A DNA stretch of 59,600 bases from Clostridia bacterium (GCA_024653205.1 JANLFO010000015.1:1-59600), one strand, 5' to 3'. Counted from the first letter of the stretch, positions 1-59,600 are shown. Made by a program: numbers and translations. The notes: generated from the letters alone by a model not told the origin.

Positions 1-2
1 AC

Positions 3-50
3 CCGGTACCGCCAGTCAACTCAAGTTAACTCGAAAGTGGGGATACGTCA
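3..50 (+). repeat. Partial copy of dispersed inverted-repeat element (one end)
   Basis: This stretch shares ACCCGGTACCGCCAG, then CGAAAGTGGGGATA, with the right end of the element at 5156-5409. A ten-base insertion (TCAAGTTAAC-like) separates the two blocks here. Only this end is seen because the window begins at base 1. The match is seen directly; that it is an end of the same element is inference. Confidence 0.5.
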
Positions 51-112
51 GGCCGGTAAGCCGTTGCCCGCCGTCTCCTCCTGTGGTACGATGGTCTTTG
101 GAGGGAAGCCCC

Positions 113-421
113 GTGGCCGTGCCGGAAGAGGAATTAAAACGCCAGATTGCCGCCGGGCAAGAAAGCCCGGTATCCTACCGCGGTTTCGACCCACTTATCC
201 AGTACCTGCTTCACCGTCTGGACGCGATAGAAACCAAGCTGGAAGCGAAGATAGACAAATTGGACACAAGAGTAAGCAATGTGGAAGCCAGACTTGAGGC
301 CAAGATTGAAGAAAAAGTAAACGCCCTGCACCACGAGCTTCACTCTACCGCCCGCTGGATCATCGGCACCGTGATAGCGGTCGCCAGTGTGGCCCTGGCC
401 CTGGCGCAGTTGCTCAAGTGA
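113..421 (+). CDS. Small coiled-coil protein with C-terminal membrane anchor
   Basis: The 102-residue product has a charged N-terminus, a heptad-rich segment at about residues 35-80 (repeated LEAKI / VEARLEAKIEEK units) and one hydrophobic C-terminal segment of about 18 residues ending ALAQLLK. The arrangement recalls XhlA-like or other tail-anchored coiled-coil proteins, but no family can be assigned with certainty. GTG 113 is chosen over the upstream in-frame GTG 83 because GGAGG at 100-104 sits 8 nt before it. The gene stands alone ahead of the tRNA gene. Function unknown. Confidence 0.6.
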   Translation: MAVPEEELKRQIAAGQESPVSYRGFDPLIQYLLHRLDAIETKLEAKIDKLDTRVSNVEARLEAKIEEKVNALHHELHSTARWIIGTVIAVASVALALAQLLK

Positions 422-501
422 TGACGGAGAACCCGATCGTTACCCGGGGGAACTAGGGCTGCCGACAGAGTCAACTGGGGCCGCGTCGGCCGACGCGGTT
501 A

Positions 502-530
502 TTGACGCCCTGCCGGACGGGGTTTATAAT
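502..530 (+). promoter_or_regulatory. SigA promoter of the tRNA-Pro gene
   Basis: TTGACG (502-507), a 17-nt spacer and TATAAT (525-530) form a near-consensus vegetative promoter. Transcription would start about 7 nt before the mature tRNA 5' end at 545, which leaves a very short 5' leader. Confidence 0.85.
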
Positions 531-544
531 AAGCATACGAAGTT

Positions 545-623
545 CGGGGCGTAGCTCAGGATGGCTAGAGCGCACGGTTCGGGACCGTGAGGTCCGGGGG
601 TTCAAGTCCCCCCGCCCCGACCA
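545..623 (+). tRNA. tRNA-Pro (anticodon CGG)
   Basis: A cloverleaf can be drawn. The acceptor stem is CGGGGCG/CGCCCCG (545-551 with 613-619), the D stem GCTC/GAGC, and the anticodon stem CACGG/CCGTG around the loop TTCGGGA with anticodon CGG at 580-582. The T stem is GGGGG/CCCCC around TTCAAGT. The discriminator is A620 and CCA is encoded at 621-623. G37 after the anticodon fits proline tRNAs. The variable region is read as six bases (590-595), one more than usual, although the stem boundary could shift by one. Confidence 0.93.
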
Positions 624-642
624 GGAAAAGAAGGAAAGCCAG

Positions 643-680
643 GGTCCCCCGGGCAGAGTCGCGGGGGACCATTTGTATTC
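643..680 (+). terminator. Probable terminator after tRNA-Pro
   Basis: An 8-bp perfect inverted repeat, GGTCCCCC (643-650) and GGGGGACC (663-670), is followed by ATTTGTATT. It starts 20 nt past the encoded CCA. The T tract is interrupted, so it is weaker than a textbook intrinsic terminator. Confidence 0.6.
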
Positions 681-773
681 TGGGCTCCAGCGGGCTCCAC
701 ACGGCCGCGGTACCTGCAACGGGCAGCAAGACCACGGCAGTTGAACCCGCAGACCGTTGAGACATAAGGGGGC

Positions 774-1226
774 TCAGTCCGCGCCCGGGTCTATCGCCAG
801 TTCCTCGGGCTCGCGCACCACCAAACCGGGAATGCCGGCAAAGTCGGCCGCGTTGCACGTGCATATGGTGCTTATCCCGGCGGCCAGAGCCTGGGCGGCC
901 AGCCAGGCGTCAAACACTTCCGCTCCGGCGACTTTCCCTTGAGTCAGAAGCGCCGCCAAACGGTCAAGCGCGGCCGGGCCGGGGTCCACCACCCGGAGAC
1001 CGGCCCGCAGCACTTCTACCTCCTGCCAGGCGGTGATCGGATCCAGGGGCCTCCGGACGCGCCGGCGGTCGGTCACGACAGCGAAAAACTCCAGAAGCAC
1101 CTGGGGCACCACCGCCGCTTCCAACTCCTTGCGCCGGGCGGCCGCTATCAAGGCGCGGCAGAGCCCGTGCCGGGGGGCGTCGCGGTTAACGGCGTACACC
1201 AGGATATTGGTATCCAGAAGTATCAA
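774..1226 (-). CDS. PIN-domain ribonuclease toxin (VapC family)
   Basis: A 150-residue PIN-domain protein, the expected VapC length. It starts with the family motif LLDTNILVYAV (first acidic residue D5). A central Glu follows in VLLEFFAVV, then the FDAWLAAQA segment with its Asp, and CNAADF near the C-terminus as the last acidic patch. VapC toxins are metal-dependent endoribonucleases, often cutting tRNA. The start is TTG at 1226, with GAGAGG upstream inside the preceding gene. It lies 2 nt after the antitoxin stop, so the pair is co-transcribed. The length looks full and all acidic positions are present, so it is probably active. Confidence 0.85.
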   Translation of the reverse strand: MILLDTNILVYAVNRDAPRHGLCRALIAAARRKELEAAVVPQVLLEFFAVVTDRRRVRRPLDPITAWQEVEVLRAGLRVVDPGPAALDRLAALLTQGKVAGAEVFDAWLAAQALAAGISTICTCNAADFAGIPGLVVREPEELAIDPGAD

Positions 1227-1228
1227 GG

Positions 1229-1438
1229 CTAGAGCCTCTCCCGGTACAGTTGGTACCGGCGGAAAGGCTTCACCTCGCCCAGGCTGTAAATCCCCGGCTC
1301 GGGCGCCGTTCCGGCAAGATACCTTTCCAGGGCTTCGAGCACGATCTCGTTCTTCGGCCTTCCCCAGGCGCGCGCCGCCGCCTCGAGCGCCCGAAGGAGC
1401 TGTGCTTTCTCCTTGGGAATATACAGGTTTAGCTGCAC
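1229..1438 (-). CDS. Antitoxin of the PIN toxin, ribbon-helix-helix type
   Basis: A 69-residue protein beginning MQLNLYIPKEKAQLLRALE, a beta strand followed by a helix. The RPKNEIVLEALERYL helix is the usual ribbon-helix-helix (CopG/Arc-like) layout. The C-terminal tail (GIYSLGEVKPFRRY) would contact the toxin. The start is GTG 1438 behind a strong GGAGAAGGAGGGG. It is first in the pair, 2 nt before the toxin. Such antitoxins usually repress their own promoter, and a palindrome sits between the -35 and -10 upstream (1475-1487). Confidence 0.8.
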   Translation of the reverse strand: MQLNLYIPKEKAQLLRALEAAARAWGRPKNEIVLEALERYLAGTAPEPGIYSLGEVKPFRRYQLYRERL

Positions 1439-1470
1439 CCGGATTGCCCCCTCCTTCTCCTCCTGAGGTA

Positions 1471-1498
1471 ATTATAGCTATAAGCTAGATATAGTCAA
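1471..1498 (-). promoter_or_regulatory. Promoter and candidate operator of the PIN toxin-antitoxin pair
   Basis: Read on the minus strand: TTGACT (1498-1493), a 16-nt spacer and TATAAT (1476-1471). A perfect inverted repeat TAGCT-ATA-AGCTA (1475-1487) lies in the spacer and overlaps the -10 box. That is the expected place for autorepression by the ribbon-helix-helix antitoxin. The promoter match is seen; the operator role is inference. Confidence 0.75.
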
Positions 1499-1585
1499 TA
1501 GTGAAAATGGCTCTTCCCTATTGGCGGGGGAGTACCGAGACGGGTCAGGGGTTCCATCCGTCGCTTTCGGTGGTCGGGCAAGTCG

Positions 1586-2419
1586 TCAGAGCAGTTCCAG
1601 GCTGAGGTCCAGGGAGCGGACGCTGTGGGTCAGGGCTCCGACGGAGATGTAGTCCACGCCGGCGGCCGCCACCTCGGCCACCGTTTCCAGATTGATGCCT
1701 CCCGAGGCCTCGATCAGGGCCCGGCCGGCTATCCGGTGCACCGCCCGCCGCAAGTCGGGCAGGGCAAAGTTGTCCAGCATGATAAGGTCCACGCCGGCGG
1801 CCAGGGCCTCCTCAACCTCGGCTAGGTTCTCCACCTCTACCTCTATTTTCGCCGTGACCGGAAGCGACCGCCTCACCCGGGCCACCGCTTGGGCGATCCC
1901 CCCCGCCGCCTTGAGGTGGTTGTCCTTGAGCAGTACCGCCTCTCCCAGGGTGAAGCGGTGATTGGTTCCCCCGCCCACGGCCACGGCGTACTTGTCCAGC
2001 AGCCGCATCCCGGGCAGGGTCTTGCGGGTGTCGCAGATCCTGGCCTTATAGCCCCGTACCCGCTCCACGTAGCGCGAGGTAAGGGTGGCGATGCCCGACA
2101 GGCGCCCCAGGAAGTTCAGGGCCACCCGCTCCGCGCCCAACACGGCCGGCAGGGGGCCCTCCACCCGGGCCACTACCGCACCGGCCAACACCCGCTCCCC
2201 CTCTTCCACCCGCGGCTCAAGCCTGCAGTCCGGCGAAAGCAGCCGGAAGGCCGACTCGGCCACCGGCAGACCGGCCACCACTCCCTCCTCGCGGGCCAGG
2301 ATCTCCCCCTCACCTCTATCCGCGGGGGTAAACAGCAGCGAGGTGGTGAGATCGCCGCTACCCAGATCCTCTTCCAGCGCCCTCCGGACCGTCTCCCTCA
2401 CTGCCAGCAGGTTCAGCAT
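1586..2419 (-). CDS. nadC: Nicotinate-nucleotide pyrophosphorylase (carboxylating)
   Basis: NadC converts quinolinate and PRPP to nicotinate mononucleotide, CO2 and PPi, the last committed step of de novo NAD synthesis. The 277-residue product matches the family length. Conserved blocks are visible: the EEDLGSGDLTT start, DTRKTLPGMR, the VGGGTNHR phosphoribosyl site, LLKDNH, the EVEVENLAE segment and the C-terminal EASGGI and DYISVGALTHS. ATG 2419 is preferred to an upstream TTG at 2434 because GGGAGG lies 7 nt before it. It is the last gene of nadA-nadB-nadC. Confidence 0.96.
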   Translation of the reverse strand: MLNLLAVRETVRRALEEDLGSGDLTTSLLFTPADRGEGEILAREEGVVAGLPVAESAFRLLSPDCRLEPRVEEGERVLAGAVVARVEGPLPAVLGAERVALNFLGRLSGIATLTSRYVERVRGYKARICDTRKTLPGMRLLDKYAVAVGGGTNHRFTLGEAVLLKDNHLKAAGGIAQAVARVRRSLPVTAKIEVEVENLAEVEEALAAGVDLIMLDNFALPDLRRAVHRIAGRALIEASGGINLETVAEVAAAGVDYISVGALTHSVRSLDLSLELL

Positions 2420-2493
2420 CGGCCCACCTCCCAAACGCCTCGGGGCACTTGCGGACGGCGCGTTCTTGGTCTGGAGCCGGCAGCAGGAATAAC

Positions 2494-4125
2494 TCAGACG
2501 GGCTCGGAGCCGTTTTCTGCCCGTGCTTCCCCGACCTCAGGTATGCCCTGCCGGCAGCGCAATACCAGCCGTTTGCGGTAGGCGGGGTCCGCTTGCGGGT
2601 AATCGGTCCGGTAGTGGGCGCCGCGGCTTTCCCGCCGCCAGGAGGCCGCCTCCAGCATCAGGCCGGCCAAGAGCAGCAAATTGCGCGTCTCCACCTGCGC
2701 CCGGTCATGCGCCGCCCGGTAAAGACACGGCCAGAGCCTATCCAGGGCCTCGCGCCCCTGGGCCAGTCCCTCCTCGCTCCGCACCGGTCCCAGGCACCCG
2801 CCGACGATTTCTCTTATCGGTGCCGGCCCTTGCGCAGCCTCCCCGGAAGCATCCAGTTCATCGCAGGCAAGGTCGAACTGGGGCGAAATCAAGGCGAACC
2901 GGTTCAGCAGCTCGTCCGCCAGCCGCCCGCCGAACACCAGAGCCTCCAGGAGAGAATTGCTCGCCAGCCGGTTGGCGCCGTGCACTCCGGTACAGGCCGC
3001 CTCTCCGCAGGCATAAAGTCCCTCCAGGCTGGTCCGCCCCGCCAGATCGGTGCGCACCCCGCCCATGAAATAGTGCGCCGCCGGGGCCACCGGCAGCCAG
3101 TCCCGCCGGGGGTCCAGGCCCAGGCGGCGGCAGGTAGCGGCTGCGGTGGGAAAACGCCGCTCCACCAGTTCCGGCGCCAGCCCGGTCAGGTCCAGATATA
3201 CGCGATCGCTCCCCCGGCGTTGCATCTCTCGGATGGCGGCGCGGGTTACCACGTCGCGGGGCGCGAGTTCCGCCAGAGGATGGTAACCGCACATGAACCT
3301 CTCCCCGGATGGGTTACGCAGGACCGCCCCCTCTCCCCGCACCGCCTCCGAGACCAGAAAGCCCCGCGCCCCGGGATGCACCAGCACCGTGGGGTGGAAC
3401 TGGTAAAACTCCAAGTCCGTCAATTCCGCTCCGGCCCGGTAGGCCATGGCCACCCCGTCGCCGGTGGCTACCGGCGGGTTGGTGGTGAGGGGATATATCC
3501 TGCCGGCCCCGCCGGTGGCCAGTACCGTGGCCCCGGCCAGCACCGCCGTCGGCGGGCCGCCTTCGGGGAGCACCAGGGCTCCGCCGCAGCGGTCCCCGTC
3601 GGTCAGAAGGTCTAACGCCGTGGCCCGCGGCCACATGCTTATCCGCGGCTCCTCCCCGGCTCTGGCCATCAGGGTGCGCCAGACGGCCGCACCGGTGGCG
3701 TCGCCCCCGGCGTGCAGGATCCGCCTCCGGCTGTGGGCGCCTTCCCGGCCCAGGGCCAGACCGCTCCCCTCGCGGTCGAAGGGGACGCCCCAGGCCAACA
3801 GTTCTCCTACCCGCGCCGGAGCCTCCCGCACCAGCACCCGGGCCGCCTCCGGATCGCTCAGCCCCGCGCCGGCGGCCAGGGTGTCTGCCAGGTGCAGCTC
3901 CGGCGAATCCCCTTCCCCCAGGGCCGCGGCAATGCCCCCCTGGGCCAGGAAGGTAGCCCCCTCGCCCGGCTCGTCCTTGGTGACGAGCATCACCCGGTAC
4001 CGGCGGGAAAGCTTAAGCGCCAGGTAGAGGCCGGCGATGCCGCTGCCCAGGATCAACACTTCGGTCCGGTAGCAGGGCAGGTCGCGCAGATGAAAGTTGA
4101 CCAGGTAACGGGGCACCTCTTGCAT
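2494..4125 (-). CDS. nadB: L-aspartate oxidase
   Basis: NadB oxidises L-aspartate to iminoaspartate with FAD and feeds NadA. At 543 residues it has the usual size. The FAD-binding GSGIAGLYLALKL lies near residue 27, followed by EGATFLAQGGIAAAL, the FHPTVL and RGEGAVLRN substrate segments, and the ACTGVHGANRLASNSLLE block that marks the fumarate reductase/aspartate oxidase fold. The helical C-terminal domain is present. The ATG immediately follows the nadA stop codon (no gap), so translation is probably coupled. nadC begins 74 nt downstream. Confidence 0.96.
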   Translation of the reverse strand: MQEVPRYLVNFHLRDLPCYRTEVLILGSGIAGLYLALKLSRRYRVMLVTKDEPGEGATFLAQGGIAAALGEGDSPELHLADTLAAGAGLSDPEAARVLVREAPARVGELLAWGVPFDREGSGLALGREGAHSRRRILHAGGDATGAAVWRTLMARAGEEPRISMWPRATALDLLTDGDRCGGALVLPEGGPPTAVLAGATVLATGGAGRIYPLTTNPPVATGDGVAMAYRAGAELTDLEFYQFHPTVLVHPGARGFLVSEAVRGEGAVLRNPSGERFMCGYHPLAELAPRDVVTRAAIREMQRRGSDRVYLDLTGLAPELVERRFPTAAATCRRLGLDPRRDWLPVAPAAHYFMGGVRTDLAGRTSLEGLYACGEAACTGVHGANRLASNSLLEALVFGGRLADELLNRFALISPQFDLACDELDASGEAAQGPAPIREIVGGCLGPVRSEEGLAQGREALDRLWPCLYRAAHDRAQVETRNLLLLAGLMLEAASWRRESRGAHYRTDYPQADPAYRKRLVLRCRQGIPEVGEARAENGSEPV

Positions 4126-5028
4126 TCAGCCCAGCTCCAGCATCCGCTCCAGGGCCTGCCGGGCCCGCCGCCCCACCGCCTCGGGGACCCGCACCCGGGG
4201 AGCCAGTTGACGGAGGCAGCGGGCAATCTTCTCCGGGGTGGTGCGCTTCATATCCGGGCAGACCAGAGTGGGGGAAAGGAGATGAAAGGTTTTGCCGGGG
4301 TTTTCCCGCTCCAGGCGGTGCAGGAGGCCCGCCTCCGTACCCACCACGAAGTCGGCCGCCTCCGCCTTACGGGCAAACCGGAGCATGGCTTCGGTACTGC
4401 CGACGAAATCGGCGGCTGCGGTCACCTCCGGGGGACACTCGGGGTGGACCATGACCAGGGCTCCCGGGTACCGGCGCCGCGCCTGCTCCACCTCTTCCCG
4501 GCGGACGCGGGCGTGCACGGGGCAGCTGCCCTCCCAGGCCACGATTTCCTTGTCCGTGAACCGGGCCACATACCCGGCCAGGTTGCGGTCGGGCACGAAC
4601 AGGACCCGCCGTTCGGGAAGGGAGCCCACCACCCGCACCGCGTTGCCGGAGGTGCAGCAAACGTCGCTTTCGGCCTTGACCTCTGCCGAAGAGTTGACGT
4701 AGCACACCACCGCCGCCCCGGGATGCGCGTCGCGGGCCCGGCGCAGGGAAACCGCATCCACGGCGTCGGCCAGGGGGCAACCCGCTTCCGGGTCGGGGAG
4801 GAGCACGGTCTTCTCCGGGGCCAGAATGGCGGCGGACTCGGCCATGAAGCGCACTCCCGCCAGCACGATCACCGGCGCCCCCGCACGGGCGGCGTAACGG
4901 GCCAAGGCCAGGGAATCGCCGACGTAGTCGGCCAGCTCCTGGACTGCGGGCTGCTGGTAGTTGTGGGCCAGTATTACCGCCCCGCGCTCCTGCTTCAGCG
5001 CCCGTATTTCCCCCGACAGGTCTTTCAC
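4126..5028 (-). CDS. nadA: Quinolinate synthase A
   Basis: NadA condenses iminoaspartate with dihydroxyacetone phosphate to quinolinate using a [4Fe-4S] cluster. The three cluster cysteines are visible in PEAGC (about residue 84), WEGSCPVH (about 169) and VCPDMK (about 257), close to their spacing in Thermotoga NadA. Other signatures are LAHNYQQP, GVRFMAE, YVNSSAEVKA and HPEC. GTG 5028 is chosen over TTG 5049 because GGGAGGGGGGAG lies just before it. First gene of the NAD operon, behind the promoter at 5110-5138 and its repeat operator. Confidence 0.95.
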   Translation of the reverse strand: MKDLSGEIRALKQERGAVILAHNYQQPAVQELADYVGDSLALARYAARAGAPVIVLAGVRFMAESAAILAPEKTVLLPDPEAGCPLADAVDAVSLRRARDAHPGAAVVCYVNSSAEVKAESDVCCTSGNAVRVVGSLPERRVLFVPDRNLAGYVARFTDKEIVAWEGSCPVHARVRREEVEQARRRYPGALVMVHPECPPEVTAAADFVGSTEAMLRFARKAEAADFVVGTEAGLLHRLERENPGKTFHLLSPTLVCPDMKRTTPEKIARCLRQLAPRVRVPEAVGRRARQALERMLELG

Positions 5029-5077
5029 TTCTCCCCCCTCCCGCCTCAAGGTCTCAACCGACCGCCCGGTTGGCTTA

Positions 5078-5101
5078 CTGTCTTGTCAGCTGTCTTGTCA
5101 G
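5078..5101 (-). promoter_or_regulatory. Tandem 12-bp repeat, candidate repressor operator of the NAD operon
   Basis: CTGTCTTGTCAG occurs twice in direct succession (5078-5089 and 5090-5101). Each unit is an imperfect palindrome (CTGnCnnGnCAG). The block begins just downstream of the predicted nad transcription start, a typical roadblock position. In many Firmicutes NAD synthesis is repressed by NiaR, so NiaR is the natural candidate, but I could not verify the motif. A further inverted repeat (CAACCG 5055-5060 / CGGTTG 5067-5072) follows in the leader. Confidence 0.6.
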
Positions 5102-5109
5102 GTAGACCC

Positions 5110-5138
5110 ATTATAAAACTGCCCGGCCCGGCGGTCAA
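5110..5138 (-). promoter_or_regulatory. SigA promoter of nadA-nadB-nadC
   Basis: On the minus strand TTGACC (5138-5133), a 17-nt spacer and TATAAT (5115-5110) give a near-consensus promoter. Transcription would begin near 5103, about 75 nt before the nadA GTG. Confidence 0.85.
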
Positions 5139-5155
5139 CCCGCTCGCCGCCTGAG

Positions 5156-5409
5156 TTATCCCCGGTTTCCCTTAGGCGGTACCGGGTTCTCCCCGTTCGT
5201 ACTGTCACCTCGCCGACCGAACTGGGGCTCGGGCTTCGCGCTCCGGCAGGCTGCCGGCGGAGGCGCCGTCCGTGGCGCCCCGCCGCTTCGGCCGTCCGTG
5301 GCCTTCGGCCCGCCTTCACGCTCGCCCTCGCCAGGTTCGGCGCCCGGCGAGGTGCCAATGTACTCAGGAGAGCACCCGGTACCGCCAGCCAACCCGAAAG
5401 TGGGGATAA
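5156..5409. repeat. 254-bp MITE-like element with ~40-bp imperfect terminal inverted repeats
   Basis: The left end (TTATCCCC, then GGCGGTACCGGGT and TCTCC, 5156-5192) is the reverse complement of the right end (GGAGAGCACCCGGTACCGCC through GGGGATAA, 5367-5409). The outer 8 bases and an inner 13-base block match exactly. The GC-rich interior (5187-5275) recurs inverted at 39197-39308. No real gene is seen inside; the open frames are by-products of high GC. It occupies the otherwise empty gap between nadA and the symporter gene. Confidence 0.65.
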
Positions 5410-5524
5410 CCCAGGCCCGCCGCCCAAGCACAAAAAGGATGGCGCCCGGGATGGCGCTTCACCCGCCCCGTCACCTACTCAATCGTGCCAATGGGCATCA
5501 GCTCCGCTGTGCCCAAAGAAGAGC

Positions 5525-7027
5525 TTAGGCTTCCACAGTCCTTCCCGAGCCCAGCACCTTCTCCAAATGCTCTTCCGACAAGGGCTGCGTCGCCAGACTT
5601 ACCACTATCATGGTCAGGGCACCAACAGCGGCGGCAATCACCCCCGGGGCGAAGGGACTGGTGTAGAACTTAAGTATCGGCCAAAGCAAAAGCTGCGTCC
5701 CCGCTCCCGCCACCAGGGACGCGATGGCTCCCGACGGGGTGGCCCGCCGCCACCAGGCGCCGATGCCCACCGGTCCCACCACGCCTACTCCGATGGTGCT
5801 TAACCCGATCAGCATCAGACTTGATAGAAACTGGGGTGGATGCCACGAAATGGCAACTGCGACCAGTGCGGCTGCGGCCATAGTGATCCGGGCTATCAGT
5901 ATCGAACGCGCTTCCACGGCAGCATTCTCCAACCCCGCGAGGCCGAACCAGTTCCTCCTAACAAAGGTCTTTCTAAAGAATTCGTTTCCCACGGCTGTAC
6001 CAATAACGATATAAAGTCCGGCCGCGGTCGATATAATGGCCGCCAAGATGCCTATGCCGACTAGGGCCGCCGCCCAAACCGGCAGGAACCTATTTACGAA
6101 GGTTGGCACGGCTGCATCCGGGGTGACAGGCTCGGGAATCATTGCCCGGGCGAAGAGCCCTACCCAGGATACCAGCACGTAAGCACCTAGCACGAGCGTG
6201 GCGACGATGATGAAGGGCTTTAGCGAGCCCCCGCTCCTTACTGCCCAAAACTTGTTGGCAATATGCGGGCTGATAAACAGCGTCCAGTGAATCACGAATA
6301 GCCCCATCCAGGCCCCCCAGGTTGGCACCACCGAACGAGGATTAACCGGCTCCTGCAACAAGGCAGGGTCCACAGACGCCAGGCGGGACACCAAGCCCTC
6401 GAAGCCGCCCACCAGCCACAGCCCGCCAAAGAAGAGCAGTACGGCCACTACGAACATAACAAAGCCGTTAAAGGCATTGGTCATGACCTCCGTATAGGCA
6501 CCGCCGATCAGTACATAGACCAGCGTTGCTACTGCCATGACGCATACACCGGTAACGTAAGGCAAGCCAAAGTAGGTCTTGAGCAAAGTGGCTCCCCCGA
6601 CAAACTGCCCCGCCAGGTAGTACACGTTCAGCAATGTCAGCGCGGCCATGACCAACCTCAACAAATCGCTGTTATACCTATCTCCAAGGTAGTCGGGCAG
6701 ACTCATGGAGCCCAGGCGGTCACCGGACCGCTTCATTACCGTCATGAACAGCGCGAGCACTATCACCATCGCCCACAGCTGGCTCATGGCCGGCCAGACG
6801 CCCGCCAGGCCTCCGGCATAGGCCCATCCGCCCATTCCCATGAAAGTAGAGGCACTGGTGTAGACGGCACACATGGCCAGTGCCGTGGTAACCGGGCCCA
6901 TCTCCCGACCCGCCAGAGAGAAGCCTACCAGCCGCCCCGCTATACGCCTTCTGCCGTAGACGGTAAGGCAGACAAAGATCACCACATATACGGCCGCCGT
7001 AAGCAGCAGCCAACCAGACAGATCCAT
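5525..7027 (-). CDS. Sodium:solute symporter (SSS family)
   Basis: A 500-residue polytopic membrane protein with about 13 hydrophobic segments and the SSS-type SLAGREMGPVTTALAMCAVYTSASTFMG start. The GGAYTEVMTNAFNGFVM and IGILAAIISTAAGLYIVIG segments contribute to the sodium and substrate sites in this family. The family imports small organic acids, pantothenate, proline and similar solutes with sodium. As the last gene of a beta-oxidation-like operon it probably imports the carboxylic acid that the neighbouring CoA ligase activates, which is inference from context. ATG 7027 has AAAGGAGG upstream. Confidence 0.88.
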   Translation of the reverse strand: MDLSGWLLLTAAVYVVIFVCLTVYGRRRIAGRLVGFSLAGREMGPVTTALAMCAVYTSASTFMGMGGWAYAGGLAGVWPAMSQLWAMVIVLALFMTVMKRSGDRLGSMSLPDYLGDRYNSDLLRLVMAALTLLNVYYLAGQFVGGATLLKTYFGLPYVTGVCVMAVATLVYVLIGGAYTEVMTNAFNGFVMFVVAVLLFFGGLWLVGGFEGLVSRLASVDPALLQEPVNPRSVVPTWGAWMGLFVIHWTLFISPHIANKFWAVRSGGSLKPFIIVATLVLGAYVLVSWVGLFARAMIPEPVTPDAAVPTFVNRFLPVWAAALVGIGILAAIISTAAGLYIVIGTAVGNEFFRKTFVRRNWFGLAGLENAAVEARSILIARITMAAAALVAVAISWHPPQFLSSLMLIGLSTIGVGVVGPVGIGAWWRRATPSGAIASLVAGAGTQLLLWPILKFYTSPFAPGVIAAAVGALTMIVVSLATQPLSEEHLEKVLGSGRTVEA

Positions 7028-7073
7028 TTCCGGTTCCTCCTTTGTTCCTCCTCAAAGGCCAACATCTTATGCC

Positions 7074-7160
7074 TTACAAGTCTTTCTTTAGGGCCGTAAA
7101 GAGTATTATGAATATCCAGGCGCCGGCATAAACGGTCCAATAGAGAGCCGTCGGCGGCAA
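7074..7160 (-). CDS. 28-residue single-pass membrane peptide, probable symporter small subunit
   Basis: A tiny open frame begins at TTG 7160 after a G7 Shine-Dalgarno-like run and is closed upstream by an in-frame TAG. Its product has one tryptophan/tyrosine-bordered hydrophobic helix (about residues 6-24) and a basic end (KKDL). It ends 46 nt before the symporter gene on the same strand. Small one-helix accessory proteins are known to precede several SSS symporter genes, so an accessory role is inferred. There is no sequence-based family proof. Confidence 0.55.
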   Translation of the reverse strand: MPPTALYWTVYAGAWIFIILFTALKKDL

Positions 7161-7281
7161 AAGTACCCCCCCTTTCTAAGGATAAGCCCTTTCCGAACGC
7201 GGCCTAGTTTTGCCAAACCGTCACCCTCAACCGGAGACCGCGCCTCCTCGAGTAGCCGGCTGTCCGGGCCTCAGCCCGGCC

Positions 7282-8865
7282 CTACCCCACACTGCCTGCA
7301 AGCACCTGCCGCAGGTGGTTCCTTACATCCTTGCGCATGATCTTTCCACTCCCCGACTTCGGCAATTCAGGCAGGATCACGATGGACTTCGGCCTTTCGT
7401 AGCCCGCGAGTTTACCCTTGCAAAACTCAATGAGTTCCTCCTCGGTGGCCGTACCCCCGGGCCAGAGGGCAACGGCTGCTACCACCCTTTCTCCCCATTT
7501 CTCGTCGGGAACGCCAACCACGGCCGCTTCCTTTACTGCCGGATGCAGGCACAGGACTTGTTCAACGTGCGAGGGGTAAACGTTCTCGCCCCCGGTTACG
7601 ATCATGTCGTCCTTCCGATCAAGCAAGTATAAATACCCATCCTCGTCCAACTTGCCAACGTCTCCGGTGAGCAGCCATCCGTCCCTCAGCTTCTGTTGGG
7701 TCAATTCCGGCTGCTTCCAGTAACCCTTCATCGTGTTCTCCGACCGGACGGCAATCTCTCCTGCCTCCCCTGGGGGCAGAAGGTTGCCGTACTCATCAAC
7801 AATCCTTACACGTACGGTACAGTCCGGAACTCCGATCGAACCAAGCCGTCTCCTTTCTGCCTCGGTTGCCCCATCCGTTACGGCGCGTATGTGGTCCTCC
7901 CGAGAAAGGCAGGAGACGATGGGGCCGTTCTCGGTCAGGCCGTACATTTGGATGAATCGATCCCTGCCAAATTTTTGCATCGCCTTTTGCAGTAATCCCA
8001 GAGGCATGGAAGCTCCCACGTAGCTGAAGGTTCGCAGGCTGCTTAGGTCGAAACGATCGAGCGCCGGATGCTCCAGGATCATGGCAATCATGGTTGGCAC
8101 CACGTGGGCGAGGGTGACCCGCTCTCGGGCTGCCACCCGCAGGAACTGCTCCACCTCAAACCGCTCTACCGCGATCTGCGTGGCCCCCACATAGCATGTG
8201 GCCGAAGAAATGGCATGGCCGCCGGAATGGAACCACGGCAGAACGCTATAAGTGACGTCCGTACTTCTTAGGCCCAGGTCCATTATGTGAAGCTTCGAAG
8301 ACTCCAGCTGCATGCGATGGTGATACATGATTCCCTTGGGCAGCCCCGTAGTTCCGCTGGAGTAGATCAGGTAAACAAGGTCGTCATCTTCAGGCAAAGC
8401 ATCCGGTTCCTCGGGGCTGGCCTCTGACAAGGCCTCCTCATACGGTTCCCCCACGGATACGTCTTGGGGCTCACCTAAGGTCAAAACGTGTTTGACGCTG
8501 GGCAATTCACTCCTGATACCTGTCACCAAGTCGCAGAACTTCTGGTGCACTACCAGTACGCCGGCTTCGCTATGGTTGACAATGTACTTGATGGTTTCGG
8601 CAGGAGCTCTCCAGCTTATCGGTACACCCACGTATCCGCCCTTTTCGCATGCTCCCCTGCACTCAAGGAACTCCGCGCAATTCGGAGCCAGGACAGCTAC
8701 CCTGTCTCCTTTCGCCACCCCTCGATTTCGAAGCACCCAGTACAACCTGTTAACCCGCTCATTAATCTCGGCCCACGTTAGACGCTTATCTCCGTCTATG
8801 ACCGCGACCTTACTCCCATAGAATTCCGCGTTTCTCCTCCACAATTCCGGACACCAGCTTTGCAT
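7282..8865 (-). CDS. Acyl-CoA synthetase (AMP-forming, fatty-acid/aryl-acid ligase type)
   Basis: A 527-residue adenylate-forming enzyme that activates a carboxylic acid to its CoA thioester via an acyl-AMP. Signatures are the P-loop YSSGTTGLPKG (about residue 170), YGLTENGP, the hinge region LLTGDVGKLDEDGYLYLLDRKDDMI, GGENVYPSHVE and the catalytic lysine segment PKSGSGKIMRKDVR near the C-terminus. ATG 8865 is chosen over upstream starts because GGGGGG lies 7 nt before it and homologues begin near this point. It follows the acyl-CoA dehydrogenase by 90 nt. The substrate cannot be read from the sequence. Confidence 0.9.
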   Translation of the reverse strand: MQSWCPELWRRNAEFYGSKVAVIDGDKRLTWAEINERVNRLYWVLRNRGVAKGDRVAVLAPNCAEFLECRGACEKGGYVGVPISWRAPAETIKYIVNHSEAGVLVVHQKFCDLVTGIRSELPSVKHVLTLGEPQDVSVGEPYEEALSEASPEEPDALPEDDDLVYLIYSSGTTGLPKGIMYHHRMQLESSKLHIMDLGLRSTDVTYSVLPWFHSGGHAISSATCYVGATQIAVERFEVEQFLRVAARERVTLAHVVPTMIAMILEHPALDRFDLSSLRTFSYVGASMPLGLLQKAMQKFGRDRFIQMYGLTENGPIVSCLSREDHIRAVTDGATEAERRRLGSIGVPDCTVRVRIVDEYGNLLPPGEAGEIAVRSENTMKGYWKQPELTQQKLRDGWLLTGDVGKLDEDGYLYLLDRKDDMIVTGGENVYPSHVEQVLCLHPAVKEAAVVGVPDEKWGERVVAAVALWPGGTATEEELIEFCKGKLAGYERPKSIVILPELPKSGSGKIMRKDVRNHLRQVLAGSVG

Positions 8866-8955
8866 TCTTCGCCCCCCTTCCCGACCTATCATGAGCACGG
8901 TAGCAAGTCTCCCTCCCGGCGGGGGAGGCCGGGCGTGACGGCCGGAAGCCACCCC

Positions 8956-10107
8956 TCAGACGGCCGATCTGCCGGCCTCCAGAGCCCGAGCAACCACGAT
9001 GCGCTGTATTTGATTGGTTCCCTCAAAGATCGCAAATACTTTGGCATCGCGCATCATACGCTCCACCGGGTATTCGCGGCAGTACCCGTACCCGCCGAAC
9101 ACCTGCACCGCATCCCGCGTAACGTCCATGACCATGTCCGTAGCCCACAGTTTGGCCATAGCAGAGAACTTGCTTGTGTCAGGGTCCCGGCAATCGTACT
9201 TCCATGCCGCCAAATACCCCAGCCAGCGGGCGGTCTGCACCTTGGTTTCCATGTCCGCCAGCATGAACTGGATTCCCTGGTGCCTGATAATGGGCACACC
9301 GAACTGAACTCTGGTGCAAGCATAGTCGGTGGCCGCCTCCAGCGCTCCCTGGGCCAGCCCAATAGCCTGGAAGGCTACCGTGATTCTCCCCTTGTCCAGG
9401 CATTTCATGGCTATCCTAAACCCGTCACCCACTTCTCCGAGCAACATCTCCTTGCCCACCCGGACGCCATCCAGTATGACCTCGCCTGTAGGAGACCCGC
9501 GCAGTCCCATCTTCTTTTCAACCTTTCCGGTGCCAAGCCCGGGAGCGCCCTTCTCCACCAGAAAGGCCGAGATCCTGTCGCCGGCGCTGGTGGGAACCTT
9601 TGCAAATATCGTAAACAGATCGGCTACCGGAGCGTTGGTGATAAAGGTCTTGGTCCCCGTGATCACATACTCATCGCCGTGGGGTACGGCCCTGGTCTGT
9701 ATCGCCCCAACGTCAGAACCCGCATTCGGCTCGGTGAGGGCAAAGGTCGGGAATACCTTGCCTTCGGCTATGGGCGGCAAGTATTTCCGCTTCTGGTCCT
9801 CGTTGCCGGCTACTATGATTGGAATGGAGCCCAGCGAGAAGCACCCGAAAATCATTGAGCTCGATCCGCAGACCCGTGCTACTTCTTCCATTGCCGCGCA
9901 ATAGGTGGTAAGGCGGCCGTCAATGCCCCCGTACTCCTCGGGTACTGCCAAAGCCAGGATACCGTTTTCGGCCATTATCTGCTTTACGTCCCAGGGGAAC
10001 TCCTCTGCCTCGTCAATCGCTTGGGCCCGGGGGGCCACCTTTTCGGCCATTATTCTTCTCACGGTGCGGCGGATACTCTCCTGATCCTCGTCCAGACGGA
10101 AGTCCAC
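8956..10107 (-). CDS. Acyl-CoA dehydrogenase
   Basis: A 383-residue FAD enzyme that introduces the alpha-beta double bond into an acyl-CoA. Visible blocks are the VDFRLDEDQ start, YGGIDGR, LTEPNAGSD, FITNAPVADLF, the RVQFGVPI motif, FGGYGYCREYPVERMMRDAK and FEGTNQIQR. The Glu of FEGT is the family's catalytic base. GTG 10107 fits the MDF start typical of the family and has GGAGG 8 nt upstream; an earlier GTG at 10113 is too close to that site. Electrons would go to an electron-transfer flavoprotein, which is not encoded in the window. Confidence 0.93.
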   Translation of the reverse strand: MDFRLDEDQESIRRTVRRIMAEKVAPRAQAIDEAEEFPWDVKQIMAENGILALAVPEEYGGIDGRLTTYCAAMEEVARVCGSSSMIFGCFSLGSIPIIVAGNEDQKRKYLPPIAEGKVFPTFALTEPNAGSDVGAIQTRAVPHGDEYVITGTKTFITNAPVADLFTIFAKVPTSAGDRISAFLVEKGAPGLGTGKVEKKMGLRGSPTGEVILDGVRVGKEMLLGEVGDGFRIAMKCLDKGRITVAFQAIGLAQGALEAATDYACTRVQFGVPIIRHQGIQFMLADMETKVQTARWLGYLAAWKYDCRDPDTSKFSAMAKLWATDMVMDVTRDAVQVFGGYGYCREYPVERMMRDAKVFAIFEGTNQIQRIVVARALEAGRSAV

Positions 10108-10126
10108 AACCACCGCCTCCTATGGG

Positions 10127-10606
10127 CTAACGCACGGGCTCAAAAGCGTAATAGACCCGCTCCTGCTTTATTACGCCACTGCGCGTTTCCTGAGGAACTT
10201 CCGGGATCGGAAACACTACCAACCTCACCTCATCGCCCTCCCTAACCTCACCGGGTTGGCAGTTAACCAGCCGCACGAACATGGTCATCTCTCCCTGCAA
10301 ATCCACCAGCGCGTGTATCAGCGGCGCTTCAAACCCCAGGGGCACGCCCTGGACTTCCTCGGTCAAGACCAGAACTTTTCCCCGCGTGGGAAGGTCTACC
10401 CATTCCATGTCTTCAGAGTAACAATTCGAGCAAATCGCCCGGGGCGGAAAACTGCGGCGGCCGCAAGCTCGGCACCTGGTGGTGGTGAACCGGCCCTGTT
10501 TCAGGTGCTCGTAGAACGGCCAGATGCGGGTAAACTCCTTGGACTGCTGGGGATAGAAGTCCATGCTGGCGGCATACCTACCCTCCAGTATCGGTAAGGC
10601 GGTCAA
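10127..10606 (-). CDS. DUF35 Zn-ribbon/OB-fold protein, thiolase partner subunit
   Basis: A 159-residue protein with a rubredoxin-like zinc ribbon (CRACGRRSFPPRAICSNC, about residues 45-62), then an OB fold (VLVLTEEVQGVPLGFEAPLIHALVDL). Proteins of this family form complexes with SCP-x-type thiolases, as BbsA does with BbsB, and are thought to guide acyl-CoA binding. The TTG start at 10606 overlaps the thiolase stop (TTGA) with GGGAGGG upstream, so the two are translationally coupled, which supports a heteromeric enzyme. Confidence 0.88.
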   Translation of the reverse strand: MTALPILEGRYAASMDFYPQQSKEFTRIWPFYEHLKQGRFTTTRCRACGRRSFPPRAICSNCYSEDMEWVDLPTRGKVLVLTEEVQGVPLGFEAPLIHALVDLQGEMTMFVRLVNCQPGEVREGDEVRLVVFPIPEVPQETRSGVIKQERVYYAFEPVR

Positions 10607-11778
10607 CTCTTATCCCTCCCGTAGATAATGACCGTATGAGCAGCCGCCGGGCCGCTCAGGTTATGCGTGAGTCCGAACCGCGCCCCCTCTACCTGACGCG
10701 CCGCTCTTCCCTGCAATTGCTTCATGATCTCAATAGCTTGACGCAAACCCGTGCCGCCGAACGGGTGCCCACAGCTGAGCAGGCCCCCGTCAGTGTTGAC
10801 TGCCACTTGCCCACCAAAGTCCGATTTGCCTTCCTGAACGAACCACCCACCCTCGCCCTTCTCGCAAAAGCCCAGATCCTCGTACTCGATTATTTCCGAA
10901 ATGGTAAAGCAGTCGTGGGTTTGAGCCACGTCTATATCGGCAGGCTTTACTCCGGCTCGCTTGTACGCCATTTGGGCGGCAATCCTTAGCGCTTCCCACG
11001 TAGTCCAATTGGGCTGGTTGGCGGACATGTTATGCAGGGTGGCCTGCCCGGTACCCCGGACGTACACCAGAGGTCGGTCGGTTAAGTCCCTCGCCTTCTC
11101 CTCACAAGCCAGAATTACCGCTGCCGCTCCATCGGTAACCGGACAGCAATCGTACAGCTTGAGAGGAGACACTATAGGACGGGCGTTGAGGGCCGTTTCA
11201 AGGTCAATCGGTTGCCGGAACTGCCCCCTGGGATTGTTCACGCCGTTTCGCCGGTTCTTGACCGCTACCAGAGCCATTTGCTCCTCCGTAGTGCCGTAAA
11301 GCTTCATATGCTGTTTGGCCACCATGGCAAAGATCGGCGGCGGCAAGCCCAGCCCCTGGGCACCGTCCCACTCCCGGTCGGCAGTGCCCAGCTCGCTGTA
11401 GAATACCTCCCACCGCTGGGGCATGTAGAGCTTCTCTCCCCCGGCCACCATGACCACGTCCGCTGCCCCGCTCTTGATCAGCCCGTAGGCCATGATTAGT
11501 GCCGAGCTGCCGCTGGCGCACAGTAGCTCCACCCGCGCGCATACGCTCCTGGGTCTAATGCCCAGCTGCTCCGCTACTAGAGGAGCAAGGTGCGTCTGAA
11601 AGGAGCAGCGCTCGGTGAAGGCACTGGCCACGATCAGCCCGTCGACATCGGTGGGCCTCACCGCCGGGTTATCCTCGAAGCAGGCTTTGGCCGCTTCCTG
11701 GAAAAGGTCTCTCTGGGAAGCTTCACGCACCCCCCACTGGGACATGCCTCCTGCGATCAGGCAGACGTTCCGTTCCAT
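10603..11778 (-). CDS. Thiolase family protein (SCP-x/DUF35-associated type)
   Basis: A 391-residue thiolase-superfamily enzyme. The nucleophilic cysteine lies in ELLCASGSSA, an HDCFTI block follows, and GHPFGGTG carries the catalytic His near the C-terminus. The second-cysteine motif of classical biosynthetic thiolases (CAxG near the end) is replaced, as in SCP-x/benzoylsuccinyl-type thiolases. ATG 11778 is preferred to an upstream GTG-type extension because GGAGGG precedes it and MERNVCLIAGG matches the family start. It would cleave the 3-ketoacyl-CoA made by the upstream dehydrogenase. Confidence 0.9.
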   Translation of the reverse strand: MERNVCLIAGGMSQWGVREASQRDLFQEAAKACFEDNPAVRPTDVDGLIVASAFTERCSFQTHLAPLVAEQLGIRPRSVCARVELLCASGSSALIMAYGLIKSGAADVVMVAGGEKLYMPQRWEVFYSELGTADREWDGAQGLGLPPPIFAMVAKQHMKLYGTTEEQMALVAVKNRRNGVNNPRGQFRQPIDLETALNARPIVSPLKLYDCCPVTDGAAAVILACEEKARDLTDRPLVYVRGTGQATLHNMSANQPNWTTWEALRIAAQMAYKRAGVKPADIDVAQTHDCFTISEIIEYEDLGFCEKGEGGWFVQEGKSDFGGQVAVNTDGGLLSCGHPFGGTGLRQAIEIMKQLQGRAARQVEGARFGLTHNLSGPAAAHTVIIYGRDKS

Positions 11779-11894
11779 CGGTGAGTGTCCCTCCTCTGAA
11801 TCCCCGAATATCCTCAATTAGCGCCGGGCCGGCGGGCTACCGCGCCTTCCCCGCTGCCCGGCCGTCGGCCCGGCGCCCCCTACCCGCCAGCGTA

Positions 11895-12755
11895 TCAGCT
11901 CGATTCGTAATCGTACCACCCGGCTCCGGTTTTCCGCCCCAGCCGACCCGCCTTTATTAGCAGCCTCAGACTCAGAGGCGGGTTCCATCGGGACTCTTGA
12001 AACTCCTGGGCCAGGTACCGGAGATTGTGATAGCCTATATCCAGGCCCGTAAAGTCATGCAGTTCAAACGGACCCATAGGATGGTTGAGCCCGAGCTTCG
12101 CCGCCCGGTCGACATCCTCGAAGGAGGCCACGCCTTCCTCTACCAGCCGGATGGCCTCAACATACTGCGCCAGCATGAGACGGTTCACGACAAAGCCGGG
12201 TGAATCTTTATTCACCAGTATGGGTGTCTTGCCCAGGCGCCGCGCCAGCTCCATAACGCTTTGCACCGTTTCGTCGCCAGTATGGTAACCCCTGATTACC
12301 TCTACCAGACGCATTACCGGCGCCGGGTTGAAGAAGTGCATGCCGACCACCTGTTGCGGGCGCCTGGTGGCCGCGGCCAGGGAGGTAATAGACACTCCGG
12401 AAGTGTTGGAGGCCAGAATTACGCCCGTCCTGCAGGTTGCATCCAATTCGCGAAATACTTCTTGCTTCAGGCTCTCATCCTCAAAGACGGCCTCAATGAC
12501 AAAGTCTGCCGGACCCACGCCAGCCACTCCTGCCGCCGTCCGGATGCGGCCCAAAATGGCTTCCCGGTCGGTGCCGGGAATCTTCCCCTTCTCGACCAGT
12601 CGCGACAGCTGGCGGCCTATCTCCTCCACGGCCCGGTCCGCAATATCCAGATTGACATCACTCAGGATCACCTCCAGCCCCGATTGGCTCGCCAGTTGGG
12701 CGATACCCCTGCCCATCGCCCCCGCGCCTACTATGCCGATAACTCCGATTTCCAT
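11895..12755 (-). CDS. 3-hydroxyacyl-CoA dehydrogenase
   Basis: A 286-residue NAD-dependent enzyme oxidising (S)-3-hydroxyacyl-CoA, the size of stand-alone HBD enzymes. It starts with the Rossmann motif GIVGAGAMGRGIAQ. The catalytic His is in VGMHFFNPAPVM, a conserved Glu/Asn block is FVVNRLMLAQYVEA, and the C-terminal domain has LGLNHPMGPFELHDFTGLD. ATG 12755 is chosen: GGAGG lies 8 nt upstream, and the longer frame would read through the promoter region. First gene of the operon and about 90 nt after the sigma-54 start site. No fused hydratase domain is present. Confidence 0.93.
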   Translation of the reverse strand: MEIGVIGIVGAGAMGRGIAQLASQSGLEVILSDVNLDIADRAVEEIGRQLSRLVEKGKIPGTDREAILGRIRTAAGVAGVGPADFVIEAVFEDESLKQEVFRELDATCRTGVILASNTSGVSITSLAAATRRPQQVVGMHFFNPAPVMRLVEVIRGYHTGDETVQSVMELARRLGKTPILVNKDSPGFVVNRLMLAQYVEAIRLVEEGVASFEDVDRAAKLGLNHPMGPFELHDFTGLDIGYHNLRYLAQEFQESRWNPPLSLRLLIKAGRLGRKTGAGWYDYESS

Positions 12756-12854
12756 CCCCATCTCCTCCACGGCCTGTGTTTTTGACCGCCACTTACCGGG
12801 CTCGATAATCGGGTCCTCGCCTTTTTCTTCGCGTTCACTTACCTTGAAAAATAT

Positions 12855-12870
12855 TGCAACTACCGTGCCA
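12855..12870 (-). promoter_or_regulatory. Sigma-54 promoter of the acyl-CoA catabolic operon
   Basis: Minus strand reads TGGCACG (12870-12864), GTAG, TTGCA (12859-12855), a full match to the -24/-12 consensus. The start site would be near 12845, with a 90-nt leader before the HBD gene. It needs an AAA+ activator such as the one encoded at 13261. Confidence 0.88.
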
Positions 12871-13027
12871 GAACGGGGAGCGGCCGCTTCCCTGTTGAGA
12901 GAGGCCAGGTGGGTCCCGGCGGAGCACCTACCGGTTCTGAGGACGGACGGCTCGTGGAGCCTTCCCAAGGAGGTCATGTTATGTGAGCCGTTTCGAGTGG
13001 ATCAGAACTAATTCACTTGAACCTTTA

Positions 13028-13061
13028 TTGCCGGTATTGTATCTTTTCTATAGACCGGCAA
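13028..13061. promoter_or_regulatory. Candidate enhancer palindrome between the two sigma-54 promoters
   Basis: TTGCCGGT (13028-13035) and ACCGGCAA (13054-13061) are perfect 8-bp inverted arms with an 18-nt AT-rich spacer. They lie about 130-180 bp from both sigma-54 promoters, the usual distance for an activator site. Shorter palindromes (GGCTC-GTG-GAGCC near 12946-12958) also occur. Binding is inference. Confidence 0.45.
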
Positions 13062-13180
13062 CTAGTACGATCTCGCGAACCAGACGGCTCGAGGCTACAG
13101 GTCTATATAGTATACAATTTTCCTCCATGGGGGCGGCACCGTGCGATCACCGGGAAGCCCGCACGGCAAGCGGCCCGGCC

Positions 13181-13196
13181 TGGCACGGTAGTTGCT
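13181..13196 (+). promoter_or_regulatory. Sigma-54 promoter of the activator gene
   Basis: TGGCACG (13181-13187), GTAG, TTGCT (13192-13196) matches the -24/-12 consensus and has the same GTAG spacer as the opposite promoter at 12855. It points to the PAS-AAA-Fis gene, with a predicted start near 13207 and a 54-nt leader. Autoactivation of the regulator is implied. Confidence 0.85.
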
Positions 13197-13260
13197 TCAG
13201 CAGCGATATGGGGGGTTGGCCTTGTCTACGGCCACAAGAGACTACCGGGAGGGGTGAACG

Positions 13261-14679
13261 GTGGAATCCAGGTCGAACGGTGAGGCCACACGTGCGGTAG
13301 CACTGCTTCAAAGCAACGCGAATAACATTTTGGGGCTTCTGGAGGCGATCGATGATGCCGTTATCGTGGTGGATGCCCAAGGCAAGATAATTTATGTTAA
13401 CAAGGCATACGAACGCATTGTAGGGGTCAAGGCCGCCCGGGTGCTGGGACGCAACGTGGCCATGCAGTTTCCCAATGATAAATTGGTGCAAGTACTTCAA
13501 ACAGGAATACCCATTCTTGAGAGCGATGACTACGATGAAACCTTCGGCTATCGCATCCTGGCAAACTGCCTACCCATAAAAGATCCGGGTGGCAAAATAA
13601 TTGGTGCAGTCGGCATCGGCACTTCTTCCCCCATCTATCATTTGTCTCAGCGACTGGCTTCTTATGTCAACGCCACCAAGGCAAAGAAACAAAACATTCC
13701 TCCAACCCGTGAGGCCCTACCCTCTCCCTTTGCCAAGATCATTGGCAATGACCCCGCTTTTGTGCGGGCTCTGCAGATGGCAGCGTTAGCCGCCCTGGTG
13801 GACTGCAACATCCTATTACGGGGGGAGACCGGGACAGGCAAGACCCTAATGGCCGAAGCCATCCACGAATCGAGTTTCAGGAAGCCGGGCCCCTTTGTCG
13901 AGCTGAATTGCGCAGCCATTCCGGAGTCCCTGTTGGAATCGGAGCTGTTCGGCTACGAACGCGGTGCGTTTACCGGGGCCAATCCAAAGGGAAAACCGGG
14001 CAAGTTTGAAAAGGCCGATGGCGGAACCTTGTTTCTGGACGAAATAGGAGACATCTCCCTGAACATGCAGGCCAAGTTGCTGCAAGCCATCGAATCGAGG
14101 CGAATTGAGAGAATAGGAGGAACCAGGTCAAGAAAGGTGAACATCAGGCTAATCGCCGCCACCAACAAGCACCTTGAAATAATGGTCCAGCAGCGACAGT
14201 TCCGGGCGGATCTCTACTACCGGCTAAACGTGGTACCGATCTTTGTGCCCGCTCTGCGGGAAAGACAAGGGGATATACCCCTTCTGGCAACCCACTTCCT
14301 CAATCGGTTTTGTCGTGCCTACGGAAAACAGATTAGTTTCTCTCCTGCTATCTTCCAAGCCCTTGAAAGACACAGCTGGCCGGGGAACGTCAGAGAGCTG
14401 GCCAACGTAATAGAGCATTCGGTGGTAATGTGCCGGGGTTCGGTAATTCTTCCTGAACACCTTCCCGAATACCTTAGGGGCTACTGCTCGGCCAGAAACC
14501 CGGCTCCGCAAGTCTCCTCCTCCATTGACAACCTAAAGGCACTGATTGAAAACCTCGAAAAGGAAGCCATAAGTGCGGCGCTCAAAAGGACCGGAAACAA
14601 CCGGTCCAAAGCTATTCAATTGCTAGGAATAAGCCGCCGGTCTTTTTACGAAAAACTGCGCAAATATCAACTCGGCTAA
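13261..14679 (+). CDS. Sigma-54-dependent transcriptional activator (PAS - AAA+ - Fis HTH)
   Basis: A 472-residue enhancer-binding protein. A PAS sensor (about residues 20-125; DDAVIVVDAQGKIIYVNKAYE) comes first. The AAA+ domain (160-385) has Walker A GETGTGKT (188-195), the sigma-54 contact loop GAFTGA (235-240), Walker B TLFLDEIG and the arginine-finger region. A Fis-type helix-turn-helix (NNRSKAIQLLGISRRSFYEKL) ends the protein. With a PAS domain rather than a receiver it probably senses a small ligand or redox state directly. The GTG start has GGGAGGGG upstream. It lies divergent from the acyl-CoA operon, and both units carry sigma-54 promoters, so it is the likely activator of both. Confidence 0.93.
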   Translation: MESRSNGEATRAVALLQSNANNILGLLEAIDDAVIVVDAQGKIIYVNKAYERIVGVKAARVLGRNVAMQFPNDKLVQVLQTGIPILESDDYDETFGYRILANCLPIKDPGGKIIGAVGIGTSSPIYHLSQRLASYVNATKAKKQNIPPTREALPSPFAKIIGNDPAFVRALQMAALAALVDCNILLRGETGTGKTLMAEAIHESSFRKPGPFVELNCAAIPESLLESELFGYERGAFTGANPKGKPGKFEKADGGTLFLDEIGDISLNMQAKLLQAIESRRIERIGGTRSRKVNIRLIAATNKHLEIMVQQRQFRADLYYRLNVVPIFVPALRERQGDIPLLATHFLNRFCRAYGKQISFSPAIFQALERHSWPGNVRELANVIEHSVVMCRGSVILPEHLPEYLRGYCSARNPAPQVSSSIDNLKALIENLEKEAISAALKRTGNNRSKAIQLLGISRRSFYEKLRKYQLG

Positions 14680-14703
14680 GGCCCCGGCCTGTGGGCGATG
14701 CCT

Positions 14704-15255
14704 TTACCGCTTACGGGTTCCCTTGGCCCCGCAGGCCTCAAGCTGGCTGCGGTACAGGGCCCGCAGCTCGGCAAAGAAGCGGTGGTATTCCGGGGTGCGG
14801 TAATCCGGGTAGGTCCAGGGAAGACTCACGAACTGCCCCCGCCGGTACATCAGGGTGACTTCGCCGTAAATGCCCCTGCCGAGGTACACCCGGTGGGAAA
14901 AGTCCTTGGTGGTAGCCAGTACCAGCCTGGCCGAAGTCAGGTAACCCGGGTCCAGGTTGACCCGCCGCCGGCCCTCGAGCGCAAATTCGTCCTCCACCGC
15001 GTTGGTGAAATGCTTGATCTCCGGAAGCCGGCCCGGCTCCACCAGGAACTCGAATCCCCAAAACTGCCGCTTCAGGGTGGGCCCCATTTCCGCCTCGTAG
15101 TAGCGGGTAAAGGCAAAATCCCAAAGGGGCGAGGGCAGGTCCACCGGCCCGAACTCCGCCTCCAGGCGGCCCCGCACGGCGGGCAGGAGCTCCGCCGCTG
15201 CCGCCAGCACGCCCACGAAGAGCTTCACCGGTTGGGGCTCCGTCACCCGGCCCAC
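14704..15255 (-). CDS. DUF4416 family protein
   Basis: A 183-residue soluble protein of the DUF4416 type. Recognisable features are KLFVGVLAA at the start, FTRYYEAEMGP, FWGFEFLVEPGRLPEIKHFTN, NLDPGYL, LVLATTKDFSHRVYLGRGIYGEVTLMY and WTYPDYR. The function is unknown; members are common in Firmicutes, Deltaproteobacteria and Thermotogae. The GTG start is supported by GGGAGGGG about 10 nt upstream. It follows the QueG-like gene by 25 nt on the same strand and ends tail-to-tail with the activator gene. Confidence 0.82.
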   Translation of the reverse strand: MGRVTEPQPVKLFVGVLAAAAELLPAVRGRLEAEFGPVDLPSPLWDFAFTRYYEAEMGPTLKRQFWGFEFLVEPGRLPEIKHFTNAVEDEFALEGRRRVNLDPGYLTSARLVLATTKDFSHRVYLGRGIYGEVTLMYRRGQFVSLPWTYPDYRTPEYHRFFAELRALYRSQLEACGAKGTRKR

Positions 15256-15280
15256 CCGGCTTCACCCCCTCCCGGAAACC

Positions 15281-15967
15281 TCAGCCCTTACCTTTCCCGG
15301 CGCAGGCCCGCACGCACAGGCCGCAGATGTACTGCCCTATACGCCTTTCCCGGCCGAAGGTCTTGAGCTGCTCGAAGCAGGCCCGGTGATCGAAGGCAGC
15401 TGCGTCTCCCTTTATGGCCCCCGCCGGGCAGACCGCGGCGCATCGCCGGCAGCGGCCGCAATCGCGCTCCAGGGGCCGGTCGGGGGGCAGGGGCAGATCG
15501 GTGAGCACGGAAACCAAACGTACCTGCGAACCGTACTGCGGGGTGACCAGCAGGTTGTTGCGGCCCCTCCAGCCCAGGCCGGCCAGGTAGGCCACCCGCC
15601 GGTGGCAGAGGTGGCCCCGCTGTTCCTCCCAGTCCACCACCTGGGAGGCCGGTACGGCCAGGGCCCGGCCCCCGCGGGATTCCAGCCGGCGGGCCAGTTC
15701 CAGCGCCAGGCGGTCCAGCCAGAAGTTCAGCTGCCGGTAATGATGGTAATAGAGCAGATTGGGACCGCCGGCCAGAGTGGCCAGCACCGTGGGCGAAACC
15801 CGCACCGCCAGGCTGACCGCGCGGGGAAAGGAGGCCAGCAGTTCCGGCGGCAACTGGCAGGAAGGCAGGCTCTGCCCTTCCAGGTCGGCAACGCCGAGAA
15901 GATCGACCCCTTCTCCGCGCGCCCACTCCTCAACCTCGGCCCGCAGCTCGGCAGCGGTTCCGGCCAT
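15281..15967 (-). CDS. QueG-related double [4Fe-4S] protein
   Basis: A 228-residue protein with a cobalamin-reductase-like N-terminal half and a ferredoxin-like tail. The first cluster motif is CGRCRRCAAVCP (about residue 165-176). The second is formed by a lone Cys (ACFEQL) plus CGLCVRAC near the C-terminus. Epoxyqueuosine reductase QueG has this cluster arrangement, but QueG is normally about 350 residues with a HEAT-like end. This shorter relative may have another role, and its function is left open. ATG 15967 has GGAGGG upstream. Confidence 0.72.
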   Translation of the reverse strand: MAGTAAELRAEVEEWARGEGVDLLGVADLEGQSLPSCQLPPELLASFPRAVSLAVRVSPTVLATLAGGPNLLYYHHYRQLNFWLDRLALELARRLESRGGRALAVPASQVVDWEEQRGHLCHRRVAYLAGLGWRGRNNLLVTPQYGSQVRLVSVLTDLPLPPDRPLERDCGRCRRCAAVCPAGAIKGDAAAFDHRACFEQLKTFGRERRIGQYICGLCVRACAGKGKG

Positions 15968-16131
15968 AGCTTACGACTCCCTCCTCGCCTGGGCCCGCTA
16001 CCGCCTCCCGGGATGCTGCGGCCCGGCGGCCGCCGGATCGGGACCGCCGTCCGACCAACGGCAGCACGGTCGGCGCCAAGGGAAGCCGGAGCGCCGGCCC
16101 CGGGACGTACGGCCCCAGGCCATCCGAGCTG

Positions 16132-16413
16132 CTAGTAAAACTCCACCCGGTGGGAAAGCAGCTCTACTTCTACCTGGCCGTCCAGGGTGCGGACGATCTC
16201 GTCGAAGACCCGCTGGATGGGCTCGGCCTCGCCGCACACCATGGCCAGGCCCAAGGTGGCCAGCTTGTGGTGGTCCTGGTGGTCCACCTCGGCCACGGAA
16301 ACGTTGTACCGGTTGCGCACCCGGTCGCGCAGGCTCTTGATCACGCGGCGCTTATCCTTAAGGCTGTCCGCGTGCGGGAGCCGCAGCTCCAGGACGCATA
16401 CTCCCACCAGCAA
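16132..16413 (-). CDS. DUF503 family protein (YlxP-like)
   Basis: A 93-residue protein matching DUF503/YlxP: VGVCVLELRLPHADSLKDKRRVIKSL at the start, then RNRYNVSVAEVDHQDHHKLATLG and a final HRVEFY. The B. subtilis relative lies in the infB-rbfA operon, and a ribosome-linked role has been suggested but not proved. TTG 16413 is preferred to GTG 16431 because AGGAGG lies 9 nt before it and because family members begin with M-x-VGV. Confidence 0.85.
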   Translation of the reverse strand: MLVGVCVLELRLPHADSLKDKRRVIKSLRDRVRNRYNVSVAEVDHQDHHKLATLGLAMVCGEAEPIQRVFDEIVRTLDGQVEVELLSHRVEFY

Positions 16414-16593
16414 GCCGCCGCGCCTCCTCACCGGTTTTTCTTTACCTTCTCCCCGCCCGAAGCGTTTTCCTTTTTGCGCCGGTAAATTATAATCAAAGAA
16501 GCCGGTTGTGCCGCCGAGCGAGGCACGGGCTGCCGTCTAAATGCCGGACTTCACCGGCGGCGCAACCACCGATCAGGCTGGGGAGGGAAGCCC

Positions 16594-16788
16594 GTGAAGG
16601 TCATCTTTCATTTACCTCGCAAGGAAATGGAGCTGGCCGGGAACAAGAAGCTCGCCGACCTGGCCAGGGAACTGAACCTGAATCCGGAAGCCTACCTCTT
16701 CGTGCGCGGCGATACCATCCTCACCCGCGACGAGTGGATAAAGGACACCGACACGGTGGAGGTTTACCCGGTCATTTCGGGAGGTTAG
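16594..16788 (+). CDS. Ubiquitin-like sulfur carrier protein (TtuB/ThiS/MoaD family)
   Basis: A 64-residue beta-grasp protein ending in Ile-Ser-Gly-Gly, the C-terminal di-glycine that is adenylated and turned into a thiocarboxylate. The fold shows in MKVIFHLPRKEMEL, LADLARELNL, YLFVRGDTILTRDEWI and DTVEVYPVISGG. The GTG start has GGGAGGG upstream. Only 3 nt separate its stop from the TtuA-like gene, and the GGAGGT coding the two glycines also acts as that gene's ribosome site. In context it most likely carries sulfur for tRNA 2-thiolation rather than thiamine or molybdopterin. Confidence 0.85.
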   Translation: MKVIFHLPRKEMELAGNKKLADLARELNLNPEAYLFVRGDTILTRDEWIKDTDTVEVYPVISGG

Positions 16789-16791
16789 ACC

Positions 16792-17751
16792 ATGCTCTGC
16801 AAGAACTGTCGCGCCAAGGCCACGGTAGAGCTCCGCCAGCACCGGGCAGCCTACTGCAATGCCTGCTACGTGGAGTATTTCCTGAAGCAGGTCCGGCGCA
16901 ACATTCACTCCCGGAAGATGTTTCACCCGGGAGAGCGCGTCCTGGTGGTGGTATCCGGGGGCAAGGACAGCCTCAGCCTCTGGGACGCGTTGCTCAGCCT
17001 CGGCTACCAGGTGAGCGCCCTTTACATCGACCTGGGCATAGGGGAGTATTCCAGACGCTCCCTGGAAAAGTGCCGGGCCTTCGCCTGGGAAAGGAACGCC
17101 GAGTTCCGGGCGGTCTCGGTGGAGGAGGAGTTCGGGTTCGGCGTGCCCGAACTTGCCCGCCGGACCCGCCGCGTGGCCTGCGCGGTCTGCGGCCGGATCA
17201 AGCGCTATCTCTTCAACCGGCTGGCACTGGAGGGCGGCTTTGCCGCCGTGGCCACAGGCCACAATCTGGACGACGAGGCGGCCGCCCTGCTGGGCAATCT
17301 CCTGCACTGGCAGACCGGCTACCTGGCCCGGCAGCAGCCGCACCTCCCGGCCACCCACCCGGGGCTCGTGCGCAAGGTCAAGCCGCTTTACACGCTTACG
17401 GAGAGGGAGTCTCTGGCCTACGCCCTCATCCGCCGGATTTCCTACCTGGCCGAGGAATGCCCCTACGCGGAAGGCGCCACCAGCATCACCTACAAGGAGG
17501 CCCTTAACCATATCGAGGCCGCCGCCCCCGGAACCAAGCTGGCCTTCTTCAAGGGCTTCCTGCGGCACAAAGAGCTTTTCGCCGAGGAAGAGGCGGGACT
17601 GGAGCTCAGGGCATGCAGCCGCTGCGGCCAGGTAACCACCGAGGAGGTCTGCGCGGTCTGCCGCCTGGTGGAGAGGGCGCACGCGGCGTGCGCGCAATCT
17701 TTCGGCGACCGAGGAGAAACCGGGGCTGCCGCCTTAGAAAAGGAAGGATAG
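16792..17751 (+). CDS. ttuA: TtuA-like tRNA 2-thiolation enzyme
   Basis: A 319-residue ATP-pyrophosphatase of the TtuA/Ncs6 group. It has an N-terminal zinc finger (C3, C6, C22, C25), the PP-loop SGGKDS (55-60), C130 and C133 in ACAVCG and C223 in EECPY. These three cysteines correspond to the catalytic Fe-S ligands of Thermus TtuA. GHNLDDEA follows, and a second zinc finger (CSRCG...CAVC) ends the protein. TtuA makes 2-thiothymidine at position 54 of tRNA, which stabilises tRNA at high temperature. The sulfur donor would be the preceding TtuB-like protein. Cytosolic TtcA-type s2C32 activity is less likely given the paired carrier. Confidence 0.87.
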   Translation: MLCKNCRAKATVELRQHRAAYCNACYVEYFLKQVRRNIHSRKMFHPGERVLVVVSGGKDSLSLWDALLSLGYQVSALYIDLGIGEYSRRSLEKCRAFAWERNAEFRAVSVEEEFGFGVPELARRTRRVACAVCGRIKRYLFNRLALEGGFAAVATGHNLDDEAAALLGNLLHWQTGYLARQQPHLPATHPGLVRKVKPLYTLTERESLAYALIRRISYLAEECPYAEGATSITYKEALNHIEAAAPGTKLAFFKGFLRHKELFAEEEAGLELRACSRCGQVTTEEVCAVCRLVERAHAACAQSFGDRGETGAAALEKEG

Positions 17752-17804
17752 CATGGGTTCGCAAGCAAGCGGATACGGAAGACTGCCGAGAGGAGGAGCT
17801 TACA

Positions 17805-19733
17805 TTGGGGCTAACCCTGGCGGAGAAGATCATTACCGAACACCTGGTGGCGGGAAAACCCGAACCCGGCGAAGAGATAGGCATCCGCATCGACCAGACC
17901 CTCACCCAGGACGCCACCGGCACCATGGCCTACCTCCAATTCGAGGCCTTGGGCCTGCCCCGGGTGCGGGTGGACCTGGCGGTCAGCTATGTGGACCACA
18001 ACACCCTGCAGACCGGGTTTGAGAACGCCGACGACCACCTGTTCCTGCAGACCGTGGCCGCCAAGTACGGCATCTGCTTTTCCCGCCCCGGAAACGGCAT
18101 CTGCCACCAGGTGCACCTGGAGCGCTTCGGGGTTCCGGGAAAGACGCTCCTGGGCTCGGACAGCCATACCCCCACCGCCGGGGGACTGGGCATGCTGGCC
18201 ATCGGCGCCGGGGGGCTGGACGTGGCCGTGGCCATGGCCGGGGGACCCTTTTACCTTTCCATGCCCCGCATCGTGCTGGTGCACCTGGAGGGCCAACTGC
18301 CTCCCTGGGTAACCGCCAAGGACGTTATCCTCACCCTCCTGGGCCGGCTCAGCGTCAAGGGCGGGGTGGGCAAGATCCTGGAATACGGCGGGCCCGGTGC
18401 CGCCACCCTCACCGTTCCCCAGCGCGCCACCATCTGCAACATGGGGGCGGAGCTGGGAGCTACCAGCTCCCTCTTTCCCAGCGACGACCAGACCCTGGCC
18501 TTCCTCTCCGCCCAGCGCCGGGCCGAAGCCTACCGGCCCCTGGCCGCCGACCCCGACGCCCGCTACGGCGAAGTGGTGAGACTGAACCTGGCCGAGCTCG
18601 AGCCCATGGCGGCCAGGCCCCACAGCCCGGACGCGGTGGCCCCGGTGCGGGAAGTAGGCCCGGTACCGGTGGACCAGGTGGCCATCGGAAGCTGCACCAA
18701 TTCTTCCTACCCGGACCTCATGCGGGTGGCCGCCGTACTGAAGGGCAAGACCGTACATCCCCGGGTCAGCCTGGTCATCGCGCCCGGTTCCCGTCAGGTT
18801 CTGCGCCTGCTGGCGGCCAACGGCGGCCTGGAGACCCTGCTGGCCGCAGGGGCCAGGATTCTGGAGCCGGCCTGCGGGCCCTGCATAGGCATGGGGCAGG
18901 CCCCGGCTTCCGGCGGGGTGTCGCTGCGCACCTTCAACCGCAACTTCCGGGGCCGCAGCGGCACCGCCGACGCCCAGGTTTACCTGGTCAGCCCGGAAGT
19001 GGCCGCGGCCAGCGCCCTCACCGGCGTGCTGACCGACCCCCGGGAGCTGGGGCCGTACCCGGAGGTGGAGGCGCCACCGGAAATCCCCGAGGAAGACAAT
19101 CTCGTTCTTCCCCCTGCGCCCGACCCGGAGGCGGTCGAGATCCGGCGCGGGCCCAACATTGCCCCCCTGCCCCTGGCCAGGCCCCTGCCCGAACGGCTGG
19201 AAGCCGAGGTGCTGCTCAAGCTGGGGGACAACATCAGCACCGACGACATCCTCCCCGCAGGCAGCAAGATCCTTCCCCTGCGCTCCAACATACCCGCCAT
19301 TTCCGCCTACGTGTTCGCCGGCCTGGACCCAGGCTTTGCCGAACGGGCCCGGGCCGCCGGAGGCGGGATCGTGGTGGCCGGTCAGAACTACGGCCAGGGA
19401 TCCAGCCGCGAGCACGCCGCCCTGGCGCCCATGTACCTGGGCATAAAGGCGGTCCTGGCCAGGTCGTTCGCCCGCATCCACCGGGCCAACCTCATCAACT
19501 TCGGGCTTCTGCCCCTGCTGCTGGTGCGGGAGGAGGACTACGAGGCCATCCGGCCGGGCGATCGCCTCGTCTTCGAAGACCTGAGGCAGCAGCTCGCCGG
19601 GGGCCGGGTGCTCCGGCTGCAGAACCTCACCCAGGGGCGGGAGATCCTCGTCCGCCACGATCTGTCTCCCCGGGAAACGGCCGTGGTACTGGCCGGAGGG
19701 CTTCTCAACTACGTGCGGGATATGAATCCTTAA
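17805..19733 (+). CDS. Aconitate hydratase (short monomeric type)
   Basis: A 642-residue aconitase that interconverts citrate and isocitrate with a [4Fe-4S] cluster. Cluster cysteines are in GSCTNSS (one) and CGPCIGMGQ (two). Substrate and swivel motifs are GSDSHTPTAGGLGM, GDNISTDDILPAG and GQNYGQGSSREHAALAP. The length and order match the roughly 640-residue bacterial aconitases rather than the 900-residue AcnA. TTG 17805 is chosen because AGGAGG lies 8 nt upstream. The longer open frame overlaps the ttuA-like gene and has no such site. A strong terminator follows. Confidence 0.92.
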   Translation: MGLTLAEKIITEHLVAGKPEPGEEIGIRIDQTLTQDATGTMAYLQFEALGLPRVRVDLAVSYVDHNTLQTGFENADDHLFLQTVAAKYGICFSRPGNGICHQVHLERFGVPGKTLLGSDSHTPTAGGLGMLAIGAGGLDVAVAMAGGPFYLSMPRIVLVHLEGQLPPWVTAKDVILTLLGRLSVKGGVGKILEYGGPGAATLTVPQRATICNMGAELGATSSLFPSDDQTLAFLSAQRRAEAYRPLAADPDARYGEVVRLNLAELEPMAARPHSPDAVAPVREVGPVPVDQVAIGSCTNSSYPDLMRVAAVLKGKTVHPRVSLVIAPGSRQVLRLLAANGGLETLLAAGARILEPACGPCIGMGQAPASGGVSLRTFNRNFRGRSGTADAQVYLVSPEVAAASALTGVLTDPRELGPYPEVEAPPEIPEEDNLVLPPAPDPEAVEIRRGPNIAPLPLARPLPERLEAEVLLKLGDNISTDDILPAGSKILPLRSNIPAISAYVFAGLDPGFAERARAAGGGIVVAGQNYGQGSSREHAALAPMYLGIKAVLARSFARIHRANLINFGLLPLLLVREEDYEAIRPGDRLVFEDLRQQLAGGRVLRLQNLTQGREILVRHDLSPRETAVVLAGGLLNYVRDMNP

Positions 19734-19762
19734 ATTACCAGTACAGCACAAGCAAAGGCTCG

Positions 19763-19790
19763 GGGGCCGGAGGTTTCCAGGCCCCTTTTT
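19763..19790 (+). terminator. Intrinsic terminator after the aconitase gene
   Basis: GGGGCC (19763-19768) pairs with GGCCCC (19780-19785); GGA/TCC inside the loop can extend pairing. A run of five T follows directly (19786-19790). It lies 30 nt past the aconitase stop. Confidence 0.88.
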
Positions 19791-19860
19791 CTATAAAGGG
19801 GGTGGCTTTGGACATACTATTACCGTCCCGGCTCGAAATCGACTCGAAGGAGCAGAAGCC

Positions 19861-20490
19861 ATGATCTGGATTTTGCTTCTGGGCGGCATCTTACTGCTAT
19901 TACTCATAGCTTTTCTTTATTTGCCGCGGGCGCGGAAGAGCCGCCCGCCCGTGCCGGTAGAGGAGCTTTCTCCCCCCAGAAGGGAGGAACTGCCCGCCGG
20001 CTACGGCAGGGACGAAATCGTGGCCCTGGTGAAGGACCCCTATTGGCTGCACGCCTACTGGGAGGTCACCGCCGCCAAGCAGCAGGAGATCGGCCAACTC
20101 TTCGGCCCGGAGGCCTGGGAGCACTCCCAACCGGTTATCCGGGTCTACGACGTCACCGGGGCCCGGGAGCCCGAGGGCCGGCCTGCTCCCTATACGGATG
20201 TGGAGATCAACGACCAGGCCGAGAACTGGTATCTCTACCTGGGCCGGCCGGAACACAGCTTCTATCTGGAGCTGGGCCGCCGCCTGCCCGACGGCCGTTT
20301 CGTGGCCCTGGCCCGCTCCAACCTGGTCACCCTGCCGAGTAACGCGGCTTCGGCCATTATCGATCCCCTGTGGCCGCCGCTGGAAGAGCTGCAGGCGGGC
20401 CGGTCTCTGGCCTGGGGCCGTACCGTGGGAACCTCTCCGGCAGGCTGGGGAGTCAGCTCGGCCCTGCTGGCCGGCCGGGGGACGCGCTGA
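19861..20490 (+). CDS. DUF4912 protein with N-terminal membrane anchor
   Basis: A 209-residue protein with one N-terminal membrane helix (residues 3-22) followed by basic residues, then the DUF4912 core: GYGRDEIVALVKDPYWLHAYWEV, VIRVYDVTG and a tail with WYLYLG and SFYLELGRRLPDGRFVALARSN. DUF4912 proteins are often found beside GH57 glucan enzymes in Firmicutes and may bind polysaccharide; the activity is unknown. ATG 19861 has AAGGAG upstream. Its stop TGA overlaps the next ATG by one base, so the two are translated together. Confidence 0.85.
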   Translation: MIWILLLGGILLLLLIAFLYLPRARKSRPPVPVEELSPPRREELPAGYGRDEIVALVKDPYWLHAYWEVTAAKQQEIGQLFGPEAWEHSQPVIRVYDVTGAREPEGRPAPYTDVEINDQAENWYLYLGRPEHSFYLELGRRLPDGRFVALARSNLVTLPSNAASAIIDPLWPPLEELQAGRSLAWGRTVGTSPAGWGVSSALLAGRGTR

Positions 20491-22109
20491 TGCCCCTGGG
20501 TTACCTGGCCCTGGTCCTCCACGCCCACCTGCCCTACGTGCGGCACGTGGACCGGGACGACTGCCTGGAGGAGCGCTGGCTTTACGAGGCCCTCACCGAA
20601 AGCTACGTGCCCCTGCTGGACACCTTCCTGCGCCTGGCCGACGATCGCGTGCCTTTCTGCCTTACCGTTTCCCTCAGTCCGCCGCTGTTGAACATGCTCC
20701 TGGATCCCCTGCTCCAAACGCGCTACCTCAATCACCTGGCGCGGATGATGGAACTGGCCGACAAGGAAGTATTCCGCACCCGTCACCAGCCGGCCTTCGC
20801 TCCTCTGGCCCGCATGTACCGCGACCGGCTCCGGCGGGTCTGCCACCTCTACCACGAGGTCTACCGGGATAACCTCATCACCGGCTTCCGGGAGCTGGCC
20901 GACCGGGGATATCTGGAGCTGGTTACCTGCGCCGCCACCCACGCCTACCTGCCCCTGATAGGGCTGCAGCGCGAGGTGGTGCGGGCCCAGGTAAGGATCG
21001 CGGCCGATTACCACGCCAGGCTCTTCGGCCGCCGGCCGGCGGGCATGTGGCTTCCCGAATGCGCCTACAATCCCGGCGACGACCGGGAACTGGCCACGGC
21101 CGGCCTGGGCTACTTCTTCCTCGACACCCACGGGGTGCTTTTCGCCCGGCCCCGCCCGCGCTACGGCGTGTTCGCTCCGGTATACTGCCCCAGCGGGGTG
21201 GCCGCCTTCGGCCGCGACCCGGAATCCTCCAAACAGGTGTGGAGCGCCCAGGAAGGCTACCCCGGCGACTACGACTACCGCGAGTTTTACCGGGACATCG
21301 GCTACGACCTGGATTGGGAGTACATAGGACCCTACGTGCATCCCTCCGGGCTGAGGGTGGACACCGGCTTCAAGTACTACCGCATTACCGGCAGGGGAAA
21401 CCACAAGGAGCCCTACGTGCCCGAGCGGGCGCGGGAGAAGGCGGCGCTGCACGCCGGCAACTTCATGTTCAACCGCGAACGCCAGATCGAATGGCTGGCC
21501 GGCCGCATGGACCGACGGCCCATAGTGGTCGCTCCCTACGACGCCGAACTCTTCGGGCACTGGTGGTACGAGGGGCCGCAGTGGCTGGAGTTTCTCTTCC
21601 GCAAAATCGCCTACGACCAGCAGGTGCTCGCCCCCACCACCCCCGGCCGCTACCTCGGCGAGTACCCGGTGAACCAGACGGTGCAGCCCTGCGGCTCCAG
21701 CTGGGGCAACGAGGGCTACCACGAGGTGTGGCTGTCCGGCGCCAACGACTGGATCTACCGCCACCTCCATCACGCCGCCGAGGACATGATCGGGCTGGCC
21801 AACCGCTTCACCTCTCCCACCCCGCTTCAGGAACGGGCCCTCAACCAGGCGGCACGGGAACTGCTGCTGGCGCAGAGCAGCGACTGGGCGTTCATCATGA
21901 GAACCGGGACCATGGTGGATTACGCGGTGAGGCGCACCAAGGAGCACCTGCTGCGCTTCCGGCGGCTCTGCCGGGCCCTGGTGGAGGACGACCTCGATCC
22001 GGGATGGCTGGCGCAAGTGGAGCGGGCGGACAACATCTTCCCGGAACTCTCCTACACCTACTTCCGTTCCGCGCCCATCCACGAGGGGGCAAGCTGCGGC
22101 CTCCGGTAA
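20490..22109 (+). CDS. GH57 1,4-alpha-glucan branching enzyme
   Basis: A 539-residue GH57/DUF1957 protein forming alpha-1,6 branches in glycogen-like glucans. The five-block GH57 layout is visible: HAHLPYVRH near residue 12, the nucleophile region MWLPECAYNPG (Glu190), and the acid/base region PYDAELFGHWWYEGP (Asp351). A helical C-terminal DUF1957 domain follows with SSDWAFIMRTGTMVDYA. The ATG overlaps the DUF4912 stop. The size and motifs agree with Thermus and Thermococcus branching enzymes. It ends tail-to-tail with the nucleotidyltransferase/phosphomannomutase gene. Confidence 0.93.
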   Translation: MPLGYLALVLHAHLPYVRHVDRDDCLEERWLYEALTESYVPLLDTFLRLADDRVPFCLTVSLSPPLLNMLLDPLLQTRYLNHLARMMELADKEVFRTRHQPAFAPLARMYRDRLRRVCHLYHEVYRDNLITGFRELADRGYLELVTCAATHAYLPLIGLQREVVRAQVRIAADYHARLFGRRPAGMWLPECAYNPGDDRELATAGLGYFFLDTHGVLFARPRPRYGVFAPVYCPSGVAAFGRDPESSKQVWSAQEGYPGDYDYREFYRDIGYDLDWEYIGPYVHPSGLRVDTGFKYYRITGRGNHKEPYVPERAREKAALHAGNFMFNRERQIEWLAGRMDRRPIVVAPYDAELFGHWWYEGPQWLEFLFRKIAYDQQVLAPTTPGRYLGEYPVNQTVQPCGSSWGNEGYHEVWLSGANDWIYRHLHHAAEDMIGLANRFTSPTPLQERALNQAARELLLAQSSDWAFIMRTGTMVDYAVRRTKEHLLRFRRLCRALVEDDLDPGWLAQVERADNIFPELSYTYFRSAPIHEGASCGLR

Positions 22110-22186
22110 TCCTGCCGGCCGGCTAAGCGATCGGTGCGAGGGGGGAACCAGGACTGCCGGCAGGACAAGCTGGGGATACTCTGGGG

Positions 22187-23968
22187 CTAGACTTCCTCCG
22201 CCGCGCCGGGCGGGCGGGCTAGGCGGTCGATCATCTCTCCGTACTGCCGGCAGAGCGTTTCTGCCGCCGCAAGCGAGCCCGCCTCGCCGTAAACGTGGTA
22301 CAGGGGCTCGTCCGCATCCGGCAGCAGCAGGGCCCAGCCTTCCGGCCGATAGACCTTGAGACCCTCCACCAGCTCTACCCGGCCCGGATCCTCCGCCTCG
22401 GCCAGCCGGCGCAGCACCTTTCCTTTGGCCCACCAGGGGCAGGGAACGTCCCGACCCGCCCGCCACACCGGGGGGAGGTCGGCTATGGCCCGGGCCAGGG
22501 TCCGGCCCTCCGCCGCCAAGCAGGCCGCCAGGCTGCTCAGGGTATAGAGCGCGTCGCCCAGCATCCTTACCTGCCGGCCGCCGCCCGGCTCCCGCCAGGC
22601 GGCCTCGGCCTGGACCCGCCAGTCGCTCCCCACCAACCGCACCTCCACTCCCCGGGCCCGGGCCAGCTCGCGGGCCGCCTCCGGGCCGGTCACCGGCAGG
22701 GCCAGCACCTCCAGCTCCGGGTCCGCCAGGGCCACCTGCGCCAGCAAAAGCTCCAGCCTGGCCCGGGCCAGGGGCATGCCCCCCGGCTCCCAGAGCCACA
22801 GTCTCTCCCCCTCGTCGCATATGCTTACCCCCACGGCACGCCGGGACCGCACCTCCTGCCGGAGGAGTCCACGATCGGCGGTGAGTGCCAGGTCCCAGGG
22901 CAGCAGGTCGGCCAGCCCTTCCACCAGGGCCCGCACCCGCGGCGAAGGGCTCTGCACCACCAGGTGCTCCCGGCCGGCGGGGTACCCGCGCCGGCCGCGG
23001 GCCCCCAGCACCTCCCGGAGATAGGCCAGGTATCGGGCCTCGGCATCGGCCCGGGTCTCGGGCCGACGGATCTGGTCCTCCCCCAGGCGCCGGAAATCTC
23101 CCTGCTGGTAGCCGGCCTCCACCTTGCGGCGCTGGCCGGTGGAAGGGGGCAGGCCCCGGCCGTCCATGAAGACCAGCCAGAAGCGGCCCTGCTCGCGCGG
23201 GTCGCGCCGCACGTGCACGCCTCCGGCCAGCCTTTCCTCCCGCACCAGGTAGCGGTGGGCCGGCAGCAGGACCTCGCCGAGGTCCAGCACCTGCAGGCCC
23301 CCGGCCATCAGCCCGGCCAGGACCGCCAGCGCCAGCAGTTCCGCACCGGCTCCGGGGGCCCGGCTCAACCCCACCCGGCTGCCGGGCTCAAGCACGCCGG
23401 CCCAGGCCTGGGCCACCTCGCTCACCCGGGCCGGGGTCAGGTCCCGGTGCAGGTACCCTCCTACGCCGCAAGAGGCAAACAGGCCCGGCGAGGCGCGGCT
23501 GCCCCACACCAGGTTCTCCCTCACGGTGGTATAGGGCTCTACCTCTTTCGACGGCCAGATCTTGACCTCCGGCTTTACCAGGCTGAAGGCCCCTACCCGG
23601 CTGCCGTCGCCCACCGCGGCGCCCTCGTAGACCGCGCTGTTCTCTTCCAGTACCACGCCCTCCCCGATCACCGCCCGCCGCGCCGCCGCCCGCCGGCCGA
23701 TGACCGCCCCCTTCCACACCACCGTCTGCTTGAGCGAGGCCCCTTCCTCCACCACCACGTTATCTCCGATTACCGTATAGGGCTCTACGGTCACGCCCGC
23801 CTCCAGGCGACAGTTGGAGCCGATCAGTACCGGCCCCCGCAGGCTGGTGCGCGGGTCGATGCAGGTGTTGGCACCCACCCGTATCCCCTCCCCCCGATCC
23901 TCGCCGGTCAGGGCAAAACCCACCCGTCCGGCCAGGACTTCCTGGTTGGCACGGCGGTACTCGTTCAA
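22187..23968 (-). CDS. 5'-truncated nucleotidyltransferase/phosphomannomutase fusion (hexapeptide + PMM part only)
   Basis: The 593-residue frame starts inside what is normally the end of an N-terminal sugar-nucleotidyltransferase domain: GNLNEYRRANQEVL matches the segment that follows it in mannose-1-phosphate guanylyltransferase-like fusions. Left-handed beta-helix repeats follow (IRVGANTCIDP, VLIGSNC, YTVIGDNVVVEEGA), then a divergent phosphomannomutase region (VGLSR, GGVHVRRDP instead of the serine-phosphate loop, VFMDGRG). The roughly 230-residue catalytic nucleotidyltransferase domain is missing from the window. The break lies 20-odd bases from the serine recombinase stop. A TTG (23968) could start translation, but a normal product is unlikely. 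Confidence 0.75.
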   Translation of the reverse strand: MNEYRRANQEVLAGRVGFALTGEDRGEGIRVGANTCIDPRTSLRGPVLIGSNCRLEAGVTVEPYTVIGDNVVVEEGASLKQTVVWKGAVIGRRAAARRAVIGEGVVLEENSAVYEGAAVGDGSRVGAFSLVKPEVKIWPSKEVEPYTTVRENLVWGSRASPGLFASCGVGGYLHRDLTPARVSEVAQAWAGVLEPGSRVGLSRAPGAGAELLALAVLAGLMAGGLQVLDLGEVLLPAHRYLVREERLAGGVHVRRDPREQGRFWLVFMDGRGLPPSTGQRRKVEAGYQQGDFRRLGEDQIRRPETRADAEARYLAYLREVLGARGRRGYPAGREHLVVQSPSPRVRALVEGLADLLPWDLALTADRGLLRQEVRSRRAVGVSICDEGERLWLWEPGGMPLARARLELLLAQVALADPELEVLALPVTGPEAARELARARGVEVRLVGSDWRVQAEAAWREPGGGRQVRMLGDALYTLSSLAACLAAEGRTLARAIADLPPVWRAGRDVPCPWWAKGKVLRRLAEAEDPGRVELVEGLKVYRPEGWALLLPDADEPLYHVYGEAGSLAAAETLCRQYGEMIDRLARPPGAAEEV

Positions 23969-23991
23969 GTTGCCCGTATTGGATACAGAGG
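23966..23991. other. Probable recombinase attachment junction inside the phosphomannomutase gene
   Basis: Reading on the minus strand, homology to the intact gene begins at GGCAACTTGAACGAG (Gly-Asn-Leu-Asn-Glu). The bases between it and the recombinase stop codon (CCTCTGTATCCAATAC) bear no relation to the expected Trp-x-Asp-x-Gly coding sequence. This is where one end of an integrated element would lie. I found no second copy of this sequence in the window, so the other junction is not seen. Confidence 0.5.
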
Positions 23992-25524
23992 TTACGGCTC
24001 TCCGGCCAGGGCGGCGTGAACCACCACCCGCATGGCCTCGCCCCGGCCCGCCACCACTACCTGCCGCACCAGGGTGCGCACCAGTGCCTTCTTCTGCTCA
24101 AAGGAGAGTTCGTCCAGCCGGGAAAGAAACTCTGCCGCCCGCTCCCTGAGTTCCCGGAGCCGGGCCTGCGACCGGGCCAGGCCTTCCAGAAGCGCCTCCA
24201 CCTCGCGCTTGCGCGCCAGCAACCGCTTCTTGCGGTGCTTCAGCTCGGCCAGGGTCCGGGAGGTGGCCGCATCCAGATCCAGGAGCCCCGCGGCCAGGGC
24301 CGCCCGGAGGTTGGCCTGACCTTTCTCCACCTCGGCCAGGTGGGCGTTGACCCGCTTCAGTTCCCGGCCCAGTTCCTCCCTACCCGACCCCTGCTCCATT
24401 TCCCGGGCGAGGGCCTCCGGATCCTTGAGCCAGCCCTTGATCTGCTCCCACACTGCCGTCTCCACCATCTCCGCCCGCACCCACTTCACCGGGCGGCAGC
24501 CCGGCCGGTAGGAGCCGGCCTGGCTCTTCAGACAGGTATAGCCCCGCACCCGGGTCCCGCGGCGACGGCTCTTGGTCATGCCGTGCATGGGGTTCCCGCA
24601 GTCGCCGCAGGAGATCAGTCCGGAAAGGAGGTACTCTTCCCTGGCCCAGCCGGACCACAGCCGGCGGGCGGCGCGGAGCTTCTCCTGGGCCCGCTCCCAG
24701 AGTTCCCTCTCTATCAGCGCCGGCACCGGCACGGCGATCCACCCGTTTTCTTCCCGGTAGGTCACGCGCGCCCGGGCCTCCGGGGGCAGGAAGCGGTTGT
24801 AGCCCACGCCCCGGCAGTCGCGCCGGTTGTAGTACCAGGTGCCGACGTACACCGGGTCGGTCAGTATCCGGCGCACCACGCACCGCTGCCACCGGGGCCG
24901 GCCCTTGCGGGTAGGCACTCCCCGGGCGCTGAGCCGGGCGGCCACGCCGTTGATGCCCAAGTCCTCCCCCACGAACCAGCGGTAGACGGCCCGCACCACC
25001 TCGGCCTCCACCGGATGGGGTTCCAGCGCGCCCTCCCGGTAGAGGTAGCCGTAGGGGCAGGCGCCCACCGGCAGCTTTCCCTGGCGGGCCTTCTGCAGCT
25101 TTCCCCGCAAGGTGCGTTCCCGGATTTTCTCCTTCTCGTACTCGGCAATGGCGCCCCGCAGGGCGTAGAAAAGCCTGCCGTCAGGGGTGTTCTGCCACTC
25201 GAAGTTCACGAACTCCAGCCGCACGCCCGCCCTTTCGATCTCTTCGGTAAGCAGCAGCTGGTGGGCCAGGTTCCGCGCCAGGCGGTCCGGGTCGTAACAC
25301 ACCACCAGGTCCACCTGTCCCCCGCGCACCGCCTCCCGCAGGGCGCCCAGGCCCGGCCGGCCGTCCAGGAGTTCCCCGCTCACGCCCTCATCGACGAACT
25401 CCGCCACCTCCGCCGCTCCCAGGGCCAGGGCCCGGTCGCGGCAGGCCGCCCGCTGGTCGGCCAGGGAGTACCCCTTCCGCGCCTGCTCCTCGGTGGAAAC
25501 CCGCGCGTAGATGCCGGCTCTCAT
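23992..25524 (-). CDS. Large serine recombinase
   Basis: A 510-residue site-specific recombinase. The N-terminal resolvase domain has the catalytic serine in IYARVSTEEQ (Ser10), then SLADQRAAC, DEGVSGELLDGRPGL and YDPDRLARN. A recombinase domain (GACPYGYLYREGALEPHPVEAEVVRAVY in pieces) follows, with a zinc ribbon (CGDCG...YTC...C near residues 310-350) and a long coiled coil before the C-terminus. Such enzymes integrate and excise phages, conjugative elements and sporulation-excised elements. ATG 25524 overlaps the stop of the upstream 43-codon gene (ATGA). Its stop lies right beside the broken phosphomannomutase gene. Confidence 0.92.
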   Translation of the reverse strand: MRAGIYARVSTEEQARKGYSLADQRAACRDRALALGAAEVAEFVDEGVSGELLDGRPGLGALREAVRGGQVDLVVCYDPDRLARNLAHQLLLTEEIERAGVRLEFVNFEWQNTPDGRLFYALRGAIAEYEKEKIRERTLRGKLQKARQGKLPVGACPYGYLYREGALEPHPVEAEVVRAVYRWFVGEDLGINGVAARLSARGVPTRKGRPRWQRCVVRRILTDPVYVGTWYYNRRDCRGVGYNRFLPPEARARVTYREENGWIAVPVPALIERELWERAQEKLRAARRLWSGWAREEYLLSGLISCGDCGNPMHGMTKSRRRGTRVRGYTCLKSQAGSYRPGCRPVKWVRAEMVETAVWEQIKGWLKDPEALAREMEQGSGREELGRELKRVNAHLAEVEKGQANLRAALAAGLLDLDAATSRTLAELKHRKKRLLARKREVEALLEGLARSQARLRELRERAAEFLSRLDELSFEQKKALVRTLVRQVVVAGRGEAMRVVVHAALAGEP

Positions 25525-25652
25525 TTCCCCCTCTCGCTCCCCTCTCCTTCCGGCCCGCCGGCCTCGGAGAAAAAGCGGGCCAGCAGCCGGTAGGCTTCGC
25601 GCAACGCGCCTTCGTCCTTGCCGTGATAAACTACTTCTACCCTGGCACGCAC
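25521..25652 (-). CDS. 43-residue protein translationally coupled to the serine recombinase
   Basis: A short frame (start GTG 25652, GGAGG 9 nt upstream) codes for a small basic-acidic protein (VRARVEVVYHGKDEGALREAYRLLARFF, then a Gly/Glu-rich tail). It ends in TGA overlapping the recombinase ATG. The predicted strand-helix shape and coupling suggest a partner or leader of the recombinase, perhaps a directionality factor. No family is recognised. Confidence 0.6.
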   Translation of the reverse strand: MRARVEVVYHGKDEGALREAYRLLARFFSEAGGPEGEGSERGK

Positions 25653-25662
25653 TCCTCCCGAC

Positions 25663-25691
25663 CTCCGGATGGTATTCTTCCCCATCCGGAG
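25663..25691. repeat. Perfect 10-bp inverted repeat upstream of the recombinase unit
   Basis: CTCCGGATGG (25663-25672) and CCATCCGGAG (25682-25691) pair around a 9-nt loop. The hairpin lies about 10 nt before the 43-codon gene start in the direction of transcription, so it could be an operator or an RNA hairpin affecting expression. No T run follows on the minus strand. Confidence 0.6.
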
Positions 25692-25867
25692 CCCCGCCAG
25701 CCACGGCAGAGACGCCCTCCTGAGTATAGCAAGGGGTCACCGGCCGCGTCCATTCGGGGCCGCCCGAACCGAGGCATAGTCCCCGGCGGAGAAGGCCTCA
25801 AGAATCGCGTTACCGAACGCGGCCGCATAATCTAATACCAACTAAAGGAAAGAAAGGTGATCGGCAC

Positions 25868-26584
25868 ATGAGCCGTCAGCTTCCACCCTGTCCGGAAGGC
25901 AACTACTACACCATCCAGCCCGGCGATACGCTCTATAGCATCGCCCGGAGGTTCAGAGTATCGGTAGACGACCTCCTGGAAGCCAACCTGGGCCGCGTAG
26001 ACCCGGACAACCTGCAGATAGGCCAGGTTATCTGCATCCCGCTGGCCGTGCCCCCGGTGCAGTGCCCCCCCGGCTCCACCGTCTATACCATTCGGGCCGG
26101 CGACACCTTCTATTCCCTGGCCCGGCGCTTCGGCATCTCCGTGCAGGCCATCATAAACGCCAACCCCGGGGTCAACCCCGAGGCCCTGCTCGTCGGCCAG
26201 CAAATCTGCATCCCGGCCCGTCCCCGGCCGGGCGTTTGCCCTCCCGGGACCAGGGCTTACCGGATCCGTTCCGGCGACACGCTTTACTCCCTGGCCCGGC
26301 GCTTCGGCACCACCGTGGAGGCCATACAGGAGGCCAATCCCGGCATCAATCCGCTGAATCTCCAGATCAACCAGCTCATCTGCATCCCCACGGTAATAAG
26401 GCCTCCCAGGCCACGGCGCTGCCCCGCGGGCAGCTTCGCTTACGTCATCCGGGCCGGCGACACCTTCTATTCCCTGGCCCGGCGCTTCAACACCACGGTA
26501 GAGAGCATCCAGGCCCTCAACCCCGGGGTAGATCCGAACCGCCTGCAGGTCGGGCAGGTCATCTGCATACCCCGGGAAGCCTGA
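25868..26584 (+). CDS. Protein of four LysM domains
   Basis: A 238-residue protein built almost wholly of four LysM repeats of about 45 residues, separated by short Pro/Cys-rich linkers. Each has a [YV]xI[QR][PAS]GDT[LF]YS[IL]ARRF core and ends QxICIP. LysM domains bind peptidoglycan or chitin. There is no obvious signal peptide, so the protein is either spore-associated, as SafA-like coat proteins are, or exported otherwise. The paired Cys in each repeat may form disulfides. ATG 25868 has AAAGGTGAT upstream. CATAATCTA at 25828-25836 resembles a SigK -10, but no matching -35 is seen. Confidence 0.85.
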   Translation: MSRQLPPCPEGNYYTIQPGDTLYSIARRFRVSVDDLLEANLGRVDPDNLQIGQVICIPLAVPPVQCPPGSTVYTIRAGDTFYSLARRFGISVQAIINANPGVNPEALLVGQQICIPARPRPGVCPPGTRAYRIRSGDTLYSLARRFGTTVEAIQEANPGINPLNLQINQLICIPTVIRPPRPRRCPAGSFAYVIRAGDTFYSLARRFNTTVESIQALNPGVDPNRLQVGQVICIPREA

Positions 26585-26623
26585 TTCCCAGGGACGGAAA
26601 AGCCTTTGGGAGGGAATGGGGCA

Positions 26624-27127
26624 ATGCAGGAAGACATCCAACCGGAAAGCCCGCTCGGCCGCGCCAAGTGCCGGTACTACCCCACCGAGGGGTACTACCC
26701 GAAGAAGGCCTACGCCGAGGCACTGCGCCTCATAGCGGAAGCCGTACAGGATGAAAGAGGAGACGAACTCTTTTACGACTATCTCCTAAGCAAGGCCCCG
26801 TCTGAGGAGCAGAGGGCCGTAATCGCGGCCATCAGGGACGACGAAAGAAAGCACCAGCGCATGTTCCGCCAGCTCTACTGCGAACTGACCGGCAAGGCCG
26901 TGCCGCCGGGGGAGCCGGAACGCTTCGAGCCCCCCAGGACCTACCTCGAGGGGATCGAGCGCGCCCTCTTCGGCGAGCTCAGGGCGGTAGAGATGTACCG
27001 CCGCATCCTTTTCGGGCTGAAAGACCTGGCCTACCGGAACATGGTAACCGAGATCTGGACCGACGAGCTCAAGCATGCCTGCAAGTGGAACTTCCTTTAC
27101 ACCCTGAACACCTGCCGGGACAACTGA
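26624..27127 (+). CDS. Ferritin-like (rubrerythrin-type) diiron protein
   Basis: A 167-residue four-helix protein with the spaced metal-ligand motifs of ferritin-like proteins: an acidic helix QDERGDELFYDYLL, DDERKHQRMF (E-x-x-H), GELRAVEMYRRIL, and DELKHACKW (E-x-x-H). It lacks the rubredoxin domain of full rubrerythrins. A role in oxidant or iron handling, or in the spore coat, is possible but unproved. ATG 26624 is chosen over TTG 26606 because GGGAGG lies between them. It follows the LysM gene by 39 nt on the same strand and may be co-transcribed. Confidence 0.78.
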   Translation: MQEDIQPESPLGRAKCRYYPTEGYYPKKAYAEALRLIAEAVQDERGDELFYDYLLSKAPSEEQRAVIAAIRDDERKHQRMFRQLYCELTGKAVPPGEPERFEPPRTYLEGIERALFGELRAVEMYRRILFGLKDLAYRNMVTEIWTDELKHACKWNFLYTLNTCRDN

Positions 27128-27316
27128 GAAGCCGCCCGGTGAAACACCCGTCCGACCCGACCGGCCCACCTCCTGCATCGCAGTCCTGGAAAGGGCGGGT
27201 CCCGGCGCCAGTGCTCCGCCGCCGCGACCCGCCCCGCCACCCCGTCCACCAGGTCCGGGAAGACGCCGGCTTCGGCGGAATGCTTCTTCCGTTTGAACCT
27301 CTCGTCCGCTTTGAAC

Positions 27317-27952
27317 CTAGTGCAGCTCCGGCTGGTACTTCTCCTGCAGCGGTTTGAGCACGTCAATGGCCTCCTTGACTTCCGGGGCACAGGGAGCCTT
27401 GAGGTCGGCAACGATGGTCCGGCCTTCGTAAGGGGGCGAGCTGTGGGTCTGGCCGAGCCATACTTTCAACTCGTAGTAGGCGCCGTCTGGCAGCGGCGGC
27501 CAGGACTTGGGGAAGGCGGTATAGGCTACGTAATCCTTGTCCGCCTCTTGGGGCACCTGCTCCCAATCCACCTTCTCCAAAACCGCCTTGACGGCGGCCA
27601 GTTCTTCGGCCGCAAGCTTACCCTTGTTGTCAACCGCGTCGCCGTAGTCACCCTCGGAAGTGATACTTAACCGGTAGCAGTGCAGCGAACCCCCCTCGGG
27701 AAAGTGAACGAACTTCACGTACCAAAGCTCCGGCAGAGCCTTGCCCGGTCCGAGACTCTTGGGCCCCGACCATTCCGGCCAGGTCCCGCCCTGCTGGGAA
27801 GACTGTGCTTGCGGCTCCTGCTTCTGCTCTTGGGCGGGCTGCGCGGCCTGCCCCGAAGGGGTGGCCGGAGACGATCCCCCGCACCCCGCCAAACCGGCAA
27901 CCAGGCAGAAAACCATCAGCAAGGCCAACGATACTCCCAGGTATCGACCCAT
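27317..27952 (-). CDS. Lipoprotein of unknown function
   Basis: A 211-residue secreted lipoprotein. The basic start and hydrophobic core are followed by a lipobox (AGLAGC, Cys about residue 24) and a Ser/Gln/Pro-rich linker. The soluble domain (about residues 55-211) has WYVKFVHFPEGGSLHCYRLSIT and YYELKVWLGQTHS blocks. No family is recognised. It is the last of a run of envelope genes on this strand (27317-34416). The GTG/ATG start near 27952 gives a normal signal peptide. Confidence 0.75.
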   Translation of the reverse strand: MGRYLGVSLALLMVFCLVAGLAGCGGSSPATPSGQAAQPAQEQKQEPQAQSSQQGGTWPEWSGPKSLGPGKALPELWYVKFVHFPEGGSLHCYRLSITSEGDYGDAVDNKGKLAAEELAAVKAVLEKVDWEQVPQEADKDYVAYTAFPKSWPPLPDGAYYELKVWLGQTHSSPPYEGRTIVADLKAPCAPEVKEAIDVLKPLQEKYQPELH

Positions 27953-28030
27953 TTACCATACCTCCTTATCGTTATGCCGTAGTCACAGCCACCGGCGCGG
28001 CGGGCGCTTGCGCAGCCGTACCCACGGTCC

Positions 28031-28825
28031 TTAAGGTTTGCCCGCTGCCTTCTGAAGTTGCTGCAGCATCTCGCCCAGGTCCGTGACCTTTACTCCCGCC
28101 GGAAGCTCGAAGGTCTCCGGCGGCAAGGGGCCAAACCGGAGGTTCTTGTACTCCACCACGGTCTTTCCCTGTCCCGGGACCTCGGTCTCCACCTTCACCG
28201 GGAGCCCGCAGTCCTCGCGGACCCACATTTTGCTCTGGGCTCCGTCTGCCTCCGCCACCAGGATCACCTTGCAGGGCGCCCCGTCGTACACTTCACTGCC
28301 AATCACCCGGGCCTTAGTGAAATCCCGATCCTTGAGGTAGTCGCCGGGGGATTTGGCGTCAACCTGCGGTCTCTCGCCCGCAAGCTTCACCGCCTCGTTC
28401 CGGTCGGGATAGTAGGTGATCAACGTGTGGGTTTGCGTGTCCAGGATGCTGACCATCTTCTGGCCGCCGAAGTTACCCTCGGTCTTGAGCTTGTACCCCT
28501 GAATCCATATCTTCATGCTCGTCGTCCCCTGGGGCGTGGTGGTGATCAGGTCGTAGGCGACGCCCTTTTGCATCAACTCTTTAACCCGGTCGGTTCCGGC
28601 CACCAGCCCCTCGCCGGAACCCGACCCGGCGCCGCCGGAGGGCTGTTCCGTAGAAGGTACCCCGCCACCGGACGCGCCTCCCGGCGCGGACTGACTTTCG
28701 CTCTGGGCAGGCGCCTCCTGCCCGCCCGACGGCGCGCTCGAGGGCCGGCCGCACCCGGCCAGGGCAAGTAGCGCCAAAACCAAGATGAGGGCCATACTGC
28801 TGCACACGAACTTACGCCGTTTCAA
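28031..28825 (-). CDS. LolA/DUF4412-like lipoprotein
   Basis: A 264-residue lipoprotein with a lipobox (LLALAGC) and a Ser/Gly/Gln-rich linker to about residue 75. The mature domain resembles LolA/LppX-type outer-layer lipoprotein sensors (YDLITTTPQGTTSMKIWIQGYKLKTEG; YYPDRNEAVKL; KMWVREDCGLPVKVETE; YKNLRFGPLPPETFELPAGV). Such folds bind lipid or sense envelope state, as in the C-termini of some anti-sigma-associated proteins. TTG 28825 is chosen because GGGAGG lies 9 nt upstream; the longer frame has no signal peptide at its start. It sits within the envelope cluster. Confidence 0.75.
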   Translation of the reverse strand: MKRRKFVCSSMALILVLALLALAGCGRPSSAPSGGQEAPAQSESQSAPGGASGGGVPSTEQPSGGAGSGSGEGLVAGTDRVKELMQKGVAYDLITTTPQGTTSMKIWIQGYKLKTEGNFGGQKMVSILDTQTHTLITYYPDRNEAVKLAGERPQVDAKSPGDYLKDRDFTKARVIGSEVYDGAPCKVILVAEADGAQSKMWVREDCGLPVKVETEVPGQGKTVVEYKNLRFGPLPPETFELPAGVKVTDLGEMLQQLQKAAGKP

Positions 28826-28981
28826 ACTACTGCACCTCCCGTCTTTTGTTTGCCCGGCTTTGCCGGCTGGCGCGGCTCCGCACCTTAAGGTTATCTCTAA
28901 GAGGCCAGGGCGGCCGCCACCCGGGCCAGGGTGCGAACACGCCAAATTGCGGCGGAGGGGCTCCGGGTATTCGGCTTGAGG

Positions 28982-30094
28982 CTATCCGGCCTGCTCCCGG
29001 TCGAGCTGCGCGGGCCCGGCCTTGCCGCTCTCCATATCTAATTCCCACAGCTTTGGCGGGCCGTTTCCGGAAGTGGAGAAAAAGTAAAAGTAACGGTCGT
29101 CGGCCAGCCAGCAGCCGCGGGTCAGGTTCACCTCCTTTTCCTTGAGCGCCTCGCTCAGGGAGCAAACCCGCCGGCCGGCGGTCACATCGTAGATCAGGAT
29201 GTCTGTCCGTCCGGAAGGCACCTGCGCTTCCACCGCCAGGAGGCGACCGCCGGGCGCCCAAACCAGTTCGCCGACCCAATGCTCGAACCGGTCCAGGACC
29301 CGCACCTTTTCCCCCTCGGCAGCCACACCGACCGTGAATCCGAAAAGGCCGAGCACAGCAAAAGCCGCCCGGCCGTCGGGGAACAGGGCGACGCACTTGA
29401 ACTCCCCGGCGCTGGTAACTTTTTGCTCCGGGTTGTCTCCCTGGGGCGTGAAGGGCACGGGAATTTGCCCGCTGGTGATCACGGTCTTTTCCCGGCCAGC
29501 CGCATCTCTAATGTCAAGCGCGGTCCATCCCCGGGCGGCGTAGGCCTGAGTTGGGCTCCCGGGCTCCCAACCGTCCACCGCCAACCCCTCGCCCTGGCGG
29601 ACGATGGTCAGTTTCTCCCGGTAAAACATACTCTCCGCCTGTTCCGCCGGTCCGGTCAGCCAGATGGTCAAGGTCGCCGTCCACGAGCCCTGGCCCTCGA
29701 CGATCTCCTCCAGCCTGTAACCGCTCAAGCGCTGCCTGACCGGCGCGCCACCCAGGGTGGGATCGGACCCGTTGACAAAGGCCTGCTTACCCCGCTCGGT
29801 AAGCATGGCGTAGACCCGCTCTCCGAAAGGCTCCAGCAGCCGGTAACGCATGAACCGGTGGACGAAGGTTTCGACGTCGGGCTTTTCCCTAGTAGTCCCC
29901 CGCACTGCCGCTTGCAGGGTTCCCGGCCTGGGCTCCGCCAGGCCACCGTCCGCTCCCGCCACCTGCTCCGACGCCTGTTGCAGCGGCGCCGGTGAAGCCT
30001 CCACCGGCGGCTTCCCGCCGGTACCGCAGCCGCCCAGGGCAAAGCTTGAGACCGCCAGGACAAGGACGAGAATGCCGTTGAACAATCGCCTCAA
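28982..30094 (-). CDS. Lipoprotein with a C-terminal WD40/TolB-like region
   Basis: A 370-residue lipoprotein with a lipobox (LGGC, Cys about residue 23). The middle domain (about 70-190) contains FVHRFMRYRLLEPFGERVYAMLTERGK and a strand-rich part. A C-terminal region carries propeller-like strands: VALFPDGRAAFAVLG, LVWAPGGRLLAVEAQV, ILIYDVTAGRR, LADDRYFYFFS. No named family was recognised. The two-part build (a domain that reads an extracellular signal plus a short beta-propeller) is inferred from sequence pattern only. Confidence 0.7.
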   Translation of the reverse strand: MRRLFNGILVLVLAVSSFALGGCGTGGKPPVEASPAPLQQASEQVAGADGGLAEPRPGTLQAAVRGTTREKPDVETFVHRFMRYRLLEPFGERVYAMLTERGKQAFVNGSDPTLGGAPVRQRLSGYRLEEIVEGQGSWTATLTIWLTGPAEQAESMFYREKLTIVRQGEGLAVDGWEPGSPTQAYAARGWTALDIRDAAGREKTVITSGQIPVPFTPQGDNPEQKVTSAGEFKCVALFPDGRAAFAVLGLFGFTVGVAAEGEKVRVLDRFEHWVGELVWAPGGRLLAVEAQVPSGRTDILIYDVTAGRRVCSLSEALKEKEVNLTRGCWLADDRYFYFFSTSGNGPPKLWELDMESGKAGPAQLDREQAG

Positions 30095-30119
30095 CCCTAT
30101 CCCTAATTCGCCTCCCTTG

Positions 30120-30605
30120 CTACCGCGTCGCGTACCGCTCGGCCAGGTCCCCGACGAGGGGAAGCTTATAGCGCTCTCCCCGATAAGCCTTGATCATCAA
30201 GAGCACCCAGAGAACGAGGGACCCCAGCCAGATGAGCACCCCTAGCGTCCGGAAAAGGAGCCACAGCGGCCACAGTCCTGCAGGCAAAAGAACCGTAACT
30301 ACGAGGTAGAGCACGGTAATTCCGCCAAAAGTAAGGATCGACTGCAGGGCGTGAAAGCGCACGAACGGGTCCTTCTCCACCAGGTAGAACACGATACCCG
30401 TTATCCAGCCCAGGACGTAACACAAGACGCCGGCCAGGTTCGGCGCCAGCCCGGTCTGGGTGCCGGCGGAAGACACCTTTTCGGCCCCCCCGCGGTCACC
30501 GACCCAAGCGTTGCCCGAACCCCCGGCCCCTTCCAACTGCGCCCCGCACCGGGTGCAAAGGCGGGCGCCGGGCGCGCTCTCCTGTCCGCACTGCGGGCAA
30601 AACAC
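30120..30605 (-). CDS. Zinc-ribbon membrane protein (DUF4870-like)
   Basis: A 161-residue protein. The N-terminal zinc ribbon is MFCPQCGQESAPGARLCTRCG, and a flexible linker follows. About four hydrophobic segments form a small membrane domain (LAGVLCYVLGWITGIVFYLVEKDPFVRFHALQS is the DUF4870/Tic20-like motif, split here). Function unknown; such proteins are common beside envelope genes. The N-terminus is closely similar to that of the next upstream gene (30642-31921), which suggests a shared regulatory or scaffold role. Confidence 0.8.
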   Translation of the reverse strand: MFCPQCGQESAPGARLCTRCGAQLEGAGGSGNAWVGDRGGAEKVSSAGTQTGLAPNLAGVLCYVLGWITGIVFYLVEKDPFVRFHALQSILTFGGITVLYLVVTVLLPAGLWPLWLLFRTLGVLIWLGSLVLWVLLMIKAYRGERYKLPLVGDLAERYATR

Positions 30606-30641
30606 CGTCTACACCCCCTATACTTGACCGGGCCAAGCCGG

Positions 30642-31921
30642 TTACTGCCTTGCTCCGCCTTCCGGCGCGGGAGCCACGGCCTTCTGCGCCAGACGCCGGA
30701 ACTTGCCGGATATGCTGCTCAGGGCGGCCCGCAGGTCGTGCGCGGGCACCTGCCCGGCAATGGACGGTGGTAGCTGGCCACCATGGCTACGGTAGCCAGG
30801 GGATCGGCCACGATCCACTTGATCATGCCGGCGAAAATGAAGGCCGCCAGCAGGGCCACAAACCCGTAGAGGGCCTGCAGCCCCGGCACGGGAGTGAGCG
30901 AACGCGCCACTCCCAAGAGGGGAAAAAGCAGAGCCAGAAAGGACACTACCCAGACCGCGGCCACCACCAGGACGCACCAGGTAGCGGTGCCCAAGAGTTG
31001 CCGCCAGCTCTGGGCGTACAGCACCACACCGTCGCAGGCCGCCTGGTAAATATTTTGTTCTTCGTGGGTTAGGACGTAGCCCATCACCGCCTCGTCGATA
31101 TAGTTGCCGGCCAGGCCCAGGATGCGGCGCAAAAGTCCGATAATCAAATTCAAACCCGGAATGCCGCCCAAACAGCCCGCCAGGCGGGTAAGCCAGTTCA
31201 GCACTTGACGCACCGCGCCGGCCACCAGCGCATCCACGACGAACAGGGCGCTGGCCGTGCCGAAGTGCTTGAGCACCTTCTCTTTCCCGTAGCCCACCTG
31301 GCTGGTGCCCGGCGGCAGATCCCCTTTGGTGACGATTTCGGTGATCACGGCCACGTGGCCGATCTTCACCAGATAGAGGAAGTAACGCTGGGCCAGAACG
31401 GTCAGCGCCCAGGCGCCCATAACGGCGACCAGCCCTACCACCGCCAGGGGCAACCCCGCTCCCTGGAAGTGGCGGGCAATCAAATATCCGATCCCGCCCA
31501 TGACGCCGAGGAACGCGATGAGGATCACGCCGAACAGGAGGTAAACCCCTATCCGTAAGAACACGTAAGGCAGGGTCCGGAAAAACAGGCTCCCGGCCGA
31601 AACCCCGCCCGCCGGCGCCGTCCCCTTTCCTGCCGGGGCAGCCGGCGACGGTCCCGGCACCGCCGCGCCCGGGGTCCGGCTTTCCGCCGCGGCCGCCTCT
31701 TCTCCGGCAATTTCCGCCTGCCCGGCACCCGAGGGCTCCGGGGGCCTACAGGCGGCTTCCGCCGGGGAAGGGCCCTCCGGGGCCGCAGCCACGGGAACGG
31801 GAGTACCCGCCCCGGCCGGAGTGGTTACCTCCGGAGGCGCCTCTGCCGGCACGAAGGTTCCGCATTGCGGGCAGAACCGTGCGCCCGGAGGCGCCTTTTT
31901 GCCGCACTGAGGGCAAAACAT
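30642..31921 (-). CDS. Zinc-ribbon multi-pass membrane protein, frameshifted near its C-terminus
   Basis: The main frame (31921 to 30719, 400 residues) has a zinc ribbon (FCPQCGKKAPPGARFCPQCG), a long Pro/Ala linker and about five membrane segments. It shows no lipobox and ends abnormally after VAMVASYHR. In a second frame the sequence resumes with IAGQVPAHDLRAALSS and runs to a TAA at 30642, adding some 37 residues. One missing base at about 30762-30764 explains the switch. Either the gene carries a 1-nt deletion or the sequence has an error. Function unknown; it is related in layout to the gene at 30120. Confidence 0.72.
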
Positions 31922-32094
31922 GGCCGATCAGCTCCTGACCTGTCAGTCTAAATCTCACCCGGCTCCGGATCGGGGCCCAAAGCCCTGCCGAAGTACCCTC
32001 CCTCTAAGAACTCGCCACATAAGCGCCGGGGGAAGCCGGGGATAACCCGGCCCCCGGCCCCCGCACTATCTGAAGCCGCGCCCAACCCGCCGGT

Positions 32095-34416
32095 CTAATG
32101 CATAATGGTGACGGTCTGCGTGCTCTGGTCCCAGTTCACTTCCGCGCCCAGAGCTTCGCTCACGAAGCGCAGCGGCACCAGGGTGCGCCCGTTCAGGATC
32201 AGCGCCGGCTGGGATAGGGTTACCGGCTGCCCGTTCCTGTTAGCCACGGGCAGGCCGATCACCAGGACGATTACTGTGTCGTCCCGGGTGGCGGTTATGG
32301 TTTGGGTGGCCTGGTCCCAGCTCACCGCCGCCCCCAGGGCCTGGAAAATAACCCGCAGGGGCACCAGGGTCCGGCCGTTCAGGATGACCGGCGGCTGGTC
32401 AAAGGCAAGCGGTTGGTCATTAAGCAGCACCCGGATGCCCTCCGAGAGGGGTGTGCCCGCGGGTTGGACCGTTGGAAGAGAAGGCGCCGTCGGCGGCTGC
32501 CCGGAGGAAGGTAGGGCCACGGAGCCGGCAGTTAGCGTATCCGCCGAAAGCGGCAGAATACCCACCTCGAGATCATTCTCGTTGTAGAAGAGGATCTCCG
32601 CCTGCTCGTAGCGGCTGCACATGAAAAATCCGGGCGTGTAGTGGTTAAGCGGCAGGATCTGCGGGTTGGCCCGGTACTCTTCCTGCGCCCAGCCGCCCAC
32701 TTCCCACTGCCAGCAGGTATTGTCAAAAGCAAAGTGGGAAACCTCCACCGGCCGGGCCGCCGTGGCCTCCACCATGATCTGCGGAATGGCTCCGGTGTCC
32801 CCCGGCCCGGCCACAATGCCGCCGTCGCTGATCTCACAGAGGCCGGGGACGGTCACTATGCCCAAACTCCGGGATCCGGTGGCGCAGATTGCTCCCAGCC
32901 GGCCGTCGTTGTAGTTGCCGATAATAAGGCCCAGTTGGTCGTAGCGGGCGACCATCAGCATGAACATCCCGTACTGGGGGATGTCGTAGAGCTTGTCGTT
33001 GGCGGCGTAACTCTCCTGCGCCCAGCCGGATACCTCGTCGTGCCGGTAGGTTCCCTTATCCCAGATGCCCACTTCTACCGGTTCACCGTACGAGTGGATC
33101 TGGAACTGGCCGCCTACCCGCTTGACCTCCCCCAGGCCGGGCACGGTCAGGCCGTTGAAGGGCCCGCCCTTGAACACCCGGTAGGTCAGCCGGCGGTCGT
33201 TCTCCCGCAGGAAGACCAGGTAGATCTTCTCGTAGCGGGCCAAAAGCATCACTGCGGTGCGGTAGTGGGGCAGGCCGAAGACCTGCGGGTTGGTCCTATA
33301 CTGGGGCTGCGCCCAGCCGCCGACCTCGGTGTGGTAGAAATACTGCGCCGAACTGCTCCAGGTGCTCTCGAACTCTCCGGCGGGATGCACTTCCATACCC
33401 GTCGACGGGCTTTGCGGCGTGCCGTTGGGGTTGAGCAGCAGGTAGGAAACCTCCACCGGATGGGCCGGATCGTTGGCCTTCACCTGCAGGTTGTAGGCGA
33501 TGGAGGCTTCGCTGTCCGGATGCGGATAGGCGGTGAGCGTGACGAAGGATGGGTCGTCGATCAGAATCAGCCCGCCGGCCTGCGGGGGCTGAGTCTCGCC
33601 CGGGGGTGGTGGCTCGGCCGTAGGCGGGGCGGGCTCCTGCTGAGCTGCGCTGGCGAGGCTGAAATGGTCGCTCATCCCCCAACAGGCGCTGTTAGCCGTA
33701 CTCGTCACCTTGATCCGGTAACCGCTGCCCGGTGTTACATAACCGCCCCCCACCGCCAGGCTACTCCTGATCGCCCAGGTGTAAGAACCGGTGCCGTCCG
33801 CCCCGATGGGCACCGAGGCGGCAATCAGCCCTTTGGAAGACCCACCTTGATAAAGCTCGATTCTTACCAAACTGCCGGGATTGCCGGTGTACAGCCACCG
33901 GATGGTCTGGGTCGAACCCGCGGTCCACACCTCTCCGCCCGCAGGGGAGGTGACGGTGATGGATTCCACGCCCAGGCCAAAGTAGTCGCTCATCCCCCAG
34001 CAGTTTCGGTTGCGTACGCTGGTCACCTTGACCTGGTAGTCGCTGCCCGGCTTTACGTAGCCTCCCCCCACCGCCAGGCTGGGCCTAATCTGCCAGGTGT
34101 AGGAGCCTTCTCCGTTGGCGCCGATGGGAACCGCGGAGGCGGCGATCCGGCCCTTGGACTTGCCGGCCTGGTAAAGCTCGATGATTACGGTAGGGCCCAG
34201 GTCGTTTACGTCGCCCGTGTACCGCCACCGGATAGTGTGGGTCGAGCCCGCCGTCCACACTTCTCCCCCTGCCGGCGAAACCACGGTAATGGAGGCCTCG
34301 CCGGATACCTCGGCCCGCGCGGCCGGGGCCCGCCCGACCGGCGGGACGGCCAGGGCCACCGCCGTTACCAGGGCCAACAACAAGAGATACGCGCTTTTCC
34401 GTAACCTCAGCGACAC
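32095..34416 (-). CDS. Secreted repeat protein with two copper-amine-oxidase-like C-terminal domains
   Basis: A 773-residue exported protein. A signal peptide (about residues 1-36) is followed by two tandem about 100-residue Kre9/Knh1-like (Ser-Thr-rich) repeats (SPAGGEVWTAGST, IRW, SYTW, SLAVGGGYV...PGS, CWGMSD). A Pro-rich linker leads to a central domain with repeated GGWAQ/SGWAQ and YEK/ARY units, and two Cu_amine_oxidN1-type domains close the protein (VILNGRTLVPLRVIFQALGAAVSWD and ALILNGRTLVPLRFVSEALGAEVNWD in pieces). The latter are common on surface proteins of thermophilic Clostridia and are not enzymatic. It is probably a surface or matrix protein. First gene of the minus-strand envelope run. 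Confidence 0.8.
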   Translation of the reverse strand: MSLRLRKSAYLLLLALVTAVALAVPPVGRAPAARAEVSGEASITVVSPAGGEVWTAGSTHTIRWRYTGDVNDLGPTVIIELYQAGKSKGRIAASAVPIGANGEGSYTWQIRPSLAVGGGYVKPGSDYQVKVTSVRNRNCWGMSDYFGLGVESITVTSPAGGEVWTAGSTQTIRWLYTGNPGSLVRIELYQGGSSKGLIAASVPIGADGTGSYTWAIRSSLAVGGGYVTPGSGYRIKVTSTANSACWGMSDHFSLASAAQQEPAPPTAEPPPPGETQPPQAGGLILIDDPSFVTLTAYPHPDSEASIAYNLQVKANDPAHPVEVSYLLLNPNGTPQSPSTGMEVHPAGEFESTWSSSAQYFYHTEVGGWAQPQYRTNPQVFGLPHYRTAVMLLARYEKIYLVFLRENDRRLTYRVFKGGPFNGLTVPGLGEVKRVGGQFQIHSYGEPVEVGIWDKGTYRHDEVSGWAQESYAANDKLYDIPQYGMFMLMVARYDQLGLIIGNYNDGRLGAICATGSRSLGIVTVPGLCEISDGGIVAGPGDTGAIPQIMVEATAARPVEVSHFAFDNTCWQWEVGGWAQEEYRANPQILPLNHYTPGFFMCSRYEQAEILFYNENDLEVGILPLSADTLTAGSVALPSSGQPPTAPSLPTVQPAGTPLSEGIRVLLNDQPLAFDQPPVILNGRTLVPLRVIFQALGAAVSWDQATQTITATRDDTVIVLVIGLPVANRNGQPVTLSQPALILNGRTLVPLRFVSEALGAEVNWDQSTQTVTIMH

Positions 34417-34637
34417 GGGGTCATGCTCCTCCTCTCCGCCTCGTTTAAGAAAACCTTCGATACACCTTCTCAGTTATCAAATTACCGTTAAAAAATCGTC
34501 AAAACCTCCGGCCCTCCATGTGGTCGCCCAAGCTTCAGCCGCCGAGGTTGGTCTACTTTTTCACGTTCTTTTGACGGCGGACCGCTAGGGTATAAGGGTA
34601 AGGAGTCTGAGTCTTCTCACCGGGAGGGAACAGCAAC

Positions 34638-37600
34638 GTGGGGCTTCTCGCGGGCATACTGGCGGTCATTTTCGGCCTGATGGCCGCTTCTACCATCTTG
34701 CCGGGCTTCAGCCCCGAGGCCCGGGCCCAGGACGGCGACAGGGTAACCGTTACCGGCCAGTTCGCGGCTACCTGCCGCGTCAACGGCCTGGATGAAGACA
34801 TCACCCTCCCCGTTCGCAAGTGCCGGGCCGAGCTGGTGGAGGTCCGAGCAGGCGATGAGGGATTGTATCAGATCACGGAGGAGGTGTTGGCCACCGGGGA
34901 GACCGACGAGAACGGCCGGGTAACCTTCACCGTGGACCGGATCAAGCACCGTGGCAGTCTATTCGCCGCCTACGACGACGTCATCGATGTGAAGATCGTC
35001 GTTTACCCCGATAACCCGGCGGCCAAGGTGGAGGATTTCGGGCCCGCCGGGGCCTTGTCCTGGCACCGCTGGCCCCTCGAAACCCGGGTAGCGAATAACG
35101 TCAGCGGCCCCACGCTTTCTCTGACCGCCACGGCCACCGGCGACCACGGGTTTGCCTTCTACCTGGCCGACGTCCTGCTGGCCGGGCAGCGGGAGCTCAA
35201 GAAGATGGTTGGGGAGCTGCCCCTCGGCCAGGTTTCCGTGGACTGGCTGGCTTCGGGCGACCAGTGCGCCTACAAGCCCCTGTTTAAGCGCATCTACATC
35301 GTGCCCTCCGCCCGGACCGCCGAAAACGTGCTGCACGAGTACGGCCACGCCCTGCATCACGCCGCAGCAGGTACCCTGCCTTCCTATTCGCCCTCCGACG
35401 AACAGGCCGGCGTCTCCGGGGCCGCCCCCCGCGACGATGTGGCCCTGACCGAAGGGTGGGCAGACTTCCTGGCCCAGGTTCTGCTGCAGCGCATCCACGA
35501 AAACGACTCCAACCTTAGGGGAAAATTCTTTTATGATCCCGAATGGCTGAGGGAGGACCTGGAAGGCTTTACTTTCCGAGAAGGAATTAGCAGCGCCCGC
35601 CACATCCCCGCCGTCACGGCCACCCTCTGGGACCTTTACGACGACGTGGCCACCTGGGACCTCACCCAGGTCACCACCAGGCCGGCAGAGGTGGACGCGG
35701 TTAGCGACTTTGCCGAGATCTGGCGCATCCTGGGCTCGAACCCCTCCTCGATCAAGGATTTCTACGGCCGGTGGAAGGTCGGCCGCAACCAGGCCGGCGC
35801 GTACTACATCATGCGCCAGCACTACCTCCAGGTGGGAGAGAACGGGCGCGTTCCCCTTTCCTTGAGCACCAGGGAGGCCATCATCTGGGAGTTCCGGCTC
35901 TGCCTGGAAGCGGCTCAATACCTGCGGTTAGACCGAGGCATGGTAGAGAGCGCGGGTTCCAACCTGCGAGAGGCGGGTGATAGGGTACTGCGGAACTACG
36001 GGTGGAGCGAGGCAAACATCGCCCAAAGCCAATGGTGGCAGGCAACTTCTGTAGAGGAGGCCGTCAACCGGGTGCGCGACACCTGGCCCGCCTCCTGGCC
36101 CGGCGCGTTAAGGGTTTACCCCGCTTCCGCAGCGCAGCTGAGGGCAGTAGACGATTTCCTGCGCACCTCTGAGAGGGCCTGCGAGGCCGGCTCACACTGG
36201 CAGACGGGCCTGAACGGGGTGGCCTTTGCCGCCGGAGTTACCGATACTGACTGGGTCGGCGCCCCCAACCTGGCCGACGCGGTGTGGCGCTTTCTGGCGG
36301 CCCTGCGTCCGCCTTCGGCGCTGAGCTGGAAGGAGCGCCTCCTCTGGGAGTTCCGCCTCCAGACCGAGGCCTGCGGTTTCTCCTCCGACGGCACGACGGC
36401 AGACTGGACCAGTGATGTGGACGCCCTGCTGGAGTACTACGGCTTTCTGCCGGGATCGTCGGCGCGCGAAGCCTGGCACGGTGCGAGCAGTGCCGACCTG
36501 GCCGCCCAGAGGCTTGCCGCCGCCATCCCCGAGGACTACAGGGCACCCGCCCAAAACCAACTTACCACCGGGCAGCTCTGGGCGCTCGAGAAACTGATCG
36601 CCCAGTGCCGCTCGAATTACGCCACCGGACGGCCCTGGCGGGAGGGCCTGGATCGCCTGGTTAGCCAGTACCTTCCCGGCGGAGAGGAACAATTGGCAGG
36701 GGATCTAACCCACCCGCGGCAGGCGTACGCGCGGCTGGTAGACTGGCTCACGCAAAGAGGGCCACAGGACGCCCTGGTGGTGAGGTACACCGACCCCGCC
36801 GGGGGAGCTACAGAGGTTCCCGCAGGCAAGAGCTTGGTGATCGGCTTCAGCAAGATAATCCAGCCCGGTTCTGCCTATAACCAGATAAGCGTCACGGATT
36901 CGGGCGGCCGGAAGCCGGCGCTGAGCGTAACCCCGGGCTTTTACACCCTGGTGCTGGACCCCACGGCCGACCTTAGCCCTAACGCCACTTACACCGTTAC
37001 CGTACCGCAAGAGGCCGTCAGGGACGCCGACGGCCACTCCTTGACCGTTAGGAGCGCCGCGGGCCAGGCCGCGAACGCCTACACTTTCTCCTTTACCACC
37101 GCCGCCCTCAACGAGCCTCCCCGCATAGTCTCTACCGATCCGACCCACGGGGCCACCGGTGTAGACCCGAATAAGACCATCACCGTGATTTTCAGCGAGC
37201 CCGTGCAGCCGGGGAGTACCTACGGGGCAATCTCCCTGATCTTGGCGGACGACAACTACTTAGACCCCGTCCACCCGCTGCCGGCGACTGTTAGCCTGGC
37301 CGGCAGCACCTTAACCATCGACCCGGCCGCGCCGTTGGCCAGAAACACCTGGTACACGGTGTCCGTCCCCATGGGAGCGGTCGCGGACCAAGGCGGCGTT
37401 GCCAACCAGGGTCACGCCAGTTTTACCTTCCGGACCAAAGCCGATCCGCTCCAGGTGGTCTCCACCCACCCGGCCCACAATTCCACCGGAGCCAAGGTGA
37501 ACCACCCCATCACCGTGACCTTCAATCAGGATTTGTCTCCGGGACCGGCCTTGGGCCAGATCGTCCTCCAAGACCCTCTTGGCAACCCGGTACCGGTCCA

Positions 37601-39047
37601 AACCAATCTCTCCGGAAACACTTTGCGCCTGACCCCGGCCAGTCCCCTGGGCTATAGCCGCGTCTACCGGGTGACCATACCGGCCCAGGCGGTGGTGGCC
37701 GCCGCCGACGGCACGCCCTTTAGCCCCCCGGTCAGCTACCAGTTTAGTTTCCAGACCGAAGCCACCCCGGACACCACGCCCCCGCACGTGTGGATCAGCC
37801 CCACTCCCTACACCTACAGCACTCCCCAGACCGTCAGTCTGGGCGCCGACGAGCCAGCCACCATCTACTACACCCTGGACGGGACCAACCCCACGACCAG
37901 CAGCAGCCGGTACACGGCGCCGCTGGTCATCGGCGCCACCACCACCATCAAGTACCTCGCAGTGGACGCCGCGGGCAACCAATCGGCCGTCCAGACCGCG
38001 ACCTACGTCATCGACTACGGGGGACCGGCGGTGGTGGGAAGCACGCCCGCCGACAACACCGGCGGGGTAAATCCCAACCTGGTTCAGCAGATCTGGGTCA
38101 ACCTGAGCGAGATGTGCCGGCACGGCCCGGCTTTTTCCTCCATCGCTCTGAAGAAGGCAACCGGCACCCAGGTTTCGGCAACGGTGGAGCTGCTGGGCGA
38201 TACCATTAAGATCACGCCGGCCCCTTCCCTAGAATGGGGGACCGCCTACGTAGTCACCATCCCCGCGGGGGCAGTGGCAGATACGGCCGGGAACCTCCTC
38301 GCCGCAACGTCCGCCATTAAGTTTACCACCATGGCGGCACCGGCCGCCCCCACGGTGGTGGCCACCTCCCCCGCGGACGGAGCCACCGGAGTGCCGGTAG
38401 ATAAGCCCATCTCGGTTACGTTCAGCGAAAACGTGCTCCCGGGCCCCTATTTCGACTACGAGATTACCGGTGCCGACGGCTCCCACTCCGGCGGAATCGA
38501 GCTTAAAGGCCCCGACGGCCGGGCAGTGGGCATATCCAAGCAGATCAGCGGAGCCATACTGGAGATCACTCCCCTGGCGCCCCTGGCCTACGGCACCGCC
38601 TATACCGTGCGCATTCCCTACTTCGCGGTGCGGGACCAGATGAACCGGATGCTGGAGTCGGCCGTCACCTTTAGCTTCACTACCGAGCCGGCGCCGGCGT
38701 CCCTCGGGCCGCAGGTGGTGGGCACCACCCCTGCCGACCGGCAGAGGAACGTTGCCCTCACCGGGCCCATTGTAGTCACGTTTGACCGCGACATTCAGGC
38801 GGGAAAGGCCTTCGCCGGGATCAGCGTAACCGCAGCCGACGGCTCTGGGCTATCGCTCAGAGCCATAGTCAGCGGGCAGGCCCTCGCCCTGGTGCCGGTC
38901 AAGGGGATGCAGCCGGGGCGCACTTACACCGTGGTCATTCCCGCCGGGGCGGTGCGGGATCTGACGGGAGCCCCTCTGGCCCGGGAATACCGGTTCTCCT
39001 TCCGCACCGCAACGCTACCCATGAACCTGCCGGACTATTACCGGTAG
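34638..39047 (+). CDS. Giant surface protein with gluzincin-like protease site and Ig-like repeats
   Basis: A 1469-residue secreted protein. A signal peptide (about residues 1-31) leads to an N-terminal beta domain. A putative zinc protease core follows: HEYGH (His233, Glu234, His237) and, 34 residues on, Glu272 in ALTEGWADF, the HExxH...E pattern of gluzincins. A helical region (about 330-700) contains several WEFRL repeats. Six bacterial Ig-like (Big_5) repeats (each with VVxTxPA, GAVxD and TFSF[TR]T motifs) and one chitobiase-C-like domain (PATIYYTLDGTNP) fill the C-terminal half. GTG 34638 has GGGAGGG. It is divergent from the secreted repeat protein. Confidence 0.78.
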   Translation: MGLLAGILAVIFGLMAASTILPGFSPEARAQDGDRVTVTGQFAATCRVNGLDEDITLPVRKCRAELVEVRAGDEGLYQITEEVLATGETDENGRVTFTVDRIKHRGSLFAAYDDVIDVKIVVYPDNPAAKVEDFGPAGALSWHRWPLETRVANNVSGPTLSLTATATGDHGFAFYLADVLLAGQRELKKMVGELPLGQVSVDWLASGDQCAYKPLFKRIYIVPSARTAENVLHEYGHALHHAAAGTLPSYSPSDEQAGVSGAAPRDDVALTEGWADFLAQVLLQRIHENDSNLRGKFFYDPEWLREDLEGFTFREGISSARHIPAVTATLWDLYDDVATWDLTQVTTRPAEVDAVSDFAEIWRILGSNPSSIKDFYGRWKVGRNQAGAYYIMRQHYLQVGENGRVPLSLSTREAIIWEFRLCLEAAQYLRLDRGMVESAGSNLREAGDRVLRNYGWSEANIAQSQWWQATSVEEAVNRVRDTWPASWPGALRVYPASAAQLRAVDDFLRTSERACEAGSHWQTGLNGVAFAAGVTDTDWVGAPNLADAVWRFLAALRPPSALSWKERLLWEFRLQTEACGFSSDGTTADWTSDVDALLEYYGFLPGSSAREAWHGASSADLAAQRLAAAIPEDYRAPAQNQLTTGQLWALEKLIAQCRSNYATGRPWREGLDRLVSQYLPGGEEQLAGDLTHPRQAYARLVDWLTQRGPQDALVVRYTDPAGGATEVPAGKSLVIGFSKIIQPGSAYNQISVTDSGGRKPALSVTPGFYTLVLDPTADLSPNATYTVTVPQEAVRDADGHSLTVRSAAGQAANAYTFSFTTAALNEPPRIVSTDPTHGATGVDPNKTITVIFSEPVQPGSTYGAISLILADDNYLDPVHPLPATVSLAGSTLTIDPAAPLARNTWYTVSVPMGAVADQGGVANQGHASFTFRTKADPLQVVSTHPAHNSTGAKVNHPITVTFNQDLSPGPALGQIVLQDPLGNPVPVQTNLSGNTLRLTPASPLGYSRVYRVTIPAQAVVAAADGTPFSPPVSYQFSFQTEATPDTTPPHVWISPTPYTYSTPQTVSLGADEPATIYYTLDGTNPTTSSSRYTAPLVIGATTTIKYLAVDAAGNQSAVQTATYVIDYGGPAVVGSTPADNTGGVNPNLVQQIWVNLSEMCRHGPAFSSIALKKATGTQVSATVELLGDTIKITPAPSLEWGTAYVVTIPAGAVADTAGNLLAATSAIKFTTMAAPAAPTVVATSPADGATGVPVDKPISVTFSENVLPGPYFDYEITGADGSHSGGIELKGPDGRAVGISKQISGAILEITPLAPLAYGTAYTVRIPYFAVRDQMNRMLESAVTFSFTTEPAPASLGPQVVGTTPADRQRNVALTGPIVVTFDRDIQAGKAFAGISVTAADGSGLSLRAIVSGQALALVPVKGMQPGRTYTVVIPAGAVRDLTGAPLAREYRFSFRTATLPMNLPDYYR

Positions 39048-39196
39048 GAGGCGGCGGGGTGCGGGGCGGCAGCAGGCGGATATTCGCTCAAGCTGGGAGG
39101 CGGGGAAGACTGGCTCCGGTTCCGCCGGGGCTTCAAACGAAGGGTAGAGCCGGCACGCTCCGGGTACCAGGAAAACCGGTAGCGGGTCGAGATGGG

Positions 39197-39308
39197 AGAC
39201 GGACGGCGCCTGCGCCGGGAGCCCCTTGGAGGGCGAGGCCCGAGCCCTAGTTCGGTCGGCGCGGTGACAGGACGAAGGGGGGCACCGGTACCGCCTAAAG
39301 GAAACTGC
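39197..39308. repeat. Second, inverted copy of part of the 254-bp element
   Basis: About 110 bases are the reverse complement of 5160-5275. Shared blocks include GACGGACGGCGCC-like, CCCGAGCCC[TC]AGTTCGGTCGGCG, GGTGACAG and CCGGTACCGCCTAA. It lies in the 290-bp convergent gap between the surface-protein gene and the BTAD regulator gene. The remainder of that gap shows no gene. A GGTACC with a flanking CCGGTTTTCC-like motif near 39160 may be the worn other end. Confidence 0.55.
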
Positions 39309-39337
39309 GGACACTCCGGGAATAGAGCGGGCTGCGG

Positions 39338-41446
39338 TCAGGCGGGCACCCGGTGGATGAGGTCGCCGCCGACCTGGCGGGCGTCGTAGCGGCTGCCGAT
39401 CTTAAGAAAGCGCCGCCGGCTTTCCTCGAGGAAGCCTTCGGCGGCAGCCCTGTCGCCTTGCGCCAGGGTCAAAAGGCCGTCCACCCGGGCCAGCCAGGCG
39501 GGGACCCATCGGTCCGCCGGGTCGGCGGTCTGCGCCGCCCGGCTCCGGCAGCGGGCGGCCGCGGCCGGCCGGCCCATTTTCAGGAGCGCCACCGCCCGGT
39601 GGCAGTAGAAAAGGGCCTGAAAGGCTCCCCAGCCGTAAGCTCGGGCCAAGCGCACCCCTACTCCGGCCCAGCGGCTCGCCTCGGGGAGGAGACCGGCGGC
39701 CAACATTTCCTCCACCACGGAACGGACGGTGCAGGCCGCCATGGGCCTCGGCAGCCGCGTAAGGCGGGCGCGCAACCAGCCCTGCACTCCGGGGAGGATC
39801 GACCGGCGCTCTTCGCCCGCGGCAAAAAGAGGGTTCAAATATATGAAAGGTTCCGGATTGTAACGGCCCATTTCCGGCTTGAGGAACCCCTCTATTTCCG
39901 GGAACCGGTCCTGGTAATGGAGCACCACCACCATCATGGAACGGGTCATGCATTCTCCGACCTTGACCATCAGCGAAGGGAAAGGGATGGCCCGCACCAG
40001 CGCCAGGGCCTCCCGGAGAAAGCGTTCCGCCTCTTTAAGATCGCCGATGATGTAGGAGAGGATTCCCCGCTGAAAAAGGACCCAGAGCACTTCCCAGGGA
40101 ACGGTCATGAACGGTATGCCTTCCACCGCCCGGTCGAGAGCGGCTTGCGCCTCGCCCAGGCGGTGCTGCTCCCGCAGGGCAAAGCCCAGCACGGCTGCCA
40201 TACGAGCCTCGGCTTCGCGCTCGCCCAAGGCCACGGCCAGGTCCAGTCCTTCCTTGGCCAGGACGGCCGCTTCCTGGTTGCGGCCCATCAGCCACAGGGC
40301 CTGGGCCCCCAACTGTAGAGCCCGCTGCCGGTCCGCCGGCGGCCCGTTGGTCCGGTAGTACTCGAGGGCCTGCCCGATGTAGCGCAGGCCCCTCTCCCCC
40401 AGAACCCCGTCCATCTTGGGGGAAAGGGGAACAGAGAGCCAGAGCAGGGCCTCGCCCAGCAGCAGCCGGGCCCGGGCCGCCGGGCCGCCGAAACGGTCGT
40501 ACAATGTGATGGCCTTCTCCAGGGATTGAACTCCTTCGACCGCCGAGCCGTCCAGGGCCAGGGCCTCGCCCGCGGCCAGGAGCAGGCGGGCGTTTCGCAG
40601 GGGGTCGGACGACATTCTTTCTCCGACGGAGGGAGAACTCCGGGCCGCGGCGGCCCGGCGCGATCCCTTCCGCCCCCGGCCGGAAGTACGGCCTTGCGAG
40701 GTTGCGGCGGGCCCACCGGAGGAAGGCACCAGTTCCCGTAGAAGGCGCAAGGTGGCCTCGCCCGGGCCCACTCCCAACTCCTTCTCGAGCACCTGGCGAC
40801 ACTGTTCGAACTGCTCTACCACCTTGGCTGGCTTACCCAGGGCAGCATACAGCCTCATCAGGGCCTGATGGGCCGCTTCCTCCAGAGGGTCTACTTCCAG
40901 CCAGCGGGAGGCGTAAGAGAGCGCGGCCTCAAAGAGGCCGGAGGCGGAGAGCCGTTCCACGAGAGCCCGCAGCACCGCCAGGTGCAGGTCGTTAAGGCGG
41001 CGGCGCTCGGCCTGGCACCAGTCCGCGTCCAGGTCCTCCAGAAAGTCCCCCCGGTAAAGCGAGGCCGCCCCCACCAGCGGCTCCACCTCCCGGACCTCCT
41101 TGCGCAGGCCGGCCCAGGCCTTTTCCTCAAAAAGGCGCACGTCAACCACGCAGTCCGGCCTGACCGGAGCCCGAAGGGCATCCCGGCGGACCTCCAGAAG
41201 GTCCGGAGGCGCCCCGGCCCCGACCAACCCCCGGCGCAGGGAGTACAGCGCCGTGCGCAGGTTCCCGGCCGCCCGCTCGTCGTCGAGCTCGCCCCAGAGC
41301 ATCCCGCGCAGCAACTCCCGCCGCACCCAGCGGCCCTGCTGCCAGAAAAGGTAGGCGGCCAGAAGACGCACCTTGGCGGTGGGCAGATTGACCTCCCCGG
41401 CAGGAGCGGTGATTACAAAACGGCCCAGCAGGGTAACCTGCACCAT
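39338..41446 (-). CDS. BTAD-type (SARP/DnrI-like) transcriptional regulator with TPR region
   Basis: A protein of about 702 residues. The N-terminal winged-helix (VTLLGRFVI, PTAKVRLLAAYLFWQQGRWVRRELL, LRTALYSLRRGL) is followed by the bacterial transcriptional activation domain (YRGDFLEDLDADWCQAERRRLNDLH; LEVDPLEEAAHQALMRLYAALGKPAKVVEQFEQC in parts). The rest is a long helical TPR-like region. Proteins of this kind activate nearby or secondary-metabolite genes through a direct-repeat operator. ATG 41446 is taken as start; GTG 41455 is possible and no strong Shine-Dalgarno helps. Its target could be the convergent surface-protein gene, which is only inference. Confidence 0.85.
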   Translation of the reverse strand: MVQVTLLGRFVITAPAGEVNLPTAKVRLLAAYLFWQQGRWVRRELLRGMLWGELDDERAAGNLRTALYSLRRGLVGAGAPPDLLEVRRDALRAPVRPDCVVDVRLFEEKAWAGLRKEVREVEPLVGAASLYRGDFLEDLDADWCQAERRRLNDLHLAVLRALVERLSASGLFEAALSYASRWLEVDPLEEAAHQALMRLYAALGKPAKVVEQFEQCRQVLEKELGVGPGEATLRLLRELVPSSGGPAATSQGRTSGRGRKGSRRAAAARSSPSVGERMSSDPLRNARLLLAAGEALALDGSAVEGVQSLEKAITLYDRFGGPAARARLLLGEALLWLSVPLSPKMDGVLGERGLRYIGQALEYYRTNGPPADRQRALQLGAQALWLMGRNQEAAVLAKEGLDLAVALGEREAEARMAAVLGFALREQHRLGEAQAALDRAVEGIPFMTVPWEVLWVLFQRGILSYIIGDLKEAERFLREALALVRAIPFPSLMVKVGECMTRSMMVVVLHYQDRFPEIEGFLKPEMGRYNPEPFIYLNPLFAAGEERRSILPGVQGWLRARLTRLPRPMAACTVRSVVEEMLAAGLLPEASRWAGVGVRLARAYGWGAFQALFYCHRAVALLKMGRPAAAARCRSRAAQTADPADRWVPAWLARVDGLLTLAQGDRAAAEGFLEESRRRFLKIGSRYDARQVGGDLIHRVPA

Positions 41447-41592
41447 GCTTCCCACTTCTTCGGAGGATTATGAAACTCTGTATGCGTGATCTGGTGCCAT
41501 TATCCCACCGCAGCGAGTTCCTGGCAAGAGGATGTGCGCCTCGCGCTCCGGCGGCTCCCCGCTCAGGTGCATTCTGGTGCCACCAAAACACC

Positions 41593-41621
41593 TTGTATCC
41601 GCCGGCCCGGCGTAATATAAT
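41593..41621 (+). promoter_or_regulatory. SigA promoter of the COG2984-type ABC transporter
   Basis: TTGTAT (41593-41598), a 17-nt spacer and TATAAT (41616-41621). Transcription would begin about 41628, giving a leader of about 175 nt before the first gene. Confidence 0.75.
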
Positions 41622-41627
41622 GGGTGA

Positions 41628-41803
41628 AAACGATGGTCAACAGAAGATCAAGGGAGGTGAGCCGGGGACCGGGGGACGACGCGCGACGCCCGACGTTCGC
41701 CGGCCCGCGTTGACGTTTTGGCCGAATCGGTAGGGCGGAACTCTTGAGGCCACCGGAAGAAACCGGGCTAACTTTGAGCTCAGAAGGGGAGGTAGAACGG
41801 CAG
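41628..41803 (+). other. Long GC-rich 5' leader of the ABC transporter operon
   Basis: The stretch between the predicted start and ATG 41804 carries no convincing gene. It contains GC-rich self-complementary pieces (GGGGACCGGGGGACGACGCGCGACG; GCCACCGG...CCGGGC) and an early AGGGAGGTGAGC. I recognise no T-box, SAM, TPP or other known riboswitch core. A new leader element is possible but unproved. Confidence 0.4.
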
Positions 41804-42832
41804 ATGAGGAAAATCAAGGCGGCAGCCGTTCTGGCACTGGTAGTCCTGCTAATAGCCGCGGCCGGGGGCTGCGGTTCTCAGCCGGCGCAACAGCAGAGCC
41901 AAACACCACCGGCGCAGGAGCCGGCCCAGCCGCAGGAACCCGTCAAGCTGGGGATCATCCAAATCGTGGAGCACCCGTCGCTGGACCAGGCGCGTAAGGG
42001 TTTCCTGGACGTGCTGGCGGAGCGCGGGTATAAAGACGGAGAGAAGCTGGCGGTAGACTACCAGAACGCTCAGGGCGACATGACCACTGCCAATACCATC
42101 GCCAAGAAGTTCGTTTCCGACCAAAAGGACCTCGTCCTGGCCATAGCCACGCCCGTGGCCCAGGCCATGGCGAACGCCACCAAGGAAATCCCCATCCTGA
42201 TTACCGCGGTGACCGACCCCGTGGCTGCGGGTCTGGTCCAGAGCCTGGAAAAGCCCAACACCAACGTGACCGGGACCACCGACATGAACCCGGTAAAGGA
42301 GCAGCTCGCCCTGTTTAAGGACCTGGACCCGCAAGCCAAGAAGATCGGTTTCATCTACAACTCCAGCGAGGTCAATTCCCGGGTACAGCTGGATATGGCC
42401 AAAGAGGCCGCCCCGGAGCTGGGCTACGAGCTGGTCGAGGCGGTGGTGACCAACTCCAGCGATGTCCTGCAGGCGGCCCGCACCCTGGCGGACAAGGTTG
42501 ACGGCATATACGTGCCCACGGACAACACCGTGGTCTCGGCCCTGGAATCGGTCATCAGTGTAGCCGAGGAGAAGGACCTGCCCCTGGTAGTGGGCGAAGG
42601 GGACAGCGTGAAGCGGGGCGGCCTGGCCACGGTGGGGATCGACTACTACCAGCTGGGGCGCCAGACCGGGGAAATGGCCATCCGCATCCTGGAGCAGGGC
42701 GCCAAGCCTCAAGACATGCCCATAGAGGCGCAGAAGGAATACCAGCTGATCCTGAACAAGAAGGCGGCGGCCAACATGGGGGTTACCCTCTCCGAGAGCC
42801 TCCTGAGCCGGGCGGCCGAGGTTTACGAGTAA
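41804..42832 (+). CDS. ABC transporter substrate-binding lipoprotein (COG2984, TrpX-like)
   Basis: A 342-residue solute-binding lipoprotein. The signal peptide has a lipobox (AAAGGC), and a Gln/Pro-rich linker leads to the periplasmic-binding fold typical of this family: VKLGIIQIVEHPSLDQARKGF, LAIATPVAQAMANATKEIPILITAVTDPVAAGLV, VPTDNTVVSALESV. ATG 41804 is chosen because AGGGGAGG precedes it and the signal peptide then starts correctly. It precedes its permease (15 nt) and ATPase. Relatives in streptococci (TrpX) are linked to tryptophan or other aromatic solutes; the real ligand is unknown. Confidence 0.88.
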   Translation: MRKIKAAAVLALVVLLIAAAGGCGSQPAQQQSQTPPAQEPAQPQEPVKLGIIQIVEHPSLDQARKGFLDVLAERGYKDGEKLAVDYQNAQGDMTTANTIAKKFVSDQKDLVLAIATPVAQAMANATKEIPILITAVTDPVAAGLVQSLEKPNTNVTGTTDMNPVKEQLALFKDLDPQAKKIGFIYNSSEVNSRVQLDMAKEAAPELGYELVEAVVTNSSDVLQAARTLADKVDGIYVPTDNTVVSALESVISVAEEKDLPLVVGEGDSVKRGGLATVGIDYYQLGRQTGEMAIRILEQGAKPQDMPIEAQKEYQLILNKKAAANMGVTLSESLLSRAAEVYE

Positions 42833-42847
42833 AGGTGTCAAGAGACC

Positions 42848-43750
42848 ATGGTCCTGGAGCTGTTCAACTTCCTGGTCAGCCCTCTGGAGCTAGGTCTGCT
42901 CTACGGGATCATGGCGTTAGGGGTTTATATTACCTTTCGCTCACTTAACTTCCCCGACCTAACGGTAGACGGCAGCCTCACCCTGGGGGCTGCCGTCGCC
43001 GCCAGCCTGGTGGCCGCGGGCCACGCGCCCTGGCTGGGCACGGTTCTGGCGCCGCTGGTGGGCGCCCTGGCCGGAGCCGCAACCGGCATACTGAACACCT
43101 ACCTGCGCATTTCGGGGCTGCTGGCCGGCATCCTCACCATGACCGCCCTTTACTCCGTGAACCTCCGCATCATGGGCCGGGCCAACATTCCCCTCCTGCG
43201 GGTGGAAACCATCTTCGATAACGCCGCCGGTCTGGGCTTGGGTCAGACGGCGCCCTTTGTGGTCTCGCTGGTGCTGGTGGCGGCGCTGGTGGCCCTGCTC
43301 TACTGGTTCCTGGAGACCGAAATGGGCATGGCCCTGCGGGCCACCGGCGACAACGAGCAGATGATCCGCAGCCAGGGCGTTAACACCGATACGGTAAAGA
43401 TCCTGGGCCTGGCCCTCTCCAACGCCCTGGTGGCCCTTTCGGGAGCCTGCGTGGCCCAGTACCAGCACTTCGCCGACATTCAAATGGGCATAGGCACCAT
43501 AATCGCCGGCCTGGCCTCGGTGATAATCGGCGAGGTGCTGTTCGGCACCCCCAGCATCTGGCGCGCGCTGATCGCGGTGGTGGGCGGCTCCTTCTTCTAC
43601 CGGCTGGTCATCGCGGTGGTGCTCTGGCTGGGCCTGCAGCCTACCGACCTCAAGCTCATGACCGCCGTGCTGGTGGCCCTGGCCCTGGCCTCCCCGCAGA
43701 TCCGGCAGTACCTGAGGGCCCGGCAGGGCGGCAGTTCCACGGCGAGGTGA
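42848..43750 (+). CDS. ABC transporter permease (COG4120, TrpY-like)
   Basis: A 300-residue permease with about 8-9 hydrophobic segments, related to the branched-chain amino acid/ribose type. Typical blocks are LLYGIMALGVYITFRSLNFPDLTVDGSLTLGAA, GMALRATGDNEQMIRSQGVNTD (the cytoplasmic coupling loop) and GIGTIIAGLASVIIGEVLFG. It forms the channel for the preceding binding protein. Its TGA overlaps the ATPase GTG (GTGA), so the two are coupled. AAAGGTG lies upstream of its ATG. Confidence 0.9.
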   Translation: MVLELFNFLVSPLELGLLYGIMALGVYITFRSLNFPDLTVDGSLTLGAAVAASLVAAGHAPWLGTVLAPLVGALAGAATGILNTYLRISGLLAGILTMTALYSVNLRIMGRANIPLLRVETIFDNAAGLGLGQTAPFVVSLVLVAALVALLYWFLETEMGMALRATGDNEQMIRSQGVNTDTVKILGLALSNALVALSGACVAQYQHFADIQMGIGTIIAGLASVIIGEVLFGTPSIWRALIAVVGGSFFYRLVIAVVLWLGLQPTDLKLMTAVLVALALASPQIRQYLRARQGGSSTAR

Positions 43751-44544
43751 AACCGTTGCTGGAAATCAGGCGGGTAAACAAGATCTTCAACCCCGGCACG
43801 GTCAACGAACGTCCGGCCCTGCTGGACATCGATCTGGAGGTGCCGTCCGGGGACTTCATCACCATCATCGGCAGCAACGGGGCGGGCAAGTCCACCCTCT
43901 TAAACGTGATTGCCGGCGTCTATCCCCCCGACAGCGGGAACATACGCCTGGACGGCCAGGACATCACCGCCTGGCCGGAGCACCGCCGGGCCCAGTACGT
44001 GGGCCGGGTCTTCCAGGACCCGCTCCTGGGCACCGCCGGCAGCATGACCGTGGAGGAGAACCTGGCCCTGGCCCTGCGGCGCGGGCAGAGGAAGCGGCTG
44101 GTGCGCGGGGTGACCACTGCCGACCGGACTCTCTTCCGCGAGCGCCTGGCCGAACTGGGCCTCGGCCTGGAGAACCGCCTCCAGGACAAGGTGCGGCTGC
44201 TCTCCGGCGGCCAGCGCCAGGCCCTCACCCTGCTCATGGCCACGCTGAAGAAGCCCCAACTGCTCCTGCTGGACGAACACACCGCCGCCCTGGACCCCAA
44301 GACGGCGGAGGTAATCCTGGACCTCACCCTCAAGCTGGTGGCCGAGCACCGGCTCACCACCCTCATGGTTACCCACAACCTGGCCCAGGCCCTTAAAGCC
44401 GGAAACCGCACCCTGATGATGGACGAGGGCCGCATAGTCCTGGACCTCAACGGGGAACAGAAGCGGCGCACCACGGTTTCCGACCTGCTCGCCCTCTTCG
44501 AGCGCCGGGGCGTCCTGTCCGACCGCGTACTCCTGGCCAACTAG
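43747..44544 (+). CDS. ABC transporter ATP-binding protein (COG1101, TrpZ-like)
   Basis: A 265-residue ATPase. Walker A is GSNGAGKST, the signature LSGGQRQAL and Walker B LLLLDEHTAALD; the switch His lies in MVTHNLAQAL. The Glu-His after the Walker B Asp (DEH rather than DEP) is usual in this COG1101 group. Start GTG 43747 overlaps the permease stop. It completes the three-gene transporter. No extra gene follows before the extended -10 promoter at 44571. Confidence 0.92.
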   Translation: MKPLLEIRRVNKIFNPGTVNERPALLDIDLEVPSGDFITIIGSNGAGKSTLLNVIAGVYPPDSGNIRLDGQDITAWPEHRRAQYVGRVFQDPLLGTAGSMTVEENLALALRRGQRKRLVRGVTTADRTLFRERLAELGLGLENRLQDKVRLLSGGQRQALTLLMATLKKPQLLLLDEHTAALDPKTAEVILDLTLKLVAEHRLTTLMVTHNLAQALKAGNRTLMMDEGRIVLDLNGEQKRRTTVSDLLALFERRGVLSDRVLLAN

Positions 44545-44570
44545 CCGCGCTACGCTCCTTCTTGTTTCCA

Positions 44571-44579
44571 TGGTATAAT
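44571..44579 (+). promoter_or_regulatory. Extended -10 promoter of the HEPN/nucleotidyltransferase unit
   Basis: TGGTATAAT (44571-44579) is an exact extended -10 (TGnTATAAT). No good -35 is visible. The HEPN GTG follows about 100 nt on, preceded by GAGGGG. Confidence 0.6.
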
Positions 44580-44681
44580 CAAGACAGGGTTTAGGCTCGC
44601 TGATGACCAAACTCGGATATGGCGCGGACAATGCCGGCGCCGGCTAAGACACGGCGAAGGCCCGAAACGAGGGGTTTTAAC

Positions 44682-44953
44682 GTGGCCAATCGAGCGCGCG
44701 ACTGGCTCGAGCAGGCTCTAAGGGATCTGGCCCAGGCCGAGGACTCCCGGAAGGCGGGCCGGCACGAGTGGGCCTGCTTCGCCGCCCAGCAGGCGGCGGA
44801 AAAAGCGGTAAAGGCCTTTTTTATATACCGGCGCGCTACCCCAACAGTCACCCGACAGGGCCACCGTTCGAGCACTATGGCCCCCTGCAAAGCGGGGAGG
44901 CGATAAGCTTTGCCGGGGAGATCATCGAGTTCGTACGTTCGAAAATGGCCTAA
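44682..44953 (+). pseudogene. HEPN-domain gene with internal deletion and frameshift
   Basis: From GTG 44682 (GAGGGG 8 nt upstream) the frame codes for the HEPN start (RARDWLEQALRDLAQAEDSRKAGRHEWACFAAQQAAEKAVKA in pieces). At a T6 run (44817-44822) it continues wrongly, while another frame gives the HEPN end FYIPARYPNSHPTGPPFEHY...EIIEFVRSKMA, stopping at 44953. About 35 residues of the middle, including the usual RxxxxH-type region, are absent. So the minimal ribonuclease-like toxin is probably dead. Its nucleotidyltransferase partner overlaps it. Confidence 0.75.
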
Positions 44954-45326
44954 TGCCCGCGAGGTAGACGCGGCGGCTCGCCGCTGGGCGATGGCGCTTG
45001 CTCGCTCCCGGCCGGAGGTACTGGAAATCGGCTATTTTGGTTCCTATGCCCGCGGCGACTGGGGGCCGGGGAGCGACCTTGACCTGGTGGTCATAGTAGC
45101 CAGCTCTCCCCTTCCTTTTGAGCGCCGGGCGGCAGAAATCGACGCTACCAACCTCCCCGTCCCTGCCGATCTCTTGGTGTATACGCAACAGGAGTGGCAG
45201 GCACTGAGGAAACGCAGCCCGCACTTTGCCAGGACCCTCCGCCGGGAGATCGTGTGGCTCTTTCACCGCCCCGCTACCCGCAAACCTGACACCGGCCCGG
45301 ACACGGTACCCGGCTGCTACTCGTAG
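44910..45326 (+). CDS. MNT-type nucleotidyltransferase (antitoxin of HEPN pair)
   Basis: A 138-residue minimal nucleotidyltransferase. The signature GYFGSYARGDWGPGSDLDLVV has the GS...DxD catalytic pattern. MNT proteins neutralise HEPN toxins by adenylylating a tyrosine. TTG 44910 is taken as the start because GGGGAGG lies 9 nt upstream and no other start fits the frame before the conserved region; the first about 20 residues overlap the HEPN end in another frame. The domain itself looks intact although its toxin is broken. It ends in a 10-nt tail-to-tail overlap with the MacB-like permease gene. Confidence 0.72.
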   Translation: MPGRSSSSYVRKWPNAREVDAAARRWAMALARSRPEVLEIGYFGSYARGDWGPGSDLDLVVIVASSPLPFERRAAEIDATNLPVPADLLVYTQQEWQALRKRSPHFARTLRREIVWLFHRPATRKPDTGPDTVPGCYS

Positions 45327-46531
45327 CGCAGGGCTACCGCCGGCTGCAGGCCCGCCGCCCGCCGCGCCGGGTAAAGACCGAAGAAGATCCCTACCGCCAG
45401 GGCGAAGGCCAGGCCCAGCAGAACGGATGAGGGCTTGATCAGCGCCGAGGTGCCCGCGAACTGCCCCAGGCCGTAGGCGCCCGCTATCCCCAAGGCTATC
45501 CCGGCGGCGCCTCCCACCAGGGATAGCACCAGCGACTCCAGCAGAAACTGCAGGAGCACGTCCCGCCTCCGCGCTCCCACCGCCAGACGGATGCCGATCT
45601 CCCTCGTGCGCTCGGCCACGCCGATCAGCATCACGTTCATTATGCCTATACCCCCCACTACCAGGGAGATAGCGGCTATCCCGGCCAGGAACAGGGTGAT
45701 CATGCCCATCGTCTGGTTAAGAGAGGAAAGCACGGTGGCCTGGTTCATGACGTTAAAGTCGTCTTCCTCGCCTTCCGCCAGCCGGTGAGACTGGCGCATC
45801 AGCGCCGTAACCTGGGCCTGCAGGGCGTCCATGACCTCCCGGCTGCGGGCGGCGATGTAAATGCTGCTCAGCCCGCCCCGACCGAGCCGCGCCTGAAAGG
45901 TGTTGAGGGGCACGAGAACCTGGCTGTCGGTGGAGCCGAACCCTTCCTGCCCCTTGGCCTCCATCACGCCGATCACGGTGAAGCTCATGCCCTCGATCTT
46001 GACCTTCTGCCCCACCGGGCTGGCCTCGCCGAAGAGGTCGCCGGCCACCTGGGCGCCCAGCACCGCCACATGCCGCCGGCCCTCGAGGTGGGTCTGGTCG
46101 AAGAAGCTGCCCTGGTCGGGGTAGCTGTTGCGTACGCTCATGTACTCCGGCGTGGTACCCACAATCCGGGCCATGGTGTTGGCGTTCTGGTACTTGACCT
46201 GCCCCATCCGCGAGGCTTCGGGCGCTATCCCCGCCACCAGGCCGGGGTCCAGCCGCTGGCTCAGCAACTCGAAGTCGTCCTGGGTAAGCTGGCCCTGCCC
46301 GCCCACCACCACGCTGCCGCTGGCCCGAATGTACCCGGGCATGACGGTTATCAGGTTGGCCCCCATTTCCGTGAACTGCTGCGTCACCCGGGCGGAAAGC
46401 CCTTCTCCCAGGCCCACCAGGGCGATAATGGCCGCCACCCCGATCACCACCCCCAGGGCGGTGAGCAGACTCCGTGTCCGATTCACGCTCAGGCTCTTCA
46501 CGGCGGTCAGAAGGGCGTCCCAGAAGCTCAT
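45317..46531 (-). CDS. MacB-type ABC export permease
   Basis: A 404-residue permease with one N-terminal and three C-terminal membrane helices (about residues 20-45, 280-305, 330-360, 370-395) around a large extracytoplasmic MacB_PCD domain (about 50-240). Family motifs: SLSVNRTRSLLTALGVVIGVAAIIALVGLGEG, GIGIMNVMLIGVAERTREIGIRLAVGARRRDVLLQFLLESL (in pieces) and LYPARRAAGLQPAVALRYE. It works with the upstream ATPase and adaptor to pump antimicrobial peptides or other substrates outward. Its ATG overlaps the ATPase stop (ATGA). Confidence 0.92.
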   Translation of the reverse strand: MSFWDALLTAVKSLSVNRTRSLLTALGVVIGVAAIIALVGLGEGLSARVTQQFTEMGANLITVMPGYIRASGSVVVGGQGQLTQDDFELLSQRLDPGLVAGIAPEASRMGQVKYQNANTMARIVGTTPEYMSVRNSYPDQGSFFDQTHLEGRRHVAVLGAQVAGDLFGEASPVGQKVKIEGMSFTVIGVMEAKGQEGFGSTDSQVLVPLNTFQARLGRGGLSSIYIAARSREVMDALQAQVTALMRQSHRLAEGEEDDFNVMNQATVLSSLNQTMGMITLFLAGIAAISLVVGGIGIMNVMLIGVAERTREIGIRLAVGARRRDVLLQFLLESLVLSLVGGAAGIALGIAGAYGLGQFAGTSALIKPSSVLLGLAFALAVGIFFGLYPARRAAGLQPAVALRYE

Positions 46532-47208
46532 CGGCGTTCATCCCCCACTATCTTCCCGTCCCGCATCCTGAGGACCCGCCGGGCGTAGGCGGCGATGTCC
46601 GCCTCGTGCGTGACCAGGATAATGGTCTTGCCCTCGGCGTTGAGTTCGGAGAAGATCTCCATGATCCGGGCGCTGGTGGCGCTGTCCAGGTTCCCGGTGG
46701 GCTCGTCGGCCAGGATGAGCACCGGGTCGTTCACCAGGGCCCGGGCGATGCTCACCAGCTGCTGCTGGCCTCCGGAAAGCTCGGCCGGGCTGTGGTCGGC
46801 CCGGTGGGCCATACCCACCCGCTCCAGGACTTCCCGGGCGCGGCGGCGGCGCTCGCGCGCGCCGACTCCGGCGTAGACCAGGGGCAGCTCCACGTTCTCC
46901 ACCGCGGTCAGGCGGGGAATGAGGTTGAAGGCCTGGAACACAAAGCCCACGTACCTCCCCCTCAGCCGCGCCAGCTCACCGTCGCCCAGCTCCGTGACCT
47001 CCACGCCGTTCAGGCGGTAGGTGCCGGCGTCGGCCCGATCCAGGCACCCCAGCACGTGCATCATGGTGGTCTTGCCGCAGCCCGAGGGCCCCATGATGGC
47101 CAGGAACTCCCCCGCCTCTACCTCAAAGGACACGCCGTCTACCGCCCGCACCTCGGTCTCCCCCATGCGGTAGGTGCGGACCAGCTCTCTCACCTCGATC
47201 TGGGTCAT
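46528..47208 (-). CDS. MacB-type ABC exporter ATPase (LolD-like)
   Basis: A 226-residue ATPase with Walker A GPSGCGKT, signature LSGGQQQ, Walker [13 protein letters not shown] and a switch His in VTHEAD. The usual Arg after the third Gln (SGGQQQRVAIARAL) is replaced: it reads [11 protein letters not shown], a change at a position often contacting the other monomer. ATG 47208 is chosen because GGGAGGGTGG lies upstream; the longer frame overlaps the adaptor gene. It is the middle gene of the adaptor-ATPase-permease set. Confidence 0.91.
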
Positions 47209-47227
47209 ATCCGCGGCCACCCTCCCG

Positions 47228-48553
47228 TCACCGGGGCGGTGGTCCGCCCGGTCCCATAAGGAAGACGCCCTGCCGCCGCGAGGAGCCGGCTTGGGAGGTA
47301 GTCGTGGCGGCACCGGTGCCCGCCGACGTAGTGAGCACTACCGTGGCGCCTTCCTGGAGGCCCTGCGTCACCACCGCGTTAACCCCGTCGTCCGCTCCCA
47401 GCTTCACCCGGGCCGGGCGGGGCTGACCGTTCTCCATGACCATCACCACGGCCTCCTCGCCCCGGCGCTGCACCGCCGCCAGGGGCACCAGCAGCACGTT
47501 CTCCTCGCGGCTCACGATTATCTCCCCGTCGGCGGTCATGCCGGAGTGGATCTTGCCCTCGGAGTTGGGCACCTCTACCTCGATCTTAAAGATGGAAATA
47601 TTGTTCTGCTGCTCGGCCTGCGGCGAAACCCGCAGCACGCTGCCCCTGAAGCTCTCGTCCGGGTAGGCCTCCAGAGACACCTCCACTTCCTGGCCCGCCT
47701 TTACCTTGGGCACGTCAGTCTCATCCACCTGCAGGGTGAGCAGCATGGTGCCGGTATCGGCCAGCACCAGCAGCTGGGCGTTCTTCTGCACCTCCTGGCC
47801 GGCCTCCACGGCCACACTCGTCACCACCCCGGCAAAGGGCGCCTTGATCACCGACTTCTCCAGGTCCGCCTGCAACTCCTTGAGGTCGGACTGCGCCTTC
47901 TGCACCGCCAGTTCGGCCTTCCTCACCGTAAGCCCGGCCTGGGCCTCGGCCACCTCCTGGTCCGCGGCCAGGGCTTCGAGGGTCCGCTTGGCGTCCGCGT
48001 AGGCCAACTCGGCTTTCTCGGCGGCCTCTTCGTCGGCCTCCAGCTCGGCGGCAGAAACTGCCTCGGCCGCATAAAGCGTCCGGGAGCGCTCCAGCTCCTT
48101 CTGCGCGGCGGCGAGGTTGAGTTCGGCCGTGCGCAGGGAAGACTCCGCCTGGGCCAGTTCCTCCCGGGCCTTCTGCTCCTGCGAGGCGGCGCTCAGCCTG
48201 GCCTCCTCCAGCTGCAGCCGGGCGGTCTCGAGAGCCTGCTCCGCCTCCTCCACCTGCTGCCGCAGGTCGGAGTCGTCCATCCAGGCCAGGGGATCGCCCT
48301 CGGCCACCACCGTGCCCGGCTCCACCACCTTCTTCACGATGCCCTCCCAGGGCGCCAGCATTTCCTGCTCCCTTCCCGGGCTGAAGGTGCCGCTGCCCGG
48401 CACGGTAACCGCCAGCGTTCCGCGGGTCACCGTGGCCGTGCGCACCTGCGCAGCGGCGGTCTTGGCCTCCCGGCCGTGGTAGTACCACCACACCCCGCCC
48501 ACCAAGGCAGCCACCCCGACGGCGGCAATCAAGGCCCAGTGCCAGCGTCGCAT
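47228..48553 (-). CDS. Membrane-fusion (HlyD/RND-type) adaptor protein
   Basis: A 441-residue protein with one N-terminal membrane anchor, a lipoyl-like half (TATVTRGTLAVTVPGSGTFSPG), and a long alpha-helical hairpin of heptads (about residues 95-245; EEAEQALETARLQLEEA). The second half lipoyl/beta-barrel has IKAPFAGVVTSVAVEAGQEV and LLTLQVDETDVPKVKAGQEVEVS. It bridges the permease and the outer layer; in Gram-positives it likely gates peptide efflux. It lies 19 nt before the ATPase. First gene of the export operon. Confidence 0.9.
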   Translation of the reverse strand: MRRWHWALIAAVGVAALVGGVWWYYHGREAKTAAAQVRTATVTRGTLAVTVPGSGTFSPGREQEMLAPWEGIVKKVVEPGTVVAEGDPLAWMDDSDLRQQVEEAEQALETARLQLEEARLSAASQEQKAREELAQAESSLRTAELNLAAAQKELERSRTLYAAEAVSAAELEADEEAAEKAELAYADAKRTLEALAADQEVAEAQAGLTVRKAELAVQKAQSDLKELQADLEKSVIKAPFAGVVTSVAVEAGQEVQKNAQLLVLADTGTMLLTLQVDETDVPKVKAGQEVEVSLEAYPDESFRGSVLRVSPQAEQQNNISIFKIEVEVPNSEGKIHSGMTADGEIIVSREENVLLVPLAAVQRRGEEAVVMVMENGQPRPARVKLGADDGVNAVVTQGLQEGATVVLTTSAGTGAATTTSQAGSSRRQGVFLMGPGGPPPR

Positions 48554-48831
48554 TGTCTCGCCTCACTTCCGTTTTTCCGGACAGATTCCGGATGCTTCCT
48601 CCGGTCGGCAGAATTATACGGCGGGAATCTGAGAAGTACCTGAAAAAGCAAGAAGAGAACCTGGCGGTAAGACAAACTTTCTCACCCGTGGGACCGTCGC
48701 TTTAATGGAACCCGGGAACCCGCCCTTTAGAAGGTAGTGGTGTCGTATATACCAACTTAGTATTGAACAGCATTTAGGATTCGCTATATCTTCTATCGGG
48801 ACAATTCCCTGAACCTCTAAACGGTCCTATC
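48554..48831. other. Intergenic region of falling GC content, no gene seen
   Basis: From about 48610 the sequence becomes AT-richer than its surroundings and stays so through the two tiny membrane genes to about 49180. Short motifs (GTATATACC, TATATCTTC) are AT-rich, but no promoter pair, RNA or terminator could be supported. Confidence 0.5.
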
Positions 48832-49059
48832 CTATTTTGCTGTTCTGTTACGATATACAAACAGAGTAATTGTATTTAAAATGACGGTAACGCTAAGAAG
48901 AACTGCTGAAACAAACGCCACAGCACCCCTTGTGTCCATAAGTGCAGACCAGTCCTCAATCTTTACCAGAAAATAGCCATAAATAATCTGAAGCCATAGC
49001 GAAATAGCACAAGCACTGATGCTTATAATGGAAAGAGTGGCCCAATTGCTATGGTCCAT
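48832..49059 (-). CDS. Small two-helix membrane protein, AT-rich gene
   Basis: A 75-residue protein starting MDHSNWATLSI with two hydrophobic segments (about residues 9-32 and 45-66) joined by a short acidic loop (KIEDWSALMD) and a basic tail (YRNRTAK). No family recognised. ATG 49059 lies within the last 11 nt of the upstream 32-residue gene, giving coupled translation; the longer TTG frame at 49104 would overlap that gene. Base composition is much lower in GC than the flanks, which suggests recent transfer. Confidence 0.6.
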   Translation of the reverse strand: MDHSNWATLSIISISACAISLWLQIIYGYFLVKIEDWSALMDTRGAVAFVSAVLLSVTVILNTITLFVYRNRTAK

Positions 49060-49147
49060 GCTTTTTATCTCGCATGAGATTAACAACAGGAAGTATCCAA
49101 GCAATTAAACCGAACACGAGGCTAGCAAAATTAAGCCAAGTACTCAT
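49049..49147 (-). CDS. 32-residue single-helix membrane peptide
   Basis: A well-formed tiny gene. AAGGAG lies 7 nt before ATG 49147. The product has one helix (LNFASLVFGLIAWILPVVNLM) and the basic tail RDKKHG, and ends in TAG. Its last bases overlap the start of the 75-residue membrane gene. The pair resembles small phage/plasmid-type or peptide-immunity membrane genes, but no family was identified. Confidence 0.65.
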   Translation of the reverse strand: MSTWLNFASLVFGLIAWILPVVNLMRDKKHGP

Positions 49148-49248
49148 AATATGCTCCTTATATGATAAGCAGAGTTATTTTTCTTATCCGGTCCGCTTCA
49201 AAGCCGCAGGCCGAAGGTGCGTGACCAGGACCACCCCGGGCTTTCGCC

Positions 49249-50133
49249 CTACAGGGTTTCCGCCAGCCTCCTGAGGTCCTCGGCCAGCCCGGAAAGGGCC
49301 TGGGAGCCGGCGGCCATTTCCTGCGTTGAAGCTGAAAGCTCCTGTCCCAAAGCCGCAACTTCGTTGACCTTCTGGCTTGCCGCCTGCACTGCCTGGCGAA
49401 CCTCTTTCAGCACCTGCCGGATGTCCTCCACCGCCGCCGCGCTGTCGTTGGCCAGCTTGCGAATTGACTCCGCCACCACCGAAAACCCCCGCCCGTACTG
49501 ACCCGCATGGGCGGCTTCGATGGCGGCGTTGAGACCCAGGAGGTTGGAGGTGGAGGCTACGGAGTTGATGAACTCCAGGACCTTGCCCGTCCGCTCAATG
49601 AGACCGCCGATGCCGGAGAAGAGTTCGACCAGGTCGGCCTGGTGGCGCGCCAGGGCCTGGGAGGCGGCAGCCACCTGCTGGGTGGACGCCGCGCTTTCCT
49701 GGGCCAGCCCCGAAAGGCGGTTCGCCATGTCCATGACTTTCGTCTGGGTTTCCACACTCACCCCCAGGGAAATGGCTCCGACTACCGTTCCGGCCTCATC
49801 CTTCACCGGCACGGCCACCGCCCGAATCTCCACCCCGTACGCTTCCTTCGGAACCCTGACCATTACCCTTTCCCCGGACTGTATGGCCCGGTAAAGGGAC
49901 CCCTGTTTGGAGATCGCCTTGCCCACGACCTCCCGGTCGTCCTCGCGCATCCTCAACCTCTGGCCGCTCAAATGGTACAGAAACTTTTCCCGATCGCAGA
50001 CTCCAATCATGCACTCCTGGACCTGAAGCTCCTGAATGTACGGTACCGCCCGTATGAGACAGTCCAACACGGTATGTTCCTGCGTCGATGCTTCCGAAAC
50101 GGCCGCTCGTTCCTCGTAAGCCGTCACCGCCAT
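49249..50133 (-). CDS. Soluble methyl-accepting chemotaxis-type protein
   Basis: A cytosolic receptor of about 294 residues without membrane helices. The N-terminal sensor (about residues 20-150; [24 protein letters not shown] and [22 protein letters not shown]) resembles a PAS/heme- or diguanylate-cyclase-sensor-like domain. The C-terminal signalling part has the hairpin [39 protein letters not shown], with LG for the usual LA and H for R in the tip. The signalling region is short, so it may talk to CheA/CheW only weakly. Start ATG 50133 (GTG 50127 possible). Confidence 0.8.
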
Positions 50134-50371
50134 CCCCCCTGTCGTGTATAGTGCTGGTCGCACATCCTGCGGGCCGCTCACATTGCCGCCTGCGGTCACA
50201 TCGAGGCGGCTGCGGTCTCAACGGGCGCCTCTTCCTGTACCGCAGCCCTGGAATCCTTCGCCACCGGCACAGGAACATCCTGCCGGCCCGGCCGCCCGCC
50301 TGGCCGGACGACCTGCCGATCCAAAAAGGTCCGGGGTCGATACCCACCCCACTTTTTTCCGTGGTCCGCCC

Positions 50372-50398
50372 TTCAGTTCTGGCCGCGCCGGCCGATGT
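50372..50398 (+). promoter_or_regulatory. SigD (flagellar sigma-28) promoter candidate of fliD
   Basis: GCCGATGT (50391-50398) matches 7 of 8 bases of the GCCGATAT -10. A 15-nt spacer separates it from TTCA (50372-50375), a 2-of-4 match to TAAA. It lies 37 nt before the fliD GTG, consistent with late-flagellar control. The -35 match is poor. Confidence 0.5.
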
Positions 50399-50435
50399 AG
50401 GCAGATAGAGAACCAGAAACGGGGGTGCCTTTCGC

Positions 50436-51845
50436 GTGGCCACCATGACCATCAGCGGCCTGGCTTCGGGCCTGGACACCGAGGAAATCATCAGCCAGCT
50501 CATGGAGATAGAGCGCGCGCCGGTAACCCGGCTGGAAACGCGCAAGACGGAGCTGGAAGCCCAGAAGAGCGCGTGGACGGAAATCCGCACCGCTCTGCTA
50601 AGCCTTTCCGGCAGCCTCCTGACCCTTAGGCTTTCATCCACCTTCAACGCCCGCACCGTAACCTCTTCCGACCAGACCGTGGTTTACGGCACTGCCACCG
50701 CAAGCGCCGCCGAAGGCACCTACAAAATTACGGTGACGCAGCTCGCCCAGGCCCACAAGATAGCTTCGAACCACCAAATCGAACAGATCAGCATAGAGGG
50801 CACCCTATCGATCACCGTAGACGGAAACGACCGGGACATCGCCCTCGAAGTCGGTGACACCCTGGCCGAGATCCGGGACAAGATCAACACCGGGGCGGGG
50901 GACATCGTCACCGCTACCATAATAGATAGCCGGCTGGTTCTTACCAGCAAGACCACAGGGGAACAAGGGGATATAACCCTCGGGGGTTCCGAAGGCATCC
51001 TGGAGGCACTGGGCCTTGAGGCACCACTTACCCTTGCCAACGCCCAGAACGCGCTCTTTACCGTGGACGGGCTACAGATAGTGCGCTCGAGCAACACAGT
51101 GACCGACCTGATCGAGGGGGTTACCCTCAACCTGGTCGGGCTGACGGAGGGCTCCGAAGAGGTAACGCTGGAGGTAGCCCGCGACACCGATACCCCGGTA
51201 GAGGCTGTCCAGGATTTCGTGGAGAAGTATAACTCTGCCATGCAGCTCATCGCCGAAACCCTGGGCAAGAACAGCGCCGGCGAGAAAGGGGACCTTTTCG
51301 GCGACCCTACCCTGGCGCGGATCCAGCAGCAGTTGAGAAGGCTGGTGTTCGACCCGGTGAGCCTCAGCGCGACAGAGTATACCACCGCGGCCAGCATTGG
51401 TCTCAGCACCGGCAGTGTGTCCACCGCCCTCACCTTCGACCGCAGCGGTCAGCTCACCCTGGACACCGACAAGCTTACCCAAGCCCTGGAGGAAGACCCC
51501 GACGGTGTCTACGACCTGTTCGCCTCCTCTGAGGCCGAGGGAATCGCCGTGCGGCTGGACGAGTACCTCGATACCCTCACCAAGGCCAGCCTGGGGACAT
51601 CGGGCAGCCCCGGCGACGGCATAATCAGCGTGAAGGAGAAGTGGCTGGAAAACAGCATCGAGGACATCGAGGAGCAGATCGAGCGCTGGGAGCTGCGCCT
51701 GGAGCTCAAAGAGGAGCAGCTGCGGGCGCAGTTCACGGCCATGGAATCCGTGCTGGCCACGCTCCAGAGCCAGGCCACCTGGCTTGCCCTGCAGGTCGCC
51801 TCGCTTTCCGGCCTGAGCCTCACGTCCGGCTCCGGCCAGAGCTAA
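50436..51845 (+). CDS. fliD: Flagellar hook-associated protein 2 (filament cap)
   Basis: A 469-residue FliD. The N-terminal TMTISGLASGLDTEEIISQLMEIER is the HAP2 start; a beta-rich middle (TYKITVTQLAQAHKIAS, then a hypervariable part with SLGG- and VTLNLVGL-type strands) follows. The C-terminal HAP2 domain has VQDFVEKYNSAMQLIAETL and a long helix ending ATWLALQVASLSG. FliD caps the growing flagellum and guides flagellin folding. It stands alone: no fliS, flagellin or motor gene adjoins it. The GTG start has GGGGGTG 8 nt upstream. Confidence 0.9.
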   Translation: MATMTISGLASGLDTEEIISQLMEIERAPVTRLETRKTELEAQKSAWTEIRTALLSLSGSLLTLRLSSTFNARTVTSSDQTVVYGTATASAAEGTYKITVTQLAQAHKIASNHQIEQISIEGTLSITVDGNDRDIALEVGDTLAEIRDKINTGAGDIVTATIIDSRLVLTSKTTGEQGDITLGGSEGILEALGLEAPLTLANAQNALFTVDGLQIVRSSNTVTDLIEGVTLNLVGLTEGSEEVTLEVARDTDTPVEAVQDFVEKYNSAMQLIAETLGKNSAGEKGDLFGDPTLARIQQQLRRLVFDPVSLSATEYTTAASIGLSTGSVSTALTFDRSGQLTLDTDKLTQALEEDPDGVYDLFASSEAEGIAVRLDEYLDTLTKASLGTSGSPGDGIISVKEKWLENSIEDIEEQIERWELRLELKEEQLRAQFTAMESVLATLQSQATWLALQVASLSGLSLTSGSGQS

Positions 51846-52031
51846 GCCTCGGAATCGAGTTTTGTCGCGGCGCCGGCGTTAAGCGGCTCATCGCTTCTCG
51901 TGAGACCTCTCTTGCCACAATTCACTGCGCCCGGCACCTGCGGGCTAACACGGCCCCAAGTCGTAGCCGCCACGTGTGCCTGCCAGACAAGGACTAGGCA
52001 GGCCCAGTCCCGACCCCCGAGAGATCATGGC

Positions 52032-52078
52032 ACCAAATCGGCATACTTCTCGAAGAGGCGGTCGATCAAGTTCTCCGT
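52032..52078 (-). pseudogene. Remnant of an AbrB-type antitoxin gene (3' part)
   Basis: On the minus strand this encodes ENLIDRLFEKYADL, nearly identical to the C-terminal part of the intact antitoxin at 56724-56975 (ENLIDRLFGKYADL). Nothing else of that gene remains here. It abuts, in opposite orientation, the fragment at 52080. Confidence 0.65.
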
Positions 52079-52079
52079 A

Positions 52080-52144
52080 GTGCAAGGGCGGCTGAAGCGG
52101 TCTCACGTGGCAGTGGGGGATGGGGATTACCTGGAGGCAAACGT
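52080..52144 (+). pseudogene. Remnant of the coiled-coil/nuclease-like gene (middle part)
   Basis: This codes VQGRLKRSHVAVGDGDYLEANV, parallel to VQGRLKRSYVPLADGEYLEVNV in the intact gene (its bases 58370-58434). Nothing before or after continues the match. Together with the neighbouring antitoxin scrap it makes a chimeric junction at 52079. Confidence 0.65.
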
Positions 52145-52214
52145 CCGCACGCCAATGAACGAACCCCGCCAGGCGGCACCGAAATCCTGAAGACGGGGCT
52201 CTAGCCACGCCTAG

Positions 52215-52487
52215 CTAATCGTAAGCGTGGTTTCTCGGCCTTATAGCGATAATCTCTACTTCCCTGGCAGGAAAGTTGTAACGGAAGAAGACTCGCCAGT
52301 TACCTGCGCGCAACCTATATTCGCCTGGTCTAGTTTTGACCTTTCCTATGTCAGCAACCGGCGGAAAAGCCTCTAGCTTCTTGATAGCTTCCTTGAGCCG
52401 TCTTTGGTCCTGCGGATCCAGCACCCTAAGCTGTCTTAGCGCTTTTGCCGAGAAGACGACGCTAAATGCCGAGCCCTTGCCAGACAT
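52215..52487 (-). CDS. RelE/ParE-type mRNA interferase toxin
   Basis: A 90-residue protein with the RelE fold pattern: FSVVFSAKALRQLRVLDPQDQRRLKEAIKKLE, RPGEYRLRAGNWRVFFRYN and EVEIIAIRPRNHAYD. Basic residues (Arg in YRLRAG, WRVFFR, RPRNH) match the catalytic/binding set. RelE toxins cleave mRNA in the ribosome. ATG 52487 lies 26 nt inside the antitoxin gene, and the overlap is real since no later start codon precedes the conserved region. Probably active. Confidence 0.85.
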   Translation of the reverse strand: MSGKGSAFSVVFSAKALRQLRVLDPQDQRRLKEAIKKLEAFPPVADIGKVKTRPGEYRLRAGNWRVFFRYNFPAREVEIIAIRPRNHAYD

Positions 52488-52677
52488 CGTCCGCCTTTAC
52501 CTTTCGGCCCGCTTCAAGATCTGCAATACCCTCTTCGATATCCGCCTCGTCCTCGGGACTAACCCTGACTTCGGGCCAGGCCATCGAATTAAGAACCACC
52601 CATAGAGCTTGCACCTGTTCGTCGCTCAGCCGATCGATAAGGGCCTTAACGTGCTCCCTGGCGATCACAGCAATCAC
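52462..52677 (-). CDS. Antitoxin of the RelE-type toxin
   Basis: A 71-residue acidic-tail protein (AREHVKALIDRLSDEQVQALWVVLNS, then PEDEADIEEGIADLEAGRKVKADDVW). The last part, EADIEEGIADLEAGR, resembles the region of DUF2281/RelB-like antitoxins that wraps the toxin. Start GTG 52677; GTG 52668 is also possible with GGGGTGA upstream. The stop lies inside the toxin gene. It belongs to the promoter at 52688-52716. Confidence 0.78.
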   Translation of the reverse strand: MIAVIAREHVKALIDRLSDEQVQALWVVLNSMAWPEVRVSPEDEADIEEGIADLEAGRKVKADDVWQGLGI

Positions 52678-52687
52678 CCCGGAGACT

Positions 52688-52716
52688 ATTGTACCCTAAA
52701 GGCTGCCCGTGGTCCA
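52688..52716 (-). promoter_or_regulatory. Promoter of the RelE-type module
   Basis: Minus strand: TGGACC (52716-52711), 17-nt spacer, TACAAT (52693-52688). The -35 matches 4 of 6 and the -10 5 of 6. A start near 52681 would leave almost no leader before GTG 52677, so translation may begin at GTG 52668. Confidence 0.55.
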
Positions 52717-52771
52717 GCGCCTGTACCTTGGGCCGGGCGTCTTCGTTTGCCCTTTGCCCCGCTTGGTCCAA

Positions 52772-52944
52772 GCGACGGTCCAGGAGCTGGCCCAAGCCCA
52801 AAAACGCACCGAGCGGCGGATGGAGGAACTGGCCCAGGCGCAAAAGCGCACCGAGGCGGCGCTGCAGAAGCTCGCCGAGGAGCACCTGGAAACGCGGCGC
52901 CAGCTCGGCGGCCTGGATGACCGTGGGCTACACCCTGGAGAGGG
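52772..52944 (+). pseudogene. Truncated copy of the coiled-coil/nuclease-like gene
   Basis: From GCGACGGTCCAGGAGCTGG on, this is nearly identical to 58122-58310 of the intact gene ([46 protein letters not shown]), minus one repeat unit. A base change turns GCCATGACCGTG into GATGACCGTG and breaks the frame. Homology stops at CTACACCCTGGAGAGG, inside the end of the SNF2 gene on the other strand. Confidence 0.75.
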
Positions 52945-55900
52945 CGAAAATTTCCCGCAGTTCCCGGTCGGAGAGTTCGGTAAGCCACCGCTCGCCGGCC
53001 GAAACCGCCAGCTCGGCCAGCTCTCTCTTGGCCGAGAGCATCTCGTCGATCTTCTCCTCGAAGGTGCCCAGGGTGATTAGCCGGTAGACCATCACCGTGC
53101 GCGTCTGCCCGATGCGGTAGGCGCGGTCGGTAGCCTGATCCTCCACCGCCGGGTTCCACCACAGGTCGTAATGCAGCACGTTGGTGGCGGCGGTAAGATT
53201 TAGCCCCGTCCCGCCGGCCTTAAGCGATACCACCATTACCGGACAGTCTGCACTCTCCTGGAACCGCTCCACCAGCGCCGTGCGCGCGGCCGGAGAAAGC
53301 CCGCCGTGAAAGAACAGGATCTCCTCCTCCAGCTCCCGGGAAAGGAGCCGCACCAACAGTTCTCCCATTTCCCGGAACTGGGTGAAAACCAGAGCCTTCT
53401 CTCCCGAGCGCACTACGCCGTTGATGAGTTCCACCGCCCTTTCCGCCTTGCCGGAGAGTTCTTTGGCGGGCTCGCCCTTACGGGTGAAGTGCACCGGATG
53501 GTTGCAGACCTGACGCAGAGCGGTGAGCAGCTTAAAGATCAACCCCCGCCGGGTTATACCCGCGCTGGCCTCGATTTGGCGCAGGGTTTCGTCCACCACC
53601 TCTTGGTAAAGCGCCGCCTGTTCGGGAGCGAGGTGGCAGTACTCATTGTTGATAACCTTGTCCGGCAGGTCCTTGATGACCGCCCGGTCCGTCTTGAGCC
53701 GCCGCAGGATAAAGGGCGCGGTGGCCTGCCGCAGCTTCTCAATCCGGTCCCGGTCGCGGTACTTCTCGATAGGCACGATGAACCGGCGCCCGAACTCGGC
53801 CAGGCTCCCCAGGTATCCGGGGTTAAGAAAATCGAACAGGCTCCAAAGTTCACTCAGCCGGTTCTCCACCGGGGTGCCGCTAAGGGCCACCCGGGCCCGA
53901 GCCGGAAGCGACTTCACCGCCCGCGTCTGCTCGCTCTCCGGGTTCTTAAGGTTCTGGGCTTCGTCCACCACCAAAAGAGACCACTCCCGACCGCAGAACC
54001 GATCTAAGTCCCGGCGCAATATCCCGTAGGTGGTGATGAGCACGTCCACCTGTGAGACGGGAAGCTCCCGGACCGCACCGTGGTACACGGCCACCGCCAA
54101 GGAAGGAGCAAAGCGGCGGCACTCCTTCTCCCAGTTTCCCAGCAAAGTGGTAGGGCAAACGATCAGGGCCGGGGGAGAGAGCCGGCCCTCCTCCTTCCAT
54201 TTGAGGATCAGGGCGATGGCCTGCACGGTTTTGCCCAGGCCCATGTCGTCCGCCAGGCAGCAACCAAACCCGCGGGTCAGGTTGGTATATAGCCACTGAT
54301 AGCCCCGTTCTTGGTAGGGCCGCAGCTCGGCTGCCAGCCCTTTGGAAAGAGCGGGACGTTGGCTTCGGGATAGCTCGGCTGCCAGCTCCTCCAGCGCCTG
54401 GGGCGGACGAAAAGGCACTTCCCCCAGCTCGCCGGTGAGGCAGGCGCGCAGCACCTCCAAGGAGGAGGGCCGGGGCACGGGGCGCTCCAACTTCTGCAGC
54501 AGGCGCCCGACGTCCTCCGGGCGCAAGAGAAGGTAGCCGTCTTTGATACGCACTAGGCCCGAGGCCGAACGGGCTAAACGCAGGAACTCCTCCCGGGTTA
54601 GGGTGGTATCGCCCACCGCCACTTCCCAGGAGAAGCTCAGCACCCGGTCCAGGTTCAAGAAGGATACCCCGGATTCCTTCACCGTGGCCCTCAGGATCAC
54701 TCGAGCCTGAGCCAGCCGGCCCAGCTCTTTGGGAACCACCACCCTTACCCCCAAAAGGTTCAGGACGTCGTGGCCCCGTTCCAGAAACTCCGCCAGGCGT
54801 TCGACACTAAGGGTCAGGTGCGTCTTACCCCGCCCGTTTAGCGCCTCCAGGAGTTCGGGCAGGTGCTCGGCAGCCAGGGCGATCTGCCTGGCCACCTCGG
54901 AGCGCACCTCCTCTGCGGGCCGGGCAAACACGGACCGGTTCCGGCCGAACAATTTGGCCAAAGGCACCGGCGAGGCCAGGGGGTCCCGACGGCTTTCCAC
55001 CTCTACCCGCAGCTCCAGCTCGCCACAAGTGTCTTCCCCGGCGGGAAGCTCGATCCGGAGCACCGGCCGCACCTCGCTGCTTTGCATGGTGAGCCGGGCC
55101 AGCCAGTCGGCCACCGCTTTGGCCGTGCGCTGCTCTTGGAAGCGGGAAGGCCGGTAAAGCTCCCCCCGGAAGAAGGCGGCCGTCACCGGGCCGGCGGCCG
55201 GGATCCCGGAGTAGCGCGCCACCAGCCGGGTGAGGAAAAGGGAAAGCACTTCCAGCGCGACCTCGACTTCGGTCAGCACCGTACGGTCCTTGGCCCGGAA
55301 CACCAGGCCCGGGGGCGCGGCTTCCGCCAGCCGCCTCACTACTTCGGTTACCCGCTCCGACGTTACCAGGGGCCGGTAGCGCAGGCGAAACTCCCCTTTG
55401 GGTCCGGTCACCACCTCCGGACGGTAGGCGCCCGCGCGGGCCAAAGCCTGGGCGGTAGCCGCGGCGAGATTCAGGAACCGGACGGAAGGGGAACTTCTCT
55501 CCAGGGTGGGATCAAGGGCCAGGAAGAGGAAGAAGTCCAACCCCACCTCCACCGGTATGATCTCCCCGGTGCGGGGCTTCAACTCCAGGGCCCCCTCTGC
55601 CGGCCGGGGCAGTTCCTTTCGCACCGTCCGGCCGGTGCGGTAGCCCGGAAACCGGCCGTAGGGGGAAACAAAGAAGCGCGCCTCGGCGGGAACGTCCAGG
55701 GACTTGGCCGGGTACAGCAGCCAGAAGTCCACCCCGGCCAGACGGGGCCGTTCCTCGACAGGCAAGAGTTCATTTGCGGTGCGGGAAACGTTCTGGTAGG
55801 CCTGCACCAGCAGCTTCTTGAAGTCCCCTGTCGGATAGAAAAGGGGGTTTTCGGGCAGGAGAGCAAAAAGGGCCCGGCTGGCGTCCTCCTCCAAAGTTAG

Positions 55901-56515
55901 GTCGAGCTCCACGGAGAAGGGTGCCTCCCAACCCGAAGGGGTCACCTCCTCCAGAGGCCGGAAGGGGTCAGATCGAACGGTGGGAGCGGGGGATAACCCG
56001 GCCGCCGCCAGCAGTCCCGGCGGGTCGAGCCCTCGTAGGGTAAAAAGAACAAACGGATCTTTGTCGATCTCGTTGGCCAAGACGTAGTATACCGCCGCCA
56101 GGTGCTTGCAGGGGTTAGCCCAGTCCGGGCAGGAGCAGGTGGCGTCGAATTCCTCCCAGGAGGAAGGGAGCGGGGAAAGGCCCCGGTCGGCCAGCAGGTT
56201 CAGCAGGGCTTCCGGGAGCCTGCCCAGGGAGAGTTCGGCCGCCAAGCCGGGGTGCCCCGCAACAACGGCCTTAATGCCCTGCTTCTGCCGCTTAGTAAAC
56301 TTCCGCAGGGCTATACTTACCCGGTAAGGAGACGGCCGCGACCCCTTTACCTTGGCCTGCACCTTTCCCTCTACGATCTCGATGTGCCGAACCAAGCCTT
56401 CACGGGCGTACCTTCTGCCCCGGGGAAGCCGGTTGGTGTAGTAGTCGATACGTTCCAGGGCCTCCACCCAGGCCCTACCCCAACGGGTCTTGCCGAAGAG
56501 CCTCCGAACCGCCAT
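52928..56515 (-). CDS. SWIM-domain SNF2/Rad54-family ATPase
   Basis: A 1195-residue helicase-like protein. The N-terminal zinc-binding SWIM motif ([19 protein letters not shown], about residues 130-150) is followed by a long SNF2-associated region (about 180-700) and the SNF2 ATPase: [16 protein letters not shown], Walker A DDMGLGKT (about residue 755), DEAQ (about 850), then [19 protein letters not shown]. The C-terminal helicase part has [54 protein letters not shown] and its arginine finger. Bacterial HepA/SWIM-SNF2 proteins act on transcription, recombination or defence. The stop codon lies in the truncated coiled-coil copy. Confidence 0.92.
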
Positions 56516-56593
56516 ACCCTCGCCTACCCGAAGCTTAGTGTGATGTCGGACCGCTCCTCACCGCCGCAGGCGCCGGTATCGTTCACTGCGGGG

Positions 56594-56734
56594 TTAATGC
56601 TGCCTCACCTGCTCACCCGCCTGCTCATCTCCCCCAGCCCAACGTAGCAAATCCCTTACCACTATCCCTGACGGTTCGCCCCTGAGCCAGGCTACCACCG
56701 CCCAGGTATCAAGCACTACCAGGTCAGACCCCAC
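56594..56734 (-). pseudogene. 5' fragment of a PIN-domain toxin gene
   Basis: Starting at GTG 56734, inside the antitoxin gene, 46 residues of a PIN domain are encoded (VVLDTWAVVAWLRGEPSGIVVRDLL), retaining only the first acidic residue. It then reads into unrelated sequence and stops. A full VapC needs about 130 residues, so this toxin is inactive. Confidence 0.72.
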
Positions 56735-56975
56735 GGCCCAAATCCTTCTCCCGCTCCCGGCGCCGGGATTCCCTGAGGTCGCCCCAGAGGTCCAGGTCCA
56801 GGTCGGCGTACTTTCCGAAAAGGCGGTCAATCAGGTTCTCCCTGACCGGTCTTAGAACCACGGCGTCGCCTTCGGAAGTGACTACGAACTTATCTCCCGG
56901 CCGCAGCCCTAGCGCTTCGCGTAAGGCTTTAGGGATTACCACTTGTCCCTTAACCGAAAGGGAGGTTACTTCCAC
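56724..56975 (-). CDS. AbrB/MazE-type antitoxin of a truncated PIN toxin
   Basis: An 83-residue protein with an N-terminal SpoVT/AbrB swapped-hairpin DNA-binding domain (VTSLSVKGQVVIPKALREALGLRPGDKFVV) and a C-terminal toxin-binding tail (ENLIDRLFGKYADLDLDLWGDLRESRR). GTG 56975 has GAAGGAGG upstream. Its stop overlaps the start of the broken PIN gene, so it is now an antitoxin without a working toxin. It may persist as a regulator or addiction-blocking protein. Confidence 0.85.
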   Translation of the reverse strand: MEVTSLSVKGQVVIPKALREALGLRPGDKFVVTSEGDAVVLRPVRENLIDRLFGKYADLDLDLWGDLRESRRREREKDLGRGV

Positions 56976-57079
56976 GCTACCCCGCCTCCTTCTTACCTTA
57001 AAGTAGCCTTAGGGAGTGCCGTGGCCGCTAGGTCCAAGTCCAAAGGTGCCAGGGCGACCTAGGGGGTAACTCCACGAAG

Positions 57080-57310
57080 CTAGTGTAGCCCACGCCAAAA
57101 CTCCTCTTCGGTTACGCGTAGCTGGCGCGACAGGATCCGTTTCCACAGTTGACGGGGAATCTCCTTATGAAGGGCCATGCTCACCCGGGTACGCAATACC
57201 GTACCGTCCGCCAGCACCTTCTCATCATAGTAGTAGTGATCGGTCTGGCGGATTAAAACCCAGCCGTTCTTCTCACAGTAAGCCTTTAGCTCTCTGAACC
57301 TTGGAGGCAC
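57080..57310 (-). CDS. HicA-like small toxin
   Basis: A 76-residue basic protein: RFRELKAYCEKNGWVLIRQTDHYYYDEKVLADGTVLRTRVSMALHKEIPRQLW in pieces. It has the double-stranded-RNA-binding-like HicA layout (short helix, GW, then H in a strand followed by GT and an H-x-EIP motif). HicA toxins cleave mRNA using that His. The GTG start overlaps the upstream antitoxin gene by 25 nt. Identity is likely but not certain because its partner is not a classic HicB. Confidence 0.7.
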   Translation of the reverse strand: MPPRFRELKAYCEKNGWVLIRQTDHYYYDEKVLADGTVLRTRVSMALHKEIPRQLWKRILSRQLRVTEEEFWRGLH

Positions 57311-57729
57311 GGCATTTCCAGTAGCGCTCTGACCTCGTCCTCACTACGGCACAAGGCGATGCGCAGCACGTAAGGCAGGTGGGCTCGCCGATTGGGCGCG
57401 TTCAGGAACAGCGGAGCCCGCTCCAGATAGTCCTGGGCATACGTCCTAAGCTCCTTCACCAGCTCCTTCACTGCTTCATCCCGGGACCCGGCATTGACCA
57501 CTAGCTCCAATTGATCTAAGGCCAAAGTAACCGAGCCATCGTCCTCCCTCAATAGCTCCACCCTAAGGGGAAATCGCTCCAGGACCGACCTTAACAGATC
57601 CTTACGCAGGAGCAACACTTCCTCGTCCCTCCCCCGCCGAACCACCGCGGGCCGGAGGGCGTTATAGATGCTATCGTACAGGGCGCTAAACTGACGCCGC
57701 GCCTCGGAGAACTGCACTTCCGGAAGCAT
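57286..57729 (-). CDS. Phd-like antitoxin with extended C-terminal domain, partner of the HicA-like toxin
   Basis: A 147-residue protein. The first 60 residues look like a Phd/YefM antitoxin (MLPEVQFSEARRQFSALYDSIYNALRPAVVRRGRDEEVLLLRKDLL in parts). The rest (ALDQLELVVNAGSRDEAVKELVKELRTYAQDYLE) resembles a HicB-like segment that could cover the toxin. ATG 57729 is chosen with GGGTGA upstream; the longer GTG-type frame runs over the promoter. Overlapping genes and order (antitoxin first) support a module. A Phd/HicB hybrid with a HicA-like toxin is unusual. Confidence 0.65.
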   Translation of the reverse strand: MLPEVQFSEARRQFSALYDSIYNALRPAVVRRGRDEEVLLLRKDLLRSVLERFPLRVELLREDDGSVTLALDQLELVVNAGSRDEAVKELVKELRTYAQDYLERAPLFLNAPNRRAHLPYVLRIALCRSEDEVRALLEMPCLQGSES

Positions 57730-57748
57730 GATCGAATCACCCGCACGT

Positions 57749-57777
57749 ATTATACCCCGATTAGTCAAAGTGCACAA
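57749..57777 (-). promoter_or_regulatory. Promoter of the HicA-like/Phd-like module
   Basis: Minus strand: TTGTGC (57777-57772), 17-nt spacer, TATAAT (57754-57749). The -10 is perfect and the -35 matches 3 of 6. A TTGACT also lies in the spacer (8 nt from the -10), too close to serve as the -35. Confidence 0.65.
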
Positions 57778-57834
57778 GAAGCACAGGTGGCTCTACTTTC
57801 ACCTTGCGGCGAACGCCACAGCCTCCCTTTCCTC

Positions 57835-57863
57835 TTGCCTCTTCGGCCTAGGAGCAGTACAAT
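57835..57863 (+). promoter_or_regulatory. Promoter of the coiled-coil/nuclease-like gene
   Basis: TTGCCT (57835-57840), 17-nt spacer, TACAAT (57858-57863). It lies 23 nt before the GTG start and behind the divergent HicA-like module. Confidence 0.6.
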
Positions 57864-57886
57864 TCGAACTGAAAGGCGGGTGAGCG

Positions 57887-58663
57887 GTGGTGCCGGCGCT
57901 GGCGGAGGTTACCAAGAAACTGAGGGAAGTGTTCCCGGAAAAGCAGGCGCAGGTGCTGGTGGAATTAGTGGAACTGGCCAACCAGCTGGTGAAGGCCAGC
58001 GACTTCGTTGAGCTGAAACAGGTGGTCAAGGAACTGGCCGAAGCGCAGAAGCGCACGGAAAAGCGGGTGGAGGAACTGGCCGAAGCCCAGAAGCAGAGCG
58101 AGGTCAGGCTGACCCGGCTGGAAGCGACGGTCCAGGAGCTGGCAGAGGCTCAAAAGCGCACCGAGCGGCGGATGGAGGAGCTGGCACAGGCACAGGCGGA
58201 ACTGGCACAGGCACAGCAACGCACCGAGGCGGCGCTGCAGAAGCTCGCCGAGGAGCACCTGGAAACGCGGCGCCAGCTCGGCGGCCTGGCCATGACCGTG
58301 GGCTACACCCTGGAAAACGAGGCCTACAAGGCCCTGCCCGCCCTGCTGAAGCGGGACTACGGCCTGGCCGTTCAGGGGAGGCTCAAGCGCTCCTACGTGC
58401 CGCTGGCCGACGGCGAGTACCTCGAGGTAAACGTCCTGGGTGACGGCGTCCTCCAGGGCCGGCCGGTGAAGATCGTCGGCGAAAGCAAGGCCCAGCTCTC
58501 CCAGAACGACGTGGACCGGTTCATCAGGAGAAAGCTGAGGCTGCTCCGGGAAGTATTCCCCGACCTCTTCCCGGTGCTCATCACCCACATGGTCACCGCT
58601 CCCCAGGTGGAGGAGTACGCCCGGTCCAAGGGGATCGCCCTCTACTACTCCTACGACTTCTAA
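57887..58663 (+). CDS. Coiled-coil protein with PD-(D/E)XK-like C-terminal domain (DUF3782-like)
   Basis: A 258-residue protein. The first 130 residues are a heptad-rich coiled coil built of repeated AEAQKRTE/VEELAEAQK units. The C-terminal domain has YLEVNVLGDGVLQG...VKIVGESKAQLSQNDVDRF, where E-V-N (a D in most relatives) and the E-S-K pair recall the PD-(D/E)XK nuclease core. DUF3782-type proteins of this kind are frequent in archaea and thermophiles; function unknown. It may form long oligomers, and a role in defence or DNA handling is only guessed. Two decayed copies lie at 52080 and 52772. Confidence 0.7.
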   Translation: MVPALAEVTKKLREVFPEKQAQVLVELVELANQLVKASDFVELKQVVKELAEAQKRTEKRVEELAEAQKQSEVRLTRLEATVQELAEAQKRTERRMEELAQAQAELAQAQQRTEAALQKLAEEHLETRRQLGGLAMTVGYTLENEAYKALPALLKRDYGLAVQGRLKRSYVPLADGEYLEVNVLGDGVLQGRPVKIVGESKAQLSQNDVDRFIRRKLRLLREVFPDLFPVLITHMVTAPQVEEYARSKGIALYYSYDF

Positions 58664-58695
58664 TCCGTGAGGACCTCCAGAAACCGGCGCTACCC

Positions 58696-58977
58696 TCATT
58701 TGCCCTCTCTGTACGCCCGGGTTTCGGCGGCCACGTCCTCTTCGGTGATGCCGGCCGCCGCTGCCCGCGACCGCAGTTCGGCCAGGGCCAGCTTAATGGA
58801 GAGCCTTTTGCTTTCTTCCTTGGCCTGTTTGAGCGAGCGGTACTCACCATAGTCAATCAGCACGGCCTTCGGCTCGCTGTTGACGGTTATGATCACCGCC
58901 GACTTGTCGGCGGCCACAGAGTTCACCAGTTGGGTCAGTTTCGGGCGCGCCTCGTTGATGCCCGTGATGCGTTCCAT
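58696..58977 (-). CDS. Orphan Phd/YefM-family antitoxin
   Basis: A 93-residue protein with the Phd/YefM N-terminal fold (RITGINEARPKLTQLVNSV, KSAVIITVNSEPKAVLIDYGEYRSL) and a helical tail. GGAGG before ATG 58977 is strong. In normal modules a toxin gene follows on the same strand, but here the next gene is the convergent coiled-coil gene, 33 nt away, so the toxin is missing. It is transcribed from the promoter at 59017-59045 with a palindrome at the -10. Confidence 0.85.
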   Translation of the reverse strand: MERITGINEARPKLTQLVNSVAADKSAVIITVNSEPKAVLIDYGEYRSLKQAKEESKRLSIKLALAELRSRAAAAGITEEDVAAETRAYREGK

Positions 58978-59016
58978 GTTTAGGTTCCTCCTTACCTCCG
59001 TGCATGCCTTAAGCTA

Positions 59017-59045
59017 AGGATAAACGACTTGCTCTAAGGCGTCAA
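59017..59045 (-). promoter_or_regulatory. Promoter and operator-like palindrome of the orphan Phd gene
   Basis: Minus strand: TTGACG (59045-59040), 17-nt spacer, TATCCT (59022-59017). CCTTA-AGC-TAAGG (59007-59019) is a perfect palindrome overlapping the -10, the expected place for autorepression by a Phd protein. Confidence 0.7.
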
Positions 59046-59165
59046 CAGGCTAACAAGCGCGCCAGCGCAGGCACGGCCGGAAGGTTCGACGCGCAAGAAA
59101 CAAGAAACGCAGGCAACCCCGGCCCGGCCGGGTGGCGAAACTGGCGCTGCCTTTATTTGCCTGCG

Positions 59166-59600
59166 CTACTGCGAGACCGTTACCGCCTTGGTCTTGGCGT
59201 CCCAGGTCACCTTGGCGCCCAGGCTGGCGCTCACAAAGCGCAGGGGCAGCATCACCCGGTTACCGTCAAGGTACGGCGCAACCTTTCTGTTGTCGGGGTC
59301 GATGAGGGTGATCTGCCAGGTCTTGCCGCCGTCGCGGCTCACGTCCGCCGACGACCTGCCCACGTAAAGCCTCACCACCACGTCTCCGCAGGTTACCGTG
59401 GCCTGCCCGGAACTTGCCACCCATTGCAGGGTCCAGCCCAGGGCCTCGCCCACGTGGCGAACGGGCAGAAAGACCCGCCCCTCGCGTACCACCGGCGCGC
59501 AGTCGATCGTCTGGTAGGTACCGTTCACCCACCGGCCGGCGGTGCCCACCACCAGGCGCACGCTCTTGCCGGAGGTAGCGCTTCCACCTGAGGTGCCGCT
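59166..59600 (-). CDS. Copper-amine-oxidase-N-terminal-domain protein (5' end beyond window)
   Basis: The C-terminal 145 residues of a secreted protein, still open at the window edge; codons upstream of the first possible GTG continue in frame (SGTSGGSATSGKSVRLVVG). Two Cu_amine_oxidN1-like units are present: VREGRVFLPVRHVGEALGWTLQW and LDGNRVMLPLRFVSASLGAKVTWD. These modules are structural surface domains, as in the protein at 32095. The Gly/Ser/Thr-rich start suggests a linker to an upstream domain that is not seen. Confidence 0.85.
   Translation of the reverse strand, partial: SGTSGGSATSGKSVRLVVGTAGRWVNGTYQTIDCAPVVREGRVFLPVRHVGEALGWTLQWVASSGQATVTCGDVVVRLYVGRSSADVSRDGGKTWQITLIDPDNRKVAPYLDGNRVMLPLRFVSASLGAKVTWDAKTKAVTVSQ

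Follow-up and report, generated by a model that had tools for sequence, protein, structure and literature searches.

The window analysed here is the entire contig C15 (59,600 bp), one of the 51 contigs of a 2.46-Mb draft genome, and probably carries the attR end of a skin- or SP-beta-like intervening element, a reading to which we give a probability of roughly 0.7. The element splits a gene for a nucleotidyltransferase/phosphomannomutase (NTase/PMM) fusion protein, and its excision, most likely in the sporulating mother cell, would restore that gene. This reading follows from what was observed: two gene halves, their common core and in-frame join, intact orthologs in relatives, a second split gene in genome G372 with an empty site in genome G064, and the kinship of the recombinase. 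The element is of a known kind; added interest comes from its recurrence, from three split genes in one genome and from a recombinase tree sorted by target gene. The split locus in the window has the following features.

22187..23974, minus strand: 3' half of the split NTase/PMM fusion gene, with LbH hexapeptide and PMM-like domains, beginning GNLNEY.
23957..23990, minus strand: attR half-site region, made up of the attP-derived arm TCTGTATCCAATACG, the core GG and the attB-derived arm CAACTTGAACGAG.
23973..23974, minus strand: deduced crossover dinucleotide GG within the core GGCA, the first 2 bases of the Gly codon of W-C-D-I-G.
23992..25524, minus strand: large serine recombinase of the SpoIVCA/SprA kind, 510 aa, assigned by domain and sequence matches and by a tree.
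25521..25685, minus strand: small ORF of 54 aa that overlaps the recombinase start, a candidate accessory or directionality factor with counterparts elsewhere.

A first-pass annotation of this DNA had noted a recombinase adjoining a cut fusion gene, with homology to the fusion protein starting abruptly at GNLNEYRRAN. Both points were borne out: the homology starts at 23974, 18 bp beyond the recombinase stop, and ends at the stop codon at 22187. The span given for the locus, 22187-25652, was right as to the locus itself, but the recombinase start is likely at 25524 rather than at 25652, within a reading frame that is open upstream as far as 25740. Resolvase, Recombinase and Zn-ribbon domains were detected in the recombinase using Pfam. 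A Pfam search with the 54-aa ORF gave no match; its counterparts were found upstream of several related recombinases, and it may be an accessory or directionality factor.

The N-terminal catalytic domain was absent from the window, as the annotation had also stated. Using the N-terminal domain of a relative as query against the same genome, we obtained one strong match, at C17:47539-48201 (+), with 71% identity to the relative's domain over residues 1-221.

C17:47539-48195, plus strand: 5' half of the NTase/PMM gene, with final residues ...FWCDIG.

The annotation had proposed searching the genome for an NTase domain that ends at the W-x-D-x-G site, and the half on C17 ends exactly at W-C-D-I-G. 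Its sequence reads ...CGGTTTCTGGTGCGACATCGGCA, after which homology is lost at GGTTGAAAACAGATC, and the window 3' half reads ...CTGTATCCAATACGGGCAACTTGAACGAG at the junction; GGCA is common to the two. Joining the flanks computationally gave a continuous, in-frame protein of 813 aa that resembles intact orthologs. The deduced attP, TCTGTATCCAATACG-GG-CAGGTTGAAAACAGA, is an imperfect inverted repeat with GG at its centre, and its symmetry about GG was matched by 0.4% of shuffles. The predicted junction sequences are TTTCTGGTGCGACATCGGCAACTTGAACGAG for attB and TCTGTATCCAATACGGGCAGGTTGAAAACAGA for attP; with exact att sequences now available, excision is testable by PCR. Judged from the sequences, two half sites that have a common core and recur in a second family are not a product of chance.

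Two origins had been considered for the locus at first, one end of an integrated element or the relic of a deletion, and intact copies elsewhere together with no matching 5' half had been named as counter-evidence. When the source genome was searched, the fusion gene did not turn up intact at any other place, so that a hidden intact copy was rejected, and a matching 5' half with the shared GGCA exists. The C17 half ending at the site, the GGCA core, the in-frame join and the lack of a second intact copy make a deletion relic unlikely, and this origin was rejected on finding the 5' half on C17. The same evidence supports the integrated element.

Orthologs at E<=1e-45 were present in 171 of the 398 genomes of a phylum sample, and the gene is intact in relatives from all other orders. 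Full-length orthologs are about 800-870 aa long and read GYWCDIGNLxQYRQAQ through the split point. Among the matches listed, almost all frames are at least 798 aa, and cut frames adjoining a recombinase occur only here (636) and in G372 (642); the few remaining short frames are at contig edges or belong to G096, where the frame is shorter and the contig has no recombinase. The gene order in another genome (G002) is GlgA, GalT, GT4, NTase/PMM, GH57 and aconitase, the names being assigned partly by inspection. This order connects the left parts of C17 and of C15, which makes the two flanks ancestral neighbours.

The second split case was found in G372, which belongs to another family.

G372:C2:47073-58358: split locus with recombinase, 5' half and 3' half together on one contig.

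The same NTase/PMM gene is split there at the same GG, in the same Gly codon. The halves are directly oriented, the crossover points are 8,844 bp apart, and the attP, ATCTGATTGCGACATC-GG-GATAGCGCAATCAGAT, has perfect 11-bp arms around a central GG. The G372 recombinase is 57% identical to that of the window, and the two are sisters in the tree (support 99/92). Two G372 cargo genes, DUF433-like (77%) and PIN-like (63%), recur on the C17 side of the source-genome element. G064, a congener of G372, has an uninterrupted gene, and its 799-bp gap-free alignment to the joined G372 flanks identifies an empty site. Because G064 is without the element, the insertions in the source genome and in G372 are probably independent. 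The recurrence in G372 also bears on the quality of the assembly. A recombinase misjoined to a gene fragment would be conceivable in a draft of 51 contigs, but the matching half with the common core lies on another contig and the same arrangement is present in the independent assembly of G372, on which ground we rejected a chimera; the probability left to it is negligible.

A search of the source genome returned two further recombinases, and both adjoin split genes.

C8:37371-38936: sigK-side recombinase, which precedes the sigK 3' half and is 55% identical to the window recombinase.
C8, L048:3908-4201 and L045:7372-9311: split halves of sigK.
C10:10579-12192: cotJC-side recombinase, distant, which precedes the cotJC 3' part.
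C10, L050:10074-16963: split locus of cotJC (spore coat).

The 5' half of sigK is located 34.7 kb upstream of the 3' half on the same contig and strand, and the intervening cargo includes Ku, an ATP-dependent DNA ligase, a radical-SAM protein and ABC-transporter parts. The symmetry of the attP of this element around the shared GA is not clear. The 5' part of cotJC is 6.3 kb off on the same strand, with the common core GGGGGCCCG and a cargo of SufB/D-like and ABC-ATPase (SufC-like) genes. A subset of the ORFs in the sigK and cotJC elements was scanned, and none of these was recognised as a phage gene. A scan of the genome contigs gave three more distant recombinases only. The link to skin and spsM drawn in the first-pass annotation is strengthened by the presence of split sigK and cotJC genes beside serine recombinases in the same genome.

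We then considered the DNA between the two NTase/PMM halves. Because the halves are on two contigs, its orientation and size in the source genome are presumed, a point against the element reading.

25525..59600: recombinase-side flank of the intervening DNA, to the contig end, ~34 kb, the presumed extent of the element in the window.
59166..59600, minus strand: surface-protein gene, 3' part, encoding a Cu_amine_oxidN1 domain and running off the contig end; judging by architecture, possibly continuous with the C17-end gene.

From attL onward, 8.4 kb are left to the end of C17, with genes for a Phd/YefM antitoxin, an ECF sigma factor, DUF433-like and PIN-like proteins, a zf-HC2 protein, a surface protein and an OEP. 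The last of these, an OEP/TolC-like outer-membrane-efflux gene, is found among surface-protein genes close to attL (C17, L044:4767-5906). The flank in the window is host-like, with LysM, rubrerythrin-like, surface-protein, ABC-transport, MCP, fliD and SNF2-helicase genes. The fliD gene at 50436-51845 (+), on the recombinase side of the split gene, is the only one in the genome. It adjoins a chemotaxis receptor gene and is apart from the other recognised flagellar genes.

C17 terminates within the 5' part of a secreted repeat-protein gene, and the architecture at the end of C15, on the strand matching the C17 end, is that of another surface protein in the window. By its architecture, the gene at the C15 end possibly continues the one interrupted where C17 stops on the right. 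This is suggestive only of an end-to-end join, and other contigs may intervene. Searches with the contig ends found no continuation of C17 or C15, and the C-terminus of a weak homolog of the C17-end protein, in G004, is without the domain present at the C15 end, a mismatch that leaves architecture as the support for the join. If C17 and C15 do join end to end, a reading favoured by GC skew as well, the element would be at least 44 kb.

Host-like DNA, including the sole fliD, counts against the element reading and is what would be expected if the element had integrated and later rearrangement or DNA gain had parted the halves, with excision lost and the 3' half decaying as a pseudogene. The location of the halves on separate contigs fits such a relic, as does the divergence of the 3' half, which is slightly above the average of intact orthologs (z about -1.2). 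That divergence is nevertheless within the range of intact orthologs, with decay no greater than in some of them, and the 3' half runs for 595 codons without interruption. Furthermore, the reading frames of the two halves are open and match when joined, neither the recombinase nor an att half site is disrupted, and the sigK and cotJC elements also have host-like cargo, yet are on single contigs with their halves in direct orientation. We regard a parted relic as quite unlikely. Chromosome-like genes on both sides, and halves that are not together on one contig, could also reflect an inversion switch, in which recombination of the attB in the gene with a distant chromosomal attP inverted the DNA between them, so that the locus flips instead of excising. 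However, all four segments have a positive GC skew if the insertion is taken to be collinear, the halves of the homologous G372 element are directly oriented and, suggestively, the C17 and C15 ends fit one gene when collinear. A flipping locus is therefore highly improbable.

The recombinase itself points to elements that split genes. Its closest solved relative is SprA (YokA) of SP-beta, the match covering residues 14-491, and its three-domain architecture and full-length similarity to the characterised SprA/YokA place it in the large serine recombinase family. Its best phage match is the integrase of Alicyclobacillus phage MMB025 (37.5% over 98% of the query), an infectious phage that integrates in sigK (PMC13141910). 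The best NCBIfam match was the XisF fdxN element excision recombinase, NF041201; at 110.7 bits this is below the cut-off of 375, and membership of the XisF equivalog was rejected. In the tree, recombinases sort by target gene for NTase/PMM, ligD, feoB, PRK06851 and most of sigK; the cotJC, spoVAD and yhbH recombinases have very long branches and their position is unsure. Related recombinases elsewhere adjoin 3' parts of sigK in several genomes, where the cases appearing as antisense ORFs were recognised by eye only. Others adjoin 3' parts of the ligD polymerase (G010, G265), spoVAD (G014), yhbH (G352), feoB (G008, G009) and a PRK06851-like gene (five genomes), all of them new candidate targets. 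Each of these five is counted as a recombinase beside a 3' part only because the 5' parts were not located; for spoVAD and feoB, the stretches examined contained no such part. Several related recombinases adjoin no obvious split gene.

The existence of such recombinases would also suit an integrative element of the ordinary kind, without a role in development, excised rarely or under stress for transfer, the gene being dispensable or working as a truncated NTase. Counting against a developmental reading, the NTase domain is complete in the N-terminal half, the gene is not known to serve sporulation, and a scan for sigma-E-like promoters ahead of the gene operon and of the recombinase yielded none, doing no better than shuffles. 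Set against this, sister clades split sigK, relatives adjoin spoVAD, yhbH and cotJC, and the other serine recombinases of the source genome sit in sigK and cotJC. We consider an element of this ordinary sort unlikely, while leaving it some weight.

According to the developmental reading, which we prefer, the recombinase would have inserted a DNA circle at the GG in the Gly codon of W-C-D-I-G by recombination of attP with attB. In the inserted state, only a truncated 254-aa product with the nucleotidyltransferase domain would be made, severed from the hexapeptide and PMM-like part. Recombination of attL with attR by the recombinase and a directionality factor would release the circle and restore the 813-aa frame. 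This would most likely happen in the mother cell during sporulation, where loss of DNA would be costless to the spore. We infer, rather than observe, that the element excises, at what stage it does so, that a directionality factor acts, what the restored enzyme does and how C17 links to C15. Glycogen-type genes neighbour the NTase/PMM gene, and its product may make spore or envelope polysaccharide.

A broader proposal, which we make tentatively and at somewhat less than even odds, is that this recombinase group is specialised in the phylum in splitting genes of terminal development, its clades switching targets (sigK, ligD, NTase/PMM and others), and that the source genome undergoes three simultaneous programmed eliminations of ordinary chromosomal genes, in the mother cell only. 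If this is true and the contigs join, the sigK (34.7 kb), cotJC (6.3 kb) and NTase/PMM (at least 44 kb) elements would amount to about 85 kb, or 3.5% of the genome. The data raise the question of whether the mother-cell genome is shaped by several eliminations of host-like DNA acting in concert. New in these data are a sugar-nucleotide gene hit at the same base pair in two families and the sigK and cotJC splits in the same genome.

Gene-intervening elements of Bacillus and Clostridium excise during sporulation, and the split genes named for these bacteria and their relatives in the papers cited are sigK, spoVFB, spoVR, spsM, gerE, yabG and kamA (PMC4191935, PMC5025042, PMC5595907, PMC6957869, PMC10747680). 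The corresponding features here are in-frame halves with a short core, a cognate recombinase beside the att site and an empty site (G064 compared with G372). The skin element in sigK of Bacillus subtilis and Clostridioides difficile (SpoIVCA and relatives) likewise has a serine recombinase at the element end, an in-frame split and a short core; by comparison, the target here is a sugar-nucleotide gene, the cargo is host-like rather than prophage-like and excision is predicted. SP-beta in spsM (SprA/SprB; PMC4191935) encodes the closest solved relative of the window recombinase, and spsM is likewise a polysaccharide gene, whereas no phage genes were recognised here and identity to SprA is low. 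The gin element in gerE of Bacillus cereus (PMC5595907) is also a non-phage intervening element with a serine recombinase, but has three recombinase genes in 28.6 kb, compared with one in the stretches of the NTase/PMM element examined. Phage MMB025 is similar in that its integrase, the best phage match, integrates inside a sporulation gene, and differs in being infectious, in its target and in its distant recombinase (PMC13141910). The fdxN element of heterocyst-forming cyanobacteria, whose XisF is the best NCBIfam match though below the equivalog cut-off, is a case of developmental excision in a terminal cell (PMC6957869).
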